From: Stropharia rugosoannulata
Taxonomy: Eukaryota > Basidiomycota > Agaricomycetes > Agaricales > Strophariaceae
DNA length: 64,000 bases
Assembly (NCBI GenBank): GCA_028532985.1
Contig: JANCIK010000008.1
Location: forward strand, 3,348,001-3,412,000
Direction: 5' to 3'
Position 1 is the stretch's first letter. Each line of letters begins with the position of its first letter. The translations under genes and the position numbers were made by a program. Below, in pieces: positions 1 to 64,000 of this stretch. The notes under the pieces were generated by a model. The model was not told where the DNA came from, did not search any database, and worked only from the letters and a program-made list of their open reading frames with translations.

Positions 1-1299
1 ACGCGCAAGATTACTGGCAAGAAGGAGAAGGAGCCAGAGCCAGAGCCGGACGCGGAGAGCTCGGATACGGGCGAGGGCGAAGGCGACGAGACGGTCGTGA
101 TGGCTGCGCCCCCCGTCCTAGACGCTGATGATCAAGATAATACCATCACCCTCCCACCTCCCGAAGTGGACAAGGAGAACCAGACCCCAGCTACGAGCAC
201 CGCGGTTGTCGAGGACAACGACAAGGACACGAAGCTCGCGGGCGACGAGCCGTCCCCGGCCAAGACCACCACGAGCACGAGCACTATAACTGTACGCCCG
301 GGGATGCGCGACCTCGCGCGCGTGGGCGGCGATACGGAGCACAAGAAGACGGCCAGCTCGGCGTCTAGCTCGAGTGTGTCGACGCTGAGGAGGAAGGGGT
401 CGAATGATACGATACGCACTGTCAAAAGCTCGGGTCTCGCGAGCGTGTCAACGCCTTCGTCTCAGGCGCAGGCGCTCCCGGCCCAGTCGTCCCCTGCTCC
501 GGCACCGGCACCTGCACCGGCACCCACAACCGTTCAACCACCACCCGCCCAAACACCCGCCCAGGCCCACACGTCTCCGAGCGCCCGCCCCGCGTCACCC
601 CCAGCAGTAGCAACGGCGGCGCGGCACCCCACCTCGATCGACCACATCCTCGCACAGACAGCACCGCAGGGCGCGACGCTCGAGATCGGGATCCCGTGCA
701 TCATCTCATCAAAGCGGAAGCGCTTCAAGGCGTACGCGCGGTACATCGGCGAAGTCCTCGGCGAGAGCGGGCCGTGGGTGGGCGTGGAGGTGCCCCTCCC
801 GCTGGGCGATGCGGCGTGGGCGTGGGGGGATGAGTCGTTCGTGTCTTCTGGGTCCATGGCTCATTCGCAGCATATGGCGGGCTCTGGGTACATGGGACCC
901 CGCGATGACCGTGCGTGGCATGATGGATCCTGGGGCGGGGTGAGGTACTTTGAGATAGGCGGCGGGGTGGGCGGGAGCGAGTGGGAGTATGGATATGCGG
1001 GCGGGGAGAGCGATCGCGCGGCTCGACGCAGGAGGCTGGAGGGCGGGGGTAGCTGGTGGAGCTCTGGTGGGGGCGGCGCGAGTGGAGTTGGTGGTGCGGG
1101 GAGTGGGAGTGGGATAGGCGCGGGCGGAGGGACGAAGCGCGAAGGCGACTCGCTGAGTATCGCGTCGGAGAGGATGAAGCGCATGCGGAGCGTTAGCCCT
1201 GCGCACTCGGACGTGTCGGGTGGGACGGAGTCGCGTGGTCTGTTCGTCCGCCCGCAGCAGGTGCTGTATGTCGTTGATGCTGTCGGGGCGGATTTCTAG
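1..1299 (+). CDS. CAP-Gly domain protein, 3' part (5' end outside window)
   Basis: The reading frame is open from base 1 and ends at TAG 1297-1299, so this is the C-terminal part of a larger protein (432 codons visible). The start is highly charged (KKEKEPEPEP), followed by a long Ser/Thr/Ala/Pro-rich linker with Pro-Ala repeats. Near 680-960 a CAP-Gly-like domain is visible: GIPCIISSKRKRFKAYARYIG, WVGVEVP and, after an inserted Gly/Ser-rich stretch, GGVRYFEI. These match the family landmarks 'G..V', 'RYIG', 'GxWVGVE' and 'GxRYFxC'. CAP-Gly domains bind the EEY/F tails of tubulin and EB proteins, so a microtubule-associated role is likely by family. The domain is split by a long low-complexity insertion, which is unusual. 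The terminal segment FVRPQQVLYVV is repeated at 7696-7748. Confidence is good for the family and low for the precise function. Confidence 0.75.
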   Translation, partial: TRKITGKKEKEPEPEPDAESSDTGEGEGDETVVMAAPPVLDADDQDNTITLPPPEVDKENQTPATSTAVVEDNDKDTKLAGDEPSPAKTTTSTSTITVRPGMRDLARVGGDTEHKKTASSASSSSVSTLRRKGSNDTIRTVKSSGLASVSTPSSQAQALPAQSSPAPAPAPAPAPTTVQPPPAQTPAQAHTSPSARPASPPAVATAARHPTSIDHILAQTAPQGATLEIGIPCIISSKRKRFKAYARYIGEVLGESGPWVGVEVPLPLGDAAWAWGDESFVSSGSMAHSQHMAGSGYMGPRDDRAWHDGSWGGVRYFEIGGGVGGSEWEYGYAGGESDRAARRRRLEGGGSWWSSGGGGASGVGGAGSGSGIGAGGGTKREGDSLSIASERMKRMRSVSPAHSDVSGGTESRGLFVRPQQVLYVVDAVGADF

Positions 1300-1615
1300 A
1301 GTTTCGTTGGGCGCGTTTTATTTTTTTTCTCTGATACGGTCCCTGTTTCTTTGGTGGTTGTGGTCGTGTTGGTTTCTTGGATATATCCCCCCTTTTTTCC
1401 CTTTTTCTTCCGTGCATACATGCGATTCGATTTCAATAGACGTTTCCGGATCTGAACCTGACTGGTTGGCTGATTTACGTATCTCTTTCTCTCTACTCCC
1501 TCTCGCTGTTCCTGAAGTTCTGACTCTGTTCCTAAATTTCCGACCCGTGATTCGATTCGATTCCACGTGGAACCTGTCTAATATTCATATTCATCTCTCT
1601 TCACTTTTTCGTGTT

Positions 1616-1647
<32 letters not shown>

Positions 1648-2143
1648 TGCAACTTTCAACTGAGTCTCGATCCTATCTTGCTATCGCGCTCCGAATTTCG
1701 AAAATACACCTCAAGTACCTACTAGATCCTGAATTTTAATTTGTACCCGTTTTGTGTAGTTCTGCTCAATGCAATGCGATGCGATGCGATGTGTGGCTGG
1801 GGACGCGAATATGCTTTTACTTGCTTGCTTGCTTATCAGACAGACTTATTATGTGACTGCGCCGCCGCCCGTGCCGTGCGTCGTGTTTTGTAAGTTGTTT
1901 CCGTTTGGTCTGTCGGCACTTGAGAAAGTTTAGGTTTCTCCCCGGGCCTGAAAAGGTCTTGCGCTGGGATAATGCCTTGCCGGGGGACGTGAGGATGCCT
2001 TGGGGCCTTGCGACACTGCGAAGCACAGCACCATGTGGACCGGAGCGTAGATAAAGTTGAGATGAAATACTGTACAAATAAATAGAAAGAAAAAACTTGT
2101 AAAGATACATCACGACTCGAGTAATCAGAAATCAAGCTCAAGG
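1300..2143. other. Intergenic: 3' UTR and microsatellite
   Basis: Convergent region between the CAP-Gly gene and the minus-strand CHAT gene. It holds T-rich 3' UTR-like sequence, a CT dinucleotide run near 1621-1646, and a short GATGC tandem near 1771-1790. A related copy of 1205-1750 lies at 7663-8190. No gene was seen. Confidence 0.6.
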
Positions 2144-5100
2144 TTAGTAGCCAAAATGCACATATGGAACCCAGGTCAAGAATGAAGTTTCATCATCTTT
2201 GAGCTTCTCTCGTACTTTCCTCGTGGCGTCATCCAATGCGTAGGCAGCAAGAGTACTATCCAGTCCCCCCGTTCCTATATTGTTGAGCAAATATTGATAA
2301 AACAACTTGGCAAAATCTGGCCCATAGTAATCGGAGATGCTCCACATCGTACCAACCACCCCGCGATAGCCAGACGCAAGCATACCAGCAGCAAGATGGA
2401 CGACCTCGTCTGATAATCTGACGTCGCCCGTGCTCGTTTGGCAGGCCGACAGGAAAGCAAACTCGGGGCTTGGACTTTTCTGACGCATGATCTCGAGAAG
2501 CTCCAGACGGCCGTCATGGAGACATACACCACTCTGTAGCGCATCTGCCCTGTCCTGGATTCCATGGCAAGCAAAGTGAACCCAACTATGAGAGTCCATC
2601 TCGCACTTCACTTTGTCTTTGGTGGCTTCTGCATTTTCCAGCAGCAATGCGTTTACGTGCCGTTCTCCCTTCATCATGTCTTGAATTGCATGTGTCTCCG
2701 TCGTAGTTGAGGGTATAGGACTAAGACCCGGTGTATGGGGCTGGCTAACAATGAGGAGGTTGGTATGACCAGAAGTTGATGTAACCGAGGCGGCAAATTT
2801 CTCACTAATGGAACGGACAGTTGGTGTGTAAGATGAAACCACAAAGTCAGACACACAAGATCCTGTTTTGTAGGCTGAGCCATATATTCCAGCTGCGTGA
2901 AGCGGAAGAAATGCAAATGGACCAGTTGGACACCACCATAAACGTGGACGATTTGAAGACATTGGAGGGACCTGTTAGAAATATGAAAATTAGTATATCT
3001 TCGTACTATAGATTGATGACTAAAATACCATACCGAAAATGCCAGCGCTTCGAGGATGGGGTGTACAACTTTTCTCCATAGCTCTTCCAGAATATCCGAC
3101 ATTGATTTGCGGTTTCTTCGGCGACCACAGAGACGTTCTCCATCTTCAGCCTCACGGTAGTGAAGGATGTCTGATTGAAGTGTGGTGTGCAGTTTGGAAG
3201 CATCCTCGAGACTAAAGTTCTTCAAAGGAATGTGGAGAGGGTACTCAGCTCCTGATATCAGTGCCAGTGCATCACACCTTGTTTCGAAAGCATTTAGTAT
3301 AACAATTGGACCAGTGCTTGGTATAAAGGAAAGGATACTGCCAGATTGAGGTGGTTTCAGAAAGTCATAGAAATCTGGAATATGGCGAATCTCATTGAGA
3401 AGTTGCTTGTATTCTGTGGCACGCATGGTATGATTCAGATTGCTGCGTTGATGATCAATCTCTTTTGAGAACAAATTATCGTGTGAAACAGGAAGGGGTA
3501 TTGTTGAACGAGATCCATAGGATTCTAAATCGGTTGCAACTTCTATAAAGCGATTAGCCAATTTTTTATCTTTAATCATGAGTTTGCCAATCGGTGCACG
3601 GAGCTGACCAAGCTGATTCCATACTAGGCAGCGGCCTTGTTCAAGCCATTCCAGAGCAAGATCTGCTCTGTCCAAAATAAATGCAGCAGTCACCGCATTA
3701 CTCACAAGACCCGAGTAAGCATTTAAATTGGAATAACGGCGGTGAATGGTTTGTTCCAGGCCTGCAACCTCTGCAAGCAGACCAATAGCAATGGAAAAGC
3801 TATTCAAGCACTGGGTGTCGTCATTAGATGTTTTATGTTCCAGAGATAGTATAGCAGCAGATTGAGCACAACGCAGACGAGTAGATGGAGCGCCGTTTGC
3901 CGCAGCAGCATTTGCAAATGAGCTAATGGTATGCTTAATGTCAAAGTCGTCATGAAGGTGGAGATATCGGCTTCTAAATGCTGTCGCAAGGTTGTGATAA
4001 AACGCAGAAAGGTCGGAATGCTCAGGAGGAGTAGAATTAATGGCATTTTGAAGGTGAGAAATAGCATGTTCAATGTCCTCTATGTTTCTTGTTCGTTCAA
4101 ATAGATGAGTGTATGCATTTCCAAGGTTACTGGAATATGCGGCGAAATCAGGATTATCTGAAGGGGTGGACTGAAGGGAATTATTGAGGTAAGAAATAGC
4201 ATGTTCAATGTCCTGAGTATTGCCAGTATATTCAAAGCGATTCGTATATGCAATTCCAAGACTGCTGGACCACAAAGAAAGATCAGAGTGGCTAGAAGAC
4301 GTAGGTTGAATAGCAGTCTGCAAGTGTGAAATAGCATGTTCAATGTCCTGTATATTCCCTGTGCGTATATATTGGCGTATGTACGCATTCCCAAGGTTGC
4401 CGCACCGGAAAGAAAGTCTAGAATCAACTGGAGGGGTAGACTGAACAACATTTTGGAGATGGGAAATTGCATTTTCAATGTCATGTATGTTGCCAGTGCG
4501 TTCAAAGCGGCGTATATATGCAATTCCAAGGCTACTCCTTCGTGAAGAAAGGGTAGAATGCCCCGAAGGAGTAGATTGAACAGAATTTTGGAGGTGGAAA
4601 ATACCATGTTCAATATCCTGTATATTGCCGGTGTGTTCAAAGCGGTATATATATGCAGTTCCAAGGTTACTCCAACTTGAAAAAAGGGCAGAATGACCTG
4701 AAGGAGTAGATTGGATAGCATTTTGCAGGTGTAAAATGGCGAAGTCGATATCCTGTATATTGCTTGTGTGTTCATATTGGCATTTGTATGCATTCCCAAG
4801 GTTGGCACACCAGGAAGGAAAATCGGAATGATATGGAGAAGCAGACTGAACAGCATTTTTGAAGTGGGAAATAGCATTTTCAATGTCCTGTTTGTTGTCT
4901 GTATGATTAAATAATTCCATATATGCATTTCCAAGGTGGCTGCACCATATGGAAAGATCACAATGACCCAAAGGAGTAGATTGAACCGCATTTTTGAAGT
5001 TTGAAATAGCATGTTCAATGTCCTGAATATTGCCTGTGTGTTCAAATCGACATATATATGCATTCCCGAGATAGCCCCACAGCGAAAAACGTGTAGAATG

Positions 5101-6422
5101 ACCTGAAGGAGTAGATTGGATAGCATTTTGCAGGTGTAAAATGGCGAGGTCAATATCCTGTATGTTGTTGGTGCTTTCAAAGCGAAAGGCATATAGTTTC
5201 CCCAGAGTATCAGATAGCAGAGCAAAACTAGAATGATCTGGAGGAATTGACTGAACAGCATTATTGAGGTGGGAGATTGCACACTCTATGTTCTGTATAT
5301 TGCCAGTGGCTTTAAAGCAATCTATATATGCAAGTCCAAGATTGTGGCAATAAGAAACAAGATCCGGGTGATCAGAAGGTGCAATTTCAATGGCCTTCTG
5401 GAGGTGTGAAATAGCATGTTCAATATCCTGAACATTTCTGGTATGTTTAAAGCGAGCCAAGTATGCATTACCAAGTTTGTTGGACCAATCAAAGAGGAAA
5501 GCATTTTCAGAAGAATGGAGTTGAGCAGAATATTTGAACACCAGTTTTTCATAAAGCAAGATTATTTGAGAGATATTGTCCAGATTTTCTTTTTGTTGAA
5601 AACATAATTTAGTTGCTTCGATTTCTTGATAAATTTGAATTATTTCAGTAACTTTGGTTATCCATCTAGAAGCTGTAAAATGTGAATAGAAATATATTAA
5701 ATTAGGCAATCCTACTTACTAACTGTCGATACCATCTTGATCATTATGGAATCATCTTCATTCAATGATGTAAACATATGTTCTACCAACGCTCCTATAG
5801 ACATTGTGTTTCAGGTAAATTGTAAACAATGAAATTATTTTTTAAGCGTACCATTTCCTGCAATCATAGTAGCATATATTTCATCCGAGGTGATGGTACA
5901 GAAAGCCTCATCATTTCCATAACTCGATTGAATGCACAACATTATATCGGCATGTTTAAATGTAGGCCTTAAGTATGTTCTGTTTATCAGCGTGCTCAAA
6001 AAGGCCTTTTGATATAGCACTCACAAAGCAATATTACAGTCAGTTTTCCAGCATGTAGAAGATGTCTTTGAAAGGTGCAAGGACTGACAAATATCACCAT
6101 CCTGCATGACAACCAGTGTTAAGCAAGTATTGAATGCATGAGTTTGCGGACATTCAAGGGCAACATCTAATTTGCAGGGTGAGTCAGATAGAAACACTTA
6201 AAAGGGATCAATTCTTACTCATTAGTAAGATCTGTTGTATGAAAAGTGGCTTGATTTGGGGCAATTCTGGTGAATAATCTGCATGCTGCTCTTCGGGACT
6301 TGCTTGTGATATTTGATGGTTTAAAGTGGTGATGCCGGCATTGGAAAGAAACACACTGTTGTCAAGCATCATTCCAGAAGTCGACATAAGCTCGGTACAT
6401 TCAAACTGCTTGTTTATCTCGT
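2144..6422 (-). CDS. TPR-CHAT protein (putative caspase-like protease of fungal STAND/NLR-like type), N-terminus incomplete
   Basis: Six exons can be joined in frame: complement(2144..2971, 3034..5672, 5720..5794, 5852..5967, 6025..6166, 6219..6422). All introns are GT-AG and 47-62 bp, giving about 1333 residues. A further 5' exon is needed but I could not place it. The N-terminal ~185 residues are a mixed segment without a certain family. Next come 12 units of about 44 residues with consensus LGNAYxxRFExTGNIQDIEHAI, which are TPR-like helical repeats. A linker follows, then a C-terminal CHAT domain: CPTGPFAFLPLHAAG, HFACHG (catalytic His) and LSACQT (catalytic Cys), ending near GTMWSI. The His-Cys dyad is intact, so peptidase activity is plausible. 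In fungi, TPR-CHAT proteins are linked by family to self/non-self recognition and regulated cell death; the substrate is unknown. A HET gene lies 2.3 kb away. Confidence 0.85.
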
Positions 6423-7662
6423 CTACACAGACAACAAACATTAGACTCCAGGTGGATGTTAATTGAAGGAAGGATTCGCACTTTCAGAAGGTACTTTATG
6501 CTCCTCTTCGAAGGAGAGCTGGGTCACTATAGATAGCCCAAATTTCACATTATTACTGGTTTTATGGGGAATATTCTATACATTACTACTTACTTTGTAT
6601 GTCAGGAGCTGCATCTATTCTCAGGATCCCATAATGATTGATAAAACATCATAGGAGAAATGATAGACAATAATAGAAGATCATATACAATTGTCACAGG
6701 GGATTGATAAATTCAGCGATTAGTGCAATGTCAGAGGCAGGCAATGCCCATCTTCTCACCCTGCTGCCCAGTATACTCGACTATGGGTTTAGTCGGTGGT
6801 TGTCCCGATCTCTGGATGACAGAGCTCGCTGATTTATCCACATTGCTATGGGGGTTGGTATGCATTGCTGAAGTCAAGGAAATTTACAGGGGGTTGAAGA
6901 TGATGTCGCGGTTAACTTGAAAGTAGGACCTTGCGAATTGACTCGCGTTTATATACTGCACACACCCACTGTCATCACTGCTGTGCGGACATAGCAGAAC
7001 ATAGATATAACTAGACAGGATGTGTTGCATGCCGCATGGGTCATGTCCTAACATAGCATTGCATTCACAGGCGCAGTAACATTGCAGACCTACGTTACAA
7101 TGTCATAGCCACTTTGGTCTGGTTGCAGGGTGCTAAAACTGTATTATGCTATGCCACCCAGTTATACTCGTCTTTGGGTCATCACAATGTGTCTGACATA
7201 TTTACATAGCATAGGATTCTCTGACACAATGCGTAGGTTGCGGTTGTTTGTTAACAGGCAGCTGGTGTTTTCAAATTCATGCCGAGAACCGAGCTTCCTT
7301 TTGGCCGGCACTGCTTTCCAGTTGCTGTGGCATGACAGTAGCCCGGGAACTTCACAGCTCGCTGATGATAGACGTGGCATGCGAGGGAGATGGACCGCCT
7401 TTTTATTTTTGGATGTACATTGAATATTGAACGTCGAATGACAATGAATTGAACGCAGAGCAGGACACATAGAAGGATGACGTCTGGAACAGATGATGGG
7501 ATAGGGGCTACATAGAAGGCGGGAGCAGCTGCTGGGATGGGGCGTGCGAGGGGAGTAGCACTGTTGGGGTTGCATTGGAATTGACTGTGGGAGTGGGTGA
7601 GGCTCGGGCAGAGATACAGGTATGGTCAATGAACGACTTACTCAGGAACATGGCATCCGAAA

Positions 7663-8190
7663 GTGCAGAGCGTCGGCCCGGCGGGACCCTCTTTGTCCGC
7701 CCGCATCGGGTACTCTATGTTGTTGAAGCTGTTGGGTCGGATTTCTAGAGTTTCGTCGGGCGCGTTTTTTTCTCTGATACAGTCCCCGTTTCTTTGTTTC
7801 TTTGGTGGTTATGGTTGTGGTCGTGTTTTGTTCTCTTGGATATATCCCTTTTTTTCTTTTTCTTTTGTGCATACATGCGATTTGATAGACGTTTCCGGAT
7901 CTGAACTGGCACTGGTTGGCTGGCTGATTTATGTGTCTCTTTCTCTTTCCCTCTACGCTCTTTCTCTTTCTCTTTCTTGTGTTCATAATTCCACGCTGAA
8001 CTTGTCTAATATTCATTTTTCTTCTTCTACTTTCCGCTTCCCAACATTCATCGATATATTTCAACATTTATTGACACCTTCCAACGTTAAACTCTAAACT
8101 TCTCTATATGTACCAAAATGTGCCTGCACCTCAAGTACCTGTTAGTAGATCCTGGAATTAATTTAATTTGTAGTGTGTTTTTTGTAGTAC
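7663..8190 (+). pseudogene. Truncated duplicate of the CAP-Gly gene 3' end and 3' UTR
   Basis: Bases 7690-7748 encode LFVRPHRVLYVVEAVGSDF and a TAG stop, matching LFVRPQQVLYVVDAVGADF at the end of the gene at 1-1299. The similarity runs on through the 3' UTR (gagtttcgtcgggcgcg, the cttggatatatccc block, the acctcaagtacct block) to about 8190. Only about the last 20 codons are present, with no domain, so this is a gene-end fragment and not a gene. Direct-repeat copies therefore flank the CHAT gene. Confidence 0.8.
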
Positions 8191-8396
8191 CAGCTCTACC
8201 TGTTGGCCTTTCGCATGCTAGAGCCTAGAGGTGCCTCGTGCTCATGGGTAAGGACCATCCTTAGAACTACAAGTTTAGTTGTAGTTTCGCAGATCGCATT
8301 TCAAAATTCAAACCTAAACATCCAGACCAGCATGAATAATTTCCTCCGGCCCGACTTTCATTTTTATCGCCATCTGTGTTGCTTCTATCACAAGAT

Positions 8397-8494
8397 CACC
8401 CCAGGAACCTAAGGCTCTCATGCCATCTGAGATGTGATAAACCGTGATTGGCAACCTGAGAGCCTCAGATTCCTGGTTGATCAAGGGCATGATT
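8397..8494. repeat. Degenerate short TIR element (MITE-like relic)
   Basis: The ends CCCCAGGAACCTAAGG and CCTCAGATTCCTGG are imperfect inverted repeats around a short spacer, flanked by GATCA on both sides. The terminal sequence resembles the much cleaner element at 62780-62924. It looks like an old member of the same family. Confidence 0.4.
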
Positions 8495-8672
8495 GTCGAT
8501 GACCCTAGTACCGTACCGCCTTGCACAGCAATGGCATACCCTTATTAATAGAGCCGTGGAACGGCTAAAAGGTACTTAAAAGAGCCCGAGCCATGATGGT
8601 GACACGCTGTCCTCTACTAGTTCATCGTCAGACCAAACAGTTGTGAATATAAGAATTCCCGTGTCCCTCCCC

Positions 8673-10864
8673 ATGGAATCACCAGGTAAGATGACTCTGT
8701 GTGTCACGGAACATTGCAATGTGCCAAGTTGTAGAGCTAGAAGTAGATGTCAATGCACGCGGGCTGGCTCTTCTGGCGAGTCTCATTGGATTCGTTAAGC
8801 CTACAACTCCGGGTATGCCCATCTACATTTATTATCTGAGGAGCGAGTCTGAGGGCTGCATTCAGATCCGATTATAGTCCAACTGTGCAATTCAGAACAG
8901 GGTCAAGCGCTCTTGAAGACATTGAAGGGCTTTGTGGACCTAGTCATTAGTTTTGGAGGGGATTGGCAAGAAGGCACATCCCCCCATGTCAAGTTATCTC
9001 CTCTATCAAACGTTTCTCCCTCACATGTAGAGGAGGAATCCCTTGGATACCAGCGTGAGTGCATATGTGACTTAAACATTGGTCGCTTCGAATGCGAATA
9101 TATATAGCAACTGTGATGCTACCGGCGGAGGAACCAATCTCGGATGCGGACGAATTTTTGCTTATGTCCAATTTGGTTGACGTTTACCCAACGCCCACAT
9201 ATGGTGTGTTACTTCAGCTTCATTCCAAGACTCATTATTTAATTACATAAATGATCGACTGTTCAGAACTTCCCAGAAAGATAATCGATGCAGTTCACGA
9301 TCATGTATTCAACCATATGCCAATCCGCATGATAAGCTTTGACTCAAGTGGGAACAATTGCACTCTAGTTGACCGTAGCAAACTGGTTGGCATTATCCTC
9401 GCGCGGGTGCAGGCTGGCTATCCAGCGGAAATGAAGCAAAAACGAAACACGCAAGGGTTTTGGGAAGCAGAAAATTTTCTCTTTGAACACTACAAGTATG
9501 CCATTCTCTCACACACCTGGCTTCGTGACACGCTGGGGGACGTGCTGTTCAACGACTGGGCCAAGCGCACACTCCCTCAAAACACTCGCGGGAACGCCAA
9601 GATTGCCAGCTTCTGCTCGGTCTCCGCACGGGAGCACGGCGTATTACTGGGCTGGATGGACACCGTCTGCATTAACAAAGAGAGCAGCGCCGAGCTGGAT
9701 GAGTCTATTCGGTCAATGTACGCGTGGTACAAAGGGGCACACGTCTGCATTGCATACCTTGCCGACACAGTGGAGTTTGCGGAGATCCCAAAGGACGCCT
9801 GGTTCACGCGGGGCTGGACGCTGCAGGAATTACTGGCGAACAGAAGTATTTATTTCTACAACCGTGAGTGGACGCGGCTTCTCCCTGGAGACTTCACGGC
9901 ACACCTAGACAATCCTGAGTATTCACCTTTATGGGGGCTTTCCGAGGACTCGAAAAAGATACAGTACCAGATATTCATTGCAACCTCCATCACACCGGAA
10001 GAGCTCGCCAACTTTAACTATGTCTCGATCTGCAGGATTATGGAGCTAGCGGCAAGGCGCAAAGTGACCCGTGCAGAAGACCATATATACTCCTTAATGG
10101 GCCTACTCAAAGTTAACATTCCCACTACATATGGTGAAGGATCCAGGAACGCATTACGTCGAATGATTACACAACTCATGATCTCCCGGAAGAATTTTCT
10201 GGATCTCTTCAATCATACTAACAACTATTCCATTCTGCCAGAAATGATTACCGGCTATATTGGGCATACCAGGTTAGCCCGACAGCATGCTATCCCACAG
10301 GAACCCATAGTACTGTCCCATTTGGGAGTTCATGCAACATTCCTTGCAATTCCGCTATTCAAAGAAGGTTTATACCCCGACTTTCCTGCACAAAACTCTA
10401 CAGATTGTATACCCTGGGAATATACCGAGTGGTGTGCTCCCGTGCCCAATTATATCGCACTAGACAATAGCAGCCTCTCAAGCGAGTGGATTTCAAGGCT
10501 GGAAATCGACTTGACTCGACGGAGCCGTTATGAAATGATTATAGAAGGACCTCCTTTTATTTTTCTTGCAATCCTTTTGTCGCAGATTGATCAAGACCAT
10601 GGGTACATTCAATTATCCGTTGGCCAGAATCTTGGCGTACCCGTGCTCCCCGATTTGTTTACTCCCAGTGATGACACAGTCAGAGTATCATTTACAGATA
10701 TAAGCCCCCTTAATCAAATAGCTTCTAAAGCGGGGAAGTGTGGGCCACATCGGATAAATCTCCGTTACAGTGGGCCCAATGTATCAGAGAATGGCGTACT
10801 TACTCTTACTACAGAAGAAGCGAAACAGATGGGGTTTAAAGTAATTTCTGGACATTTCACTTGA
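8673..10864 (+). CDS. HET (heterokaryon incompatibility) domain protein
   Basis: Proposed model: join(8673..8685, 8729..8812, 8854..9054, 9108..9203, 9267..10864), 663 residues. All junctions are GT-AG and keep the frame. The first two introns are short (43 and 41 bp), so the 5' end is the least certain part; an ATG at 9251 would give a 537-residue alternative. The HET domain is near residues 207-330: AILSHTW, then GWMDTVCINK, MYAWYKGAHVCIAYL and WFTRGWTLQELLA, all in the usual order with the usual spacing. The remaining ~330 residues match no family I recognise. HET domains trigger incompatibility cell death in fungi; this protein probably acts as an effector or as one of the many HET paralogues of basidiomycetes. 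It lies next to a TPR-CHAT gene, another family tied to recognition and cell death. Confidence 0.88.
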
Positions 10865-11417
10865 TGAGCGGTTGATTTCAGGTACATTCGCTTATAGTAA
10901 TAGCTCGAATATATATGTTATGTTTAACCTCTAGAAAGTACTAGTAGGGCGTATACCGATTAGTTGATGGCGAGGTGTGTTTCAGGATCTGCCTTACTTG
11001 TACTTGACAATGATATTAATTATAGGTCATGTGACAGGACTTGCGAAGAGACATGCGGACGGGTAGGTATGCAGATATGTTGAAAAGGAATCAAATTGGG
11101 AGATTTTATACACTGATAACAATGATAATAAGCGATGAAGAAACTATACTGGAACTACATATATACAAGCCCCATGGGTTTCAAATGCGCTCATAGCGTT
11201 ATAACTGATTCCGCAAAAATATCTCGTTGGAATTTGGGCGTCACGCCTTAGCGCGTCAAGAATAGAGGAAAATGGGGCGGCGTTTATGGAGGCTATACAT
11301 ACGAATGGGGATATAGAAAATGAGGTATAGCCCGGTCCTGTCGTGCTGGTCAAATCTATTGCTTCAGCACCCAATGAGCGAGAATAATGGAGTAGATATC
11401 TTACGCATTTAGTCTTC
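10865..11417. other. Intergenic; minus-strand open frame near 11144-11395
   Basis: A minus-strand frame of about 84 codons (includes GPGYTSFSISPFV, FCGISYNAMSAFETH) is open from the copia insertion edge to TAG at 11144. It has no ATG start and no family I recognise. It may be the end of an exon whose upstream part was displaced by the copia insertion. Otherwise nothing is seen. Confidence 0.3.
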
Positions 11418-11422
11418 AGTCA
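11418..11422. repeat. Target site duplication AGTCA, left copy
   Basis: AGTCA lies directly before the left LTR (TGTTGAAG) and again directly after the right LTR at 22517-22521. A 5-bp duplication is the normal size for Ty1/copia integration. Confidence 0.9.
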
Positions 11423-11801
11423 TGTTGAAGTAAATCGTTTGCCTTTATCGCTCTTTCCTTTATCGCTCTTTGCCTTCTAATTGCTGTCTCGCTTACGCAC
11501 CTTCGTAGCGCCAGTCACGTCACTACGTATTCTCTGATACATTGCGCTCTGCGCACATGCTCACGATTCCCTTATCCGTTCAACGCATATCTTCGTACAC
11601 ACTATTTATCACTCACATTCACTTCACAGTCCCTCAGTCGTTCTTCTCAACGCTGAGGTGACTATTTCATTCATTCACGTACACACTACGTACTAATTCG
11701 ATTATCTAGTTCCAAGTACTTACGAGAAACTAGGTAATAAATACATTAGTCGTTCTTCTCAACGCTGAGTTCCAAGTACTTATGAGAAACTAGTTTTCAC
11801 A
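11423..11801 (+). repeat. 5' LTR of copia element
   Basis: 379 bp, starts TGTTGAAG and ends TTTTCACA (TG...CA). It differs from the 3' LTR at only two positions that I can see (AATTCG/AACTCG and TTATGAG/TTACGAG). It contains a repeated internal block, TCGTTCTTCTCAACGCTGAG, present twice. Confidence 0.93.
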
Positions 11802-11813
11802 GGTTATGAGCCC
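11802..11813 (+). promoter_or_regulatory. Primer-binding site for a 5'-half initiator tRNA-Met
   Basis: GGTTATGAGCCC follows the 5' LTR with no gap. It is complementary to the anticodon stem-loop of initiator tRNA-Met (GGGCUCAUAACC), not to a tRNA 3' end (no TGG start). Drosophila copia and relatives are primed by a tRNA-iMet half-molecule cleaved in the anticodon loop; the same mechanism is inferred here. Confidence 0.75.
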
Positions 11814-11866
11814 CGTAGGCGACTACTGAACCAGCGTACACGAGAACATCCGAGACTCACCTTTCA

Positions 11867-14783
11867 ATGTCTACAATAAAACTCAGTCATGTTCCGAAGC
11901 TTGACAGTGCCGCCTCCTACCCCGAGTGGAAAAGGTACATTTCTCAGGTCCTCGTCGACGAAGGACTTTGGGGTCATGTGGAGGGAAGTGACAACCACCT
12001 CGCCATTCATCCGAGAATCCCACAGCCTGCGGCTTTAACGGTCAATTCAGATGCAGCCGTTCGCGCTGCCTTCATGGCCTGGTGGAAGGACGATCATCGC
12101 GCGCGCGGAATCATCACCCGCCGACTCTCGCGAGTCACGTACGACAATATCACCCTTAACGATGATACTCCCGTCAGGACTATATGGGAAGAATTGAAGC
12201 TCAAATATGCCCGCATCGACGTCACAGCCCAGTTTGATCTAAAGGAGCAGTTAATGTCTCTCAAACTGAAGGACTATAGCGATATTGATAACTACCTCAG
12301 TATCTTTCGCTCTGGATGCGATCGTCTTCTGGCCATGGGCGTTCCCTTCCCCGAAACTGACATGGCGCACCAGATCGTCCGTGGTCTTCCGTCCGTCAAT
12401 GCCTGGCCTCACTTCAAACAGCTTATGATTCAGCTGATGCAGGACCACATTGATTCCGAGATCAAAGCCAAGGCTGAGGGCAGAGACGCCGCTCCTCCGG
12501 ACACACTCTTGAATCGCATTATCTCGCGCATCACTCTTGAATGCTATCGACTGCAGTCCGATGATCCAAAAAAGGCAACTCCGGGATCGGAATATTCTGG
12601 CTTGGCGAGCGTCAATTCTAGCGCTCAGAAAGAATCCGGTGGTCGTCCTATTCGCAAACATTCCAAAAATCCAGATGGTATTCCGTGCGACAACTGTGGG
12701 GGCCACTCGCATGACAAACCCCACTGCTACTCCCCTGGCGGTGGAATGGAGAACGAAGCTCCTGAAGGATTCAAGGTCAGGTCTAAGAAGAAAGCCAAGT
12801 CTGCCGCCAAGGGCAGCAGCGGGAGCAAATCCGGAGAATCTGCTTCCGTTGCCGTGACTGCTAAGCCCGCTCCCGCTGCCACATCCTCAGACTCTGACTC
12901 TGGCAAAATATCCTGCGTATCCATCGTCAGCCTAGATGGAGAATCGAGTCTCGTAGCGCACCTCAACCCCGATTCCACCTTGCTAGACTCCGGCGCTTCG
13001 TTGCACTTGATCAAATCGAAGGACTTCTTCTGTTCATACAGTGAACAAGAGGCGCGCAATGTCACCACAGCCAATCTCGGGACACTCACCACTTATGGGG
13101 GCGGTACCTGTGTCGCCAATGTCACCTACAATGGACGAACGATTCGCATGCGCTTCAACAACTCCCTGCACTCTCCAACTGGAGCAGTTAATCTCGTCTC
13201 CGTTGGTAAGCTGATCAAGGCGCGCATTCGTCCATCCTTTGACCTTGATGGTCGAGTCACTCTCTACAAGGACGATGTTCCACTTGCAGAAGGAAACATG
13301 ATGGGTAACTGTCTTTTCATGCTTCAGCTCCAGTTCATTCCGGCTGCCTTTCTCAGGTCGACTCTTGTGAAGGAGCCGTCTCTCTGTGTCATGTTCGCCA
13401 AGGTAGCCGAGACTGTTGAGCTCTGGCATCTTCGCTTCGGTCATCCTAGCGAACGTACGACTCGTCTTCTTATCAAGGCTCTTCAACATGCGAACTCCAT
13501 CGTCAACAGTTTGTTCCCTGTTTGTGAGCCTTGCATAACAGCGAAGCATGTAAATCACCCTCACCCAAAGAGCGCCATTGATCAACCTCGTCCTGGACCT
13601 CTCGAGCGCATCGTCGGTGACATTTGTGGGCCGTTCCCAGTCCTCACTCCTCATCATAAGTCCTGCTTCGTGGCCTTCCGTGACTCGAATCTGAAAATTG
13701 TCAATGTTCAGTTGTTGGCCAGTCGCGAACCCGAGCAGACCCTTATTGCATTCAAGGCTCTGAAGGCCAGGTGGGAGAAAAAGACAGGCACTGTCATCAA
13801 AACATTCCGATGCGACAGTGGATCCGAGTGGAAGGCCGAGTTCTCCGAATATCTGACAGCCGAAGGGATATTTTTAGATGTCACCCCACGCACGGAGCAT
13901 TGGATGAATGGCAAAGCGGAGCGCATCATGCGAACCTTGCAAGAACGGATGCTTGCCATGCTCATTACAGCGCAGCTTCCTCTCACTTATTGGGGAGAAG
14001 CAGCCCTCACAGCTGCGTATCTCGTCAATGTCACTACAACTAACTCTGATGGAGTCACCCCGTTCGAACTAATGCACGGTCGCAAGCCCAATCTTGCTCA
14101 TCTTCGTGTCTGGGGCCTGAGGTGCTTCGCGCATGTCCCTCTCGAATAGCAATCCAAACTTGGTGCTAAGTCCGTGGAGTGCCTATTCATGGGCTATCCT
14201 CCTGGTGGCCGTGGTTACCGTGTTCGTTGCTTAAAAACTAATCACTTCTTTGACTCCACTAATGTTATGTTCGACGAAAACATCCCTTACAAAGCTCTAC
14301 ACGTTCCGTCTACTGTACCCATCGACTATTCTTCTCTACCCTTCTCTCCATCCGTTCTCAAACGTCTATCTCCGTCAACCGCTCCCGCTACCACTGATTC
14401 GCAGCAAACTCTTCCAGATGACTTCAACTCGGTTTCACCATCTTCAGCGCATTCGACTCCACTTCTGTCTATTCAACCGCCCACTCCTTCACCGTCGAAT
14501 CCCTCATCATCTTCTCTGCCCGATTCTACAGCTCCTCAGCCTCCCCCTCCGCTTCGCGCCTCTTCTCGTGAGCGCCGTCGAACAGAGAAAGGCACATTCT
14601 ACGATAGCATTATTCATGCTCAGAAAGAACATCGGGCCAAAACGCATTCGCCTTCACCATTAGCAGAATTTTCTGGCGACAATGCAGACAATCCGTTTGT
14701 CGGCCTCTGTTCCACAGAAATATTCAACGCACCCGTTCCGTCTCTTCACGGTGACTTTACTGCTTTATCTCTCGATGCCGAGG
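11867..14783 (+). pseudogene. copia gag-pol, 5' portion (gag, protease, integrase) with premature stop
   Basis: One frame runs from ATG 11867 to TAG 14147-14149 and continues in the same frame to the insertion edge at 14783. Visible in order: a gag region of about 260 residues; a zinc knuckle CDNCGGHSHDKPHC (CX2CX4HX4C); protease LLDSGASLHLI (active-site DSGA); and an integrase with an HHCC domain (ELWHLRFGHPS ... CEPCITAKH) and acidic residues in GDICGPF, FRCDSGSEW and NGKAERIMR. The Ser/Pro-rich linker before RT follows the stop. The gag-pol is a single frame without frameshift, as in other copia elements. The stop and the downstream insertion make this a dead copy. Confidence 0.93.
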
Positions 14784-17474
14784 CACATAGAACAGTCCCC
14801 TGGTACCGTACACTATAGTGTAACCGGGGACTATATATATACCATATGACATAACATCATTCCTGCTGATTCTTTTTATAGATATCTACTATACCTGCCG
14901 GACCATTCCGGCAACTAGATTACTACCGTAGGCTATAGGCCCATTCCGCCGGAATGAAAGGTCACAGCCACATTTCCTCGCCGCCCCGAGAAACATCCCG
15001 ATAAAGGTTCGGTCGGCCCCCATATCGGAAAGTCGGGAACTCGGAATTGGCTTATTGTAAACTATAGCTTATGTATTGCTAGTATTAGTGTACAACTGCC
15101 TCAATTGTGATATGTCTGCTGCTTATAGGATGCAGAAAATTAATGCCAAGGTCGGAGACCCTCCGACACTAACACTCCGGCCTTGTTCCGATCTTATAAA
15201 CATGTGTGCAGTCACATGTCGGTCCGATGCCGAGACCAACGGACACCGACTTTCCGATTTTATCACTGTGCAACATTATAGAGCAATAATTACTAAAAGA
15301 AATACACATTTTAGCACAATATTTATTTAGCCACTATGTACCCCTGTAAACTCAAAATTTTAAATGTTAGTAGTCGGAGACCGATGCGGCAACCAACGGG
15401 CACCGACGTCCCGACGTTACTCTTGCACAACACTTTGCAGAATAATTATTATCATAAAATACACATTTTTACGAAATAATTACTCACAGCTATCATCTAC
15501 CTTGTTAAATTTTTAATATTGGATCTTAGTAATCGGCAACCGACACGGACACCGATTGATGTCAACATTCCGACCTTATTATTGCACAACACCTTGTAGA
15601 ATAATTATTACCATAAAAAACACATTTTTACGAAATAATTACTTACAGCTATCATCTACCTTTGTAATTTTTTAATATCGGATGTTAGTGATCGGCAACC
15701 GACACCAACACCGATTTATGCCAATAGTTTAACCTTATCATTGCGCAACACTTTGTGGTGTAATTATTACTGTGGAACATGTGTTTATGCAAGATAATTA
15801 CTTACAGCTGTCATTAACATTGATAAATCCATAATGTCAGGTGTTAGTGATACGCAAGCAATGCTAATTGTGAATGGTACTGTTCATTTGACTGATGCAT
15901 TATGTTACACAAATGTAACACTTTGTATTATCTTTTGTGGTAAAAAGGAACATATTCATGCATAACTATCAGAGGTTTATTGGGTATTTTGATACTAAAT
16001 GACATTTTAGTATCAGCATAGTGAATATGTATAATCTGTTTATACTGTGCAGTACTCTATGCATATAGACATATGTGGTGGTATAAGTGAAGCATATGTT
16101 GAACCCATTACAATAGTATATCTCTATCAGTATTATTGAAATACCTGCTGTATAGTATTATAGTACAACTTCTTTTATAAAAGCCAGGTACCAACCAAAG
16201 GATCAGAAACTATATATAAGCAGTGCAACATAGTTTTGTACGATACCTAATGTCAGTATTAGTAGGTGTCAATGTCAGTGCATAGCAACTGTAAGTAATG
16301 ACTTTGAAACACTAGTGTTTTCTAATAATCAGCTGCCTTGAATTTTTATGCATACCCAAGATTGTAATGTATAACAGAATTGGTTCTATTGCTGGTTGCT
16401 AATCACCAACATCTGACATTATGGATTTATCAATGTTAATGACAGCTGTAAGTAATTATCTTGCATAAACACATGTTCCACAGTAATAATTACACCACAA
16501 AGTGTTGCGCAATGATAAGGTTAAACTATTGGCATAAATCGGTGTTGGTGTCGGTTGCCGATCACTAACATCCGATATTAAAAAATTACAAAGGTAGATG
16601 ATAGCTGTAAGTAATTATTTCGTAAAAATGTGTTTTTTATGGTAATAATTATTCTACAAGGTGTTGTGCAATAATAAGGTCGGAATGTTGACATCAATCG
16701 GTGTCCGTGTCGGTTGCCGATTACTAAGATCCAATATTAAAAATTTAACAAGGTAGATGATAGCTGTGAGTAATTATTTCGTAAAAATGTGTATTTTATG
16801 ATAATAATTATTCTGCAAAGTGTTGTGCAAGAGTAACGTCGGGACGTCGGTGCCCGTTGGTTGCCGCATCGGTCTCCGACTACTAACATTTAAAATTTTG
16901 AGTTTACAGGGGTACATAGTGGCTAAATAAATATTGTGCTAAAATGTGTATTTCTTTTAGTAATTATTGCTCTATAATGTTGCACAGTGATAAAATCGGA
17001 AAGTCGGTGTCCGTTGGTCTCGGCATCGGACCGACATGTGACTGCACACATGTTTATAAGATCGGAACAAGGCCGGAGTGTTAGTGTCGGAGGGTCTCCG
17101 ACCTTGGCATTAATTTTCTGCATCCTATAAGCAGCAGACATATCACAATTGAGGCAGTTGTACACTAATACTAGCAATACATAAGCTATAGTTTACAATA
17201 AGCCAATTCCGAGTTCCCGACTTTCCGATATGGGGGCCGACCGAACCTTTATCGGGATGTTTCTCGGGGGCCGGCCGAGGGGAAATGTGGCTGTGACCTT
17301 TCATTCCGGCGGAATGGGCCTATAGCCTACGGTAGTAATCTAGTTGCCGGAATGGTCCGGCAGGTATAGTAGATATCTATAAAAAGAATCAGCAGGAATG
17401 ATGTTATGTCATATGGTATATATATAGTCCCCGGTTACACTATAGTGTACGGTACCAGGGGACTGTCCTATGTG
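14784..17474. mobile_element. Foldback-type element: 2.7-kb palindrome with tandem subrepeats in its arms
   Basis: Arms at about 14784-15860 and 16400-17474 are near-perfect reverse complements around a roughly 540-bp centre. The termini read CACATAGAACAGTCCCC and, inverted, CACATAGGACAGTCCCC. The arms contain three to four direct repeats of about 157-163 bp (units near 15365, 15521, 15684, 15841), each with a GGCAACCGACAC-like start and an ACAGCTATCATCTACC-like end. The same 84-codon open frame occurs on both arms (15076-15330 and 16923-17177); it is a by-product of the palindrome. There is no transposase in the element. It is inserted at the junction of the copia and hAT sequences. I found no clear target duplication, which fits an insertion accompanied by deletion. 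Confidence 0.85.
15361..15855 (+). repeat. Tandem ~160-bp units in left foldback arm
   Basis: Successive units share the frame: GTTAGTxATCGG, CCGACACxxACACCGAT, a TTGCACAACAC block, ATAATTATTACCAT, ACGAAATAATTACT and CAGCTATCATCTACC. The mirror-image set lies at about 16405-16900. Divergence grows toward the centre of the palindrome. Confidence 0.75.
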
Positions 17475-20151
17475 GTACCTGGGCCAGTGCATCCCACTCA
17501 GATTTGTCAAGCTCTGGAAGGTTCAACTGCTGGTTATTTTTACGGAGCACCCAGTCATCAATTTCCGATTGATACTCCAGGGCCCGTTCTTGAGTAATTT
17601 ATGAGTCATGATATAAGTCAATAGATAAAGACACTTACCGAGCATCTGATGGCATGATGACCAGCGTGTTCTAACATCGAGAATCAGTAATAAAGCCTTC
17701 CGCACACCATCGTCTGCTGTTATAGCGGACGCAGCCCCAGCAAGCTTCTGATCGTTCTTGATTGACTCCGAGACAAGGCTAAGCCATGACTCCTTGCGCT
17801 GCGGGCTTGAGCGAACAGCTCTAATTATTTTGCGTAACTACGAGGTTTTAGAAAAATAGACTCATTAACAATACTCAAATACTTACCTTATCAACGCTAG
17901 AGAAAGCAGCCCCAGTAGCATTAGCTGTATCAATGCCCACATTATCTTGCTCGTCTGTATCGTTTAGCCCAAGGGTAGTCACTTGGTCAATTTCAAGGGG
18001 CTCGGTTACTGACTCCTGGTATGTACCACTTCGAGAAGTTGCCTTTTTTGCTTCTACCGGAGAAAGTGCGCCAATCACTTCAAGTAACTAAGATAAATAT
18101 AAGCATCGACAAGATATTAGAGAATAAATTATAACCTTAATTGCAGCTAAGTGAATTGTATGCGGCATACACCGCAAGCGAGCCCATTTAGCATTAAATG
18201 CTACACCATGACTAATTAACCGACGCTGAAGTTCATCCACCATTGTGTCATTATTGGCCGCATTATCGAGCATAAATGCAAAAACCTGTTTCAAGATTAT
18301 GAGGTGTAGGTAGTGGCTAGTGGCAGGTACAATAACTTACTCGTTTTTCAATACCATAGCTGGTCAGGGTCGACCATACAACGTCGGCCATATTGTCACC
18401 TGAGTGCTCGCCAACTAGCTCTTGAAAGTCAATTAGAAGTTCTTCTAGATTGCTATATAAGCATGGCAATGTTGCATATGGATGAAGTACACTTACCTAG
18501 ATCCCCATTCTTGGTTACATAGTGCGCAACAATAGCAAGAAACGCATAGTTATTACTTGATGTCCACGCATCTAACGAAATGCTAATTTTGCTTGCAACA
18601 TTACTCTGCATAAGTATTCTCGTGTTAGTATATGAAGTATGAATAAAATATTCGAAGAACATGCCGCAAAGTACTCTTTAGTAGACTCAATAACATTGTC
18701 GCCCATTTTCAGGATACGGCGCCGGATAGAGTCTTTATGAGGAATTTTGAGCTCAGACGGGGCAGAATGATGAGTGTACATCATCATTTTCCGATACTCA
18801 GGTTTGTCGACTTCGTCAAATGGCTGGTCGCATGATACAATCCATTCAGCAATGAGATCTTCGAAGTACCGTTGATCCCACGGTTCCTTGTATGGACTAA
18901 TTAGAGACCGAAATGACATAAAGAGATGGAACGTACCTGGTTACGCATTGCTTGTTTTTCAAATGCTTCATGTAATGAACTCGCTGCTGCTTTTCCGAGC
19001 TCTTCAAAGTAGACTGCCTCCTCCACAGCAGTCAGTTTTACCCTACCAGCTGCAACCTCGGCTTCGTGTTCCGTGATAGGTTCCGTGATTTTACGAGCCT
19101 TTAAAACTAGATACAGGCGGTACATAGTAGGCGAGCACACTTTTAAATGGTTCACGAGATCTATAAAGCGCTTTAGACATATATGTATCTCGAGAGATAA
19201 CTGACATACTAGTGAAATTGGATTTCATGCTTTTAGTAACTGTGAAAACCTTGCGGTTTCCATGATAGCACTTGTAGTGACTATCCCTATACCACCAACC
19301 TCTCCGTTTCGACCATGCAGTACTTTCTCATAGAAGTAATGAATAGCATTCTTATGCACAGTTGGTAGGGCCTAGATGCATGTACATAACAGTTCAAACT
19401 TCAAAGAAAGGTACCAAAGACACTTACAGCCTTTGCTATTTTGTTGCTACCATTAGTCTTGTCGGCAGCAGTCATAGACTGGCTTATAATGGTGCCATGC
19501 GTTAAGGTGTCTGTATTACTCTTCTTTGCCTGGGATTTACGTTTACGCTTCCCTGATCCTCTTCCCGACTGCGGTAGAATTTTGGAAGGTAGAATATCGG
19601 CAAGCTTAGCACAAGTTCAGTATCACAATTTACGACATATATATATGTGGAGTCTGCACACACCTCGCTGTTAGATATATCTCGTTCATCCACGGCGTTA
19701 AACCCGCCACTATCAGACACTCCATTCTCCGATTCACTGCTGCTTTCCGACGCAGAAAAGTCATGATCCTCGACGTCCGACTGACTAGTTCCGAGGCGCC
19801 TTGATTGCGTCTTCCTACGTTTAGTAGCACGGCGTGTTGGAATACTACCAGATATCTTTTCTCCATCCGAGTCGCATTTTTCAGCGTCAAGAGCTTCAAG
19901 TAGACGGCTGCTGGATGTTCCAGAACGACGCACATGGCCTGTAACATGAGGAGTAGTACCTATTGAATAGAAGCATTGAGAACATGTTAGGTTAACTGTT
20001 AGTAAAGATGTTACGTGCCTGTTTGTGCTGGTCCCCCATCTCCTGACTTTTTGGATCCGATCGGAAGAAGATCAGACTCGGATTCATAGAATACAAGCTC
20101 AGAAGCCTCCTTGAGGTTGTTATTTGCATCTAGCACAGGTGTATCTGCCAT
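17475..20151 (-). pseudogene. hAT transposase gene, C-terminus truncated
   Basis: A minus-strand gene starting at ATG 20149-20151, with several short introns. Recognisable hAT landmarks in order: ISLDAWTSSNNYAFLAIVAHY (RNase H-fold start, first catalytic Asp region), FMLDNAANNDTMVDEL (second Asp region), RLRCMPHTIHLAAIKV, and ILDVRTRWSSCHQML. The N-terminal exons are Ser/acid/basic rich and would hold the DNA-binding part. The frame stops at the foldback border, before the C-terminal dimerisation segment, so the gene is dead here. I did not resolve every intron. Confidence 0.8.
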
Positions 20152-20763
20152 GCTGGAAAAGTAACAAAGTAAGAACCACGTTCAGAAAAATTGCATGCAA
20201 CATCATACCTTAATCATGCTCCATAGCTACTAGCCGCCACAAATTGTCCACTGATAAGCCAATCACACTTCATTATTGCGCAGATTTGACCGGATAGAAT
20301 TACTGCTATCGACTACAAGCAACTATACTAATGATATACTGCAAATGTTGAGCAGAAGAAAAGATGTAGTGTATATGCTGACTTACCACAATTGACCTTT
20401 CAACCGTAGCTTCAATCTCCTTGAACTCCATCCTTCTGTTGCTCCATACATGTCGGAATCTATACCCGAATGGCGGGCGCAGTGTGAGTCGATGCCAAGC
20501 AAGAATAAGACGCAATGAGATGATTGAGGAAACAACGTTGCATGTGGCAAGCATGTGGGATTGTTGATGGTCCCGTGATATTTCAAGTCCCGCTAGACGG
20601 CCGTAATACGGCCGTCGCAGTGCCGTGGTATCTGAAATTGACGGGCTGTAACCGTCCTGTTACCGTTGCCGTGTGCAGACTTACAAAACGTAAGACGGCA
20701 CGGCTACGGCAGCTGCAAACGGCCGTCCCGTCAACCGTCAAAACGGCTACGGTACGCAGCCCT
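17475..20763 (-). mobile_element. hAT-type DNA transposon, copy 1, 3' end lost
   Basis: The sequence is inserted in the copia pol region in the opposite orientation. Its intact terminus is at 20763 (plus-strand ...GTACGCAGCCCT, reading AGGGCTGCGTACC inward), with a subterminal zone of about 200 bp rich in GACGGCCGT/ACGGCC motifs. The other end is cut off at 17475 by the foldback element. A nearly identical partial copy (50107-52588) shares exactly the 20763 terminus, which supports that boundary. Confidence 0.8.
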
Positions 20764-22130
20764 ATGTTGCACAAGGCTTCTCTCAGGTACCCTTGGTCGA
20801 TTATGCTGATACCTTTGCACCAGTTGCCAAGTCCGTAAGTGTTCGCATCATCGCCGTCTATGCGATCTCCCAAGGCTGGCATCTTGACTGCTTCGATGCA
20901 ACAAGGGCTTTCCTTTGGGGTGATCTCTCTGAGGTCATCTACATGCGACGTCCTGCTGGCTTTGTGTCTACGTCATCATCTTCCACCTCCGTCTGGCGGT
21001 TGAAGAAGTCCTTGTATGGCCTTAAACAAGCCTCGCGTGTGTGGTATCTCCTTCTGCGTGAAGTTCTCCGTAAACTTGGCTTCACTCGCTCAGAGTTTGA
21101 TCACGTAGTCTTCATATACACGCACACTTGGAATCACATCAAGGTTCACTGCCTTCTCGCCATGCATGTTGACGATGGTATGGCCGGCTGCAACTCGCGT
21201 CCGTTTCTGACCTTCATCAAGGCTGAAATTGGTAAAGCCTTTGGAATCAAGGATCTTGGGCCTGTCAAATCCTTCCTCGGGGTACAGTTCGAACGTAATC
21301 TCGACACTTGTGAATTGTGGCTTCATCAACAAGCTTACATCGACGCTCTCCTCGAAGAATATGGCCTTACACGCTGCAACCCCGTCTCAACGCCTCTCGA
21401 TGCCGCTTTCCCTTTTGGTCGCGAAACTGATGTTCAACCTCATATTCCTAATCTCACTCATGCATTTCAGCGTCTCGTTGGTTCCTTACTCTTCTTGCAA
21501 CGTTACTCCAGACCAGATATTTCTGTTGCCGTTCTGCTTCTTTCACAACACTGTTCCAAACCGGAGCCACGTCACTTCGCAGCCGGGAAACGCCTTCTGC
21601 GCTACCTCGCGGGAACTCGTTCTCTTCGTCTGCATTATGGGGGCGTCGACAAGTCTGCTCCGCTCACTTGCTTCACTGATGCTGACTGGGCAGGCTGCAA
21701 AACCACTCGCGCATCCGTCTCTGGTTTTATCTGGTACATGTCAGGCGGCCCGATAAGTTGGTCTTCCAAATCTCAAACCTCCGTGTCCGTTTCATCCACC
21801 GAGTCTGAATACATTGCCATTACTCGAGGTGTTCAAGAAGGCCTGTGGCTTCACTCTTCTCTGAATCTTCTTCATATCGATTGTCCTTCCACTCTTTCCT
21901 TATTTACTGACAACGAGGGCGCTCGTTCTCTCTGCGAGAATGATTCTTCTCACAGTCGTGCAAAGCACATTGACATTCGCTATCATTTCGTACGTTCTCA
22001 CATTGAATCTCGTACTTTTCTCATTATACATACTCCTGGCATTTCCAATCCTGCTGACATTTTAACAAAACCACTTCATCGTTCCAAATTTTTAGACTCT
22101 GTTCCACGCCTCAGCCTCGTTATGCGTTGA
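20764..22130 (+). pseudogene. copia pol, 3' portion (reverse transcriptase and RNase H)
   Basis: The frame resumes right after the hAT terminus with YVAQGFSQVPLVDYADTF and runs to TGA 22128-22130. Motifs: DCFDATRAFLWGDL, MRRPAGF, YGLKQASRVWY, MHVDDGMAG (the catalytic pair of Asp), FTDADWAGC and STESEYIAI (RNase H), HIDIRYHFVRSHI, and the conserved ending NPADILTKPL. Compared with intact copia pol, the segment between the Ser/Pro linker and YVAQGFSQ (the start of RT) is missing, so DNA was deleted as well as inserted. Confidence 0.93.
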
Positions 22131-22137
22131 GGGGGCG
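22129..22137 (+). promoter_or_regulatory. Polypurine tract of copia element
   Basis: GAGGGGGCG lies between the pol stop codon and the 3' LTR start TGTTGAAG; it is the expected plus-strand primer site. Confidence 0.85.
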
Positions 22138-22516
22138 TGTTGAAGTAAATCGTTTGCCTTTATCGCTCTTTCCTTTATCGCTCTTTGCCTTCTAATTGCT
22201 GTCTCGCTTACGCACCTTCGTAGCGCCAGTCACGTCACTACGTATTCTCTGATACATTGCGCTCTGCGCACATGCTCACGATTCCCTTATCCGTTCAACG
22301 CATATCTTCGTACACACTATTTATCACTCACATTCACTTCACAGTCCCTCAGTCGTTCTTCTCAACGCTGAGGTGACTATTTCATTCATTCACGTACACA
22401 CTACGTACTAACTCGATTATCTAGTTCCAAGTACTTACGAGAAACTAGGTAATAAATACATTAGTCGTTCTTCTCAACGCTGAGTTCCAAGTACTTACGA
22501 GAAACTAGTTTTCACA
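22138..22516 (+). repeat. 3' LTR of copia element
   Basis: 379 bp, TG...CA, a near-exact copy of 11423-11801, followed by the second AGTCA at 22517-22521. Confidence 0.93.
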
Positions 22517-22521
22517 AGTCA

Positions 22522-24100
22522 TGTTTACAGGAACAACGCGTATGTAAGCCATCCTGCCCATTTGAGTCCACACACCTCAGCGGGCACGGATTGGCATGGA
22601 GTCAGTATCTCCCATCTTTGCTATCCGCGTGCAGCGTGTCTTGGAAGCTGTACGCCGTGGTTTGTACGTTATACGGCACGGTTTGGCCGGTCAGGCTTTC
22701 AGAACTCAACCTGGTTGGACAGTTATGATAATCTCTACCAATGGGGATATCTATGTCAAATGAGGTGTGGTTGTATTTTTAGAGACTGGTGTTCGCAGCC
22801 CGGCCAGCGTGTAACCCGGTTTACAAACGCGTACGAGTACGAAAGGTACGAGTACCATAAGCGTTCCCCATATCGACAGTGTTTGCTAGAAATACGTGTC
22901 TTTGACTACGACATAGTGTAACTCCAACCCTTTTCGGTGCACCGGGACCTCTAGCGCCTAGTGCGCGCGACTGGAGTCAATTTGGTGTATCCCATCCCCA
23001 TAGCTCTACAGTTTTTTCATCAACTTGATAGAAGTTACTACCGCTCATGATCAAGCCTCAAGGCTAGCCCTACATGCTCCCCGCTGTATTCCGTCCATCC
23101 GTCTGTCCGCTTGTATTGCTTCTCTTCCCGCATTTAAATCGCTTCTGCGCGCGCTGCCGTAGATATTGAATGCGGTCGTGTGCTGCATCGTGCGCAGCGC
23201 TCGGGTCCGATTTAACTGTATACATTGAGCTGAACACCTGATCATGAGTCGCTCAGGTCGTCCGAATTTCAAGGCAGAAGGTTAATTGGCAGCTACCTGG
23301 TGGTGCGTAGGGGAATTGAATATTGACAGTCCGTGTGGCCTGGTTGTCGTCATGCTGTGCTATTCGGTCTCCGTATCTGGACATGTTGAGTAGTCCGTTT
23401 TGGTGAAGTTCACTGGCAGTTGCCTTGTAAAGCCTCCGAACTCTCGGCATTTTTACAGCATGGAAGGATAGCAGTGAACTGATACTAGGGTAATATCTGG
23501 AAATTATAAAAGTATACCCGTTCCAGAGCTGTAATATTCAATGATAATCAACCGCTGAGCAGCGCGCATTGGGTATTCATATGTTCATGTAACGACCCAG
23601 TCTGATCGGGTATACGCTGAATAATTCTCATGCGCGCCCACAAATGATGCCCGCGCAGTTGGTTGGATTGGACCCACGCTAACGGTAGCTCAGCCCAATC
23701 AGGTAGTCTAGTTCGAATTTTCGCGCTCAAAACCCCTTCCATGTTCAACATGTCGATTTGGAAGCTCTGTATTTCTGGCCCCACCTACCGACCTGACATA
23801 CCTCTTTGTGGCCAGCATTGACGTTGTCACTGGCGACAACATACATATATCCTAGACATTCTCAGACACTGTTTGACAATAAGGACGTTCGCCTGCAACG
23901 TTTGGACCCTCCGTCTCGCAGCCGATATCCGTTCTGTGTGGCCTGTATCCAGAGGCCGGCTTCATTTACTTAAAAGCTAAGCTCACATAGAAGCTCGAGC
24001 TCCGCTACCTCCACCAAACACAGCCATAAAGCAACATACCTATTGTAGAAGACTCGTGCCTGAGGCCTGACCCTCCAGCTACCGAGCGCACAACACCGCC
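22522..24100. other. Intergenic, no supported gene
   Basis: Mixed-composition sequence between the copia element and the F-box gene. Short open frames exist on both strands but none has a family match, splice-supported extension or codon pattern that convinces me. The stretch 23690-23730 looks superficially tRNA-like but does not fold as one. Confidence 0.4.
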
Positions 24101-25311
24101 ATGCCGCTGTTAGACCTTCCACTTGAGCTACTCGACACAGTTTTCGATAACATGGACCCCCCGGATGTGATGGCGTGTGCCACTGTATGCAGCGCGCTCC
24201 GCGTGCCCGCACAGAGGTCGCACTTCTCCGTACTGCGAATAGAGTCACGTAAACAGCTCGCTCATTGGTGCAAGGCGCCGTCGCGCGTGTGCAAAGACGA
24301 GATACTCCACGCTGTTCGCAGGATCCTCGGAGGCGCAGCACCGTGCAACACTCCCGAACGGATACACATACAGAACAGGTTCATCCCGAGCTACGTTGGC
24401 ACGCTCGAGCTAGCAGACATGAACTGCGGCATGCCAGACCTCTCGCCGTTCGTCAACCTGCGTGCGCTGACCTTCACCGAGGTGTCGAATGCAAAGAAGC
24501 GTCGCCGCCACGCCGTCCCGCGTCTGGCCCAGCCGCGAATACGGCGGCTCGTGGTGCGCAAGTGCCATCCGGCGTTTGTGCACAGTCTTATTGAAGGGGC
24601 GTTGGATCTGAATGCTATAGAGAGCCTGGTCGTATTCCAGAGCAGCGGGGTGGTCAATGCGCTGCTCGAATGCTGTACGGCGACGCTGGTGGATCTCCAT
24701 ATACAAAGTGAGTTGTTGGTTTGTGTTCCTTGGGTTCAAAGAGGCGGTGCTAACTTCAGAACGAACCAACAGCAAAGGGTCTCGAATACGAGGATGCCAG
24801 AGCGATAAGAATAAACATCCCGTCCACTATTAAAGTACTGCGTGTTGAAGTACAATGCGGGAGCCACGGTGGGGGGCCGCGGCAGGCCAAGGATATCCAC
24901 ACCATCGTCAGCTGTATCCCGCGCACAAGTGCGCTGCATACAGTCGTCCTTACATCGTCCATGCAGATCCGATTTGCGCGTATACGCGACGCCGTGCCCG
25001 GAGACAGGAACAGGTATGCGCAAGCGCCCAACTTCTTCGCTCAGGAATACTGGGCTGGGGTCGCGGACCTGCTGCGTGCCTCCAGAATGCCAGACTGCGA
25101 GAAAGGCTCTGTACCGCCCCTCTGCGTGTGCTTCAATACGACGGTGCACCATTACGCGGCGGACTCGGACGTTAGTGGCTCGACGGCAGTGCTTAGATCT
25201 GACATAGAGGCCTGGGCACAGCGTACCTTTGCTCGGCCGGGTTCCAGAAGGATAAATCTTGACTTGAACGCTACTGTTATTGAGGATACAGCCCATCCAA
25301 TTTATTGGTGA
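24101..25311 (+). CDS. F-box protein
   Basis: Two exons, 24101..24707 and 24773..25311. A 65-bp GT-AG intron joins ...VDLHIQ to TKGLEYEDARAI... in frame, giving 381 residues. The N-terminus carries an F-box: LPLELLDTVFDNMDPPDVMACATVCSALR (residues about 6-34) has the Leu-Pro start, the hydrophobic spacing and the VCxxLR end of the family. The rest shows leucine-containing strands (LELADMN, LRALTFTEV, IRRLVVRKC) typical of the degenerate LRR-like C-terminal halves of Agaricomycete F-box proteins. By family it would recruit a substrate to an SCF (Skp1-cullin) ubiquitin ligase; the target is unknown. Basidiomycetes carry large expansions of such genes. Confidence 0.82.
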
Positions 25312-25594
25312 TGGTTATAATACCCCCTCTTATTTATGGGTCTTTAAGGTACATGCTTTGGTCTGCTTGTCATACCATGAAGAGCGATTCTGTGCTCGCC
25401 ACCGAGTACTAGAGACCTTGATAAATACCCGCTTGTAAGCATTCAGCCGTCTGATATATCAACCAACCTCGGGACATTTCAGGAAGTCTCTGATTCATGA
25501 TTAACAATATTTGGGGTGTCATATGTCAATGGATACAATCCAATTTGCGCTCTTAGATCTGCCATACAAATGGACATGTTATCGTCAAGTATTT

Positions 25595-25715
25595 GTTTGA
25601 GATTTAAGGTCTGCAAATGGGGTTACAAACGATTCGGGATGTCCGTAAATGGCAACACCGATGCCTATTTCCCCATGTATTTCACTGTCATATCTGCGCA
25701 TAAACAAAATACTGG
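25595..25715 (-). pseudogene. Relic shared with 41487-41600
   Basis: ATGGCAACACCGATGCCTAT and the surrounding ~100 bp match the region at 41545, including GAGATTTA(A/T)GGTCTGC and TGTATTTCACTGTCA. The 41-kb copy still has a minus-strand frame (YKEIGIGVAMIYGEPEVV); here the frame is broken. The protein family is unknown. Confidence 0.5.
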
Positions 25716-27824
25716 TTGACACCGCTACTGCGGTTCGTCATCGAATCCGGCCCGCTACATGCCGCTTACGCGGACTTGAAAAAACAAGTGAATTCTTGTA
25801 TAACGGCTCGAGCTGTCAAATCTGGCAAGGATATGAGGATGTAGAAAGTATATTGAATGACTAATGCTCAGTTACTACTGCCAGTGACAACGCTGTTTAT
25901 TATAACAGGTCGAACATCCCCGTCAATGTCCTACAATTATTACACTCTGTAATTGATGACTGGAGTACGAACCTTTGCTTTTAAACATGCCTTCACATGG
26001 TCGCCGAGTCCATTCAAGGTGCCACATGTCTACATCTATTCAGACTCACACGATCACCTTCTCATCCAAGGTGTGCAAGTCGTGACTTGATGACTGCGTC
26101 GGTGGAAGCCCTAAGCCCTTGATGTGTCAGCCCCCAGTGGGAACGGATACAAAAAGCGAGTGGGCGTAGGGAATTTGAGCGGGGACGGCCTTCTGCTACT
26201 GGTGTCTCCTCCTTTCCCCCCACCCCCAACACCCACCTCCACCCCAGGCGCCTACGGGCGCTAGTTTCCCAGGCCCTGGGCGGCGTCGATCATATGTCAC
26301 CACGGAACAACCTAGTACAATACCACCTGATCGCTCTCTATTCTGCAAGGCTGTGCTCAGCGAGGCTGTGCATCGCACGCCGCGGGGGCTGAGAAGGGGC
26401 GGAAGTCAAAATATCGAAGATTTCTACGTGGGATCCTAGTACGTTGCTCTATTAGGCTTGATTTCCGTTTCTTCGGTCTCGACAAGCTCAGTGGGCTGAA
26501 TCTAGATTAGAAAATGTGTCCGGGATGCTGTGAACGAAGCACGGGGGATTAAACGGCAGGGACTGCTTTGGGTGTTCGTCATTTCCGCTTATACTACGGC
26601 CAATGAGCATCACAGAGCTCGTATGGTGCCTGGTCAGGCCCATTGGGACACTGACTGGACGTATACTCGTGTGGGCTGAACACTCTCCGCCGTCCTTACC
26701 GCTCCTTCTACTTCATGCTTCGACACACCAAACCTACCAAACCCCCTCCATAGTAGTAGTAAACTTTGCCATCTAATTTGCCATCCAATTTGGGTCGAAA
26801 AACGTATTTTTTGAATACTGATGTTTGATGTATGTTTTTGTAGCTACATAATGCATTTGGATCGTATCGAAACTTGATACTAGGACCTCCCATTTCGAGG
26901 GATGGGAATCGTCCCTTAAGTTATGTAAAAATAGACAAAAGCAAGGTATGAGGTTGTCGCAAGGTCCCGGCCGGCCTGCCGGTCCCGGCACATCCCGATA
27001 CCTGCTCCGGTCTCCATGTCCTGCTTTCGTCCGCGTCATCATCTCCTGCTTCATCATCGCGCCCAATTCTTCAAGACAAGGCTTATCCGCCATTTCTTCC
27101 AATCAATGCTCTTTAATGTGTGTTTTTCAGAAAATGCTTTTACTCTGAGCGCACCGTTGCCAATGAGGACTCCTGACTAAAACCACCTTTATCGCACGTC
27201 TCGGACGACCAAATTTCGGCGAGCGAGAAACAGCTTGCATGAAGGCCACAAACCTAAAAGACTTCTAATTGTATCGGTCAACTCTCTACCACTCTAGACG
27301 ACTTCTTCTATCCTATCTCTTGTTGGCCATTCCTCGAACGTGCGCAGCTACGCACGTTGGCCGCAACAGGAGCTTGTAGGCGAGTACCAATGCCAGTCAA
27401 TGCTTCGCATCTGTGCCTCTCAGCTATTATTTTCCGGATCCAGCGGGTCGGCTGAAGGGCGCCTTCAAAATAAAATTCCCTTTCGATATGAAGGTGAGTT
27501 ACTGACCTTCCTACATTTGGTTAGCTACGTTGGTCTGACTATGCTATGTTCAGACAGTTCAGTTACTCCGAAAATACACTCGGACTTGATTTACGCTCAA
27601 CGGCTAGTGTCCGCTGAAACGAACGCAACTCTACTGGAAGAGTTGCGTTGTCGGTATACAGTTGTGTCTAATACCCGTACCCGTATCTGGGATGAATTTG
27701 CCAGGGATAGAGCGAGAACGGAACGGGATGAAAATGGGACTGTCCTGCGGAACACTTCTCAGCAACGCACATGGGTTATAGTAAGCTACTTGGTCCTACG
27801 CGCTTGTTCCCGCCACAAACCCAC

Positions 27825-27831
27825 TATATAA
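27825..27831 (+). promoter_or_regulatory. TATA-like box upstream of GT4 gene
   Basis: TATATAA lies 72 bp before the start codon at 27903, with a pyrimidine-rich run (CTCTTTCACTTTCACC) just before the ATG, as is common in fungal promoters. Confidence 0.45.
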
Positions 27832-27902
27832 TGTTGCTCGGTCCACCATTCTGCACCCGTCACCTTCCTAGTCTCTTTCACTTTCACCATCACTGACCTT
27901 TC

Positions 27903-29435
27903 ATGGCCCTTTTGGAGGGAAAACGGATCCTTGTGTTCACCGAATCCTATGGCGACGTGAACGGAGTGTCGAAGACTACTAACAAAATCGTCGAGTACCT
28001 TAAGGCTCAAGGCGGGGATGTCATAATCGTCTCTCCGAAGTCCTTGCAAACTTACAAGTCCACCACCCACAATGAACAGATCCATGTGTCTGGGTATCCT
28101 CTCCCCATGAACCCAGAACTTTCCCTAGCCTACCCTGTTCGGATAGATAGGATTATGTGGAAGGCATCGGCGCTGTGGGGACCGAAAATCCATGCGTCCA
28201 GCGATAATCTAATGCCTACAACGGGTTTACTACAGCCTGACCTCATATACATCGCATCCCCGGCAAGTCTTGGATATCAAATACTTCTTCAACTGCGTCT
28301 GCTCTCCACCATTGGACTACCGCAAGTTCCCATTATTGCCAACTACGAAACAGACCTTGCTATGTATGCCCTGCTCATGCTTCCCCGCCCCTTTTCCACA
28401 TTCTCCAACTGGTTTCTGACGTTGGTAGAAGGTTCCCTCTACTCACACGGTACAGTGACGAAAATCTTCTACCCCTGCCATTCCGTGCGGGATTATTTGG
28501 TTGGCGTGAGCGTACCGGAAGCCAAACTTACGGGACTGGCACGAGGCGTAGACACCACTCTGTTCTCCCCTACTCGAGCTGATCCTGGTTACAAGGCGCG
28601 GTTCACTGGTCCGGACGAGAAGCTCGTTTTACTGAGCGTCTGCCGTCTCTCTCACGAGAAGGGCTTCGACTTTCTAGCGCGGGTTGCACACAAACTTCAT
28701 GCTCACCAATTCCCCTTCCACTTGCACATTGTTGGGAGTAATCCCTCCCTCACAGTTGTTTCAGAAATTCAATCTCTATTTTTCGACCTACCCCCAAACA
28801 CTGTTACATTCTCCGGCCTGCTGGTCGGGGAGGATTTGGCGCGCGCCTATGCGAGCGCAGACGTCTTCGTACATTCCTCAGTATCCGAGACCTTTGGTCT
28901 TGTTGTACTTGAGGCTATGGCATCAGGTCTCCCAATCATTGCTCGCGACCAGGGCGGGCCCTCGGATATAGTTCAGCACGGCAAAGTAGGATATCTCGTA
29001 CCACCGGACGACCTGGACGGCTTTGTTGCTCGAGTCGAGGAATTCGGACAAGCCGGCGCTCTGGGCCGCACTGGCGGCGTTCGCATGGGATCCGAAGGGA
29101 GAATACAAGCTGAGAATACAACATGGGACACTATAGGAGACAAGGTGGCCCATGTTATGAGTAGCGCACTGAAGCAAAGTCAGCGAACACCTCCCGAGAG
29201 TTCGGGTGCAATATCCGCCCCCGGTGTGACAGGTGTGCTTGTTCTCGGAGCCAGTGTTGTGATCATCACTTCCGTGTGGGCGGGAACTACTGTTATGTAT
29301 ATATTCTCGCGTGTTCCCAGCATCGTACGCGATTTTGGATGTCATATAAGAGTAAAACTGGCGAGCTGGTCAAAGAGGGTAGAAGTCTTCAGCAGCTTTA
29401 CGCGGCGACGAAAGTCGATTATTATTTGCCAATAA
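27903..29435 (+). CDS. GT4-family glycosyltransferase with C-terminal membrane segment
   Basis: A single-exon gene of 510 residues. The N-terminal Rossmann half begins RILVFTESYGDVNGVSKTT, typical of GT4 (GT-B fold) enzymes acting on lipid acceptors. The C-terminal half has LLSVCRLSHEKGFDFL, LHIVGS, FSGLLVGEDLARAYASADVF and the EX7E motif in SETFGLVVLEAMASGLP (Glu near residues 329 and 337), followed by GGPSDIV and GYLVPPDD. The closest family in my judgement is the SQD2 / GDP-mannose-dependent alpha-mannosyltransferase-like group; the sugar and acceptor are not decidable. After residue 435 there is a hydrophobic stretch (GVLVLGASVVIITSVW) and a basic tail, suggesting a membrane anchor, which is extra to the bacterial forms. 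The start is supported by the TATA-like box 72 bp upstream. Confidence 0.88.
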   Translation: MALLEGKRILVFTESYGDVNGVSKTTNKIVEYLKAQGGDVIIVSPKSLQTYKSTTHNEQIHVSGYPLPMNPELSLAYPVRIDRIMWKASALWGPKIHASSDNLMPTTGLLQPDLIYIASPASLGYQILLQLRLLSTIGLPQVPIIANYETDLAMYALLMLPRPFSTFSNWFLTLVEGSLYSHGTVTKIFYPCHSVRDYLVGVSVPEAKLTGLARGVDTTLFSPTRADPGYKARFTGPDEKLVLLSVCRLSHEKGFDFLARVAHKLHAHQFPFHLHIVGSNPSLTVVSEIQSLFFDLPPNTVTFSGLLVGEDLARAYASADVFVHSSVSETFGLVVLEAMASGLPIIARDQGGPSDIVQHGKVGYLVPPDDLDGFVARVEEFGQAGALGRTGGVRMGSEGRIQAENTTWDTIGDKVAHVMSSALKQSQRTPPESSGAISAPGVTGVLVLGASVVIITSVWAGTTVMYIFSRVPSIVRDFGCHIRVKLASWSKRVEVFSSFTRRRKSIIICQ

Positions 29436-30260
29436 TAATTTAAACTTTTATATTTACTATATATTTCACGCATCTACTTTTTGATCCTGCTAATAAAGTG
29501 TTCCTTGGTTCTACTTTGGTTCTCCTCAAATTTTTACCAGGAAATGCTTCGGAAACACCGCGATATGTGAAGGTGCTTTACATAGGCCTGTCGGCGCGGG
29601 AAGCTCGTGGGAACAATACTCCCGCCCCTGACTCGAAAGCGACTTGAATCGCATCTTCAACTGGTCTCAGCTACCCAGTGTTTCGCATTATCGTCTGTAC
29701 CGATGAAATAAACGGGTACACTAATGAGTCAAATCCCAGCCCGAGTCACTGAATGGTTCAAAAATGGATGACACTTGGATGACACTCTAAATATATTACG
29801 GATTTGCTCCGGATTGTCAGGGCTTCCGAGTCGTACATTTACCATGATGAATTCAATATCAAATTAATATCAGGGTACTTTAGTGAGACTAATATATAAT
29901 GTCAAAAGACTTTTTTGTAAGTATCAGGACATCCGAAATGCAGTCCTAGCAAACCTTGCAGAACTTGCCACTCAATGACCAGTTTGAAGTGAAAGTATTT
30001 GTTCCCCAGCGCACTGTTTACTAAAGCACCGATCGGGACCGAGTATGTGAAGACTCAGTACTCAGCTACTGTACATACTGTCAATGCCCAATATTTCAAT
30101 GCACGATCAAATCCGCCGCCATCGGAAACATCCGACACGCGAAAAGGCAGGTTGTTCATGCTCAAGGACTATAAATGTACTAGGGCCTCTATCTTCTGCC
30201 CCGTAAATCATTTACCTCCTGCCAACAGTACGATTTCACTCAAATAGTCTTATAGGCACG
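29436..30260. other. Intergenic with TATA box near its end
   Basis: AT-rich after the GT4 stop. TATAAA at 30170-30175 lies 86 bp before the next start codon. No gene was seen. Confidence 0.45.
30170..30175 (+). promoter_or_regulatory. TATA box upstream of acyltransferase gene
   Basis: TATAAA 86 bp before the ATG at 30261, in the context GGACTATAAATG. Confidence 0.5.
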
Positions 30261-31607
30261 ATGACCGATGTCACTTTGGACGTCTTCGGCCAGCAGCTTG
30301 GTCTCAGCAACCTCTATACGCAAATTTGCTTTTGCTTTCAGATCCCCGATGATCATATACAGCTTTCTGCCATAATAAGCACGCTTACCAGCGGTCTCAA
30401 AAGGATGTCTGCAGCTTTTCCATGGGTTGCGGGACAAGTAATCAAGGACGATAGCACAGGTTTATTCAAGGTCGTTGCATTGGACGATATACCACGTCTA
30501 GTGGTGAAGGACCTTCGAAGTGACAACACGGTACCATCGATGGGTCTTCTTAGACAATCGCAGTTCCCTATGCGTATGCTGGACGAGAATATAATTTCCC
30601 CGAAGAATACTCTTTCTACTGGGACATCCGATCAAGACTCTCCGGTGTTCCTTGTTCAAGCGACGTTTATCAAAGAAGGGCTGCTTATTACCTTCGTTGC
30701 CCAACACAACGTGATGGATATGACTGGTCAAGGCCGAGTTATCAACCTACTGGACAAGGCTTGTCATGGGCACCACTATACACAGGACGAAGTAACGTCT
30801 GGAAACGTCGACAGGACCACTATTATATCGTTTCTTGATGAATCATACGATGTAGGACCGGAGCTTGACCACCAGAAAATCAAACCCCGTCCCTCATCAG
30901 AGACCAAGCCGACAGACTCAAAGGAACCAACAAGCTCTTCCTGGGCCTACTTCATTTTCAGCTCAGACTCCCTCGCAGCCTTAAAATCCATTGCCAGCGC
31001 GTCTCTTGAATCTGGATATATATCAACCGACGATACGATGAGCGCATTCATCTGGCAATCCATCATCCGTGTCCGACTCCGCAGGTTAGATCCCACGCGG
31101 ACTGTGACCTTTGCGCGTGCCATAGATCCTCGTAGGTATCTTGACGTCCCAGCAACGTACCCCGGGATGGTGCAAAATATGACGTATCATACGTACAGCG
31201 CCCAAGACCTCGTCAAGACCCCGCTGGGAGAGATCGCCGCTCAGCTGCGGACGGCTGTGGACCCCATGTCATCTAGCCTACCTTTCCAAACTCGCGCCCT
31301 AGCCACAGCCCTTCACCGTTCCCTAACAAAAGACGATTTTAGCGTTACGGCCACTCTAGACTTATCAGCTGATCTTATGCTAAGCTCTTGGGCTAAGGAA
31401 ACCTTCCATAACTTGGACTTCCACTTGGGATTGGGCAAGCCAGAAGCGGTGCGACGACCACAGTTTACGCCTGTGGAGAGCTTGTTATACTTGATGCCAA
31501 AAGCTCTAAACGGAGATATTGCAGCAGCGTTATGTCTGCGAGACGGGGATATGGATTTTTTGAAGGACGATTATGAATTTTGTAAATATGCTACATATGT
31601 CGGGTGA
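30261..31607 (+). CDS. BAHD-type acyltransferase (trichothecene 3-O-acetyltransferase-like)
   Basis: A single exon of 448 residues, close to the usual BAHD length. The catalytic HXXXD motif is present as HNVMD near residues 149-153 (context LITFVAQHNVMDMTGQ). The second family motif, DFGWG in plants, appears in the fungal form DFHLGLGKP near residue 387. Other supports are the start LDVFGQQLGLSNLYTQICFCF, SAAFPWVAGQV, and the mid-protein segment DDTMSAFIWQSIIRVR. By family it transfers an acetyl or other acyl group from CoA to a hydroxyl or amine of a small molecule. The fungal members I recall include the trichothecene detoxifying acetyltransferases. The substrate here is unknown. The protein lacks a signal peptide and is probably cytosolic. 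Confidence 0.87.
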   Translation: MTDVTLDVFGQQLGLSNLYTQICFCFQIPDDHIQLSAIISTLTSGLKRMSAAFPWVAGQVIKDDSTGLFKVVALDDIPRLVVKDLRSDNTVPSMGLLRQSQFPMRMLDENIISPKNTLSTGTSDQDSPVFLVQATFIKEGLLITFVAQHNVMDMTGQGRVINLLDKACHGHHYTQDEVTSGNVDRTTIISFLDESYDVGPELDHQKIKPRPSSETKPTDSKEPTSSSWAYFIFSSDSLAALKSIASASLESGYISTDDTMSAFIWQSIIRVRLRRLDPTRTVTFARAIDPRRYLDVPATYPGMVQNMTYHTYSAQDLVKTPLGEIAAQLRTAVDPMSSSLPFQTRALATALHRSLTKDDFSVTATLDLSADLMLSSWAKETFHNLDFHLGLGKPEAVRRPQFTPVESLLYLMPKALNGDIAAALCLRDGDMDFLKDDYEFCKYATYVG

Positions 31608-32267
31608 AGGTCTACATGTATAAAGCTATTAGTAAGTTGGAGTGTATAATACAGTCTTTGTTACGAGTAAACGCGCATTCAAGAGATCAGACGTTGTCCA
31701 TCCATTCCGCCGTCGATACTCGTCCCACTGAGCCAGATGTTCATAATTTTATATCCCAGATTAATATTTTCCTTCGTGCGGAAGTATTCATCCCAAAAGT
31801 CTAGCTGCTACGTAATTTCCAGATGAGTTCAGTGTCCTAAACACTAAATGTATAAGCTAAAGCTCCCTGTCAGACACGTTTAATTATAATGTATTATTTA
31901 GACTGTATTGAGGTATGGGTCCAGGTCAGCATATTGGATGAAGTCTGGATAGCCGAACTTAACCGAGATATGTTGGCATAAGTTACATAACCGTAGTTGG
32001 GGATAGATATCATTCTACGCTGACTAGAATTGTTTTCATGAGTGGCCAGCTGAAATCCGACACGAGATGTAGATGTACTGAGTCGAGGAAGACGGTATGG
32101 CTCCAAATAACTAACTCATATAAATGTCAGTGTTCTACTACCGCTGCGTTAGACCCTTCAAATCGCTTGTCTCGTGAGTTTGATGTGCTTAAGTTAATCA
32201 GCCGCCGTGGTCTACACGGCCTCGTCTCTCGTCTTAATTATTTTTTGTGCAGTACGACCGATTCAGG
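31608..32267. other. Intergenic between convergent genes
   Basis: The 3' regions of the acyltransferase (plus) and the dehydrogenase (minus). AT-rich, no supported gene. Confidence 0.5.
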
Positions 32268-33329
32268 CTACCACGGAAGTGTACTCCCGTCGTGCACTAC
32301 AAACTGTCCACCTTGGGCCTCACGTGTGGCACTCCGCACGAGGTCGACGAGGCGGTCCGCGGCGACTTCGATGGGAACAGTGTTGTCTTGCATCATTTCT
32401 GCTAGTACACCGGTTGTATCCATCTCTATTGAACTGCGTGCTAACCCGCCAACGTGACAATTATTATTTACTAAGGACAGGACATTACGAAGATCACGCA
32501 CCCATCTCAGTGTCGATCCCACCAGGAGCAAGGGGAAAGCACGCTACAGCATCGCATCGCATCAGCTCGTCAGTAGACTCTGGTAAACCCAACACTAGAG
32601 TAAACACAAACTCACTAAGCCACTCGTTCTCGAAATGGATCTTCCGTGCGATCCAATTGAGGGCAACTTTACTCACACCATACGCTGTGTACCCGACGGC
32701 GAAGGGTGTCCCGAATGTGAGGCTCGCCGCATGCGTACTAATAGCGACGAGCTTCGGATTAGAGCTGGCCTTTAGAAGTGTGTAAAGTGCCTGATACAAG
32801 ATAAGGAATCCAGTTGTGTTAGCCTTGTATATTTGAATGATGGTGGTCAACGTCTGTTCAACTTAGGCATACATAGATGGCACACCTCAAGATGGGCAGT
32901 TAGCATGTCTACCGGCATCTCCTCCACCCGTGCGAAGAAGTTGGAAATTGCTGCAGCATTCTTGGTTCCAAAACTAGGAATATCAGAGGGAGATACGGAC
33001 CTGCATTTGCGATGACGACGTCGACTCGCCCATGAGCCGCACGTATGCTGTCCGCAAGACGTGCGTTGCCCTCCATATCAGCGGATATATACTGCAGGAG
33101 CTGCAGGCGTCCAGGATGTAAGTTATGTAATTGGAGCAACTGGCTCGCTGTGGCGGCGTCGGGGTCCCGCAGCCCAGCGTAGACGAATGCGTTGGGGTCT
33201 TTGACCAAAACTGATTGGACGATGCCGAGTCCTATGGTGTGTCTATGTCGATCAGATGTGCACTACGCTTTGTGTTTCCCTACCAAGTCCACGATTGGCG
33301 CCCGTAACAAGGTAAACGGTTGTGGGCAT
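32268..33329 (-). CDS. Short-chain dehydrogenase/reductase (SDR)
   Basis: Six exons: complement(32268..32440, 32502..32543, 32616..32823, 32886..32950, 33001..33231, 33284..33329). Introns are 50-72 bp, all GT-AG, all phases match; 254 residues. Classical SDR features: cofactor loop VTGANRGLG at residues 8-16 (TGxxxGxG), NAG motif VIANAG, and active site YxxxK as YGVSK in GYTAYGVSKVALNW. The length fits the family. It probably reduces or oxidises a small carbonyl or alcohol substrate with NAD(P)H in the cytosol. It ends in GGQFVVHDGSTLPW. A damaged paralogue sharing exons 4-6 is at 45065-45601. It is convergent with the acyltransferase. Confidence 0.9.
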
Positions 33330-34798
33330 TGAGATCGTTTGGTATGTGAAGTTGATGTCGGTATGTTGTGCAATCGTTACACTGGTATGTTGGAAGTCCT
33401 AATATAAGACTTTTGAAACTTCCTATTTAGTCTAAACAGTCGCAAACTCTATATTTGCCACCGGAGTTCGTAGGTTCGGAGCAAGCCGCCGGCTGCTCCG
33501 GCGCGAGCGCAAGCAGCGGCACCTTCGCAGAAGGGGCTTGCTTCAGAGTCCATCAAAAAATATGATCACCGTTCATCGACGCTATACCTCAAGACTCGGT
33601 GCTCACCTTAATTAAAAAACACAAATTATATACTGAATATACATTGAAACAACACAATGTACTTAGAAATAAAATTCCTACATGAATAAGTATGTTAAAG
33701 AAAGATTGATGCGCAAAACATCAGATCATACTATATTTCATTTATCATCCCAAGTACATCTCTCTGGAGCTTGAATCTTCCCTGATAAATACTTTTACTT
33801 GGCCTTAAACGTTTCATACATTTTTATTGTAACCAGAGTGCCGAATAGAAACTCAAAAAGTCATTTCATTGTTGACTGGGCTGCTGTCACGGCCCCGTCA
33901 CACGGGGTTACAACCGCCATCTAAGGCAGACACTACTAGGTACGCACACAATATGTATTCAATATATGTACTGGCGGTACAAATTATCTTATTCAGGCAA
34001 TTATGAACATATTCTCACTGATACTTGTCCAAGCGCACTCTGTGAGAGGCTGCGTGCAAAGGTGCGCTTTAACACGTGACCACGTAAACTATTCATTTTC
34101 CATCGTTGATCCTCAATGTAAGTCGAATTAAGCAGTACAAGTTTGAGCTACGGACATCAAAATTTATGAAAAGCTTTACAAATAACACAGAAGGTCCTAT
34201 GTACATGTACGGAGGATTTGGCTTAATGTAGACTGTGCTAGGAAGATGTTTTTATTCAGGTCTGAATATAGCACATCAAAGCTTGTATAATAAATTCACT
34301 TGATAACACGAAGGTAATCAAAGTATACCAACACATGCTGTCTATGTATTTGTACATACTACAACTTATTTGAAGCGATTTGGTGGAGAACTCGCGCCAA
34401 GCGTCGAGTGAGAGTAAACCCCCTCAAACGACGGACTCTGAAGCAAGCCCCTTGTCAGGGCTTGCAGCATGCAACCAACCATAATTACATACAAATAAAC
34501 ACCGGCCGCTGACAAATGGGCTTGTTCCGAACCTACCGGAGTTCGGACATCCAAATTTCCTCCCATATTAATTACGTAAAGTATATCTCACTGGTGTACA
34601 AGTACAGTTGGAGCTTATCGGCGTTGCGCACGGACAGCCACGACCAGTACACGGTATGTTCCCTCATGAAAAGCACGTTTCGAAGCAGATGAATAGCCAT
34701 TAATACAGCGGTCTGTGGCGCTGTCCTCACATGTATTGATTGTACGGGACCCATATATCCAGTTTTATCAATAGCACGGCAATTGTCACACATGTGGT
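33330..34798. other. Intergenic; contains an inverted-repeat relic
   Basis: Short sequence upstream of the SDR gene, then the IR element at 33465-34555, then unannotated sequence up to the hAT derivative. No gene was seen. Confidence 0.45.
33465..34555. repeat. Inverted-repeat element of about 1.1 kb, no coding capacity
   Basis: GTAGGTTCGGAGCAAGCC on the left is matched by the reverse complement of GGGCTTGTTCCGAACCTAC on the right. A second inverted pair, GGCTTGCTTCAGAGTCC (33535-33551) and GGACTCTGAAGCAAGCC (34433-34449), lies inside. The interior is AT-rich. The exact ends and target duplication are not clear. Confidence 0.5.
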
Positions 34799-35984
34799 TA
34801 GTGTTGCCGCCGAGGCGGAGTAACTTCGAGGCGGACTTCGCTTCAGTTCGAAATCAGCGCAGTTCGTACCACTTCGTTGGCAACGAGTTGGCTCGAAGTC
34901 GGCTCGAGGTACCTCGATATTGGCAACATCAATCAACACGTGATGCGCACGCGCACGCATCTACAACGCGCCTCTGAGTGTCAACCGTGCGTCTGAGCAC
35001 TGTACGCATCCTCCTTTGTCCCTCCGTCCGGTCATTGTATAGTATTACATTGCATACAATGTAACAATTGACCCTGAATAGTAATTGTGACTTGGTGGAG
35101 CTAAAACACATTGTACAATGTTTTTTGGGAGGAACTTGCAATTCATTGTTCAAACAACATATAAAACGCAAACCACAGGCAATGCAAGTGCATTCATTTC
35201 ACTCTTATACACACCTAAACATAGGTTACTCTTTATATGGAGTCTCTTGGCTCGTTCTTTAACTTTATGGACAACTTCGGCCATGAAGACCCATCTCTTC
35301 AAGTATGGTGGATATTGTTGAATTCTGGTCGGTAACTTTTGTTTGGCTCAGACATTTACTCACTGATTAATTTAGATGTATGAAAATCAATTCCCAATGC
35401 TATATCAAGTGGCAATAGACATACTGCCCGCTCAGGCATCTGCTGTTCCATGTGAACAAGTATTTTGTTCAAGTAAAGAGACATGCGCTCTTCGTCGAAA
35501 TCGGATCTCACGAAGACTTCTAGAGGCTCTTCAAGTACTCGGGTACTCATACAGATCTGAGCGGCTCTCCTTTATTGAAGATCTACTGTAACTGCTGGCC
35601 CCAAGCTGGCCCTATCACGGTAACTGTCATTGACGAACTCATGGCAGCTGGTAAGTATGAGGAGCTAAATCAGTTAACTGAGAATGCCAATGAATCTCAC
35701 TAAGTTTACCAATCCTGTAGCTTACTTCCTCTACTTGTTATGTAGACCAATTCCCGTACTTCACTCATAATGTTCTGTACAATATAATTAGTTCATATCA
35801 CATAATTCACATTCACGTCTAGTAATCTACGCTTCATCGATGCCATCTCATTGGACCGCTAAAATATCCGGGAATCGCCGACCTCGCGAGGTGGTTCGAG
35901 GGAACACTTCGACTCAGCTCGAAATTTCGAGTTGATGCGAAGTGTCCACTCCGCCTCGCTTCACTCGCCTCGACGGCAACACTA
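34799..35984 (+). mobile_element. Small hAT derivative with perfect 8-bp target duplication
   Basis: Termini TAGTGTTGCCG and CGGCAACACTA are perfect inverted repeats, flanked on both sides by CATGTGGT (34791-34798 and 35985-35992). The subterminal zones on both ends are full of short TTCGA/CGAGG motifs (for example TTCGAGGCGGACTTCG, and on the other side CACTTCGACTCAGCTCG). An 8-bp duplication and the residual dimerisation exon place it in hAT. At 1186 bp it keeps only a C-terminal transposase fragment, so it is non-autonomous. Confidence 0.9.
35376..35591 (+). pseudogene. hAT C-terminal dimerisation fragment
   Basis: About 71 codons with the hAT C-terminal signature: YQVAIDILPAQASAVPCEQVF, then RRNRISRRLLEALQVLGYSYR. 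Intact families have the pattern 'yP.ly..A.d.L.iPaSS...ER.FS..g...'; here PCEQVFCSS replaces the usual CERVFS. No upstream catalytic part remains inside the element, so this is a leftover exon. Confidence 0.8.
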
Positions 35985-35992
35985 CATGTGGT

Positions 35993-36898
35993 CAAAAAGC
36001 GTATGCATAGAAGCAGACTCTCTCTGTCAAATCAGTATGCGGTGAGTCCTGAAGACCGTTGAGAAAAATGGATGAACTTATGAATGAATCCTGAGGTAGT
36101 TTTATCTTGGTAAGTAGAAGTACCTAGGCGTAATCAGTCTGCATATCTATACCTGATTGCCGGCGTACACGGAGCGCTATATAGATAACATAAAATGAGC
36201 GCTGAAACTGAACCGTTGGAGCATCAATGAGCTTGGAGAAGTTCTAAATGTCCCTTGGACCCCATAATACTTAGTAGAACCTGTGCCTATGTATGGATAT
36301 ACAAATACAAGAGACAGAAAGATTCGATGAGCCTCTGCCAACAGCATTACTTTTTTTTTTTGTCGGAGTTTATACTCTACTGTAGGAAACAATGTCCGCC
36401 CATCACTGAGCTTGACCTTGGCAAGTTATGGCTATCAGGCCGCGTTTATGGTTATCAGCTATTACCGTGCCTTGAAGCTTGAAGATTCAGCGAGATGTTA
36501 GGACTTCATGGACCATTACTTCTGTTATTTTTCTTGTATGTACACAGTTTTTTGTACAGTGGTATTTGCTAATAAAAATTTCTTCTTAGTGTAGGTATTA
36601 AGCAAGGGTTGAATCGGTTTTGAATCGTTGTGAAGGGCGCGCACGCGTGGCTGTGCAAGCTTTCGTGGGAAAGCACTGCCGCAGACTGCCGCCACCCGCC
36701 TAGGCCCCAAGACGCTTCGGTGATGAATGCTGTGCTTAATCCAGCGCAAATGCGCAGTGATTCTATCGGCCAGGTAGAGCAAACCTTGGAGCAGCTTGGA
36801 GTTTAGACCTGCCATGACTATCATATATTGAGTTGATGTCAGGCTTGCTTCGGGCAGTGCTCGATACGATGGATCTGGCATGAGCGCTCACCTCCTGG
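35993..36898. other. Intergenic, promoter side of the membrane-protein pair
   Basis: AT-rich. A minus-strand open frame at 36525-36881 (118 codons) has no recognisable features and lies just upstream of the next gene, so it is not called. A poly-T run sits near 36352-36361. Confidence 0.4.
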
Positions 36899-36907
36899 TA
36901 TATATAG
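36899..36907 (+). promoter_or_regulatory. TATA box of membrane-protein gene A
   Basis: TATATATAG about 170 bp before ATG 37074. A comparable TATATATA lies before the paralogue at 38442. Confidence 0.45.
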
Positions 36908-37073
36908 TACGTCTCTCGACATCAGGTTGCCACTATACTACCTCTTCCTCGGTCCCACATTTAAAGCCCGACCCATATCAGAGTTTGCACACGACCTTAA
37001 AACACCCAACACACACCCTGAAATCCCGTCACTTAAGTCTTTCACCACTATCAAATACTGCCTAATCAGAAGG

Positions 37074-37738
37074 ATGCACATGCACAAACATCAATACCCC
37101 ACTTCGCATTTGGCACCTTACCTCACACTCGTTGCCCTTCTTTTGGCGCAGTTTGCGCCCGCGGAAGCCAGAGTATGCGATGATGGCCCTTTCAACAACG
37201 ACAGGGACTGCCACATGAGTTGGAATAGTCGGATACTGGCTGCGATCATTATCGGTATGTACAGGCAACATACTAGCTAGCCCTCAGTGGATCAGTGACC
37301 CAAACTGACTCTCGCTTACGGTGGATAAGGAACTGCTGCCGTGACTGGGTTAGTCCTTCTGGCCGCGTGGCTCCGCCACAGGCGGATAGTACGAGCACGC
37401 GCTGCAACGAACGGCTTTGTTTCAGGCGCTGGCGGGGGGGTTGGTGATGCGCCTGCCTACCCACCGTACGTAGGAGCGGGAGAAACTGGATATCATGGAA
37501 ATACTTACAATCATGGTGCTCTGTATAATGCCACCAGCCCGTGGCATCAGCCTCATGCATCAAATTACCCGTATGCCGTAGGGCAGACAACTCCGCAGCC
37601 CCCACCACCCGCATATGGAAAGGAGGGAAAGACCTACCAGCTAGTGAGTCCATCGTATATAATTTTGTGGGAGGTGTGCTTACGGGTGTACGCAAGCCGT
37701 CCGACCCACCTCCGCATGTTCAGTTAGCTTCGCCCTAA
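37074..37738 (+). CDS. Small single-pass membrane protein with Pro/Tyr-rich tail (paralogue A)
   Basis: Three exons, 37074..37254, 37330..37643, 37697..37738, give 178 residues. A signal peptide is visible (YLTLVALLLAQFAPAEA, cleavage likely before RVCDD). Then comes a very short ectodomain with two Cys (VCDDGPFNNDRDC), a transmembrane helix (AAIIIGTAAVTGLVLLAAWL), a basic stop-transfer RHRRIVRAR, and a cytosolic tail rich in Gly, Tyr, Asn and Pro ending in PQPPPPAYGKEGKTYQ ... PPPHVQLASP. I know no named family. The layout (tiny ectodomain, TM, PPPPAYGKEG tail) is reproduced in the next gene, which supports all three exons. PPPPAY-type motifs can bind WW or SH3 domains; this is an inference only. 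Confidence 0.8.
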
Positions 37739-38342
37739 GGATTATTTCTGCCACGCGGCCATCCAATTTCCCGTAGTATTGGACAAGTCTAAGCAGGAGT
37801 GGTTCAGTGCAAGATGATGGACGCCTAATGGATAACAAGTTCAATATGAATATAATCAATAGAAGACTAATGAACGGCCTGGGTTTCTATATATGTTAGC
37901 CGCACTGATTAATGTTATTACACTCACATACGCCTCGTGGTCTAAACCAATTGTTTAAAAGTATGTCTCCGCTTATTCAAATTTCGATATAGCAGTTGTA
38001 AAATACATTGTACTTTAATAATTCAAACAATCGACATTGTACGCAAGGAATGCTAAGACTCACCCGCGTGTGAAACCTACTAATAGCTCATGTCAAAAAA
38101 CGTGGCAGGAGTCTACGGCAGGTCCGATGGATTGCCACACAGTAGCAGCGTCTTGAACTTACTGCTTGAGCCTAGACAAACTATGCCCGTGGACCATATT
38201 AGGAATACCAATGGAGTACAGTCACAAGTTATATTTACGTACCCTGCTTACCATGCAGCATCTATTATTAGCACAACCTGGCGTCGAGGCAGTGTCCCGC
38301 AGTCCGTCAATCCAATCTCAGCCTCGGTGTCGGTGAGTGTGG
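37739..38342. other. Spacer between the tandem paralogues
   Basis: AT-rich first half, then a promoter-like stretch with a TATA box at 38343-38350. No other gene was seen. Confidence 0.45.
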
Positions 38343-38350
38343 TATATATA
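38343..38350 (+). promoter_or_regulatory. TATA box of membrane-protein gene B
   Basis: TATATATA about 100 bp upstream of ATG 38442, followed by a CA-rich leader. Confidence 0.45.
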
Positions 38351-38441
38351 CTTCAACAACCTACACACAACGTTGCCAATAGTACCCACACTCTCACCAT
38401 CCCCAACACACCGTCGCACAGCCAGCAGCAGAGATAGCAGT

Positions 38442-39086
38442 ATGCATGCAAATCGGTACCGATGTTGCCCTCCGCGCACGTTGCCACTGCCACTTCCCCT
38501 TACCCTCCTACTACTACTGATAACGCAATCTACACCCGCCTGTGCAAGGATATGTAACAATGGGTTCAACAACGATGGGAGCTGTCGTCGGAATACGTTA
38601 AGTCGGGTAGTCGCAGGGATTGTTGTTGGTTAGTCCTTTTCTTGTTGTTTCGGTTAGATACGGTTGGATAACCCGGTGTTGCGTCCAGCTGTCGCGGCCG
38701 CGTTAGTCCTTTTATGCGTTTTCCTCCGCCAGCGACGCATTGGGCGGGCACGGTCAGGTACACATAGTGTTTTCGTGGCGGCTGCACCCACCAGGGGTGC
38801 CACGGGAGCTGGAGGAGTACCGGCATACCCCCCGCACGAAGCATACAGTAATGGTAGTCCATGGCCACAACAATGGCAGAACCAGGAATCAGAGTACCCA
38901 TATTCATATCCGGGAGGACAGACACAGCCCCCGCCACCGGCATATGGGAAAGAGGGGCAAAGTTACGAGTACCAGCCAGTGAGTGCATATTAGTTTCAGA
39001 AATTAGGGATGGAAACTTATCGCTAATATGCTACTCTTTGCTAGCCCCCTGGACCCCCGCCTGCTGCCCATATTGTTTCGCCTTAA
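38442..39086 (+). CDS. Small single-pass membrane protein with Pro/Tyr-rich tail (paralogue B)
   Basis: Three exons, 38442..38628, 38689..38978, 39045..39086, give 172 residues. Introns of 60 and 66 bp sit at the same places and phases as in gene A. Signal peptide PLPLTLLLLLITQSTPACA; ectodomain ICNNGFNNDGSC (two Cys, the same NND core as gene A); TM helix VVAGIVV-AVAAALVLLCVFL; basic RQRRIGRAR; tail with PAYPPHEAY, SEYPYSYPGGQ, QPPPPAYGKEGQSYEY; end PPPAAHIVSP. It is about 45% like gene A by eye, with the tail end most conserved. A tandem duplication with the exon structure kept shows both genes are, or recently were, functional. Confidence 0.8.
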
Positions 39087-39211
39087 GCTTTGTTCGGAAC
39101 ACGAAGTCCATAGTCATATATGGTGTCGTTGATATTATGCTATCCTGATGAATATTCTATATCTTACTATTATATGTATTAAACACAATGTATCGTTTTA
39201 CTGATAGAAGG

Positions 39212-39220
39212 AGGCGAGAG
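39212..39220. repeat. Target duplication AGGCGAGAG, left copy
   Basis: The same 9 bp occurs at 40123-40131 directly after the right terminus of the TCACGCA element. Confidence 0.8.
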
Positions 39221-40122
39221 GGGCAGAGGGAAAAAGCAGTGAGGCGTGCGTGAGTGCGTGAGTGGTGCGTGAGCCACTTTCACGCATTTGCCACGCATCC
39301 TCACGCATTTGCACTGATCCATCACGCATTTTCACGCACTTTGCACAGCCTCACGCACTTTCACACAGCCACACCACTGTTATGCATAATACCGGATACC
39401 TCACGCATTGTCACTTACTTGTTCGTTTACTACAACAGACTAGTCAGTAGTGCTTTAAGTTCGAGTACAGTTATCTTATAAGAAGTAAATTATATTGAGT
39501 TAGTGTAATAATACATGAACAGATTGTATATAAGACAGAAATTCGGATAATACAAGACTCACAGTCAACTGTTTCAGCTCAGTTTTGGATACCGAGTGAT
39601 TTTTTCTTATGCTGATGCCTTTTATTTGTGAAGTTGAAAATTTAACCTAATCAAACACCCATAAGGCTTTTAGACTTATATCATGTAGAATTACTATTTG
39701 TAACACATTGGAACTAATAGCATGAAAGATGTTAGGCTCGGAAACAAAAATCTTTGTTATGGTGACAATTGTATTGCCTTTAGTTCTACATCAAAGATTT
39801 CTGTGTGGATCATTTATCTCACTCACGTACTCACTGACGCACCTACTCACTCTCACTCACTCATTCTCACTTCCACTCACGCACCTTCATGCACCCTCAC
39901 GCACTTTCACGCACCACTCACGCACCTTCACGCACTCTCACGCACCTTCACGCACCCTCACGCACCTTCACGCATCCTCACGGACCACTCACGCACTTTC
40001 ACGCATCGCTCACGCACTTTCACGCATCGCTCACGCACTTTCACGCATCGCTCACGCACTTTCACGCACTCTCACGCACTCTCACGCACTCACGCACGGC
40101 TCACTGCTTTTTTCCTGTGCCC
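39221..40122. mobile_element. TIR element built from TCACGCA repeats, MULE-like by duplication size
   Basis: Ends GGGCAGAGGGAAAAAGCAGT and, inverted, GGGCACAGGAAAAAAGCAGT are followed on both sides by (G/C)CGTGCGTGAGTGCGTGAG. A 9-bp direct repeat AGGCGAGAG flanks it. The left 180 bp and right 280 bp consist largely of TCACGCA(C/T)TTT units, inverted relative to each other at the extreme ends. The centre (39400-39800) is AT-rich with no coding sequence. The 9-bp duplication points to a Mutator-like origin. The His/Thr-rich frames across the repeat are repeat artefacts. Confidence 0.8.
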
Positions 40123-40131
40123 AGGCGAGAG

Positions 40132-42273
40132 TCAACCTTGTTGGGCAAAACATATTTTATAGAAGTTGGACCGTGCTTCCTACATGAAAGGAATCAGCTT
40201 ACCGAAGGAGAACTATCGGAGAGGTCAAGTGCGCTCGTCAATATTTTAATCCTCAAGAAGATCGCACTCTCAACTGCGGCGCATTATACGCACGGTCCCA
40301 TCATTATGGTGACCACATTCGTTATAAAATTGAGATAATTGAAATGAAACACACAATAGTTGAAGCTTCTACACTATAGCAACATAATAATTATCCTCTT
40401 CCTTGAAGTCTTAATAGCCGGCTGTTTTGCTGGTAAATACATTTCTGATAGGTAGATATACTGAGGTCGTTGTTAGATCTCGTTTCGAGAGAACTTGCCC
40501 ACCTAACTCCTGTCGCATCAAAGCTGTAAAACCTTCCACAAATGGATAACAAAAATCACTAGGACTGCAAAATACCGAACTGAGGTAGTATTTCAAAAAG
40601 CTACATTGTCTGGAATGCGAGAGCAGATGCACTGCAGAGACAACGAATACTCTTACAACTTGGTGTGGAATTTACGATTGGACAGACTTTTCTGCAATGA
40701 TCAATGATGCTGATGCCAACAAGTCAGTGACTTTGCATTATATACACCACATATGGCTTACTGATAGCGCTGTTGTTATGGATAACCGCTTTGGGCATGA
40801 GTTTAAGTTCGTGCGATATGCGGTCGTTGTCTGCCTACGAATTAACATTGGCAGAGAAAGGTTTCCTGCTATAAATGAGTGTCTACCGAGGCGCTACAAG
40901 GAATTGCGACGTTATGGAACTTACCCACCCGATAGATGTGTTGTCTCCACTGATTATCTTCTCCCGGTCGAACAAGTCCAATCGCCTTACTACTCTGTAT
41001 GTGGTCTTTACATAAAATGGCTTATGCTGCCTTGGGCAATGTGGGGTATCTAGAACTATATAATAGTGGGCTTTACTTATATCTAGCTATGACCCTTGTC
41101 GAACTTGTCAGAGTTTCTGACAGAGAGTAACTTTCAGGGCAGTTAGCTTTCGGTAAGTCATCATAACCGCCTACTGAGTACGTGATGGGAGGCTGAGGGA
41201 CGTCCAGTCTCCCGTAGGCAGTCTACAAATGCTAATTATTATAAGTCAATACAACGTTAATGAATAAATATCGATCAACTTTATAAGCAACTTTATAAAA
41301 GATGTCAGACCTCTGAATGAGCGTGTCTTCGTCAAAGGTCGGGGCCTGTGTGACTCGTGCCATCAACCTCGTGTGGACCGTATATCAGCTGACGATGCAT
41401 GATCTCACGTCGACGGCGGTCGGTATCACTGCTGACCTGTATACGGTGACCGAAAACGCGTCTCCATATATATACCCCATGTTTTTGTGCTGAGATTTAT
41501 GGTCTGCGAATGTATTACCAACGACTTCCGGCTCACCGTAAATCATGGCAACACCGATGCCTATTTCCTTGTATTTCACTGTCAAATCTTCAAATTCAAA
41601 AAAAGACATACTTGATAGCCCTTTTTGGATACCAAACCTGGTCGACGCCAACAGCGTATGTACTATGAGGATGGTCAATATGTACGGCATGCCACAAATT
41701 GAGTCATTGTGTTATGCAGGACAAGCGTCATCATTGATTTGCGATTCAGAGGAAAGGTACAGTCGAGGTATACTACTGTACGGTACATTTGAAGATGGAA
41801 GGTCCCTCAATGTATACACGACGTGGGTTTAATTTTAGACATTCTACCCCTCCCCGGCTACAGGCGCGGAGATATTGCAGGTAGAAATGGTTCCATTAGA
41901 TCAAGACTCCGATTTTAGGTTTGAAGCGTGGGAATAATGAATCAACGCTCAACGTCAACCAACGTTCACGTTCAATCACCGGGGGCAGTCACAGTGGTTG
42001 ATTCAAATGTTTGAATCATAGAAACAGATTCAACTTAAAATGTCTGAATTGCCTCCGGATGACATTTTTGTGATCCATTGCTTATTTCTGGCCAGAAATC
42101 ACGTTGTAGATCAAACCTTGGAGTAAAATTTGAATGGCCGACGTTGATATCTCTATGCCGAACAGGAAAGCTGTGTGGGAGCCGTGTTTATAAACAGAGT
42201 TCATCGACACCGATATGATATATATGCTTGGGGGATAGTGACTACTTTGTTCAATACAAACGGCTGGTCCGCC
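40132..42273. other. Intergenic with repeat fragments
   Basis: It holds an inverted copy (41215-41310) of sequence at 49071-49166, a decayed coding relic at 41385-41690, and an open frame at 40697-41053 without recognisable features. TATATA at 42217-42222 may serve the next gene, 52 bp before its start codon. Confidence 0.45.
41385..41690 (-). pseudogene. Unknown coding relic
   Basis: A minus-strand open frame of 101 codons. It begins with a hydrophobic stretch (ILTILIVHTLLAS), then YKEIGIGVAMIYGEPEVVGN. Its DNA is similar to 25595-25715. Family unknown; probably a fragment of a dispersed gene or element. Confidence 0.4.
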
Positions 42274-43197
42274 ATGTTAGCATATGCACGAGCTGGTCTC
42301 ATCGTTGCTATCCTGTGCTACGTCATTTCCACTATCGCCATTCCCTTACCACAGCCAAAGATAAACTCGCTTTCGCCTCCAGCCTTTAACCGTATTGGAA
42401 TTGATACCGACGTCACAGGCGAAAATACGAAAACTTACGTTGTAGGGGAGCCACGGGAACGTCGGTGGATGGTGAGGGAAGAGGATGAAGTACTACTATT
42501 TCGTCGCAGGAAGAAGAAAGATACAGCAAGTGCGCCAGCAAAAGCTGCGCCGACAAAAGCACCTCCAACTTCACCTGCCAATGAACCACCGAAGAAAGTA
42601 CATCACAGTATAGCGTGGAAAATAAGAGTGCGTCCCAAACAACACAAATTGGTGCTGCAGAGGTCTGACATACTTTCGAATGATGAAAGAACGGCTTTCA
42701 TGTACGTAAAATCCAGTCCAATTGTTGTACATGAGTGGTGACTTATACTTTATGCACTCAGAAACTTGGCCATGATATCAAACATGTAGCCGAGGTTCGT
42801 TAAACGCCTCGCATCTTTGATTTTTTCCCTGACTCCCTGTACAGAAAATAGGCCATGGCATAAAAACCGCCGCCCAGGTGTGTATACTCACTAGGGATAG
42901 TGCCAATAACAGATATACTTATGACTCAAGCAGAAAGTTGGCCATTTTGTGAAAACCACTGGAGCAAAGATTGCCAAGGTCGGCTTAAAGATTTGGTCCA
43001 CCGCTACAAAGCTCGCGTCGAAGGTCGTCGGAACTGTCCTACCTGGAGTGGGGAAGGTCATTGGCAAAGTCATGGACGGAGCAGCGGATGCGGCAAACGC
43101 GATATCTGACAAGATACATGCCCATATCGGTGGTAAACTGGGTAAGGCCATGAACGTGATGAGCAAGATACAGAAAGTTGCCAGCAAAGTGCCATAA
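42274..43197 (+). CDS. Secreted cationic protein with iterated K-x-G-H-x-I/V-K micro-exons
   Basis: Four exons, 42274..42705, 42762..42785, 42845..42877, 42934..43197, with introns of 56, 59 and 56 bp, all GT-AG and phase 0; 250 residues. The start gives a signal peptide (MLAYARAGLIVAILCYVIST, then IAIPLPQ). The middle is a hydrophilic segment with RRRKKK, then Ala/Pro/Lys-rich linkers. The C-terminus starts with exon units KLGHDIKH (exon 2), KIGHGIKTAAQ (exon 3) and KVGHFVKTTGAKI (start of exon 4), then becomes a long Lys/Ala/Gly/Val segment with amphipathic-helix spacing (ASKVVGTVLPGVGKVIGKV, GKAMNVMSKIQKVASKVP). The family is not known to me. The composition resembles helical antimicrobial or membrane-active peptides; function is an inference. 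Basic sites could allow Kex2-type processing. An earlier in-frame ATG-free extension exists upstream but lacks a signal peptide. Confidence 0.72.
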
Positions 43198-43965
43198 AAC
43201 AACGAATAGGACTACCAAACGCTACATACTACGGTGGAGATGAAGTTTGCGAAGATCTCTGTCACTTCCTATTTGTTACAGCTTCAAACAAATCTGTTCC
43301 TTGAGACTGTTGCAGGTTGTAGATGAACTGAAGATGAACTTCTGATCGTGGCTCAATTTTAAATCCTATGTCAAAGACCGCCTGATGAATAAGTTATTCT
43401 TGCTTATTTCGAAAGTCCTATTCTCACACTTCGATGTGATCCCACTGTTCGTCAGTGTGTTAACCTTAAATAAACTACGGCGCAAAAGATGGAGATAAGA
43501 ATTTGCTTCGAACCATTGATACTCTCGTGCGTGCTGTGGGCGTGGAAATCATAAGGAATAAAGGCACACAAGACACACAAGGTGTAAGTAAGCGAGGTGG
43601 TTCCACACGGCTTCTAACCAAAGTTACCAAACCCCTAAACAACACAAAAAGTGAGCCGGAACGAGCTAAAAAACGAGACGGAATACTGAGTGTGTAAGCT
43701 GCTAGAACAGTTTCAAACCACTCTCGGACGCTGGACGCAGCGAGGATGGAACGGGGACGCTAAAATGAAGGTGAATGAATGTGGGGGATCTATTTCTTCT
43801 TATCCTCTTCTCACTACAGCTTTTAAATACTCTATGCACCCTGTAATCCTACTGTAACAGTTTATAAAATGCCTATTATTATTGTATTTCTACTTGCTTG
43901 CACAGAGCATATGGTGGTTGTATTAATTATGCAGCGCGCGTGCAACCTCGAGGCAGGTGCTCAAG
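43198..43965. other. Intergenic, no supported gene
   Basis: 3' region of the secreted-protein gene, then unannotated sequence to the TIR element. A 64-codon open frame at 43503-43697 has no supporting features. Confidence 0.4.
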
Positions 43966-45064
43966 TATGGCGGTCCATGTGTACTTTTATTCCGCGCAAT
44001 TTTATGAGCCATATATTGCCCCGCAGAAATTTGAAGTGCCCCGCAGAAGTTGAAATTCCGCGCGCGCAGAAATGCAGTGTCTGAAATCTGCGCGGGGTGA
44101 GTTTTTCGAGTCAAATACACATTTTTTGTCCAAAAGCATGCATAGAAATGCCCGCGCGGAATTTTTACACTGCGCGCAGAAATTGAGAAATTGACTTGTA
44201 CTCACATTTTTGACGTGCCGACGTGCCGTAGCTGGGATTTGATAATGTAAGTGATGCAGTCGGCATAACGGATCTCACACATCGGACTCTGAAAAAGTGT
44301 GGGAAATTGGCCCCCTAGCAGCGAGTGGAGAGCCTATTATACAATTGTCATCCCCTCCTTATAGCTTAAAGCGAGATAATGTATATGATTAATAAATTAC
44401 TATGTACTTTCTCTGCAAAATGTGGTTTTTACGTTGGTTTAGTAAGAATAAAGATTGACATCCTTAGGTGAATTATTGCATTGGAATATAACCCGAAAAC
44501 AACCAATCAACGAGATGTTATACCTGACTTAGGTATATAATTCACACATTAAAGGATCTGGTACATCTTTGAAGTAACTAGAATGATTACAAGATTTCCA
44601 ATGGCAAGTAGACGGGCGCCATTAATGTTTACCTTACCCTTTCTTTGAAGTTTCCACGGTATTTCAAAGTCCGAAAAGCCAGGCTCCGTGATGCCGACAG
44701 CATCACTTACATCATCAAAACCCAGCTCCGGCACGTCGGCACACCAAATTGGTGAGCACAAGTCAATTTCTCAATTTCTGCGCGCGCAACACACACCTTG
44801 CATTAAATTTCTGCGCGCAGTGTAAAAATTCCGCGCGGGCATTTCTATGCATGCTTTTGGACAAAAAATGTGTATTTGACTCGAAAAACTCACCCCGCGC
44901 AGATTTCAGACACTGCATTTCTGCGCGCGCGGAATTTCAACTTCTGCGGGGCACTTCAAATTTCTGCGGGGCATTTAGAAATTCCGCGGGGCACTTAGAT
45001 ATTCTGCGGGGCAATATATGGTTTATAAAATTGCGCGGAATAAAAGTACACATGGACCGCCATA
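43966..45064. mobile_element. Non-autonomous TIR element A (TATGGCGGTCCATGTGTAC family)
   Basis: The termini TATGGCGGTCCATGTGTAC and their exact inverse bound about 1.1 kb. The TIRs continue inward for 250-300 bp with arrays of GCCCCGCAGAA, CCGCGCGC and CTGCGCGCAG motifs, then imperfect inner repeats (ACGTGCCGACGTGCCG / CGGCACGTCGGCA). There is no coding sequence inside. Flanks show only the TA itself as a possible duplication. It is about 95% like element B (54654-55792) by eye, lacking one 40-bp motif unit in the left arm. It abuts the truncated SDR copy. Confidence 0.85.
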
Positions 45065-45601
45065 CCGCCATATGCCTTTGAAGGTTAACACTATGGGCTT
45101 CGTTGTCCTCTTCCGATCCTTGTACAGTCTTCTCAAGGTCAGCGCCAACCCGAAATTCATTGCAGTTGGCACGCACGGTGGGAGCACTTCCTTTGCCCCG
45201 CTGTTCCCCGTCGGGTACACCTCATATGGTATTTACATAGAATTAGCCTGGTCTGCTGATCTGATATCTGTAACTTTGTGGCAAATTGTTTTTGCACTAA
45301 TCGCTCTGTCTGCACCAGTGCAGCCTGCTAGCTTCCCCATTGCGCCAGGCATGACTGACATAGACATGGGTAAGCCGTTCTTAACAATATTCCAAGTTGA
45401 CAATTAGCTGCATTGTTCTGTTCATTAGGGCGCTATGCAATGGAGACAGACAAGACAGGCGGAGTTGCAGTGTTGATGGAGGGGAACACTGTCTCCATCG
45501 ACGTCGCCGCAAATCGCCTCGTTGATGTCGTCCTGAGAGCCACGCGTGGTACCCACGGCGGGGAGTTCCTCCTATACGATGGGAGCACACTGCCTTGGTA
45601 G
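45065..45601 (+). pseudogene. SDR pseudogene, 5' half missing
   Basis: Homologous to exons 4-6 of the SDR at 32268-33329: VNTMGFVVLFRSLYSLLKVS, NPKFIAVGTHGG, GYTSYG, SFPIAPGMTDIDMG, ANRLVDVVLRATRGTHGGEF, LYDGSTLPW then TAG at 45599-45601. The sequence starts about 20 bp before the exon-4 equivalent, directly at the edge of TIR element A. The segment that should hold the catalytic Lys (VSKVALNWIARK in the intact gene) is absent, and the cofactor-binding exons are gone. Not functional. Confidence 0.85.
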
Positions 45602-45854
45602 CCCTGTACTTCTCTACTCTCACTACCCTGCCACGCAGTTCGACAGAGTCGGCATGGGTACGTTGTTATGAAATAAATAAGTTTGACTATGTACATTAGC
45701 AAGGCACTACTTTCGTAAATTCAATTCATTATGTACTTGTGTAGAGTAACGTAAAAGGTTCATCAAGTCAAGATAGCAAAAATCCAAGGTATATCCATTT
45801 CCGCGAGCCCTTCTCATCTCCCCGGGACGAGCACCCGTCCTCTAACACGGCAGT

Positions 45855-48578
45855 CTACATAATCACACATTCCTTGTCGTCCGCCTTGACACCATGGATA
45901 CCCATGTCTGCGAACGTCTGCGGCTTTCGACCTCCCCCTGAGGCATGCACGTTGGGGTTCGGCGTTGCTGCTCCAGAAGTAGAATTCTGCACGGGCCGGG
46001 GCGTTGCCAGCGGCCCACCCGCGGTGGGGAGCGAAGAGACGGGCGGGTCGGTCAGCGAATACGATTTCATGTGCGCATGTGGCCCGGGAGCGCCCTGTGG
46101 GTGAGACGCGGACGCAGGCAGCGGTGGCGCGGAGTCGAGGTTGAGCCGCATCCGCTCGAGCCGTGTCAGCGTGGTCATCCCCGTGCTGCTGTCCGCGCCC
46201 GCGCCCATGCTGGATGCAGGCCCGGGACCAGCGCTGTTCGCGTGATGCGGCCTCCGGCCAGGGCTCGGTGGCCGCCCGCCCACCACACGCCCGGGGGAGG
46301 CCCGGCGTGGGCTGCCATTGCGCTGCGGGGAGGCCGTCCCGGATGTCGTGGCCGACACCTGCCCCTGCGATCCGCCGCGATGCGGGCTCTGCTCGCGCAG
46401 ACCAGGGAGCCGCGCCCCACCGGCGCCTGCTCCGGCGTACCCAGCCTGCGGAGGGCCGTTGCCAATCGGGAGCCCAGAGGCGGCGGCGTGGGCTTGCGCG
46501 AGTGAGTTCTTGCGGATCACGTCGATGCGCGGGTCTGCTGCCTGGTACTGCGCCTGCACCTGGGGCGGTGGACCGCCGGACGGGCGGCGGTGTTGCGGTG
46601 GCGGGGCCTGGAAGGGCTGGTATTGCGACTGCGACGCGGAGGGGGGGAGCGCGGCCTGGCGCTCTGCGAGCTCGCGGTGTGTCGGAAAGGTGCTCCCCTC
46701 CCAGGGCGGGGACAGGGGCTGCGTCTCGGCGCGCTGGGCGGCCAGCGTGCGCCTCCTGACGAGTTTGGTTTGCGTGATGCTATCGTGCTCAGCGCGCGCG
46801 AGAGGTTGGGGTGCCGGCTGAGAGAGAGCGGCAATTCGTGGCTTTGCGTCTGCGTTGCCATGTGCTTGTGCCTGGACAGAAAATCAGTAAGGGTGCACAA
46901 TGGGGAAAAGGAAGGCTGCGTACGCGCTGGTACCACTCCATCGCCTTATGGAGGTCTCGTGGCTGACCGACGCCCACCTCTGCATAGTACCCCATCGCAA
47001 ACTCAGCGCTGGGAAGTCCCTTCCGTGCCGCTTTCTCCGCAAAGGTGAGCGCGAGTGCTTCGTCCTTCTCAAATCCACCGCCCCCTGCCGGCCCTCCCGC
47101 CGGTGCAGCAGCCGCACCACCACTGCCACACAAAAACCACTTGGAGAGCGCCATGTCTGCCTCGACCTCACCCTGCTGACTGGCCAGAGAGTAGTACTGC
47201 ACGCTGAGTAGTGGATCGAAGACAAATGGCGGCTCCGCAAATTCGTATGCATGTCCGAGTTTATACTGCGCAGCACCGAAATGGAGATATGCTGCACGTT
47301 CGAGGTGCTTGCGTGCTTCGAGGGACGGGGACAAACCAGCCGGGATAAGAGGAACCAATAGCGATGGTGGAACGGTTATCTGGGTAAATTCGGCGAGAAG
47401 CAGAAGGGCGTAGACGTATGCTGGCTGTGGGCAGGATAGTGACGCGAGTAGGGCGGCGCGTTGGAGTAGAGGGAGAGCAGCACTGGGATTGGCTGGGAGA
47501 GAAAGTTGGCCGAGCAGATGAGCCATTCCAAGACGCTGTAGAATAATCAAAAAAGATGTCAAGTTGCATAAAATCAACGTACGTATAAACAGCTCTCGAC
47601 GTTCTGCTTTGCTCCGCGTTCAAAACACTCCTTCGCATGTACGTGGTCGTTGAAGTTCTCGTAGTCCCTCCCGAGGCGGAACCACGCTGCACTATGGCCT
47701 CCCCGCGCGGCAGCCTCAAAGTCCCTAAACGCAGTACGCGGGTTGTGCTTTATGAGATCAGGAAACGCGCCACTAGCCGCAAACGTGGCACGCATAGCTA
47801 CGGCCTCTGCAACGTGTGGTGGCATCTTGCCCTTTTCAGGAGCATGGGAGGCAGCAAGCTGAAGCACGACAGGAATTGCAGTATGCGCAAGGCGGTCAAG
47901 GGTGGGGTCTGCGAGGTTTAGTGGGCCCACTGGCGGGTCGGTCGCGCCCAGAGCACCAGTGGCGCGGTCGACGAGGAGAAAGACGTCGCGACACCAGGCA
48001 ATCTTGAGCGCTGGGTCGTGGCCCGGGCTGACGATATGTTGTGCAGCCTCCTGGAGCTGCGCAATGACCGGCAGGGACGCGGTAAGCGAGGGTATGGCGG
48101 ATGTAGACGATGCTGCTGATGATGTGGCTTGCGGTGGTGGTGGAGGGGCTGACGTATACTGGATGGATGGCTGGGGGATGGAAGTCATGGAGAGGTTTGC
48201 GATGGCCCTTGCTACATCGTCGTCGGACGGCGGTGGCTGGTTCCACTGAGCCGCCCAGGCCGGGGCGGATGCTGGCGCAGGCCCGTACCCAATCTGGACC
48301 TGATCGTCAAGAGTACGCGCCATCTACGCATCGTCAGCACATCCTCCACCCAGACTGGATGCACGCACGTTGGCTGGGATCGATCTGTCTGGTTTGTGCG
48401 GCCGGGGTGCAATCAGGGGGTTCTCGAAATGAGGAGGGGATTCGAGCTCGTAGATGCTCGGGGTGTTGTATCGCTCTGTCTGCAGCCTGAGATCCTGGGG
48501 GAGAGGAGGTAGTGGAGGAGGAGGAGGGACGTCAGAGTCGTTTATGGGTGGACGCGGTGGCAGCGGAGGAGCAGACAT
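45855..48578 (-). CDS. Sel1-repeat chitin synthase activator, Skt5/Chs4-like, with CVIM farnesylation box
   Basis: Four exons: complement(45855..46871, 46924..47535, 47583..48323, 48369..48578). Introns 45-52 bp, GT-AG, all phase 0; 859 residues. An ATG at 48590 is an alternative start four codons earlier. N-terminus: Pro-rich (PPPPPLPPLPQDLRLQTERYNTP). Middle: Sel1-like repeats (AWFRLGRDYENFNDHVHAKE, RLGMAHLLGQL, AQYKLGHAYEF, DMALSKWFLCGS, AEFAMGYYAEVGVGQPRDL, AMEWYQRAQAHGNADA). C-terminus: long disordered Ser/Pro/Gly/Arg region ending KECVIM, a CaaX box. In yeast, Skt5/Chs4 activates chitin synthase III and is membrane-attached by farnesylation of a C-terminal CVIM; the architecture matches. 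It probably acts at the plasma membrane in cell-wall synthesis. A Gly/Ala/Pro insertion (GGAAAAPAGGPAGGGG) interrupts one Sel1 unit. Confidence 0.9.
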
Positions 48579-48590
48579 TTGGGAAACCAT

Positions 48591-50106
48591 AACATCAACG
48601 CGCTTGCTACAAATCCTGCCATCGGCACAGCCACACCACAGCCCCGTTTCCACAGCATCTCAATTATGCCCGTACTTTCTTCTAGTCCTGTTCCTTGTCT
48701 CGAGATATAGTGCTTTGTATGAGTGTAGCAAGCAGCTAATAGCTCCACTATCAAGTATGTACAAGTTAAATGCCTGACGCCTTTACAGCCAATTCACAGC
48801 ACTCAGATTGATTATAACCGCTTTTTGGCGACGGGTGTATGACGTTTCAGCGTCGATTACTGTCTCACCAAACCTAAGTTAGTCGCAACCACACAGCCAA
48901 GCTGCCTGCCGCCTGCCGCAACTCTGCGGCTTTACGCGTTGCACGGTGACGAGCCCGTCAGAAATATCGTCCACGGTACTACAATCATCTGTCCGATATG
49001 GCGCTATTCTTGTCACTTTACACTACCCTTACGGCACGGGATAAAGGAGAGATGTCGAATTTCGAGCATTCAGAGGTCTGACATCTCGTATAAATTTGCT
49101 TATAAAGTTGATCGATATCTGTTCATCAACTTTGTATCGACTTATCGTAGTTAGTATTTGTAGACTGCCTACGATGATCAGCTGTCACTGCCGACGCCGA
49201 CCTATTTTCGGTGACCAAAAAGGTGTCTCCATACATGTCATGTTTTCGGTGGCATCGTTTTGGTGGGCTTGAATGGTAGAGAAAAACTTGTCAGCACAAT
49301 TATTTCACAGGCAGAAAATAGGCAGACGAAGACGGACCGCACTGCAATTGTGCCCATTTGTGTATGCCGACCTAAACTGCTTTTAAAATCTTCATTATCT
49401 CATCCATTCTCCAAGAACCCGTACAGTCACGGGCTCTACCTAGCAAACAGAGGATCCCGTATGAGTGGTAACCCGATCCATTTGCTCTCGAGTCTCTTGT
49501 TTGTTGCTTCTCAGGCCTCAGGTTCTTTAACTCCTTTTCGGAAGCAAAGGGGGCATTGACACTTAGTCTTATCTTCTCATTGGGTTTTTACCAAAGTACA
49601 TCGACTGTTCTGCGACCCTCATCAGCAATTTATTTCTTCATCTATTGAAATTTGTACCTTTGATGAACCGAGTTTTACTGAAAGGATAATTTTGCGGCAT
49701 ATAACAGTGTCAGAATGTTATCCTTCGACATATATAGCCGCATTGATAAAACGGGCACCTCTTGGAAAACATGAATGGTCAACTGAATTTATTCTTAAAC
49801 ATCATTCTACATCAAGTATTTTGACTAAACGTATGTGGTAACTTGATAAAATTCGAATAACATGCCTCAATGGTGGAACACGAATAACGACAAAATGACG
49901 TGAAAACTTTCCTGAACTTGAAGAGCATATGAATTTGATGCCATTTCACATGTTCTATTATCATCAGGCTAGATGCATCTTATGTTAGTGCCTGTTCAAA
50001 CGTTCATCCCCCACCTCCCACTGAAGCCAACTCCCTTAGTCTCATGGGAGGCGCCGTGGGAACATCATGCATCATGTGACCCATCTGGTTTTCACACGGC
50101 TTCATG
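48591..50106. other. Intergenic upstream of the Skt5-like gene
   Basis: The promoter side of the Skt5-like gene, then a repeat fragment at 49071-49166 (inverse of 41215-41310). At 49556-49845 on the plus strand a frame of about 90 codons without ATG (contains FCDPHQQFISSSIEICTF, ITVSECYPSTYIAALIKRAP) looks protein-like and may be an exon remnant of an unknown element. No gene is called. Confidence 0.4.
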
Positions 50107-52588
50107 AACCTGTTTCAAGATTATGAGGTGTAGGTAGTGGCTAGTGGCAGGTACAATAACTTACTCGTTTTTCAATACCATAGCTGGTCAGGGTCGACCA
50201 TACAACGTCGGCCATATTGTCACCTGAGTGCTCGCCAACTAGCTCTTGAAAGTCAATTAGAAGTTCTTCTAGATTGCTATATAAGCATGGCAATGTTGCA
50301 TATGGATGAAGTACACTTACCTAGATCCCCATTCTTGGTTACATAGTGCGCAACAATAGCAAGAAACGCATAGTTATTACTTGATGTCCACGCATCTAAC
50401 GAAATGCTAATTTTGCTTGCAACATTACTCTGCATAAGTATTCTCGTGTTAGTATATGAAGTATGAATAAAATATTCGAAGAACATGCCGCAAAGTACTC
50501 TTTAGTAGACTCAATAACATTGTCGCCCATTTTCAGGATACGGCGCCGGATAGAGTCTTTATGAGGAATTTTGAGCTCAGACGGGGCAGAATGATGAGTG
50601 TACATCATCATTTTCCGATACTCAGGTTTGTCGACTTCGTCAAATGGCTGGTCGCATGATACAATCCATTCAGCAATGAGATCTTCGAAGTACCGTTGAT
50701 CCCACGGTTCCTTGTATGGACTAATTAGAGACCGAAATGACATAAAGAGATGGAACGTACCTGGTTACGCATTGCTTGTTTTTCAAATGCTTCATGTAAT
50801 GAACTCGCTGCTGCTTTTCCGAGCTCTTCAAAGTAGACTGCCTCCTCCACAGCAGTCAGTTTTACCCTACCAGCTGCAACCTCGGCTTCGTGTTCCGTGA
50901 TAGGTTCCGTGATTTTACGAGCCTTTAAAACTAGATACAGGCGGTACATAGTAGGCGAGCACACTTTTAAATGGTTCACGAGATCTATAAAGCGCTTTAG
51001 ACATATATGTATCTCGAGAGATAACTGACATACTAGTGAAATTGGATTTCATGCTTTTAGTAACTGTGAAAACCTTGCGGTTTCCATGATAGCACTTGTA
51101 GTGACTATCCCCTATACCACCAACCTCTCCGTTTCGACCATGCAGTACTTTCTCATAGAAGTAATGAATAGCATTCTTATGCACAGTTGGTAGGGCCTAG
51201 ATGCATGTACATAACAGTTCAAACTTCAAAGAAAGGTACCAAAGACACTTACAGCCTTTGCTATTTTGTTGCTACCATTAGTCTTGTCGGCAGCAGTCAT
51301 AGACTGGCTTATAATGGTGCCATGCGTTAAGGTGTCTGTATTACTCTTCTTTGCCTGGGATTTACGTTTACGCTTCCCTGATCCTCTTCCCGACTGCGGT
51401 AGAATTTTGGAAGGTAGAATATCGGCAAGCTTAGCACAAGTTCAGTATCACAATTTACGACATATATATATGTGGAGTCTGCACACACCTCGCTGTTAGA
51501 TATATCTCGTTCATCCACGGCGTTAAACCCGCCACTATCAGACACTCCATTCTCCGATTCACTGCTGCTTTCCGATGCAGAAAAGTCATGATCCTCGACG
51601 TCCGACTGACTAGTTCCGAGGCGCCTTGATTGCGTCTTCCTACGTTTAGTAGCACGGCGTGTTGGAATACTACCAGATATCTTTTCTCCATCCGAGTCGC
51701 ATTTTTCAGCGTCAAGAGCTTCAAGTAGACGGCTGCTGGATGTTCCAGAACGACGCACATGGCCTGTAACATGAGGAGTAGTACCTATTGAATAGAAGCA
51801 TTGAGAACATGTTAGGTTAACTGTTAGTAAAGATGTTACGTGCCTGTTTGTGCTGGTCCCCCATCTCCTGACTTTTTGGATCCGATCGGAAGAAGATCAG
51901 ACTCGGATTCATAGAATACAAGCTCAGAAGCCTCCTTGAGGTTGTTATTTGCATCTAGCACAGGTGTATCTGCCATGCTGGAAAAGTAACAAAGTAAGAA
52001 CCACGTTCAGAAAAATTGCATGCAACATCATACCTTAATCATGCTCCATAGCTACTAGCCGCCACAAATTGTCCACTGATAAGCCAATCACACTTCATTA
52101 TTGCGCAGATTTGACCGGATAGAATTACTGCTATCGACTACAAGCAACTATACTAATGATATACTGCAAATGTTGAGCAGAAGAAAAGATGTAGTGTATA
52201 TGCTGACTTACCACAATTGACCTTTCAACCGTAGCTTCAATCTCCTTGAACTCCATCCTTCTGTTGCTCCATACATGTCGGAATCTATACCCGAATGGCG
52301 GGCGCAGTGTGAGTCGATGCCAAGCAAGAATAAGACGCAATGAGATGATTGAGGAAACAACGTTGCATGTGGCAAGCATGTGGGATTGTTGATGGTCCCG
52401 TGATATTTCAAGTCCCGCTAGACGGCCGTAATACGGCCGTCGCAGTGCCGTGGTATCTGAAATTGACGGGCTGTAACCGTCCTGTTACCGTTGCCGTGTG
52501 CAGACTTACAAAACGTAAGACGGCACGGCTACGGCAGCTGCAAACGGCCGTCCCGTCAACCGTCAAAACGGCTACGGTACGCAGCCCT
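50107..52588 (-). mobile_element. hAT-type transposon fragment, copy 2
   Basis: Nearly identical over its full length to 18283-20763, including the terminus ...GTACGCAGCCCT and the subterminal ACGGCC motifs. Only a few substitutions and one 1-bp insertion are seen (CTATCCCTATACC vs CTATCCCCTATACC, at about 51110). It lacks everything corresponding to 17475-18282, so the catalytic and dimerisation end is gone. It contains the N-terminal and first catalytic parts of the transposase gene (start ATG at 51974-51976). With the second terminus lost it cannot move as such. Confidence 0.85.
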
Positions 52589-53274
52589 AGCTGCTCTCGA
52601 GTTTACATGAAGCGCGTCAGCAACAACGCCAAAGACACGGAGTGAAGTCGAGGTATGATCATAGAGTATATCTCTAGATGTCCTTTTTTATTTCATGAGC
52701 CCACATAAAGTTCTGAAAAAATGTTTCCTCCCAGTTTGACATTCCTAGTGGTTGTAGCTCAGCCATCGGACTGAATTTGAATACATACTTTACGCTCAAT
52801 GGAATGGTATGACATGGTATAAATATTTACATGCAGAGAAAAATTGCTCTGAATACTAATGAAAATGAGTATGAGAATCTTGGCAGGTCAAAGTTGACCT
52901 TCAAAACTTTCGCCTACGCTTCAAATGCCCCAAGTTTGTCTGGGGACACAAAATGTCCCAAAATACTCTCGCGGAATATTTTCTCGCATGGACTGCCGTA
53001 GGGCTTCCTTATCCACGTCAATATGCATATTGAAGTCATCGGTGGTTCCACACAACTACCCCTTATATGGCAAATTGCTGACATACTGTCTAGATTGTGT
53101 TCTGCAGTGTATATAGAAACTATCAAAATTATGATAAACACAACCGGTGCAATATTGAGTTTGACAAGACTCTACTACGGGTATAGTGCGTAGGAATATG
53201 GCAATGAATTAACTATACAAATCTTTTGGGCCTCAAAGAAGCCTATAGAACATCACCTCCAAACACTTGTTTAC
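52589..53274. other. Intergenic; right part duplicated at 62280-62490
   Basis: No gene was seen. From about 53100 the sequence (AAGACTCTACTAC, GTGCGTAGGAATATGGCAAT) matches 62285 onward, marking the outer end of a locus duplication. Confidence 0.5.
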
Positions 53275-54441
53275 TCAAGGCAACACAATTTATGTCTCGC
53301 AGGGTGGCACCAGCTCTCGAATCTACTTCGTATCAGTCCACTCTGTCCCTGACAGTAGAAGTTCTGTGCCGTCGTTGATTCCAAGGAGTCTGGCGCTATG
53401 GGCCCTCCCATTAGCTACGTAAGTTAAACAAAATCATGTTAGTACATGATAAAAGGGATGCGTGGAATCACTTGCGAATGAACTTGATTGGTGTATCAAG
53501 AGGATATCAGACCATGTCACCCAAATCACAAAATAGACAGAACGCACATAGCCTGTTATAACGGGGCCATTGATGCCACTGAAGTAGAAAACAATGCGGT
53601 CATTAGTATAGCTGACATGGGTACCGTCGCCTATATGTTGTAAGCTGGAGTAGTAGAAGTTACCCTTGATGTCTGTATGATCCACGTCGTTGTTAGGCTA
53701 GCTTGTGAATAGACAAAATTTATAGGTGCATACTTGGAATACCAGCCGCTTTCAAAGTAGAGTCATCGGTGACCATAGTTCCTATCTTCTGAATATTTCG
53801 GGAGATATCTAGGGTCACAGAACGATTATTTTCATCTTTTTTGACGTAGGCCTCCACGTGGCGCTCAGTAGAGGATGTCCTCCACTTGCCCAAGTGTTTG
53901 TACATAACCATTCCCGCTACGGAAACAATTTTAAACTACTCAAGACAAAATAAATAAGATGATGACAGTTTGAGATTTAATAAAGCGCTTACATAGTCAT
54001 CGGCAAGAAACTGTTGATTCAATAGATGGGACGCTGTTACTGTGAATTTTCTCAGTAAGAAACAAGGTATCACACCTCAGCAAGAACTGTGTCGTCAAGA
54101 TAAAATTTGACCCATGCGATAAGTTGCCCGTTTTTTGGATTTGTTGTGCCTCCTGATACATAGCCATTAGCAGTCTTGACTGTGACAAGGTCGTCGTAAT
54201 AGAAGAAACCAGTTGCATCTTGACAAAATTCATGTAACAGATGAGCAGATATCCTGTCGCAGGTCGATGGAAACATACCTTGCCCAATAAATGAATGGTC
54301 GCAAAATTCCATCCTTAGTTCGGGGAGCACGACTCGCAAGCCATGTTTATATCCTAGTAAGGAGGAGTGAAAAAATAGCGCGCCCGCAGAGGTCTGATGC
54401 TTGTATTTTACGAGGTATTCTGCATATATGCTACGATTCAT
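53275..54441 (-). CDS. Unrecognised multi-exon gene
   Basis: A minus-strand gene starting ATG 54441. Splice-consistent exons give a continuous protein: MNRSIYAEYLVKYKHQTSAG ... HSFIGQ, then DATGFFYYDDLVTVKTANGY ... DDTVLAE, a micro-exon FLADDY, FKIVSVAGMVMYKHLGKW ... DDSTLKAAGIP, then NIKGNFYYSSLQHIGDGTHV ... INGPVITGY. A last exon ending near 53275 (APDSLESTTAQNFY ... KLCCLE) is possible, because its frame is partly conserved in the 62.5-kb duplicate. I do not recognise the family. The protein looks beta-rich with many aromatic residues, without a signal peptide or membrane segment. TIR element B sits about 200 bp upstream, inside the likely promoter. Confidence 0.55.
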
Positions 54442-54653
54442 TGTATGAGGACGAATAGGGGGGATGTTTTTCTCACTTCATATCCCATATCTTTATAATT
54501 ATGACACGCTTTTGTATGTAGGTGTTTGGCTGACGGAGTCGCGGCATGCAGACCTGGGTTTGAGCTGGTTATGGAGTGACAAAAGGAAGTGAAATGCAAT
54601 GCAATGGTCTGATACCGCCAACCAAACCAATCACATATAGTACGCTATGTGTG

Positions 54654-55792
54654 TATGGCGGTCCATGTGTACTTTTATTCCGCGCAATTTTATGAGCCAT
54701 ATATTGCCCCGCAGAATATATAAGTGCCCCGCGGAATTTCTAGATGCCCCGCAGAAATTTGAAGTGCCCCGCAGAAGTTGAAATTCCGCGCGCGCAGAAA
54801 TGCAGTGTCTGAAATCTGCGCGGGGTGAGTTTTTCGAGTCAAATACATGTTTTTTGTCCAAAAGCATGCATAGAAATGCCTGCGCGGAATTTTTACACTG
54901 CGCGCAGAAATTGAGAAATTGACTTGTACTCACATTTTCGACGTGCCGACGTGCCGTGGCCAAGATTTGATGATGTAAGTGATGCGGTCGGCATAACGGA
55001 TCTCACACATCGGACTCTGAAACATCGTGGGAAATTGGCCTCCTAGCAGGGAGTGGAGAGCCTATTATACAATTGTCAACCCCTCCTTATAGCTTAAAGC
55101 GAGCTAATGTATATGATTAATAAATTACTATGTACTTTCTCTGCAAAATGTGGTTTTTACCTTTGTTTAGTAAGAGTAAAGATTGACATCCTTAGGTGAA
55201 TTATTGCATTGGAATATAACCCAAAAACAACCAATCAACCAGATGTTATACCTGACTTAGGTAGATAATTCACACGTCAAAGGATCTGGTACATCTTTGA
55301 AGTAACCAGAATGATTACAAGATTCTTAATGGCAAGTAGACGGGCGCCATTAATGTTTACCTTACCCTTGCTTTGAAGTTTCCACGGTATTTCAAAGTCC
55401 GAAAAGCCAGGCTCCGTGATGCCGACAGCATCACTTACATCATCAAAACCCAGCTCCGGCACGTCGGCACACCAAATTGGTGAGCACAAGTCAATTTCTC
55501 AATTTCTGCGCGCGCAACAGACACTTTGCATTAAATTTCTGCGCGCAGTGTAAAAAATCCGCGCGGGCATTTCTATGCATACTTCTGGACAAAAAACGTG
55601 CATTTGACTCAAAAAACTCACCCCGCGCAGATTTCAGACACCGTATTTCTGCGCGCGCGGGATTTCAACTTCTGCGGGGCACTTCAAATTTCTGCGGGGC
55701 ATTTAGAAATTCCGCGGGGCACTTATATATTCTGCGGGGCAATATATGGCTCATAAAACTGCGCGGAATAAAAGTACACATGGACCGCCATA
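54654..55792. mobile_element. Non-autonomous TIR element B (TATGGCGGTCCATGTGTAC family)
   Basis: The same termini, motif arrays and interior as element A, 1139 bp. The left arm has one more motif unit (GTGCCCCGCGGAATTTCTAG), explaining the 40-bp length difference. No coding capacity. TA is the only repeated flank. It lies upstream of the unrecognised gene at 53275-54441, in the same orientation as element A. Confidence 0.87.
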
Positions 55793-56307
55793 AGCCGCAG
55801 CGTAGCGAGGCGGAACTTGTGCCTCTATATAAACAACGTACAAACATCTAAAAAGCGGCAAAATGATAGCATTTCCTATATCTTGATTGGCTCGATTCCC
55901 TGATCGGTCGCTTTTTCCGTTGTGGGAAGGGAAGACATTGCTAACATGGGTCTTACCCCACGGTAAGAAGTTCACAATTAGCCATGTGATCCCATGCACG
56001 ACGATTGAAGCCATAAAACCTCCCAATAATGACCAATTCATGTCTATATCTTTACTTGATGATTACCACGCATCCCACGGTACACATTTTAATCCGAGGT
56101 TCTTTTAGGGTCCATGATTTAAATGGCCTTGACAGATGTTATCGCATTGTACATATACCTGTCAGTTTATACTATTTCAACTGACAGTCAGAGAGCTGAC
56201 GTTCGGAGATGAAAGTGCCACCAGGATCTTGATAATTTGCAGCCACATTAATAAGTGGCGTAAGTGGCGCTGTACGAAGGTATAGATAGGGAAGAATACA
56301 TTACCTA
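55793..56307. other. Spacer between element B and the large element; duplicated at 62706-63060
   Basis: Sequence from 56060 (CACGCATCCCACGGTACA, GGTTCTTTTAGGGTCC) recurs at 62715. It is probably the original upstream region of the unrecognised gene. No gene was seen. Confidence 0.5.
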
Positions 56308-56313
56308 CATACG
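56308..56313. repeat. Direct repeat CATACG at left edge of large element
   Basis: CATACG precedes TATGGCGG here and follows ...CACCATA at 62255-62260. This is a candidate 6-bp target duplication. Confidence 0.65.
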
Positions 56314-56838
56314 TATGGCGGTCCATGTGAGGAAATATTCCGCGCGAATATTATCTAAGATCTGGACTGCGCGAGAGTTTTCACATGTCTGCGCGGAAAT
56401 ACTTGTCTTGCGCGAAAGTTTTGGGATGTGCGCGAAAGTTTTGAGATGTGCGCGAAAGTTTTGAAACATGCGCGAAAGTTTTGAGATGTGCGCGGAAAAT
56501 CTTAAAATGTGCGCAAATGAATTGTTAGGTATGATTACCTGCGCGGAATAAGTTATCTCACTGCGCGGAAACTTTTGCCACTTGCGCGAAAGTTTTGAGC
56601 ATCTGCGCGGAAATGAAAAGAATGTGCTCCCACGGCCTTGCCGGGCAGCCGGGCATGCCAAGCATACATAGCCGTAGAGCCGTCGGAGGTTCAAAATAAA
56701 ATCGGGACGCGGCATCACGCACGGCATCCGTGTGAACCACAGTTCACACGGGCCCCAACCAAGGTGCTACAGCAATAAACGTCGAATTATATTGTTTTAA
56801 AGGAATGTAGGTTATTTAAACGAATGTATGAGGTATTA
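56314..56838 (+). repeat. Left TIR with subterminal motif array
   Basis: About 12 copies of TGCGCG(A/G)AA-type motifs at roughly 20-bp spacing between 56338 and 56610, then a unique inner part with a perfect hairpin (CCGTGTGAACCACAGTTCACACGG at 56728-56751). It ends near TTAAACGAATGTATGAGGTA. Confidence 0.88.
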
Positions 56839-56853
56839 AAATGAAGCCCGTGA

Positions 56854-57921
56854 TTACACTAAAGCTGCACGAACGCTATGTAACAAAGTATTGACCATGT
56901 TGTGCTCTGTCCAGATATGCCCGCACTCATCACGAAGCCATTTAAGAATAAACTGCTTACATGATGGATTCATGCCTATATGATCGATTTTCTCCAACAG
57001 TCCGACAATTTGGCGTAAAGGTAGTGGTGATGTAGGATGATGGATCTTCCTTACGACAACACGAAACCAGTGCTCTGTCCAAATATCCAAGCACTTCACA
57101 TGCTGAGTCTCTTTGCAGTACTCGGCACCATCCCAGTTTCTCGGTATTGGAGGGTAGTTGGCAAGTTGCATACGCTGAGTACTTATTGCCTCCTTTCCCG
57201 CAGCAATAATAGCGAAGACACGGTACCCCATGTTCTCGAGATCTGCCTGGGAAAAATCCTAAAATATGCATCAGCTCATGTTAGAGGCGAACCAAGGTCG
57301 ATTTACTTACTTGTAAGCGCTGCAGAATAAGCTCCGATATGGCGGGAGAAATCCAGCTTTCCAAGTCGTAATGCTGAGCAAGGTAGAGGCGACGGGCAGC
57401 AGTAGGAGGCGGTTTGAGTTTCAAAAGCTCGTTGCTGGCAAAGGTTATTCCCGGAGAAATATCCCACATGTGACAGACATGAAGAATATCCAGGAGCTGC
57501 TGTTTGTGCTCAGTCTCCAACGGAGACCATGAGCTAAGCTTATTTTAGTAAATTATTTGTTTTAATATATTAGAACTTACTCATGATTAATCCATGCACA
57601 AAAATTTGCGAAAGCATCTGCGGTACAGCCTTGAATACGTATAGGATTTAATGCGGATCCTTCACCATTGACTCCAAGTACTCCGTTAGTTCCAACAAGC
57701 ATATCACGGAGAAATTTGGAGTGTCTGGTCAGGCGCATAGAGTCTATACGAAAAGCACGCTTCCCGACCTGGACAAGACACACAGAATGCCAAGTGTGAG
57801 AATGTGAGAATAAAAATAAACAAAATTCACACACTCTAAAGGACACTATCGAAATGTCATTTTCGTGACCGGGGTCATAGACAAAGTCACCATCGGAGTT
57901 AGGCAACATGTCTTGGTCCAT
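56854..57921 (-). CDS. BTB/POZ domain protein carried inside the transposon
   Basis: Four exons: complement(56854..57258, 57311..57533, 57581..57768, 57835..57921). Introns 47-66 bp, GT-AG, frames match; 300 residues. The BTB fold is visible: GDFVYDPGHENDISIVSFRV, GKRAFRIDSMRLTRHSKFLRD, MLVGTNGVLG, DAFANFCAWIN, then helical segments (LLDILHVCHMWDI, LYLAQHYDLESW). This is the common Agaricomycete BTB type, where a structured C-terminal part follows the domain. BTB domains dimerise and bind cullin-3; a regulatory or adaptor role is inferred. The stop codon lies just inside the left TIR border, so the gene belongs to the element. It may be captured host cargo or a native component. Confidence 0.82.
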
Positions 57922-58200
57922 GAGATTAAGCAGTGAAGTCAAACAGTTATTGGAACAGTACAGTAGATAGAGGATGCCGGAGCAACTGCTCTGAGGATCG
58001 AACACAAGACAACCCCCTTTAAATATACACGGAAGAAGTGTGATTGCAGTATCTAATAATAAACCAAGGTAGAGCATGCCCGGTGAGGTCGATGCTTCCA
58101 GTATTTCGGTACAGATTGCTTCTACTGTGCACCGAGTATCGACAGGGAAGAGAGATAGATATAAACATGTTTTTCATTTTCCTTCTTATTCCTTTCGATC

Positions 58201-60258
58201 ATGAACTTTTCATCATTGCCACAACGCACGGAGCCATGGTCAACATCTATAATCGATTCCTACCAGCGCTTAAGCCAGATATATGACACCACTGTGTGGT
58301 ACCTGAATGCAGGGAACTTTGAAGGTCATCGCTTACAACAATACGGAAATTCAATAATCAAGGATGCATATCCGATACTCCTGCTTCTATCGGAAGCGTC
58401 ACCAAGGGAGGGCTTACCAATGGAGTGGGTTGATAATGCTGCCGAAGAGTTCACGGGCCTGCTGGAGCTTGTTGATGATCATTGGATTGCACTGTCTAAT
58501 GAGTACGTCATGACATTTTTTACATAGTGTATGTTGAATTTGTATGTGCACAACAGAACATCCACTCGTGTTTCCTTTCTGCAGCCTGTTCACCAGAGAA
58601 GGACTGGAAAACGTGGGCGTCCTCGAAAGCAGATTGATTCGGAGATCCTTCACAATGCCTTTGAGAATGATCGGCGTATTCCTGTTAATGTTCTTGCTGG
58701 AATATTAGGGGTTGATCGCAAAACACTTCGTTCTAGAATAAATGAACTTGGAATCGACACCGGCTACAGCTCTATTAGTGATGAAGAACTTGATCAATTA
58801 ATTGAACAATATCGTCAGGAACATCCAAGCGGTGGCCGGTCATATATTATTGGACAGCTGCGTTCTTCACATTCATTAAAAATTCAAAGACAGAGAGTCA
58901 TCGACTCAATGAATCGGTTAGACAGGCTTGGCCAAGCTTTGCACAAACGTGTAGGGAAGAAAAAGGAAAGGAAGCGCTATGAAGTGCCGCGTCCCAATGC
59001 GCTGTGGCATATTGACGGCCATCACAAGCTGATTACGTGGGGGATTGTCATACATGGCATTGCCGATGGCTACTCTCGTAAAGTATGTCTTGATATGCAT
59101 GGCTTCAAGGATCTCTTATGTAAAGATATTGCGTACATTTTAGATTACTGGACTTCGAGCCAGTACGGACAACACCGCTGCAACAGTTCTTGATCTATTC
59201 ATTGATGCCATCACTGATCACGGTGTGCCACTTCGTGTTAGAGGAGACAGAGGAGGAGAGAACAGAGATGTATCAATTTTAATGATCTTACTTCGTGGAC
59301 TTAACAAGGCCAGTTTTCTATGGGGATCGTCAGTATTCAATACCCGTATTGAGCGGCTATGGGTAGAGGCTGGGAAGAGATTTGTACGTCAATGGAGGGC
59401 ATTCTTTATTCGCTTAGAACAGCAACATCTGTTTGACCGTCACAATGCACATCACCGATGGTTGCTTCAATACCTCTTCCTTGACAGTATTAATGAAGAC
59501 TGCGAAGCATTCTCAAATGAATGGAACTCTCATCCGATCTCTGGCGTTGGTGGTGGATATTCACCCAATGTGACGTATATCTGCTATTTATATTACATTT
59601 CATTAATTATTAATTAGGATCTCGTTTTTATGGGCGAATTAAAGCATGGAATATATGATGATGAGTGCGATGGACTTTTAGAAGAGGAAGTCAACGCATT
59701 CTTTGGCTTTACACCAGATGGATTACCTTTGGATACACCCGACTTCGACCTGTCTGACACCGACAGTGAAATTGATAACAATGAAATCAAAGCCGCTTCC
59801 TCATCACGAAATGATGACGAGAATGAGGTCACTAGCCCTTATTCAGATGTACAGCAACATGACGACATTAATTTTAATTTTAATACTCAGGTAAGCATTG
59901 GGTATTTAATGCAGAAGTGGGATTAAACCTTTGTACATGTACTCAGGTTGTAGACAAAAATATTCGACATGATGCTGTACCCGTGCCACCTGGTTCGTCA
60001 CCTTTTGATGCAGACACACTGTCCATTTTCGAGCAGGGTCTTTTGTTGCTTCTGGATGATGATGAAGTGCCGCCAGGATATGGCGCAACCGAGGGAGAGT
60101 TAGGCAATGAGGGGTTCAATGAAACACAAGAAATTTCTATAGGCCTCAGACGGCATGGCCATCACATTGTTTTACCTACTTCGATTTGGAAGCCTAGGGT
60201 GGTCTTGTGGGCAAAGGGTCTGTGCACCATGTCGCATGTACTTGCAGCGCAAAGATAG
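58201..60258 (+). CDS. RNase-H-fold integrase/transposase (HIDG...RGD...RIE type)
   Basis: Five exons, 58201..58502, 58557..59082, 59144..59569, 59618..59890, 59947..60258. Introns 48-61 bp, GT-AG, all phases match; 612 residues. N-terminal helical region of about 110 residues, then a helix-turn-helix-like segment (RIPVNVLAGILGVDRKTLRS, residues ~135-155). The catalytic core is PNALWHIDGHHKLITWGIVI (first Asp ~254), DHGVPLRVRGDRGGENRDV (second Asp ~310) and VFNTRIERLW (Glu ~345), with 34 residues between the second Asp and the Glu. A C-terminal domain with GELKHGIYDDECDG and ISIGLRRHGHHIVLP follows. From memory, HIDGxHKL-type integrases are widespread in basidiomycetes and some animals, usually annotated only as 'integrase core'. 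It is the likely transposase of this element. Confidence 0.88.
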
Positions 60259-60346
60259 ATATATTTTTCGTATTTATTCTGGGTTTGGATAGAGAGGACG
60301 AGACATACATTTCCTTGCTTTCCGAAATTCATCTCTGGTGTTCTCA

Positions 60347-61663
60347 ATGGCTACTCATTTCTCGAAAGGAAAGGGAAGACGACTTCGCAGTCCGTCAAGC
60401 TCTTCCGCATCAGAGGGATGTGGTGACAACTCTGACAACGAGCGACCATCCAAGCGTGCACGGCAGGAGTCACCCGAGCGGGTTCAGTCCGCAATGATGT
60501 CGAGGATGGCCACCCGGTCTGCATCCCGTGGATTGGCTGGCCTTAAATCACTTGTCAGTAGCTCCAGCTTATCCGCCGCTCGCTCAGAGACCGTCCGTGG
60601 GACACAGTCTGGGGCTGCTTCACGCTCTGCATCACGGCGTGTGGCCCCAAAGTACACGGCTACAAAAAGCGTGAGCTTTCTTTTCATATACTTTAAATGA
60701 CATACATTCTTATATTTATTTTGTTACAGGAAGAGCGCATTCTTGTTGGGACTATTGTCTTCTTAATAGTCGGTGTTACAGTTGTACGTCTGAGTCATTC
60801 TACAATAAATACTTACTCACAATTCTATTAGAATGACATGAACAACGCCAGCAGCTCAAAATCGAAATCTTTTGTCCCTATATACAAACTGTCGTCGAAA
60901 GTCGATATTTCTGTTCTTGGGCTCATGGGCCTGAAACAAGCCGGTTTGTGTGCTATGAGGAACACCGGCTTTGAGTTTCTTGAGAGCGATACATACACTA
61001 CCCTTTCTGAAAAGCTTGCCGACATTTTTCCTAGGGTCTTCAACTGGTTTTCGGAGTCTGGCAGTGCCTCTGAAGCGGAGGGGTCATGGCTTGTGTGTTG
61101 CAAGCCTCCTCGCACTAAACTTGCCGTTTTCTCAGACCACACCTCATTACCGACGGGGTTTGACATTATGACTGCTTGTCAAATGGCGACCAGTAAGTCA
61201 GGGATAGCCAATAGAATATTGTATCTTGGTAAGTTACATAGCATTCTTTGAGATATGAATTACTTCTGACAAAGCTTGTAGTCTCTTGCACACCTGTTCC
61301 GGATAATGTTGTTGCGCAGTGGAAGCCGAGTCTTGCATCTCCTGTAACTGATTCCAACCAAGAATTAGATACAAGTACACCAGCATCGAGTGTCGCCATT
61401 CCCACGGCCATGCAACAGGCACCTTATACGCAGCTATCTTATTCAATCCATGGTTCCAGCTCCGAAGTTGAACAGGATGTACTTAATGCATTGGGTGAGT
61501 CTAACCTACTTGTTTATTTATGCATCAGTTAACTGACTTTTGCGCAGATTCAGACACTGAAGGACAGGCCAAGAAGCCCGATGTGACATTCAGCAGCATT
61601 GCACAGCGAGTTACTACCAAGGCTATGGCCCAATTCAGTGATGATGAAAACCCATGGGTTTAA
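60347..61663 (+). CDS. Second protein of the transposon, family unknown
   Basis: Five exons, 60347..60670, 60730..60783, 60832..61228, 61282..61494, 61548..61663. Introns 48-59 bp, GT-AG, frames match; 367 residues. The N-terminal ~110 residues are Ser/Arg-rich and disordered (HFSKGKGRRLRSPSSSSASE, KRARQESPER; nuclear-targeting-like). A hydrophobic stretch ILVGTIVFLIVGVTV follows. Then comes a compact domain: VPIYKLSSKVDISVLGLMG, FEFLESDTYTTLSEKLADIF, RVFNWFSES, SWLVCCKPPRTKLAVF. The tail is acidic and Ser/Thr-rich, ending DDENPWV. No family is recognised. It starts 88 bp after the integrase stop on the same strand and ends 90 bp before the right TIR, so it is an integral part of the element, perhaps an accessory DNA-binding or regulatory factor. 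Confidence 0.78.
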
Positions 61664-61752
61664 TACCTTCGTAGTTTCTCGCAGTTTGTGACCTCTTTTT
61701 CAGTCTGCTTACACAATACCGACCTCATAAGATACACTACACGCTCATTTAC

Positions 61753-62254
61753 TACCTCATACATTCGTTTAAATAACCTACATTCCTTTAAAACAATATA
61801 ATTCGACGTTTATTGCTGTAGCACCTTGGTTGGGGCCCGTGTGAACTGTGGTTCACACGGATGCCGTGCGTGATGCCGCGTCCCGATTTTATTTTGAACC
61901 TCCGACGGCTCTACGGCTATGTATGCTTGGCATGCCCGGCTGCCCGGCAAGGCCGTGGGAGCACATTCTTTTCATTTCCGCGCAGATGCTCAAAACTTTC
62001 GCGCAAGTGGCAAAAGTTTCCGCGCAGTGAGATAACTTATTCCGCGCAGGTAATCATACCTAACAATTTATCCGCGCACACCTTATGAATTTCCGCGCAG
62101 AGTTTAAAACTTCTGCGCACATCTCAAAACTTTCGCGCATGTTTCAAAACTTTCGCGCAAGACAAGTATTTCCGCGCAGACATGTGAAAACTCTCGCGCA
62201 GCCCAAATTTGGGATAATATTCGCGCGGAATATTTCCTCACATGGACCACCATA
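61753..62254 (-). repeat. Right TIR with subterminal motif array
   Basis: Reverse complement of the left TIR, ending ...GACCACCATA. The inner ~230 bp match almost base for base. The outer array (62020-62220) has fewer and rearranged motif units, and one terminal mismatch (GGTGG vs GGCGG). CATACG follows at 62255-62260. Confidence 0.88.
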
Positions 62255-62279
62255 CATACGCTTCGCCTGGATTATGTCC

Positions 62280-62760
62280 TGTAGCGTATGTAAAAATACT
62301 ATGAACACATCCGGTGAAATAGTGTGTTTCACAAGACTCTACTACTAGGGACATAATGTGTAGGAATATTGCAATAGATTAACGCTACAAATATTTTGGG
62401 CCACACACTGGAAGCCCGTAGAACATCATCTCGGAGTCAATACACTTGTTTACTAAAGGCAACACGAGTTATTCCTCGAAGAGTCGCGCAGCTCACAGAT
62501 TTCTATCGTTAAGATTAAAGTGTCTGGCGCTATGATGATGGGCCTTCCCATTAGCTACGTAAGTTGAACAAAAACATGTTCAGTATCTGAAAAAGGATGT
62601 GTCAAGTCACTTGCGAATAAGCTTGATTGGTGTATCAAGAGGATATCATACCAATATCTGATGCTTGTATTTTGAGAGGTACTCTGCATATATCCTATGG
62701 TTCTGTTCTAGGATTATCACGCATCCCACGGTACATATTTTGATCCAAGGTTCTTTTAGG
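62280..62760. repeat. Degraded duplicate of the 53-56 kb locus
   Basis: 62285-62660 matches 53100-53520 (3' side of the unrecognised gene). 62655-62700 matches the start-codon end of that gene (54390-54441: TCTGATGCTTGTATTTT). 62706-62760 matches 56060-56112. The gene body is deleted between these pieces, leaving a scar of a former paralogue. Confidence 0.65.
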
Positions 62761-62779
62761 GTCCGTGACTTAACATTAA

Positions 62780-62924
62780 CACCCCAGGAACCTGAGGTTT
62801 TCAAGTCACCTGAGATTGTAGGAGAAAACTTGATTTACGAGTTTCAGTCCACCTGAAAACGGCAATTTAATCAAAGTTTCTCCCACAATCTCAGGTGACC
62901 TGAAAACCTCAGGTTCCTGGGGTG
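62780..62924. mobile_element. 145-bp MITE-like element with 52-bp TIRs
   Basis: CACCCCAGGAACCTGAGGTT... and its inverse AACCTCAGGTTCCTGGGGTG pair over about 52 bp with only three to four mismatches, around a 40-bp loop. No coding sequence. A decayed relative is at 8397-8494. No clear target duplication was found. It sits within the duplicated locus, replacing sequence present at 56113-56210. Confidence 0.7.
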
Positions 62925-64000
62925 AAGTACCACCAGAATCTTGACAATTTGCAGTCTCATTAATGAGTGGCGTGTTGTATTCTGATTATCGACATCCTTC
63001 TCTTGGTAGACAGGTGACACTCTACGAAAGTATAAATACGGAAGAGTACATTATCTAAATTATTCTGAAATGGATGGCATCAGAGGAAATGAATACTACT
63101 GCGACAAAGCTCATACCCAGAAAAAGCACGTGACTAAGTTATATGTCGTGTACAACTTCTCCTATAACATGGTCGCACAATGGCTGAAAAGATCTGCTGG
63201 GATTGGTCTGGCTGTGGATCATGTACTACACGCTACACATGAATTGAGCAGGCGAGAAATTTACATCCCAGTGCTGTGCAAGCTCCCGTAATGCTACCAA
63301 CATCGCCAAAAAGTAACTCACTAATTAAAAATGTGTTGCGCAGGCGTACTGCTGAATAAGAAAATATGTAGGATTGATTAACGAACTGCATCCTATACCG
63401 GGCTTCCTGCTCTAACTTTAGGTGTGTTTGCGTCGGTCTTTGCAACACGTTCCGACTGATGTAAGTTCATGTTGCGTTGGCAGAAGCGTATGGAAGCTAA
63501 CTCGCACCGAACGAGTGCACGTTGAACTCTATATTTGGGATATCATTACTGAGTATAGCCACCCAGGATAAAAATAATAATAAGATCAATCAGATTGAGG
63601 CAGGATTCTTAAAACTGAAGTGGAGGTACGTGGAGACATGGTGGTTCTATAATACATGCCCTACAGTAATTGTCTACTCTTGGGTTTATTAAATGGTCAT
63701 GTGGAGATGCAAATTTCATCCTCTTAAATGATATATTTAGAAGTTGTACATGTGTTGCTATACTATCCCTGTACTGGCCTTTATACTACTGTGGGTATTG
63801 CTAATCAAGGTATATCAGATCAGTAGAGATTGGTAGGATAACCACAACACAGAGAAGTGCTTCATTTCCGAGTAATCCGATATCTGTTAGAATTGCACGA
63901 ACTACCGTACTCAAAGGTACCCCAAATACCACATTCCACGTAAATAAAAGCTCCACAGGACTATTGTATTTTCAGTGATGGGGTTACTAAATGAAGTCTC
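62925..64000. other. Intergenic to window end
   Basis: The first part (62937-63060) is similar to 56215-56310. An open frame at 63070-63291 begins with ATG but has no recognisable features. The last 500 bp are AT-rich with nothing to annotate. Confidence 0.4.

Follow-up and report, generated by a model that had tools for sequence, protein, structure and literature searches.

Does the integrase gene in this stretch of Stropharia rugosoannulata DNA belong to a mobile unit, and if so, to which class? The original prediction, made on the whole 64,000-nucleotide stretch analysed here (the window), saw a single transposon with defined ends that carries three intact genes, one of them for an integrase, and placed this integrase in a class for which no mobile unit was known. 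The first part of this interpretation stood, while the second did not. Based on published features of the superfamily, we conclude with a probability of about 0.9 that the locus is a complete, autonomous-type IS3EU (IS3EU/GingerRoot) DNA transposon from a three-gene lineage of mushroom-forming fungi.

An element with exact ends and three intact genes

The element measures 5,941 bp and occupies window positions 56314-62254, with TATGG beginning at 56314 and CCATA ending at 62254. As predicted, the unit is bounded by terminal inverted repeats (TIRs) of about 0.5 kb and by a 6-bp flanking repeat, and these boundaries are exact to the base, with CATACG on both sides as the target site duplication (TSD). 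The termini have the form TA..TA (TATGGCGG..CCACCATA). The TIRs are complementary over arms of 412 nt at 95% and of 171 nt at 89%; aligned as a single match, they span 532 columns at 92.3%, so that the arms differ by ~8%. The inner ~310 columns are identical, and the substitutions and a 20-column gap are confined to the outer ~220 columns. This suggests that either the inner part has been corrected or the repeat array has turned over. The two TIRs contain 10 and 9 copies of the motif TGCGCG[GA]A, compared with 0.02 per 540 bp predicted by a first-order model. The motif is absent from the interior of the element and is present seven times elsewhere in the window.

All three predicted genes are intact, with open frames of 300, 612 and 367 aa after removal of introns whose splice sites were picked by eye (Table 1). 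Gene 1 lies upstream of the integrase gene and is divergent from it. The integrase matches the Pfam family rva_4 with an E-value of 3.9e-60, and its spliced sequence contains the expected core of D, D, 34 residues and E, with 34 residues between D311 and E346. The translation, read by eye, has no cysteine before D254 and therefore no HHCC motif ahead of the core. The predicted structure of a homologue (P0003) adopts an RNase H-like DDE integrase fold, which this model has in common with retroviral integrases, TnsB, MuA and IstA at sequence identities of 8-19% in the compared rows. The N-terminus consists of helices in the same model, and matches to HTH and AT-hook families were below the cut-off (E 0.02-0.2). 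The integrase sequence retrieved 0 PDB chains at E<=1, and a query of viral contigs with integrase exon 3 found no relative.

Table 1. Features of the element and of a related insertion point, in window coordinates
Feature	Position	Strand	Details
Left target site duplication CATACG	56308..56313	.	6 bp, adjoins the left TIR
Left TIR, start TATGGCGGTCCATG, 10 TGCGCG[GA]A subterminal repeats	56314..56844	+	92.3% over 532 columns with right TIR
Gene 1, 300 aa, weakly BTB/POZ-like	56854..57921	-	Exons 57835-57921, 57581-57768, 57311-57533, 56854-57258
Integrase/transposase, 612 aa, Pfam rva_4 PF24764, D254 D311 E346	58201..60258	+	Exons 58201-58502, 58557-59082, 59144-59569, 59618-59890, 59947-60258
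Gene 3, 367 aa, recurrent IS3EU-associated protein	60347..61663	+	Exons 60347-60670, 60730-60783, 60832-61228, 61282-61494, 61548-61663
Right TIR, end ..CATGGACCACCATA, 9 TGCGCG[GA]A repeats on minus strand	61745..62254	-	92.3% over 532 columns with left TIR
Right target site duplication CATACG	62255..62260	.	6 bp, adjoins the right TIR
Unoccupied paralogous counterpart of the C2 family B insertion point	53307..54168	+	74% identity to joined flanks, small gaps

Recurrence of the two further genes

The same genome contains a second three-gene family, family B, with one copy on contig C2 and one on contig C8. Identity between these copies is 98.7% over 4.84 kb and 98.2% over 1.49 kb, and their TIRs exceed 700 bp, are 99.6-100% identical and end in TATGGTTGCCC (TA..TA). 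Both copies carry the three genes in the order and orientation of the window element. Identity between the window element and family B is 31-32% for gene 1 and 34-35% for gene 3, and the four integrase intron positions appear to be alike in a read-through alignment examined by eye. In every gene, divergence between the two families is highest at third codon positions (0.65, 0.62 and 0.65 for the three genes, and 0.29-0.53 for the other positions), as is expected for proteins under selection. This comparison covered 519, 79 and 162 codons from the well-aligned parts of tblastn matches and thus leans towards conserved stretches.

The C2 copy is flanked by a 7-bp TSD (AACCATG), and a counterpart of its insertion point lies unoccupied in the window. 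The C8 copy (C8:326700-334500; L031, L072, L081, L082, L083) has no TSD at its ends and lies in the middle of an inverted repeat whose arms are identical over the 709 bp examined beyond the TIRs. This copy is therefore either rearranged, by a fold-back duplication, or misassembled. The right flank of the window element (62292-62494 and 62538-62653) resembles window positions 53125-53316 and 53398-53514 at 78-87%, beside the match to the flank of the C2 copy. The window element and the C2 copy both seem to have inserted next to sequences from a single family of repeated genes or repeats.

Gene 3 also accompanies related integrases in other fungi. A homologue search with the integrase returned 316 matches, and we considered the best 120. 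From these, 26 were taken for an integrase alignment (A2) and 31, hand-picked for spread, for a homologue tree that also held the window and family B sequences and no named IS3EU elements. All models longer than 800 aa among the best 120 (10 models) were compared with gene 3 by an iterated HMM, and gene 3 forms a fused tail in eight of them. The genera with fused models are Agrocybe, Psilocybe, Lanmaoa, Coprinellus, Favolaschia and Marasmius. Round 0 recovered five of the ten tails at E<1e-3 together with one ordinary integrase model (P0065, 8.3e-4), while rounds 1 and 2 recovered eight, among which P0075 and P0080 are near copies. Tails P0059 and P0088 were below the threshold, and another ordinary model (P0009) scored 2.2e-6 in round 2. 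These E-values refer to a nominal set of 100 sequences; the lowest value among 50 shuffled tails was 0.48. Two more loci, on C7, have a gene 3 relative downstream of an integrase (E 3e-6 and 6e-6). When queried against the genome, the Lanmaoa-type tail gave no match and the Agrocybe-type tail matched just the three known gene 3 loci. By eye, some fused tails contain a short segment rich in C and H, which is absent from the window gene 3, and several have an NPW-like motif near their end, as does gene 3.

Gene 3 has no Pfam match above the cut-off; DUF3464 (E 0.097 with the whole protein, 0.011 with exon 1 alone) was below it and was set aside. The core of gene 3 gave a structure model too poor for a fold search (pLDDT 44.8). 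Most likely, gene 3 acts together with the integrase or regulates it and is not a chance passenger; in the simplest reading it would be a second transposition protein.

The match of gene 1 to Pfam BTB (E=0.027, 15.1 bits) falls below the curated cut-off of 20.5, and three relatives had no BTB match. A profile of four sequences found Skp1 rows in the PDB at E=0.1 to 1.2. Four PDB rows of fusicoccadiene synthase, at profile positions 184-253, scored better than these (E=0.0013 for the best), and we judged them to be chance. On contig C11, one gene 1 relative is divergent from an integrase N-terminus and a second has no integrase within the stretch examined. A weak relative on C7 (E=6e-4) lies upstream of a decayed integrase. 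BTB proteins are linked to cullin-3. Gene 1 may be a BTB/POZ-type adaptor towards host factors.

Genes 1 and 3 could also be unrelated passengers or recent host captures in an IS3EU transposon, with no role in transposition. Their relatives in the protein database are few (one for gene 1 and two for gene 3, the latter in a length-limited search that fused models escaped), and the capture of genes such as TET/JBP by transposons of fungi is known, as described in parts of PMC12730594. We nevertheless consider this unlikely: both genes recur in family B at 31-35% identity with order and orientation unchanged, they diverge most at third codon positions, and gene 3 follows the integrase in the models of six other genera.

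Non-autonomous copies sharing the ends

Across the 48-Mb, 20-contig genome there are 40 occurrences of the 19-base end pattern TATGGYKGTCCATGTGAGG (19 forward and 21 reverse), against 0 of a reversed control, which excludes chance. All but two of these ends can be paired, giving 19 pairs that consist of the window element and 18 non-autonomous copies. Seventeen of the copies are about 1.0-1.1 kb long and one is 2.48 kb. Ten have an exact TSD of 6 bp and five an exact TSD of 7 bp. In one copy the flanks agree at five of six bases, and the other two lack a TSD. An exact TSD of 6 or 7 bp is therefore flush with TATGG..CCATA in 15 of the 18 copies. Since the copies were chosen by their end sequence, their TSDs, and not the common ends, are the independent test of the boundaries. 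Two of the copies, L050 and L064, have a common right flank and are thus not independent of each other. Copies with ends elsewhere had been named as a finding that would speak against the proposed boundaries. Instead, copies in the organism's own genome have TSDs flush with the same ends, and this, together with the end-pattern count, rules out that the boundaries are wrong.

The copies are 81-99.7% identical to each other where more than 800 bp could be aligned (16 of the 18 copies compared). Their likeness to the large element covers the outermost ~40 bases (92-100%), extends in some copies to ~125 bases (~80%), and includes the subterminal repeats. Given this limited likeness, we infer, rather than observe, that they were moved by the window integrase. 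Copies L051 and L056 are 97.9% alike and each has an exact TSD, so related ends moved fairly recently, by the window integrase or a related one.

These results also bear on whether the element is domesticated or dead, in which case the host would have kept the integrase genes and the TIRs would be relics. The window element is the one full-length copy of its family among the best-scoring candidates in the assembly, and neither this nor the TIR identity of ~92% indicates that the window copy moved recently. A search for an empty site in the accessible part of the same genome returned only the two flanks of the element and a 78% match to its right flank (window 53125-53281). The three open frames are intact, however, and L051 and L056 retain high identity and exact TSDs, so we regard a domesticated or dead element as improbable.

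The window contains several other repeats. Two ~1.1-kb inverted-repeat units (43966-45064 and 54654-55792) are 95.7% identical over 1,048 bp. Their first 16 bases, TATGGCGGTCCATGTG, are common with the element, after which they diverge; no target duplication was seen at these units, one of which lies 521 bp from the element. A 2.48-kb direct repeat (18283-20764 and 50107-52589) has 99.9% identity between units 32 kb apart, and an inverted repeat (14784-15860 and 16393-17474) has 1.08-kb arms at 99% identity. The spacing of a 386-bp direct repeat (11423-11808 and 22138-22523; 99%, 10.7 kb apart) would suit an LTR pair. Positions 4006-5455 contain repeats at multiples of about 135 bp that are 70-73% identical, and the G+C content is 70% at 46001-47000, compared to about 40-50% across most of the window.

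Class of the element and a working model

HIDGxHKL integrases had been known to the original prediction only as orphans, for which this element would define the mobile unit. That claim has to be withdrawn: the IS3EU superfamily is already described in the parts of PMC10045372 and PMC12730594 cited here, and this literature rules out that the window integrase forms a class of its own with no mobile unit yet known. Repbase has listed IS3EU since 2013. TA..TA termini are found in all its complete families, TSDs are usually 6 bp long, and its transposase has an integrase-like DDE domain without HHCC, in which the first catalytic D is 100-300 residues from the N-terminus (excerpts of PMC10045372, a paper of 2023). 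The window element has TA..TA termini, a 6-bp TSD and a DDE domain without HHCC, and D254 lies within the 100-300 residues. Compared with the published description, it differs in having a weakly BTB-like gene, gene 3, and ~0.5-kb TIRs with TGCGCG[GA]A arrays. IS3EU elements are also counted in two Agaricomycete genome papers (parts of PMC8955403 and PMC12411881).

The TET+ IS3EU elements of Pucciniales and Tuber indicum, as presented in excerpts of PMC12730594 from 2025, likewise have 6-bp TSDs and a second gene opposite to the transposase. The Pucciniales ends, TAYGG..CCRTA, match TATGG..CCATA of the window element. In the TET+ elements, the gene oriented oppositely to the transposase encodes an alpha-kinase and a TET/JBP gene lies between the two, whereas here the opposite gene is gene 1 and gene 3 is on the other side. 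Genes 1 and 3 had no alpha-kinase or TET/JBP match in Pfam up to E=10.

Other superfamilies fit less well. IS481EU requires TSDs of ~4, 15 or 25 bp and TNT/TGT termini, and Ginger1 and Ginger2 have TSDs of 4 or 5 bp, with HHCC in Ginger1 (parts of PMC10045372); the 6-bp TSD, the TATGG end and the missing HHCC of the window element agree with neither description. That the element lies outside IS3EU altogether, as its ~0.5-kb TIRs, the share of 7-bp TSDs and side genes that go unmentioned in the cited parts of PMC10045372 and PMC12730594 could suggest, is very improbable, since its termini, its usual TSD length, the missing HHCC and the place of the first catalytic D match published IS3EU. Among the open-access papers searched, we recognised none that describes gene 3 or a BTB-like gene in IS3EU. 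The class of the element is already known, and its gene content is what seems new.

For an IS3EU transposon of this kind, we propose that the N-terminal helical region of the integrase, as predicted, would bind the TGCGCG[GA]A arrays in the TIRs. The integrase would then pair the two ends and cut outside the TA. Joining of the ends to a target cut with a stagger of 6 bp, sometimes 7 bp, followed by repair, would produce the TSD. The ~1-kb non-autonomous copies with the same ends could be mobilised by the window integrase.

PIF/Harbinger elements differ from the window element in transposase family and TSD. They offer a working analogy only, as a transposase combined with a second element-encoded protein that is needed for mobility (parts of PMC2836001). 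In a bolder proposal, which we put forward as a long shot, IS3EU of mushrooms would be a multi-protein system. Gene 3 would be an obligate partner of the integrase that is old within the Agaricomycetes. Gene 1, in the slot of the alpha-kinase of rust fungi, would be a BTB/POZ-fold adaptor that turns a host pathway, for example the cullin-3 ubiquitin ligase, on silencing or repair factors.

The assignment places fungal genes annotated just as 'integrase core domain' or as hypothetical in a transposon superfamily that already has a name, and adds ends that were tested and non-autonomous copies that match them. One accessory protein accompanies this integrase in several Agaricomycete genera, and what IS3EU needs beyond its transposase thereby becomes directly testable.
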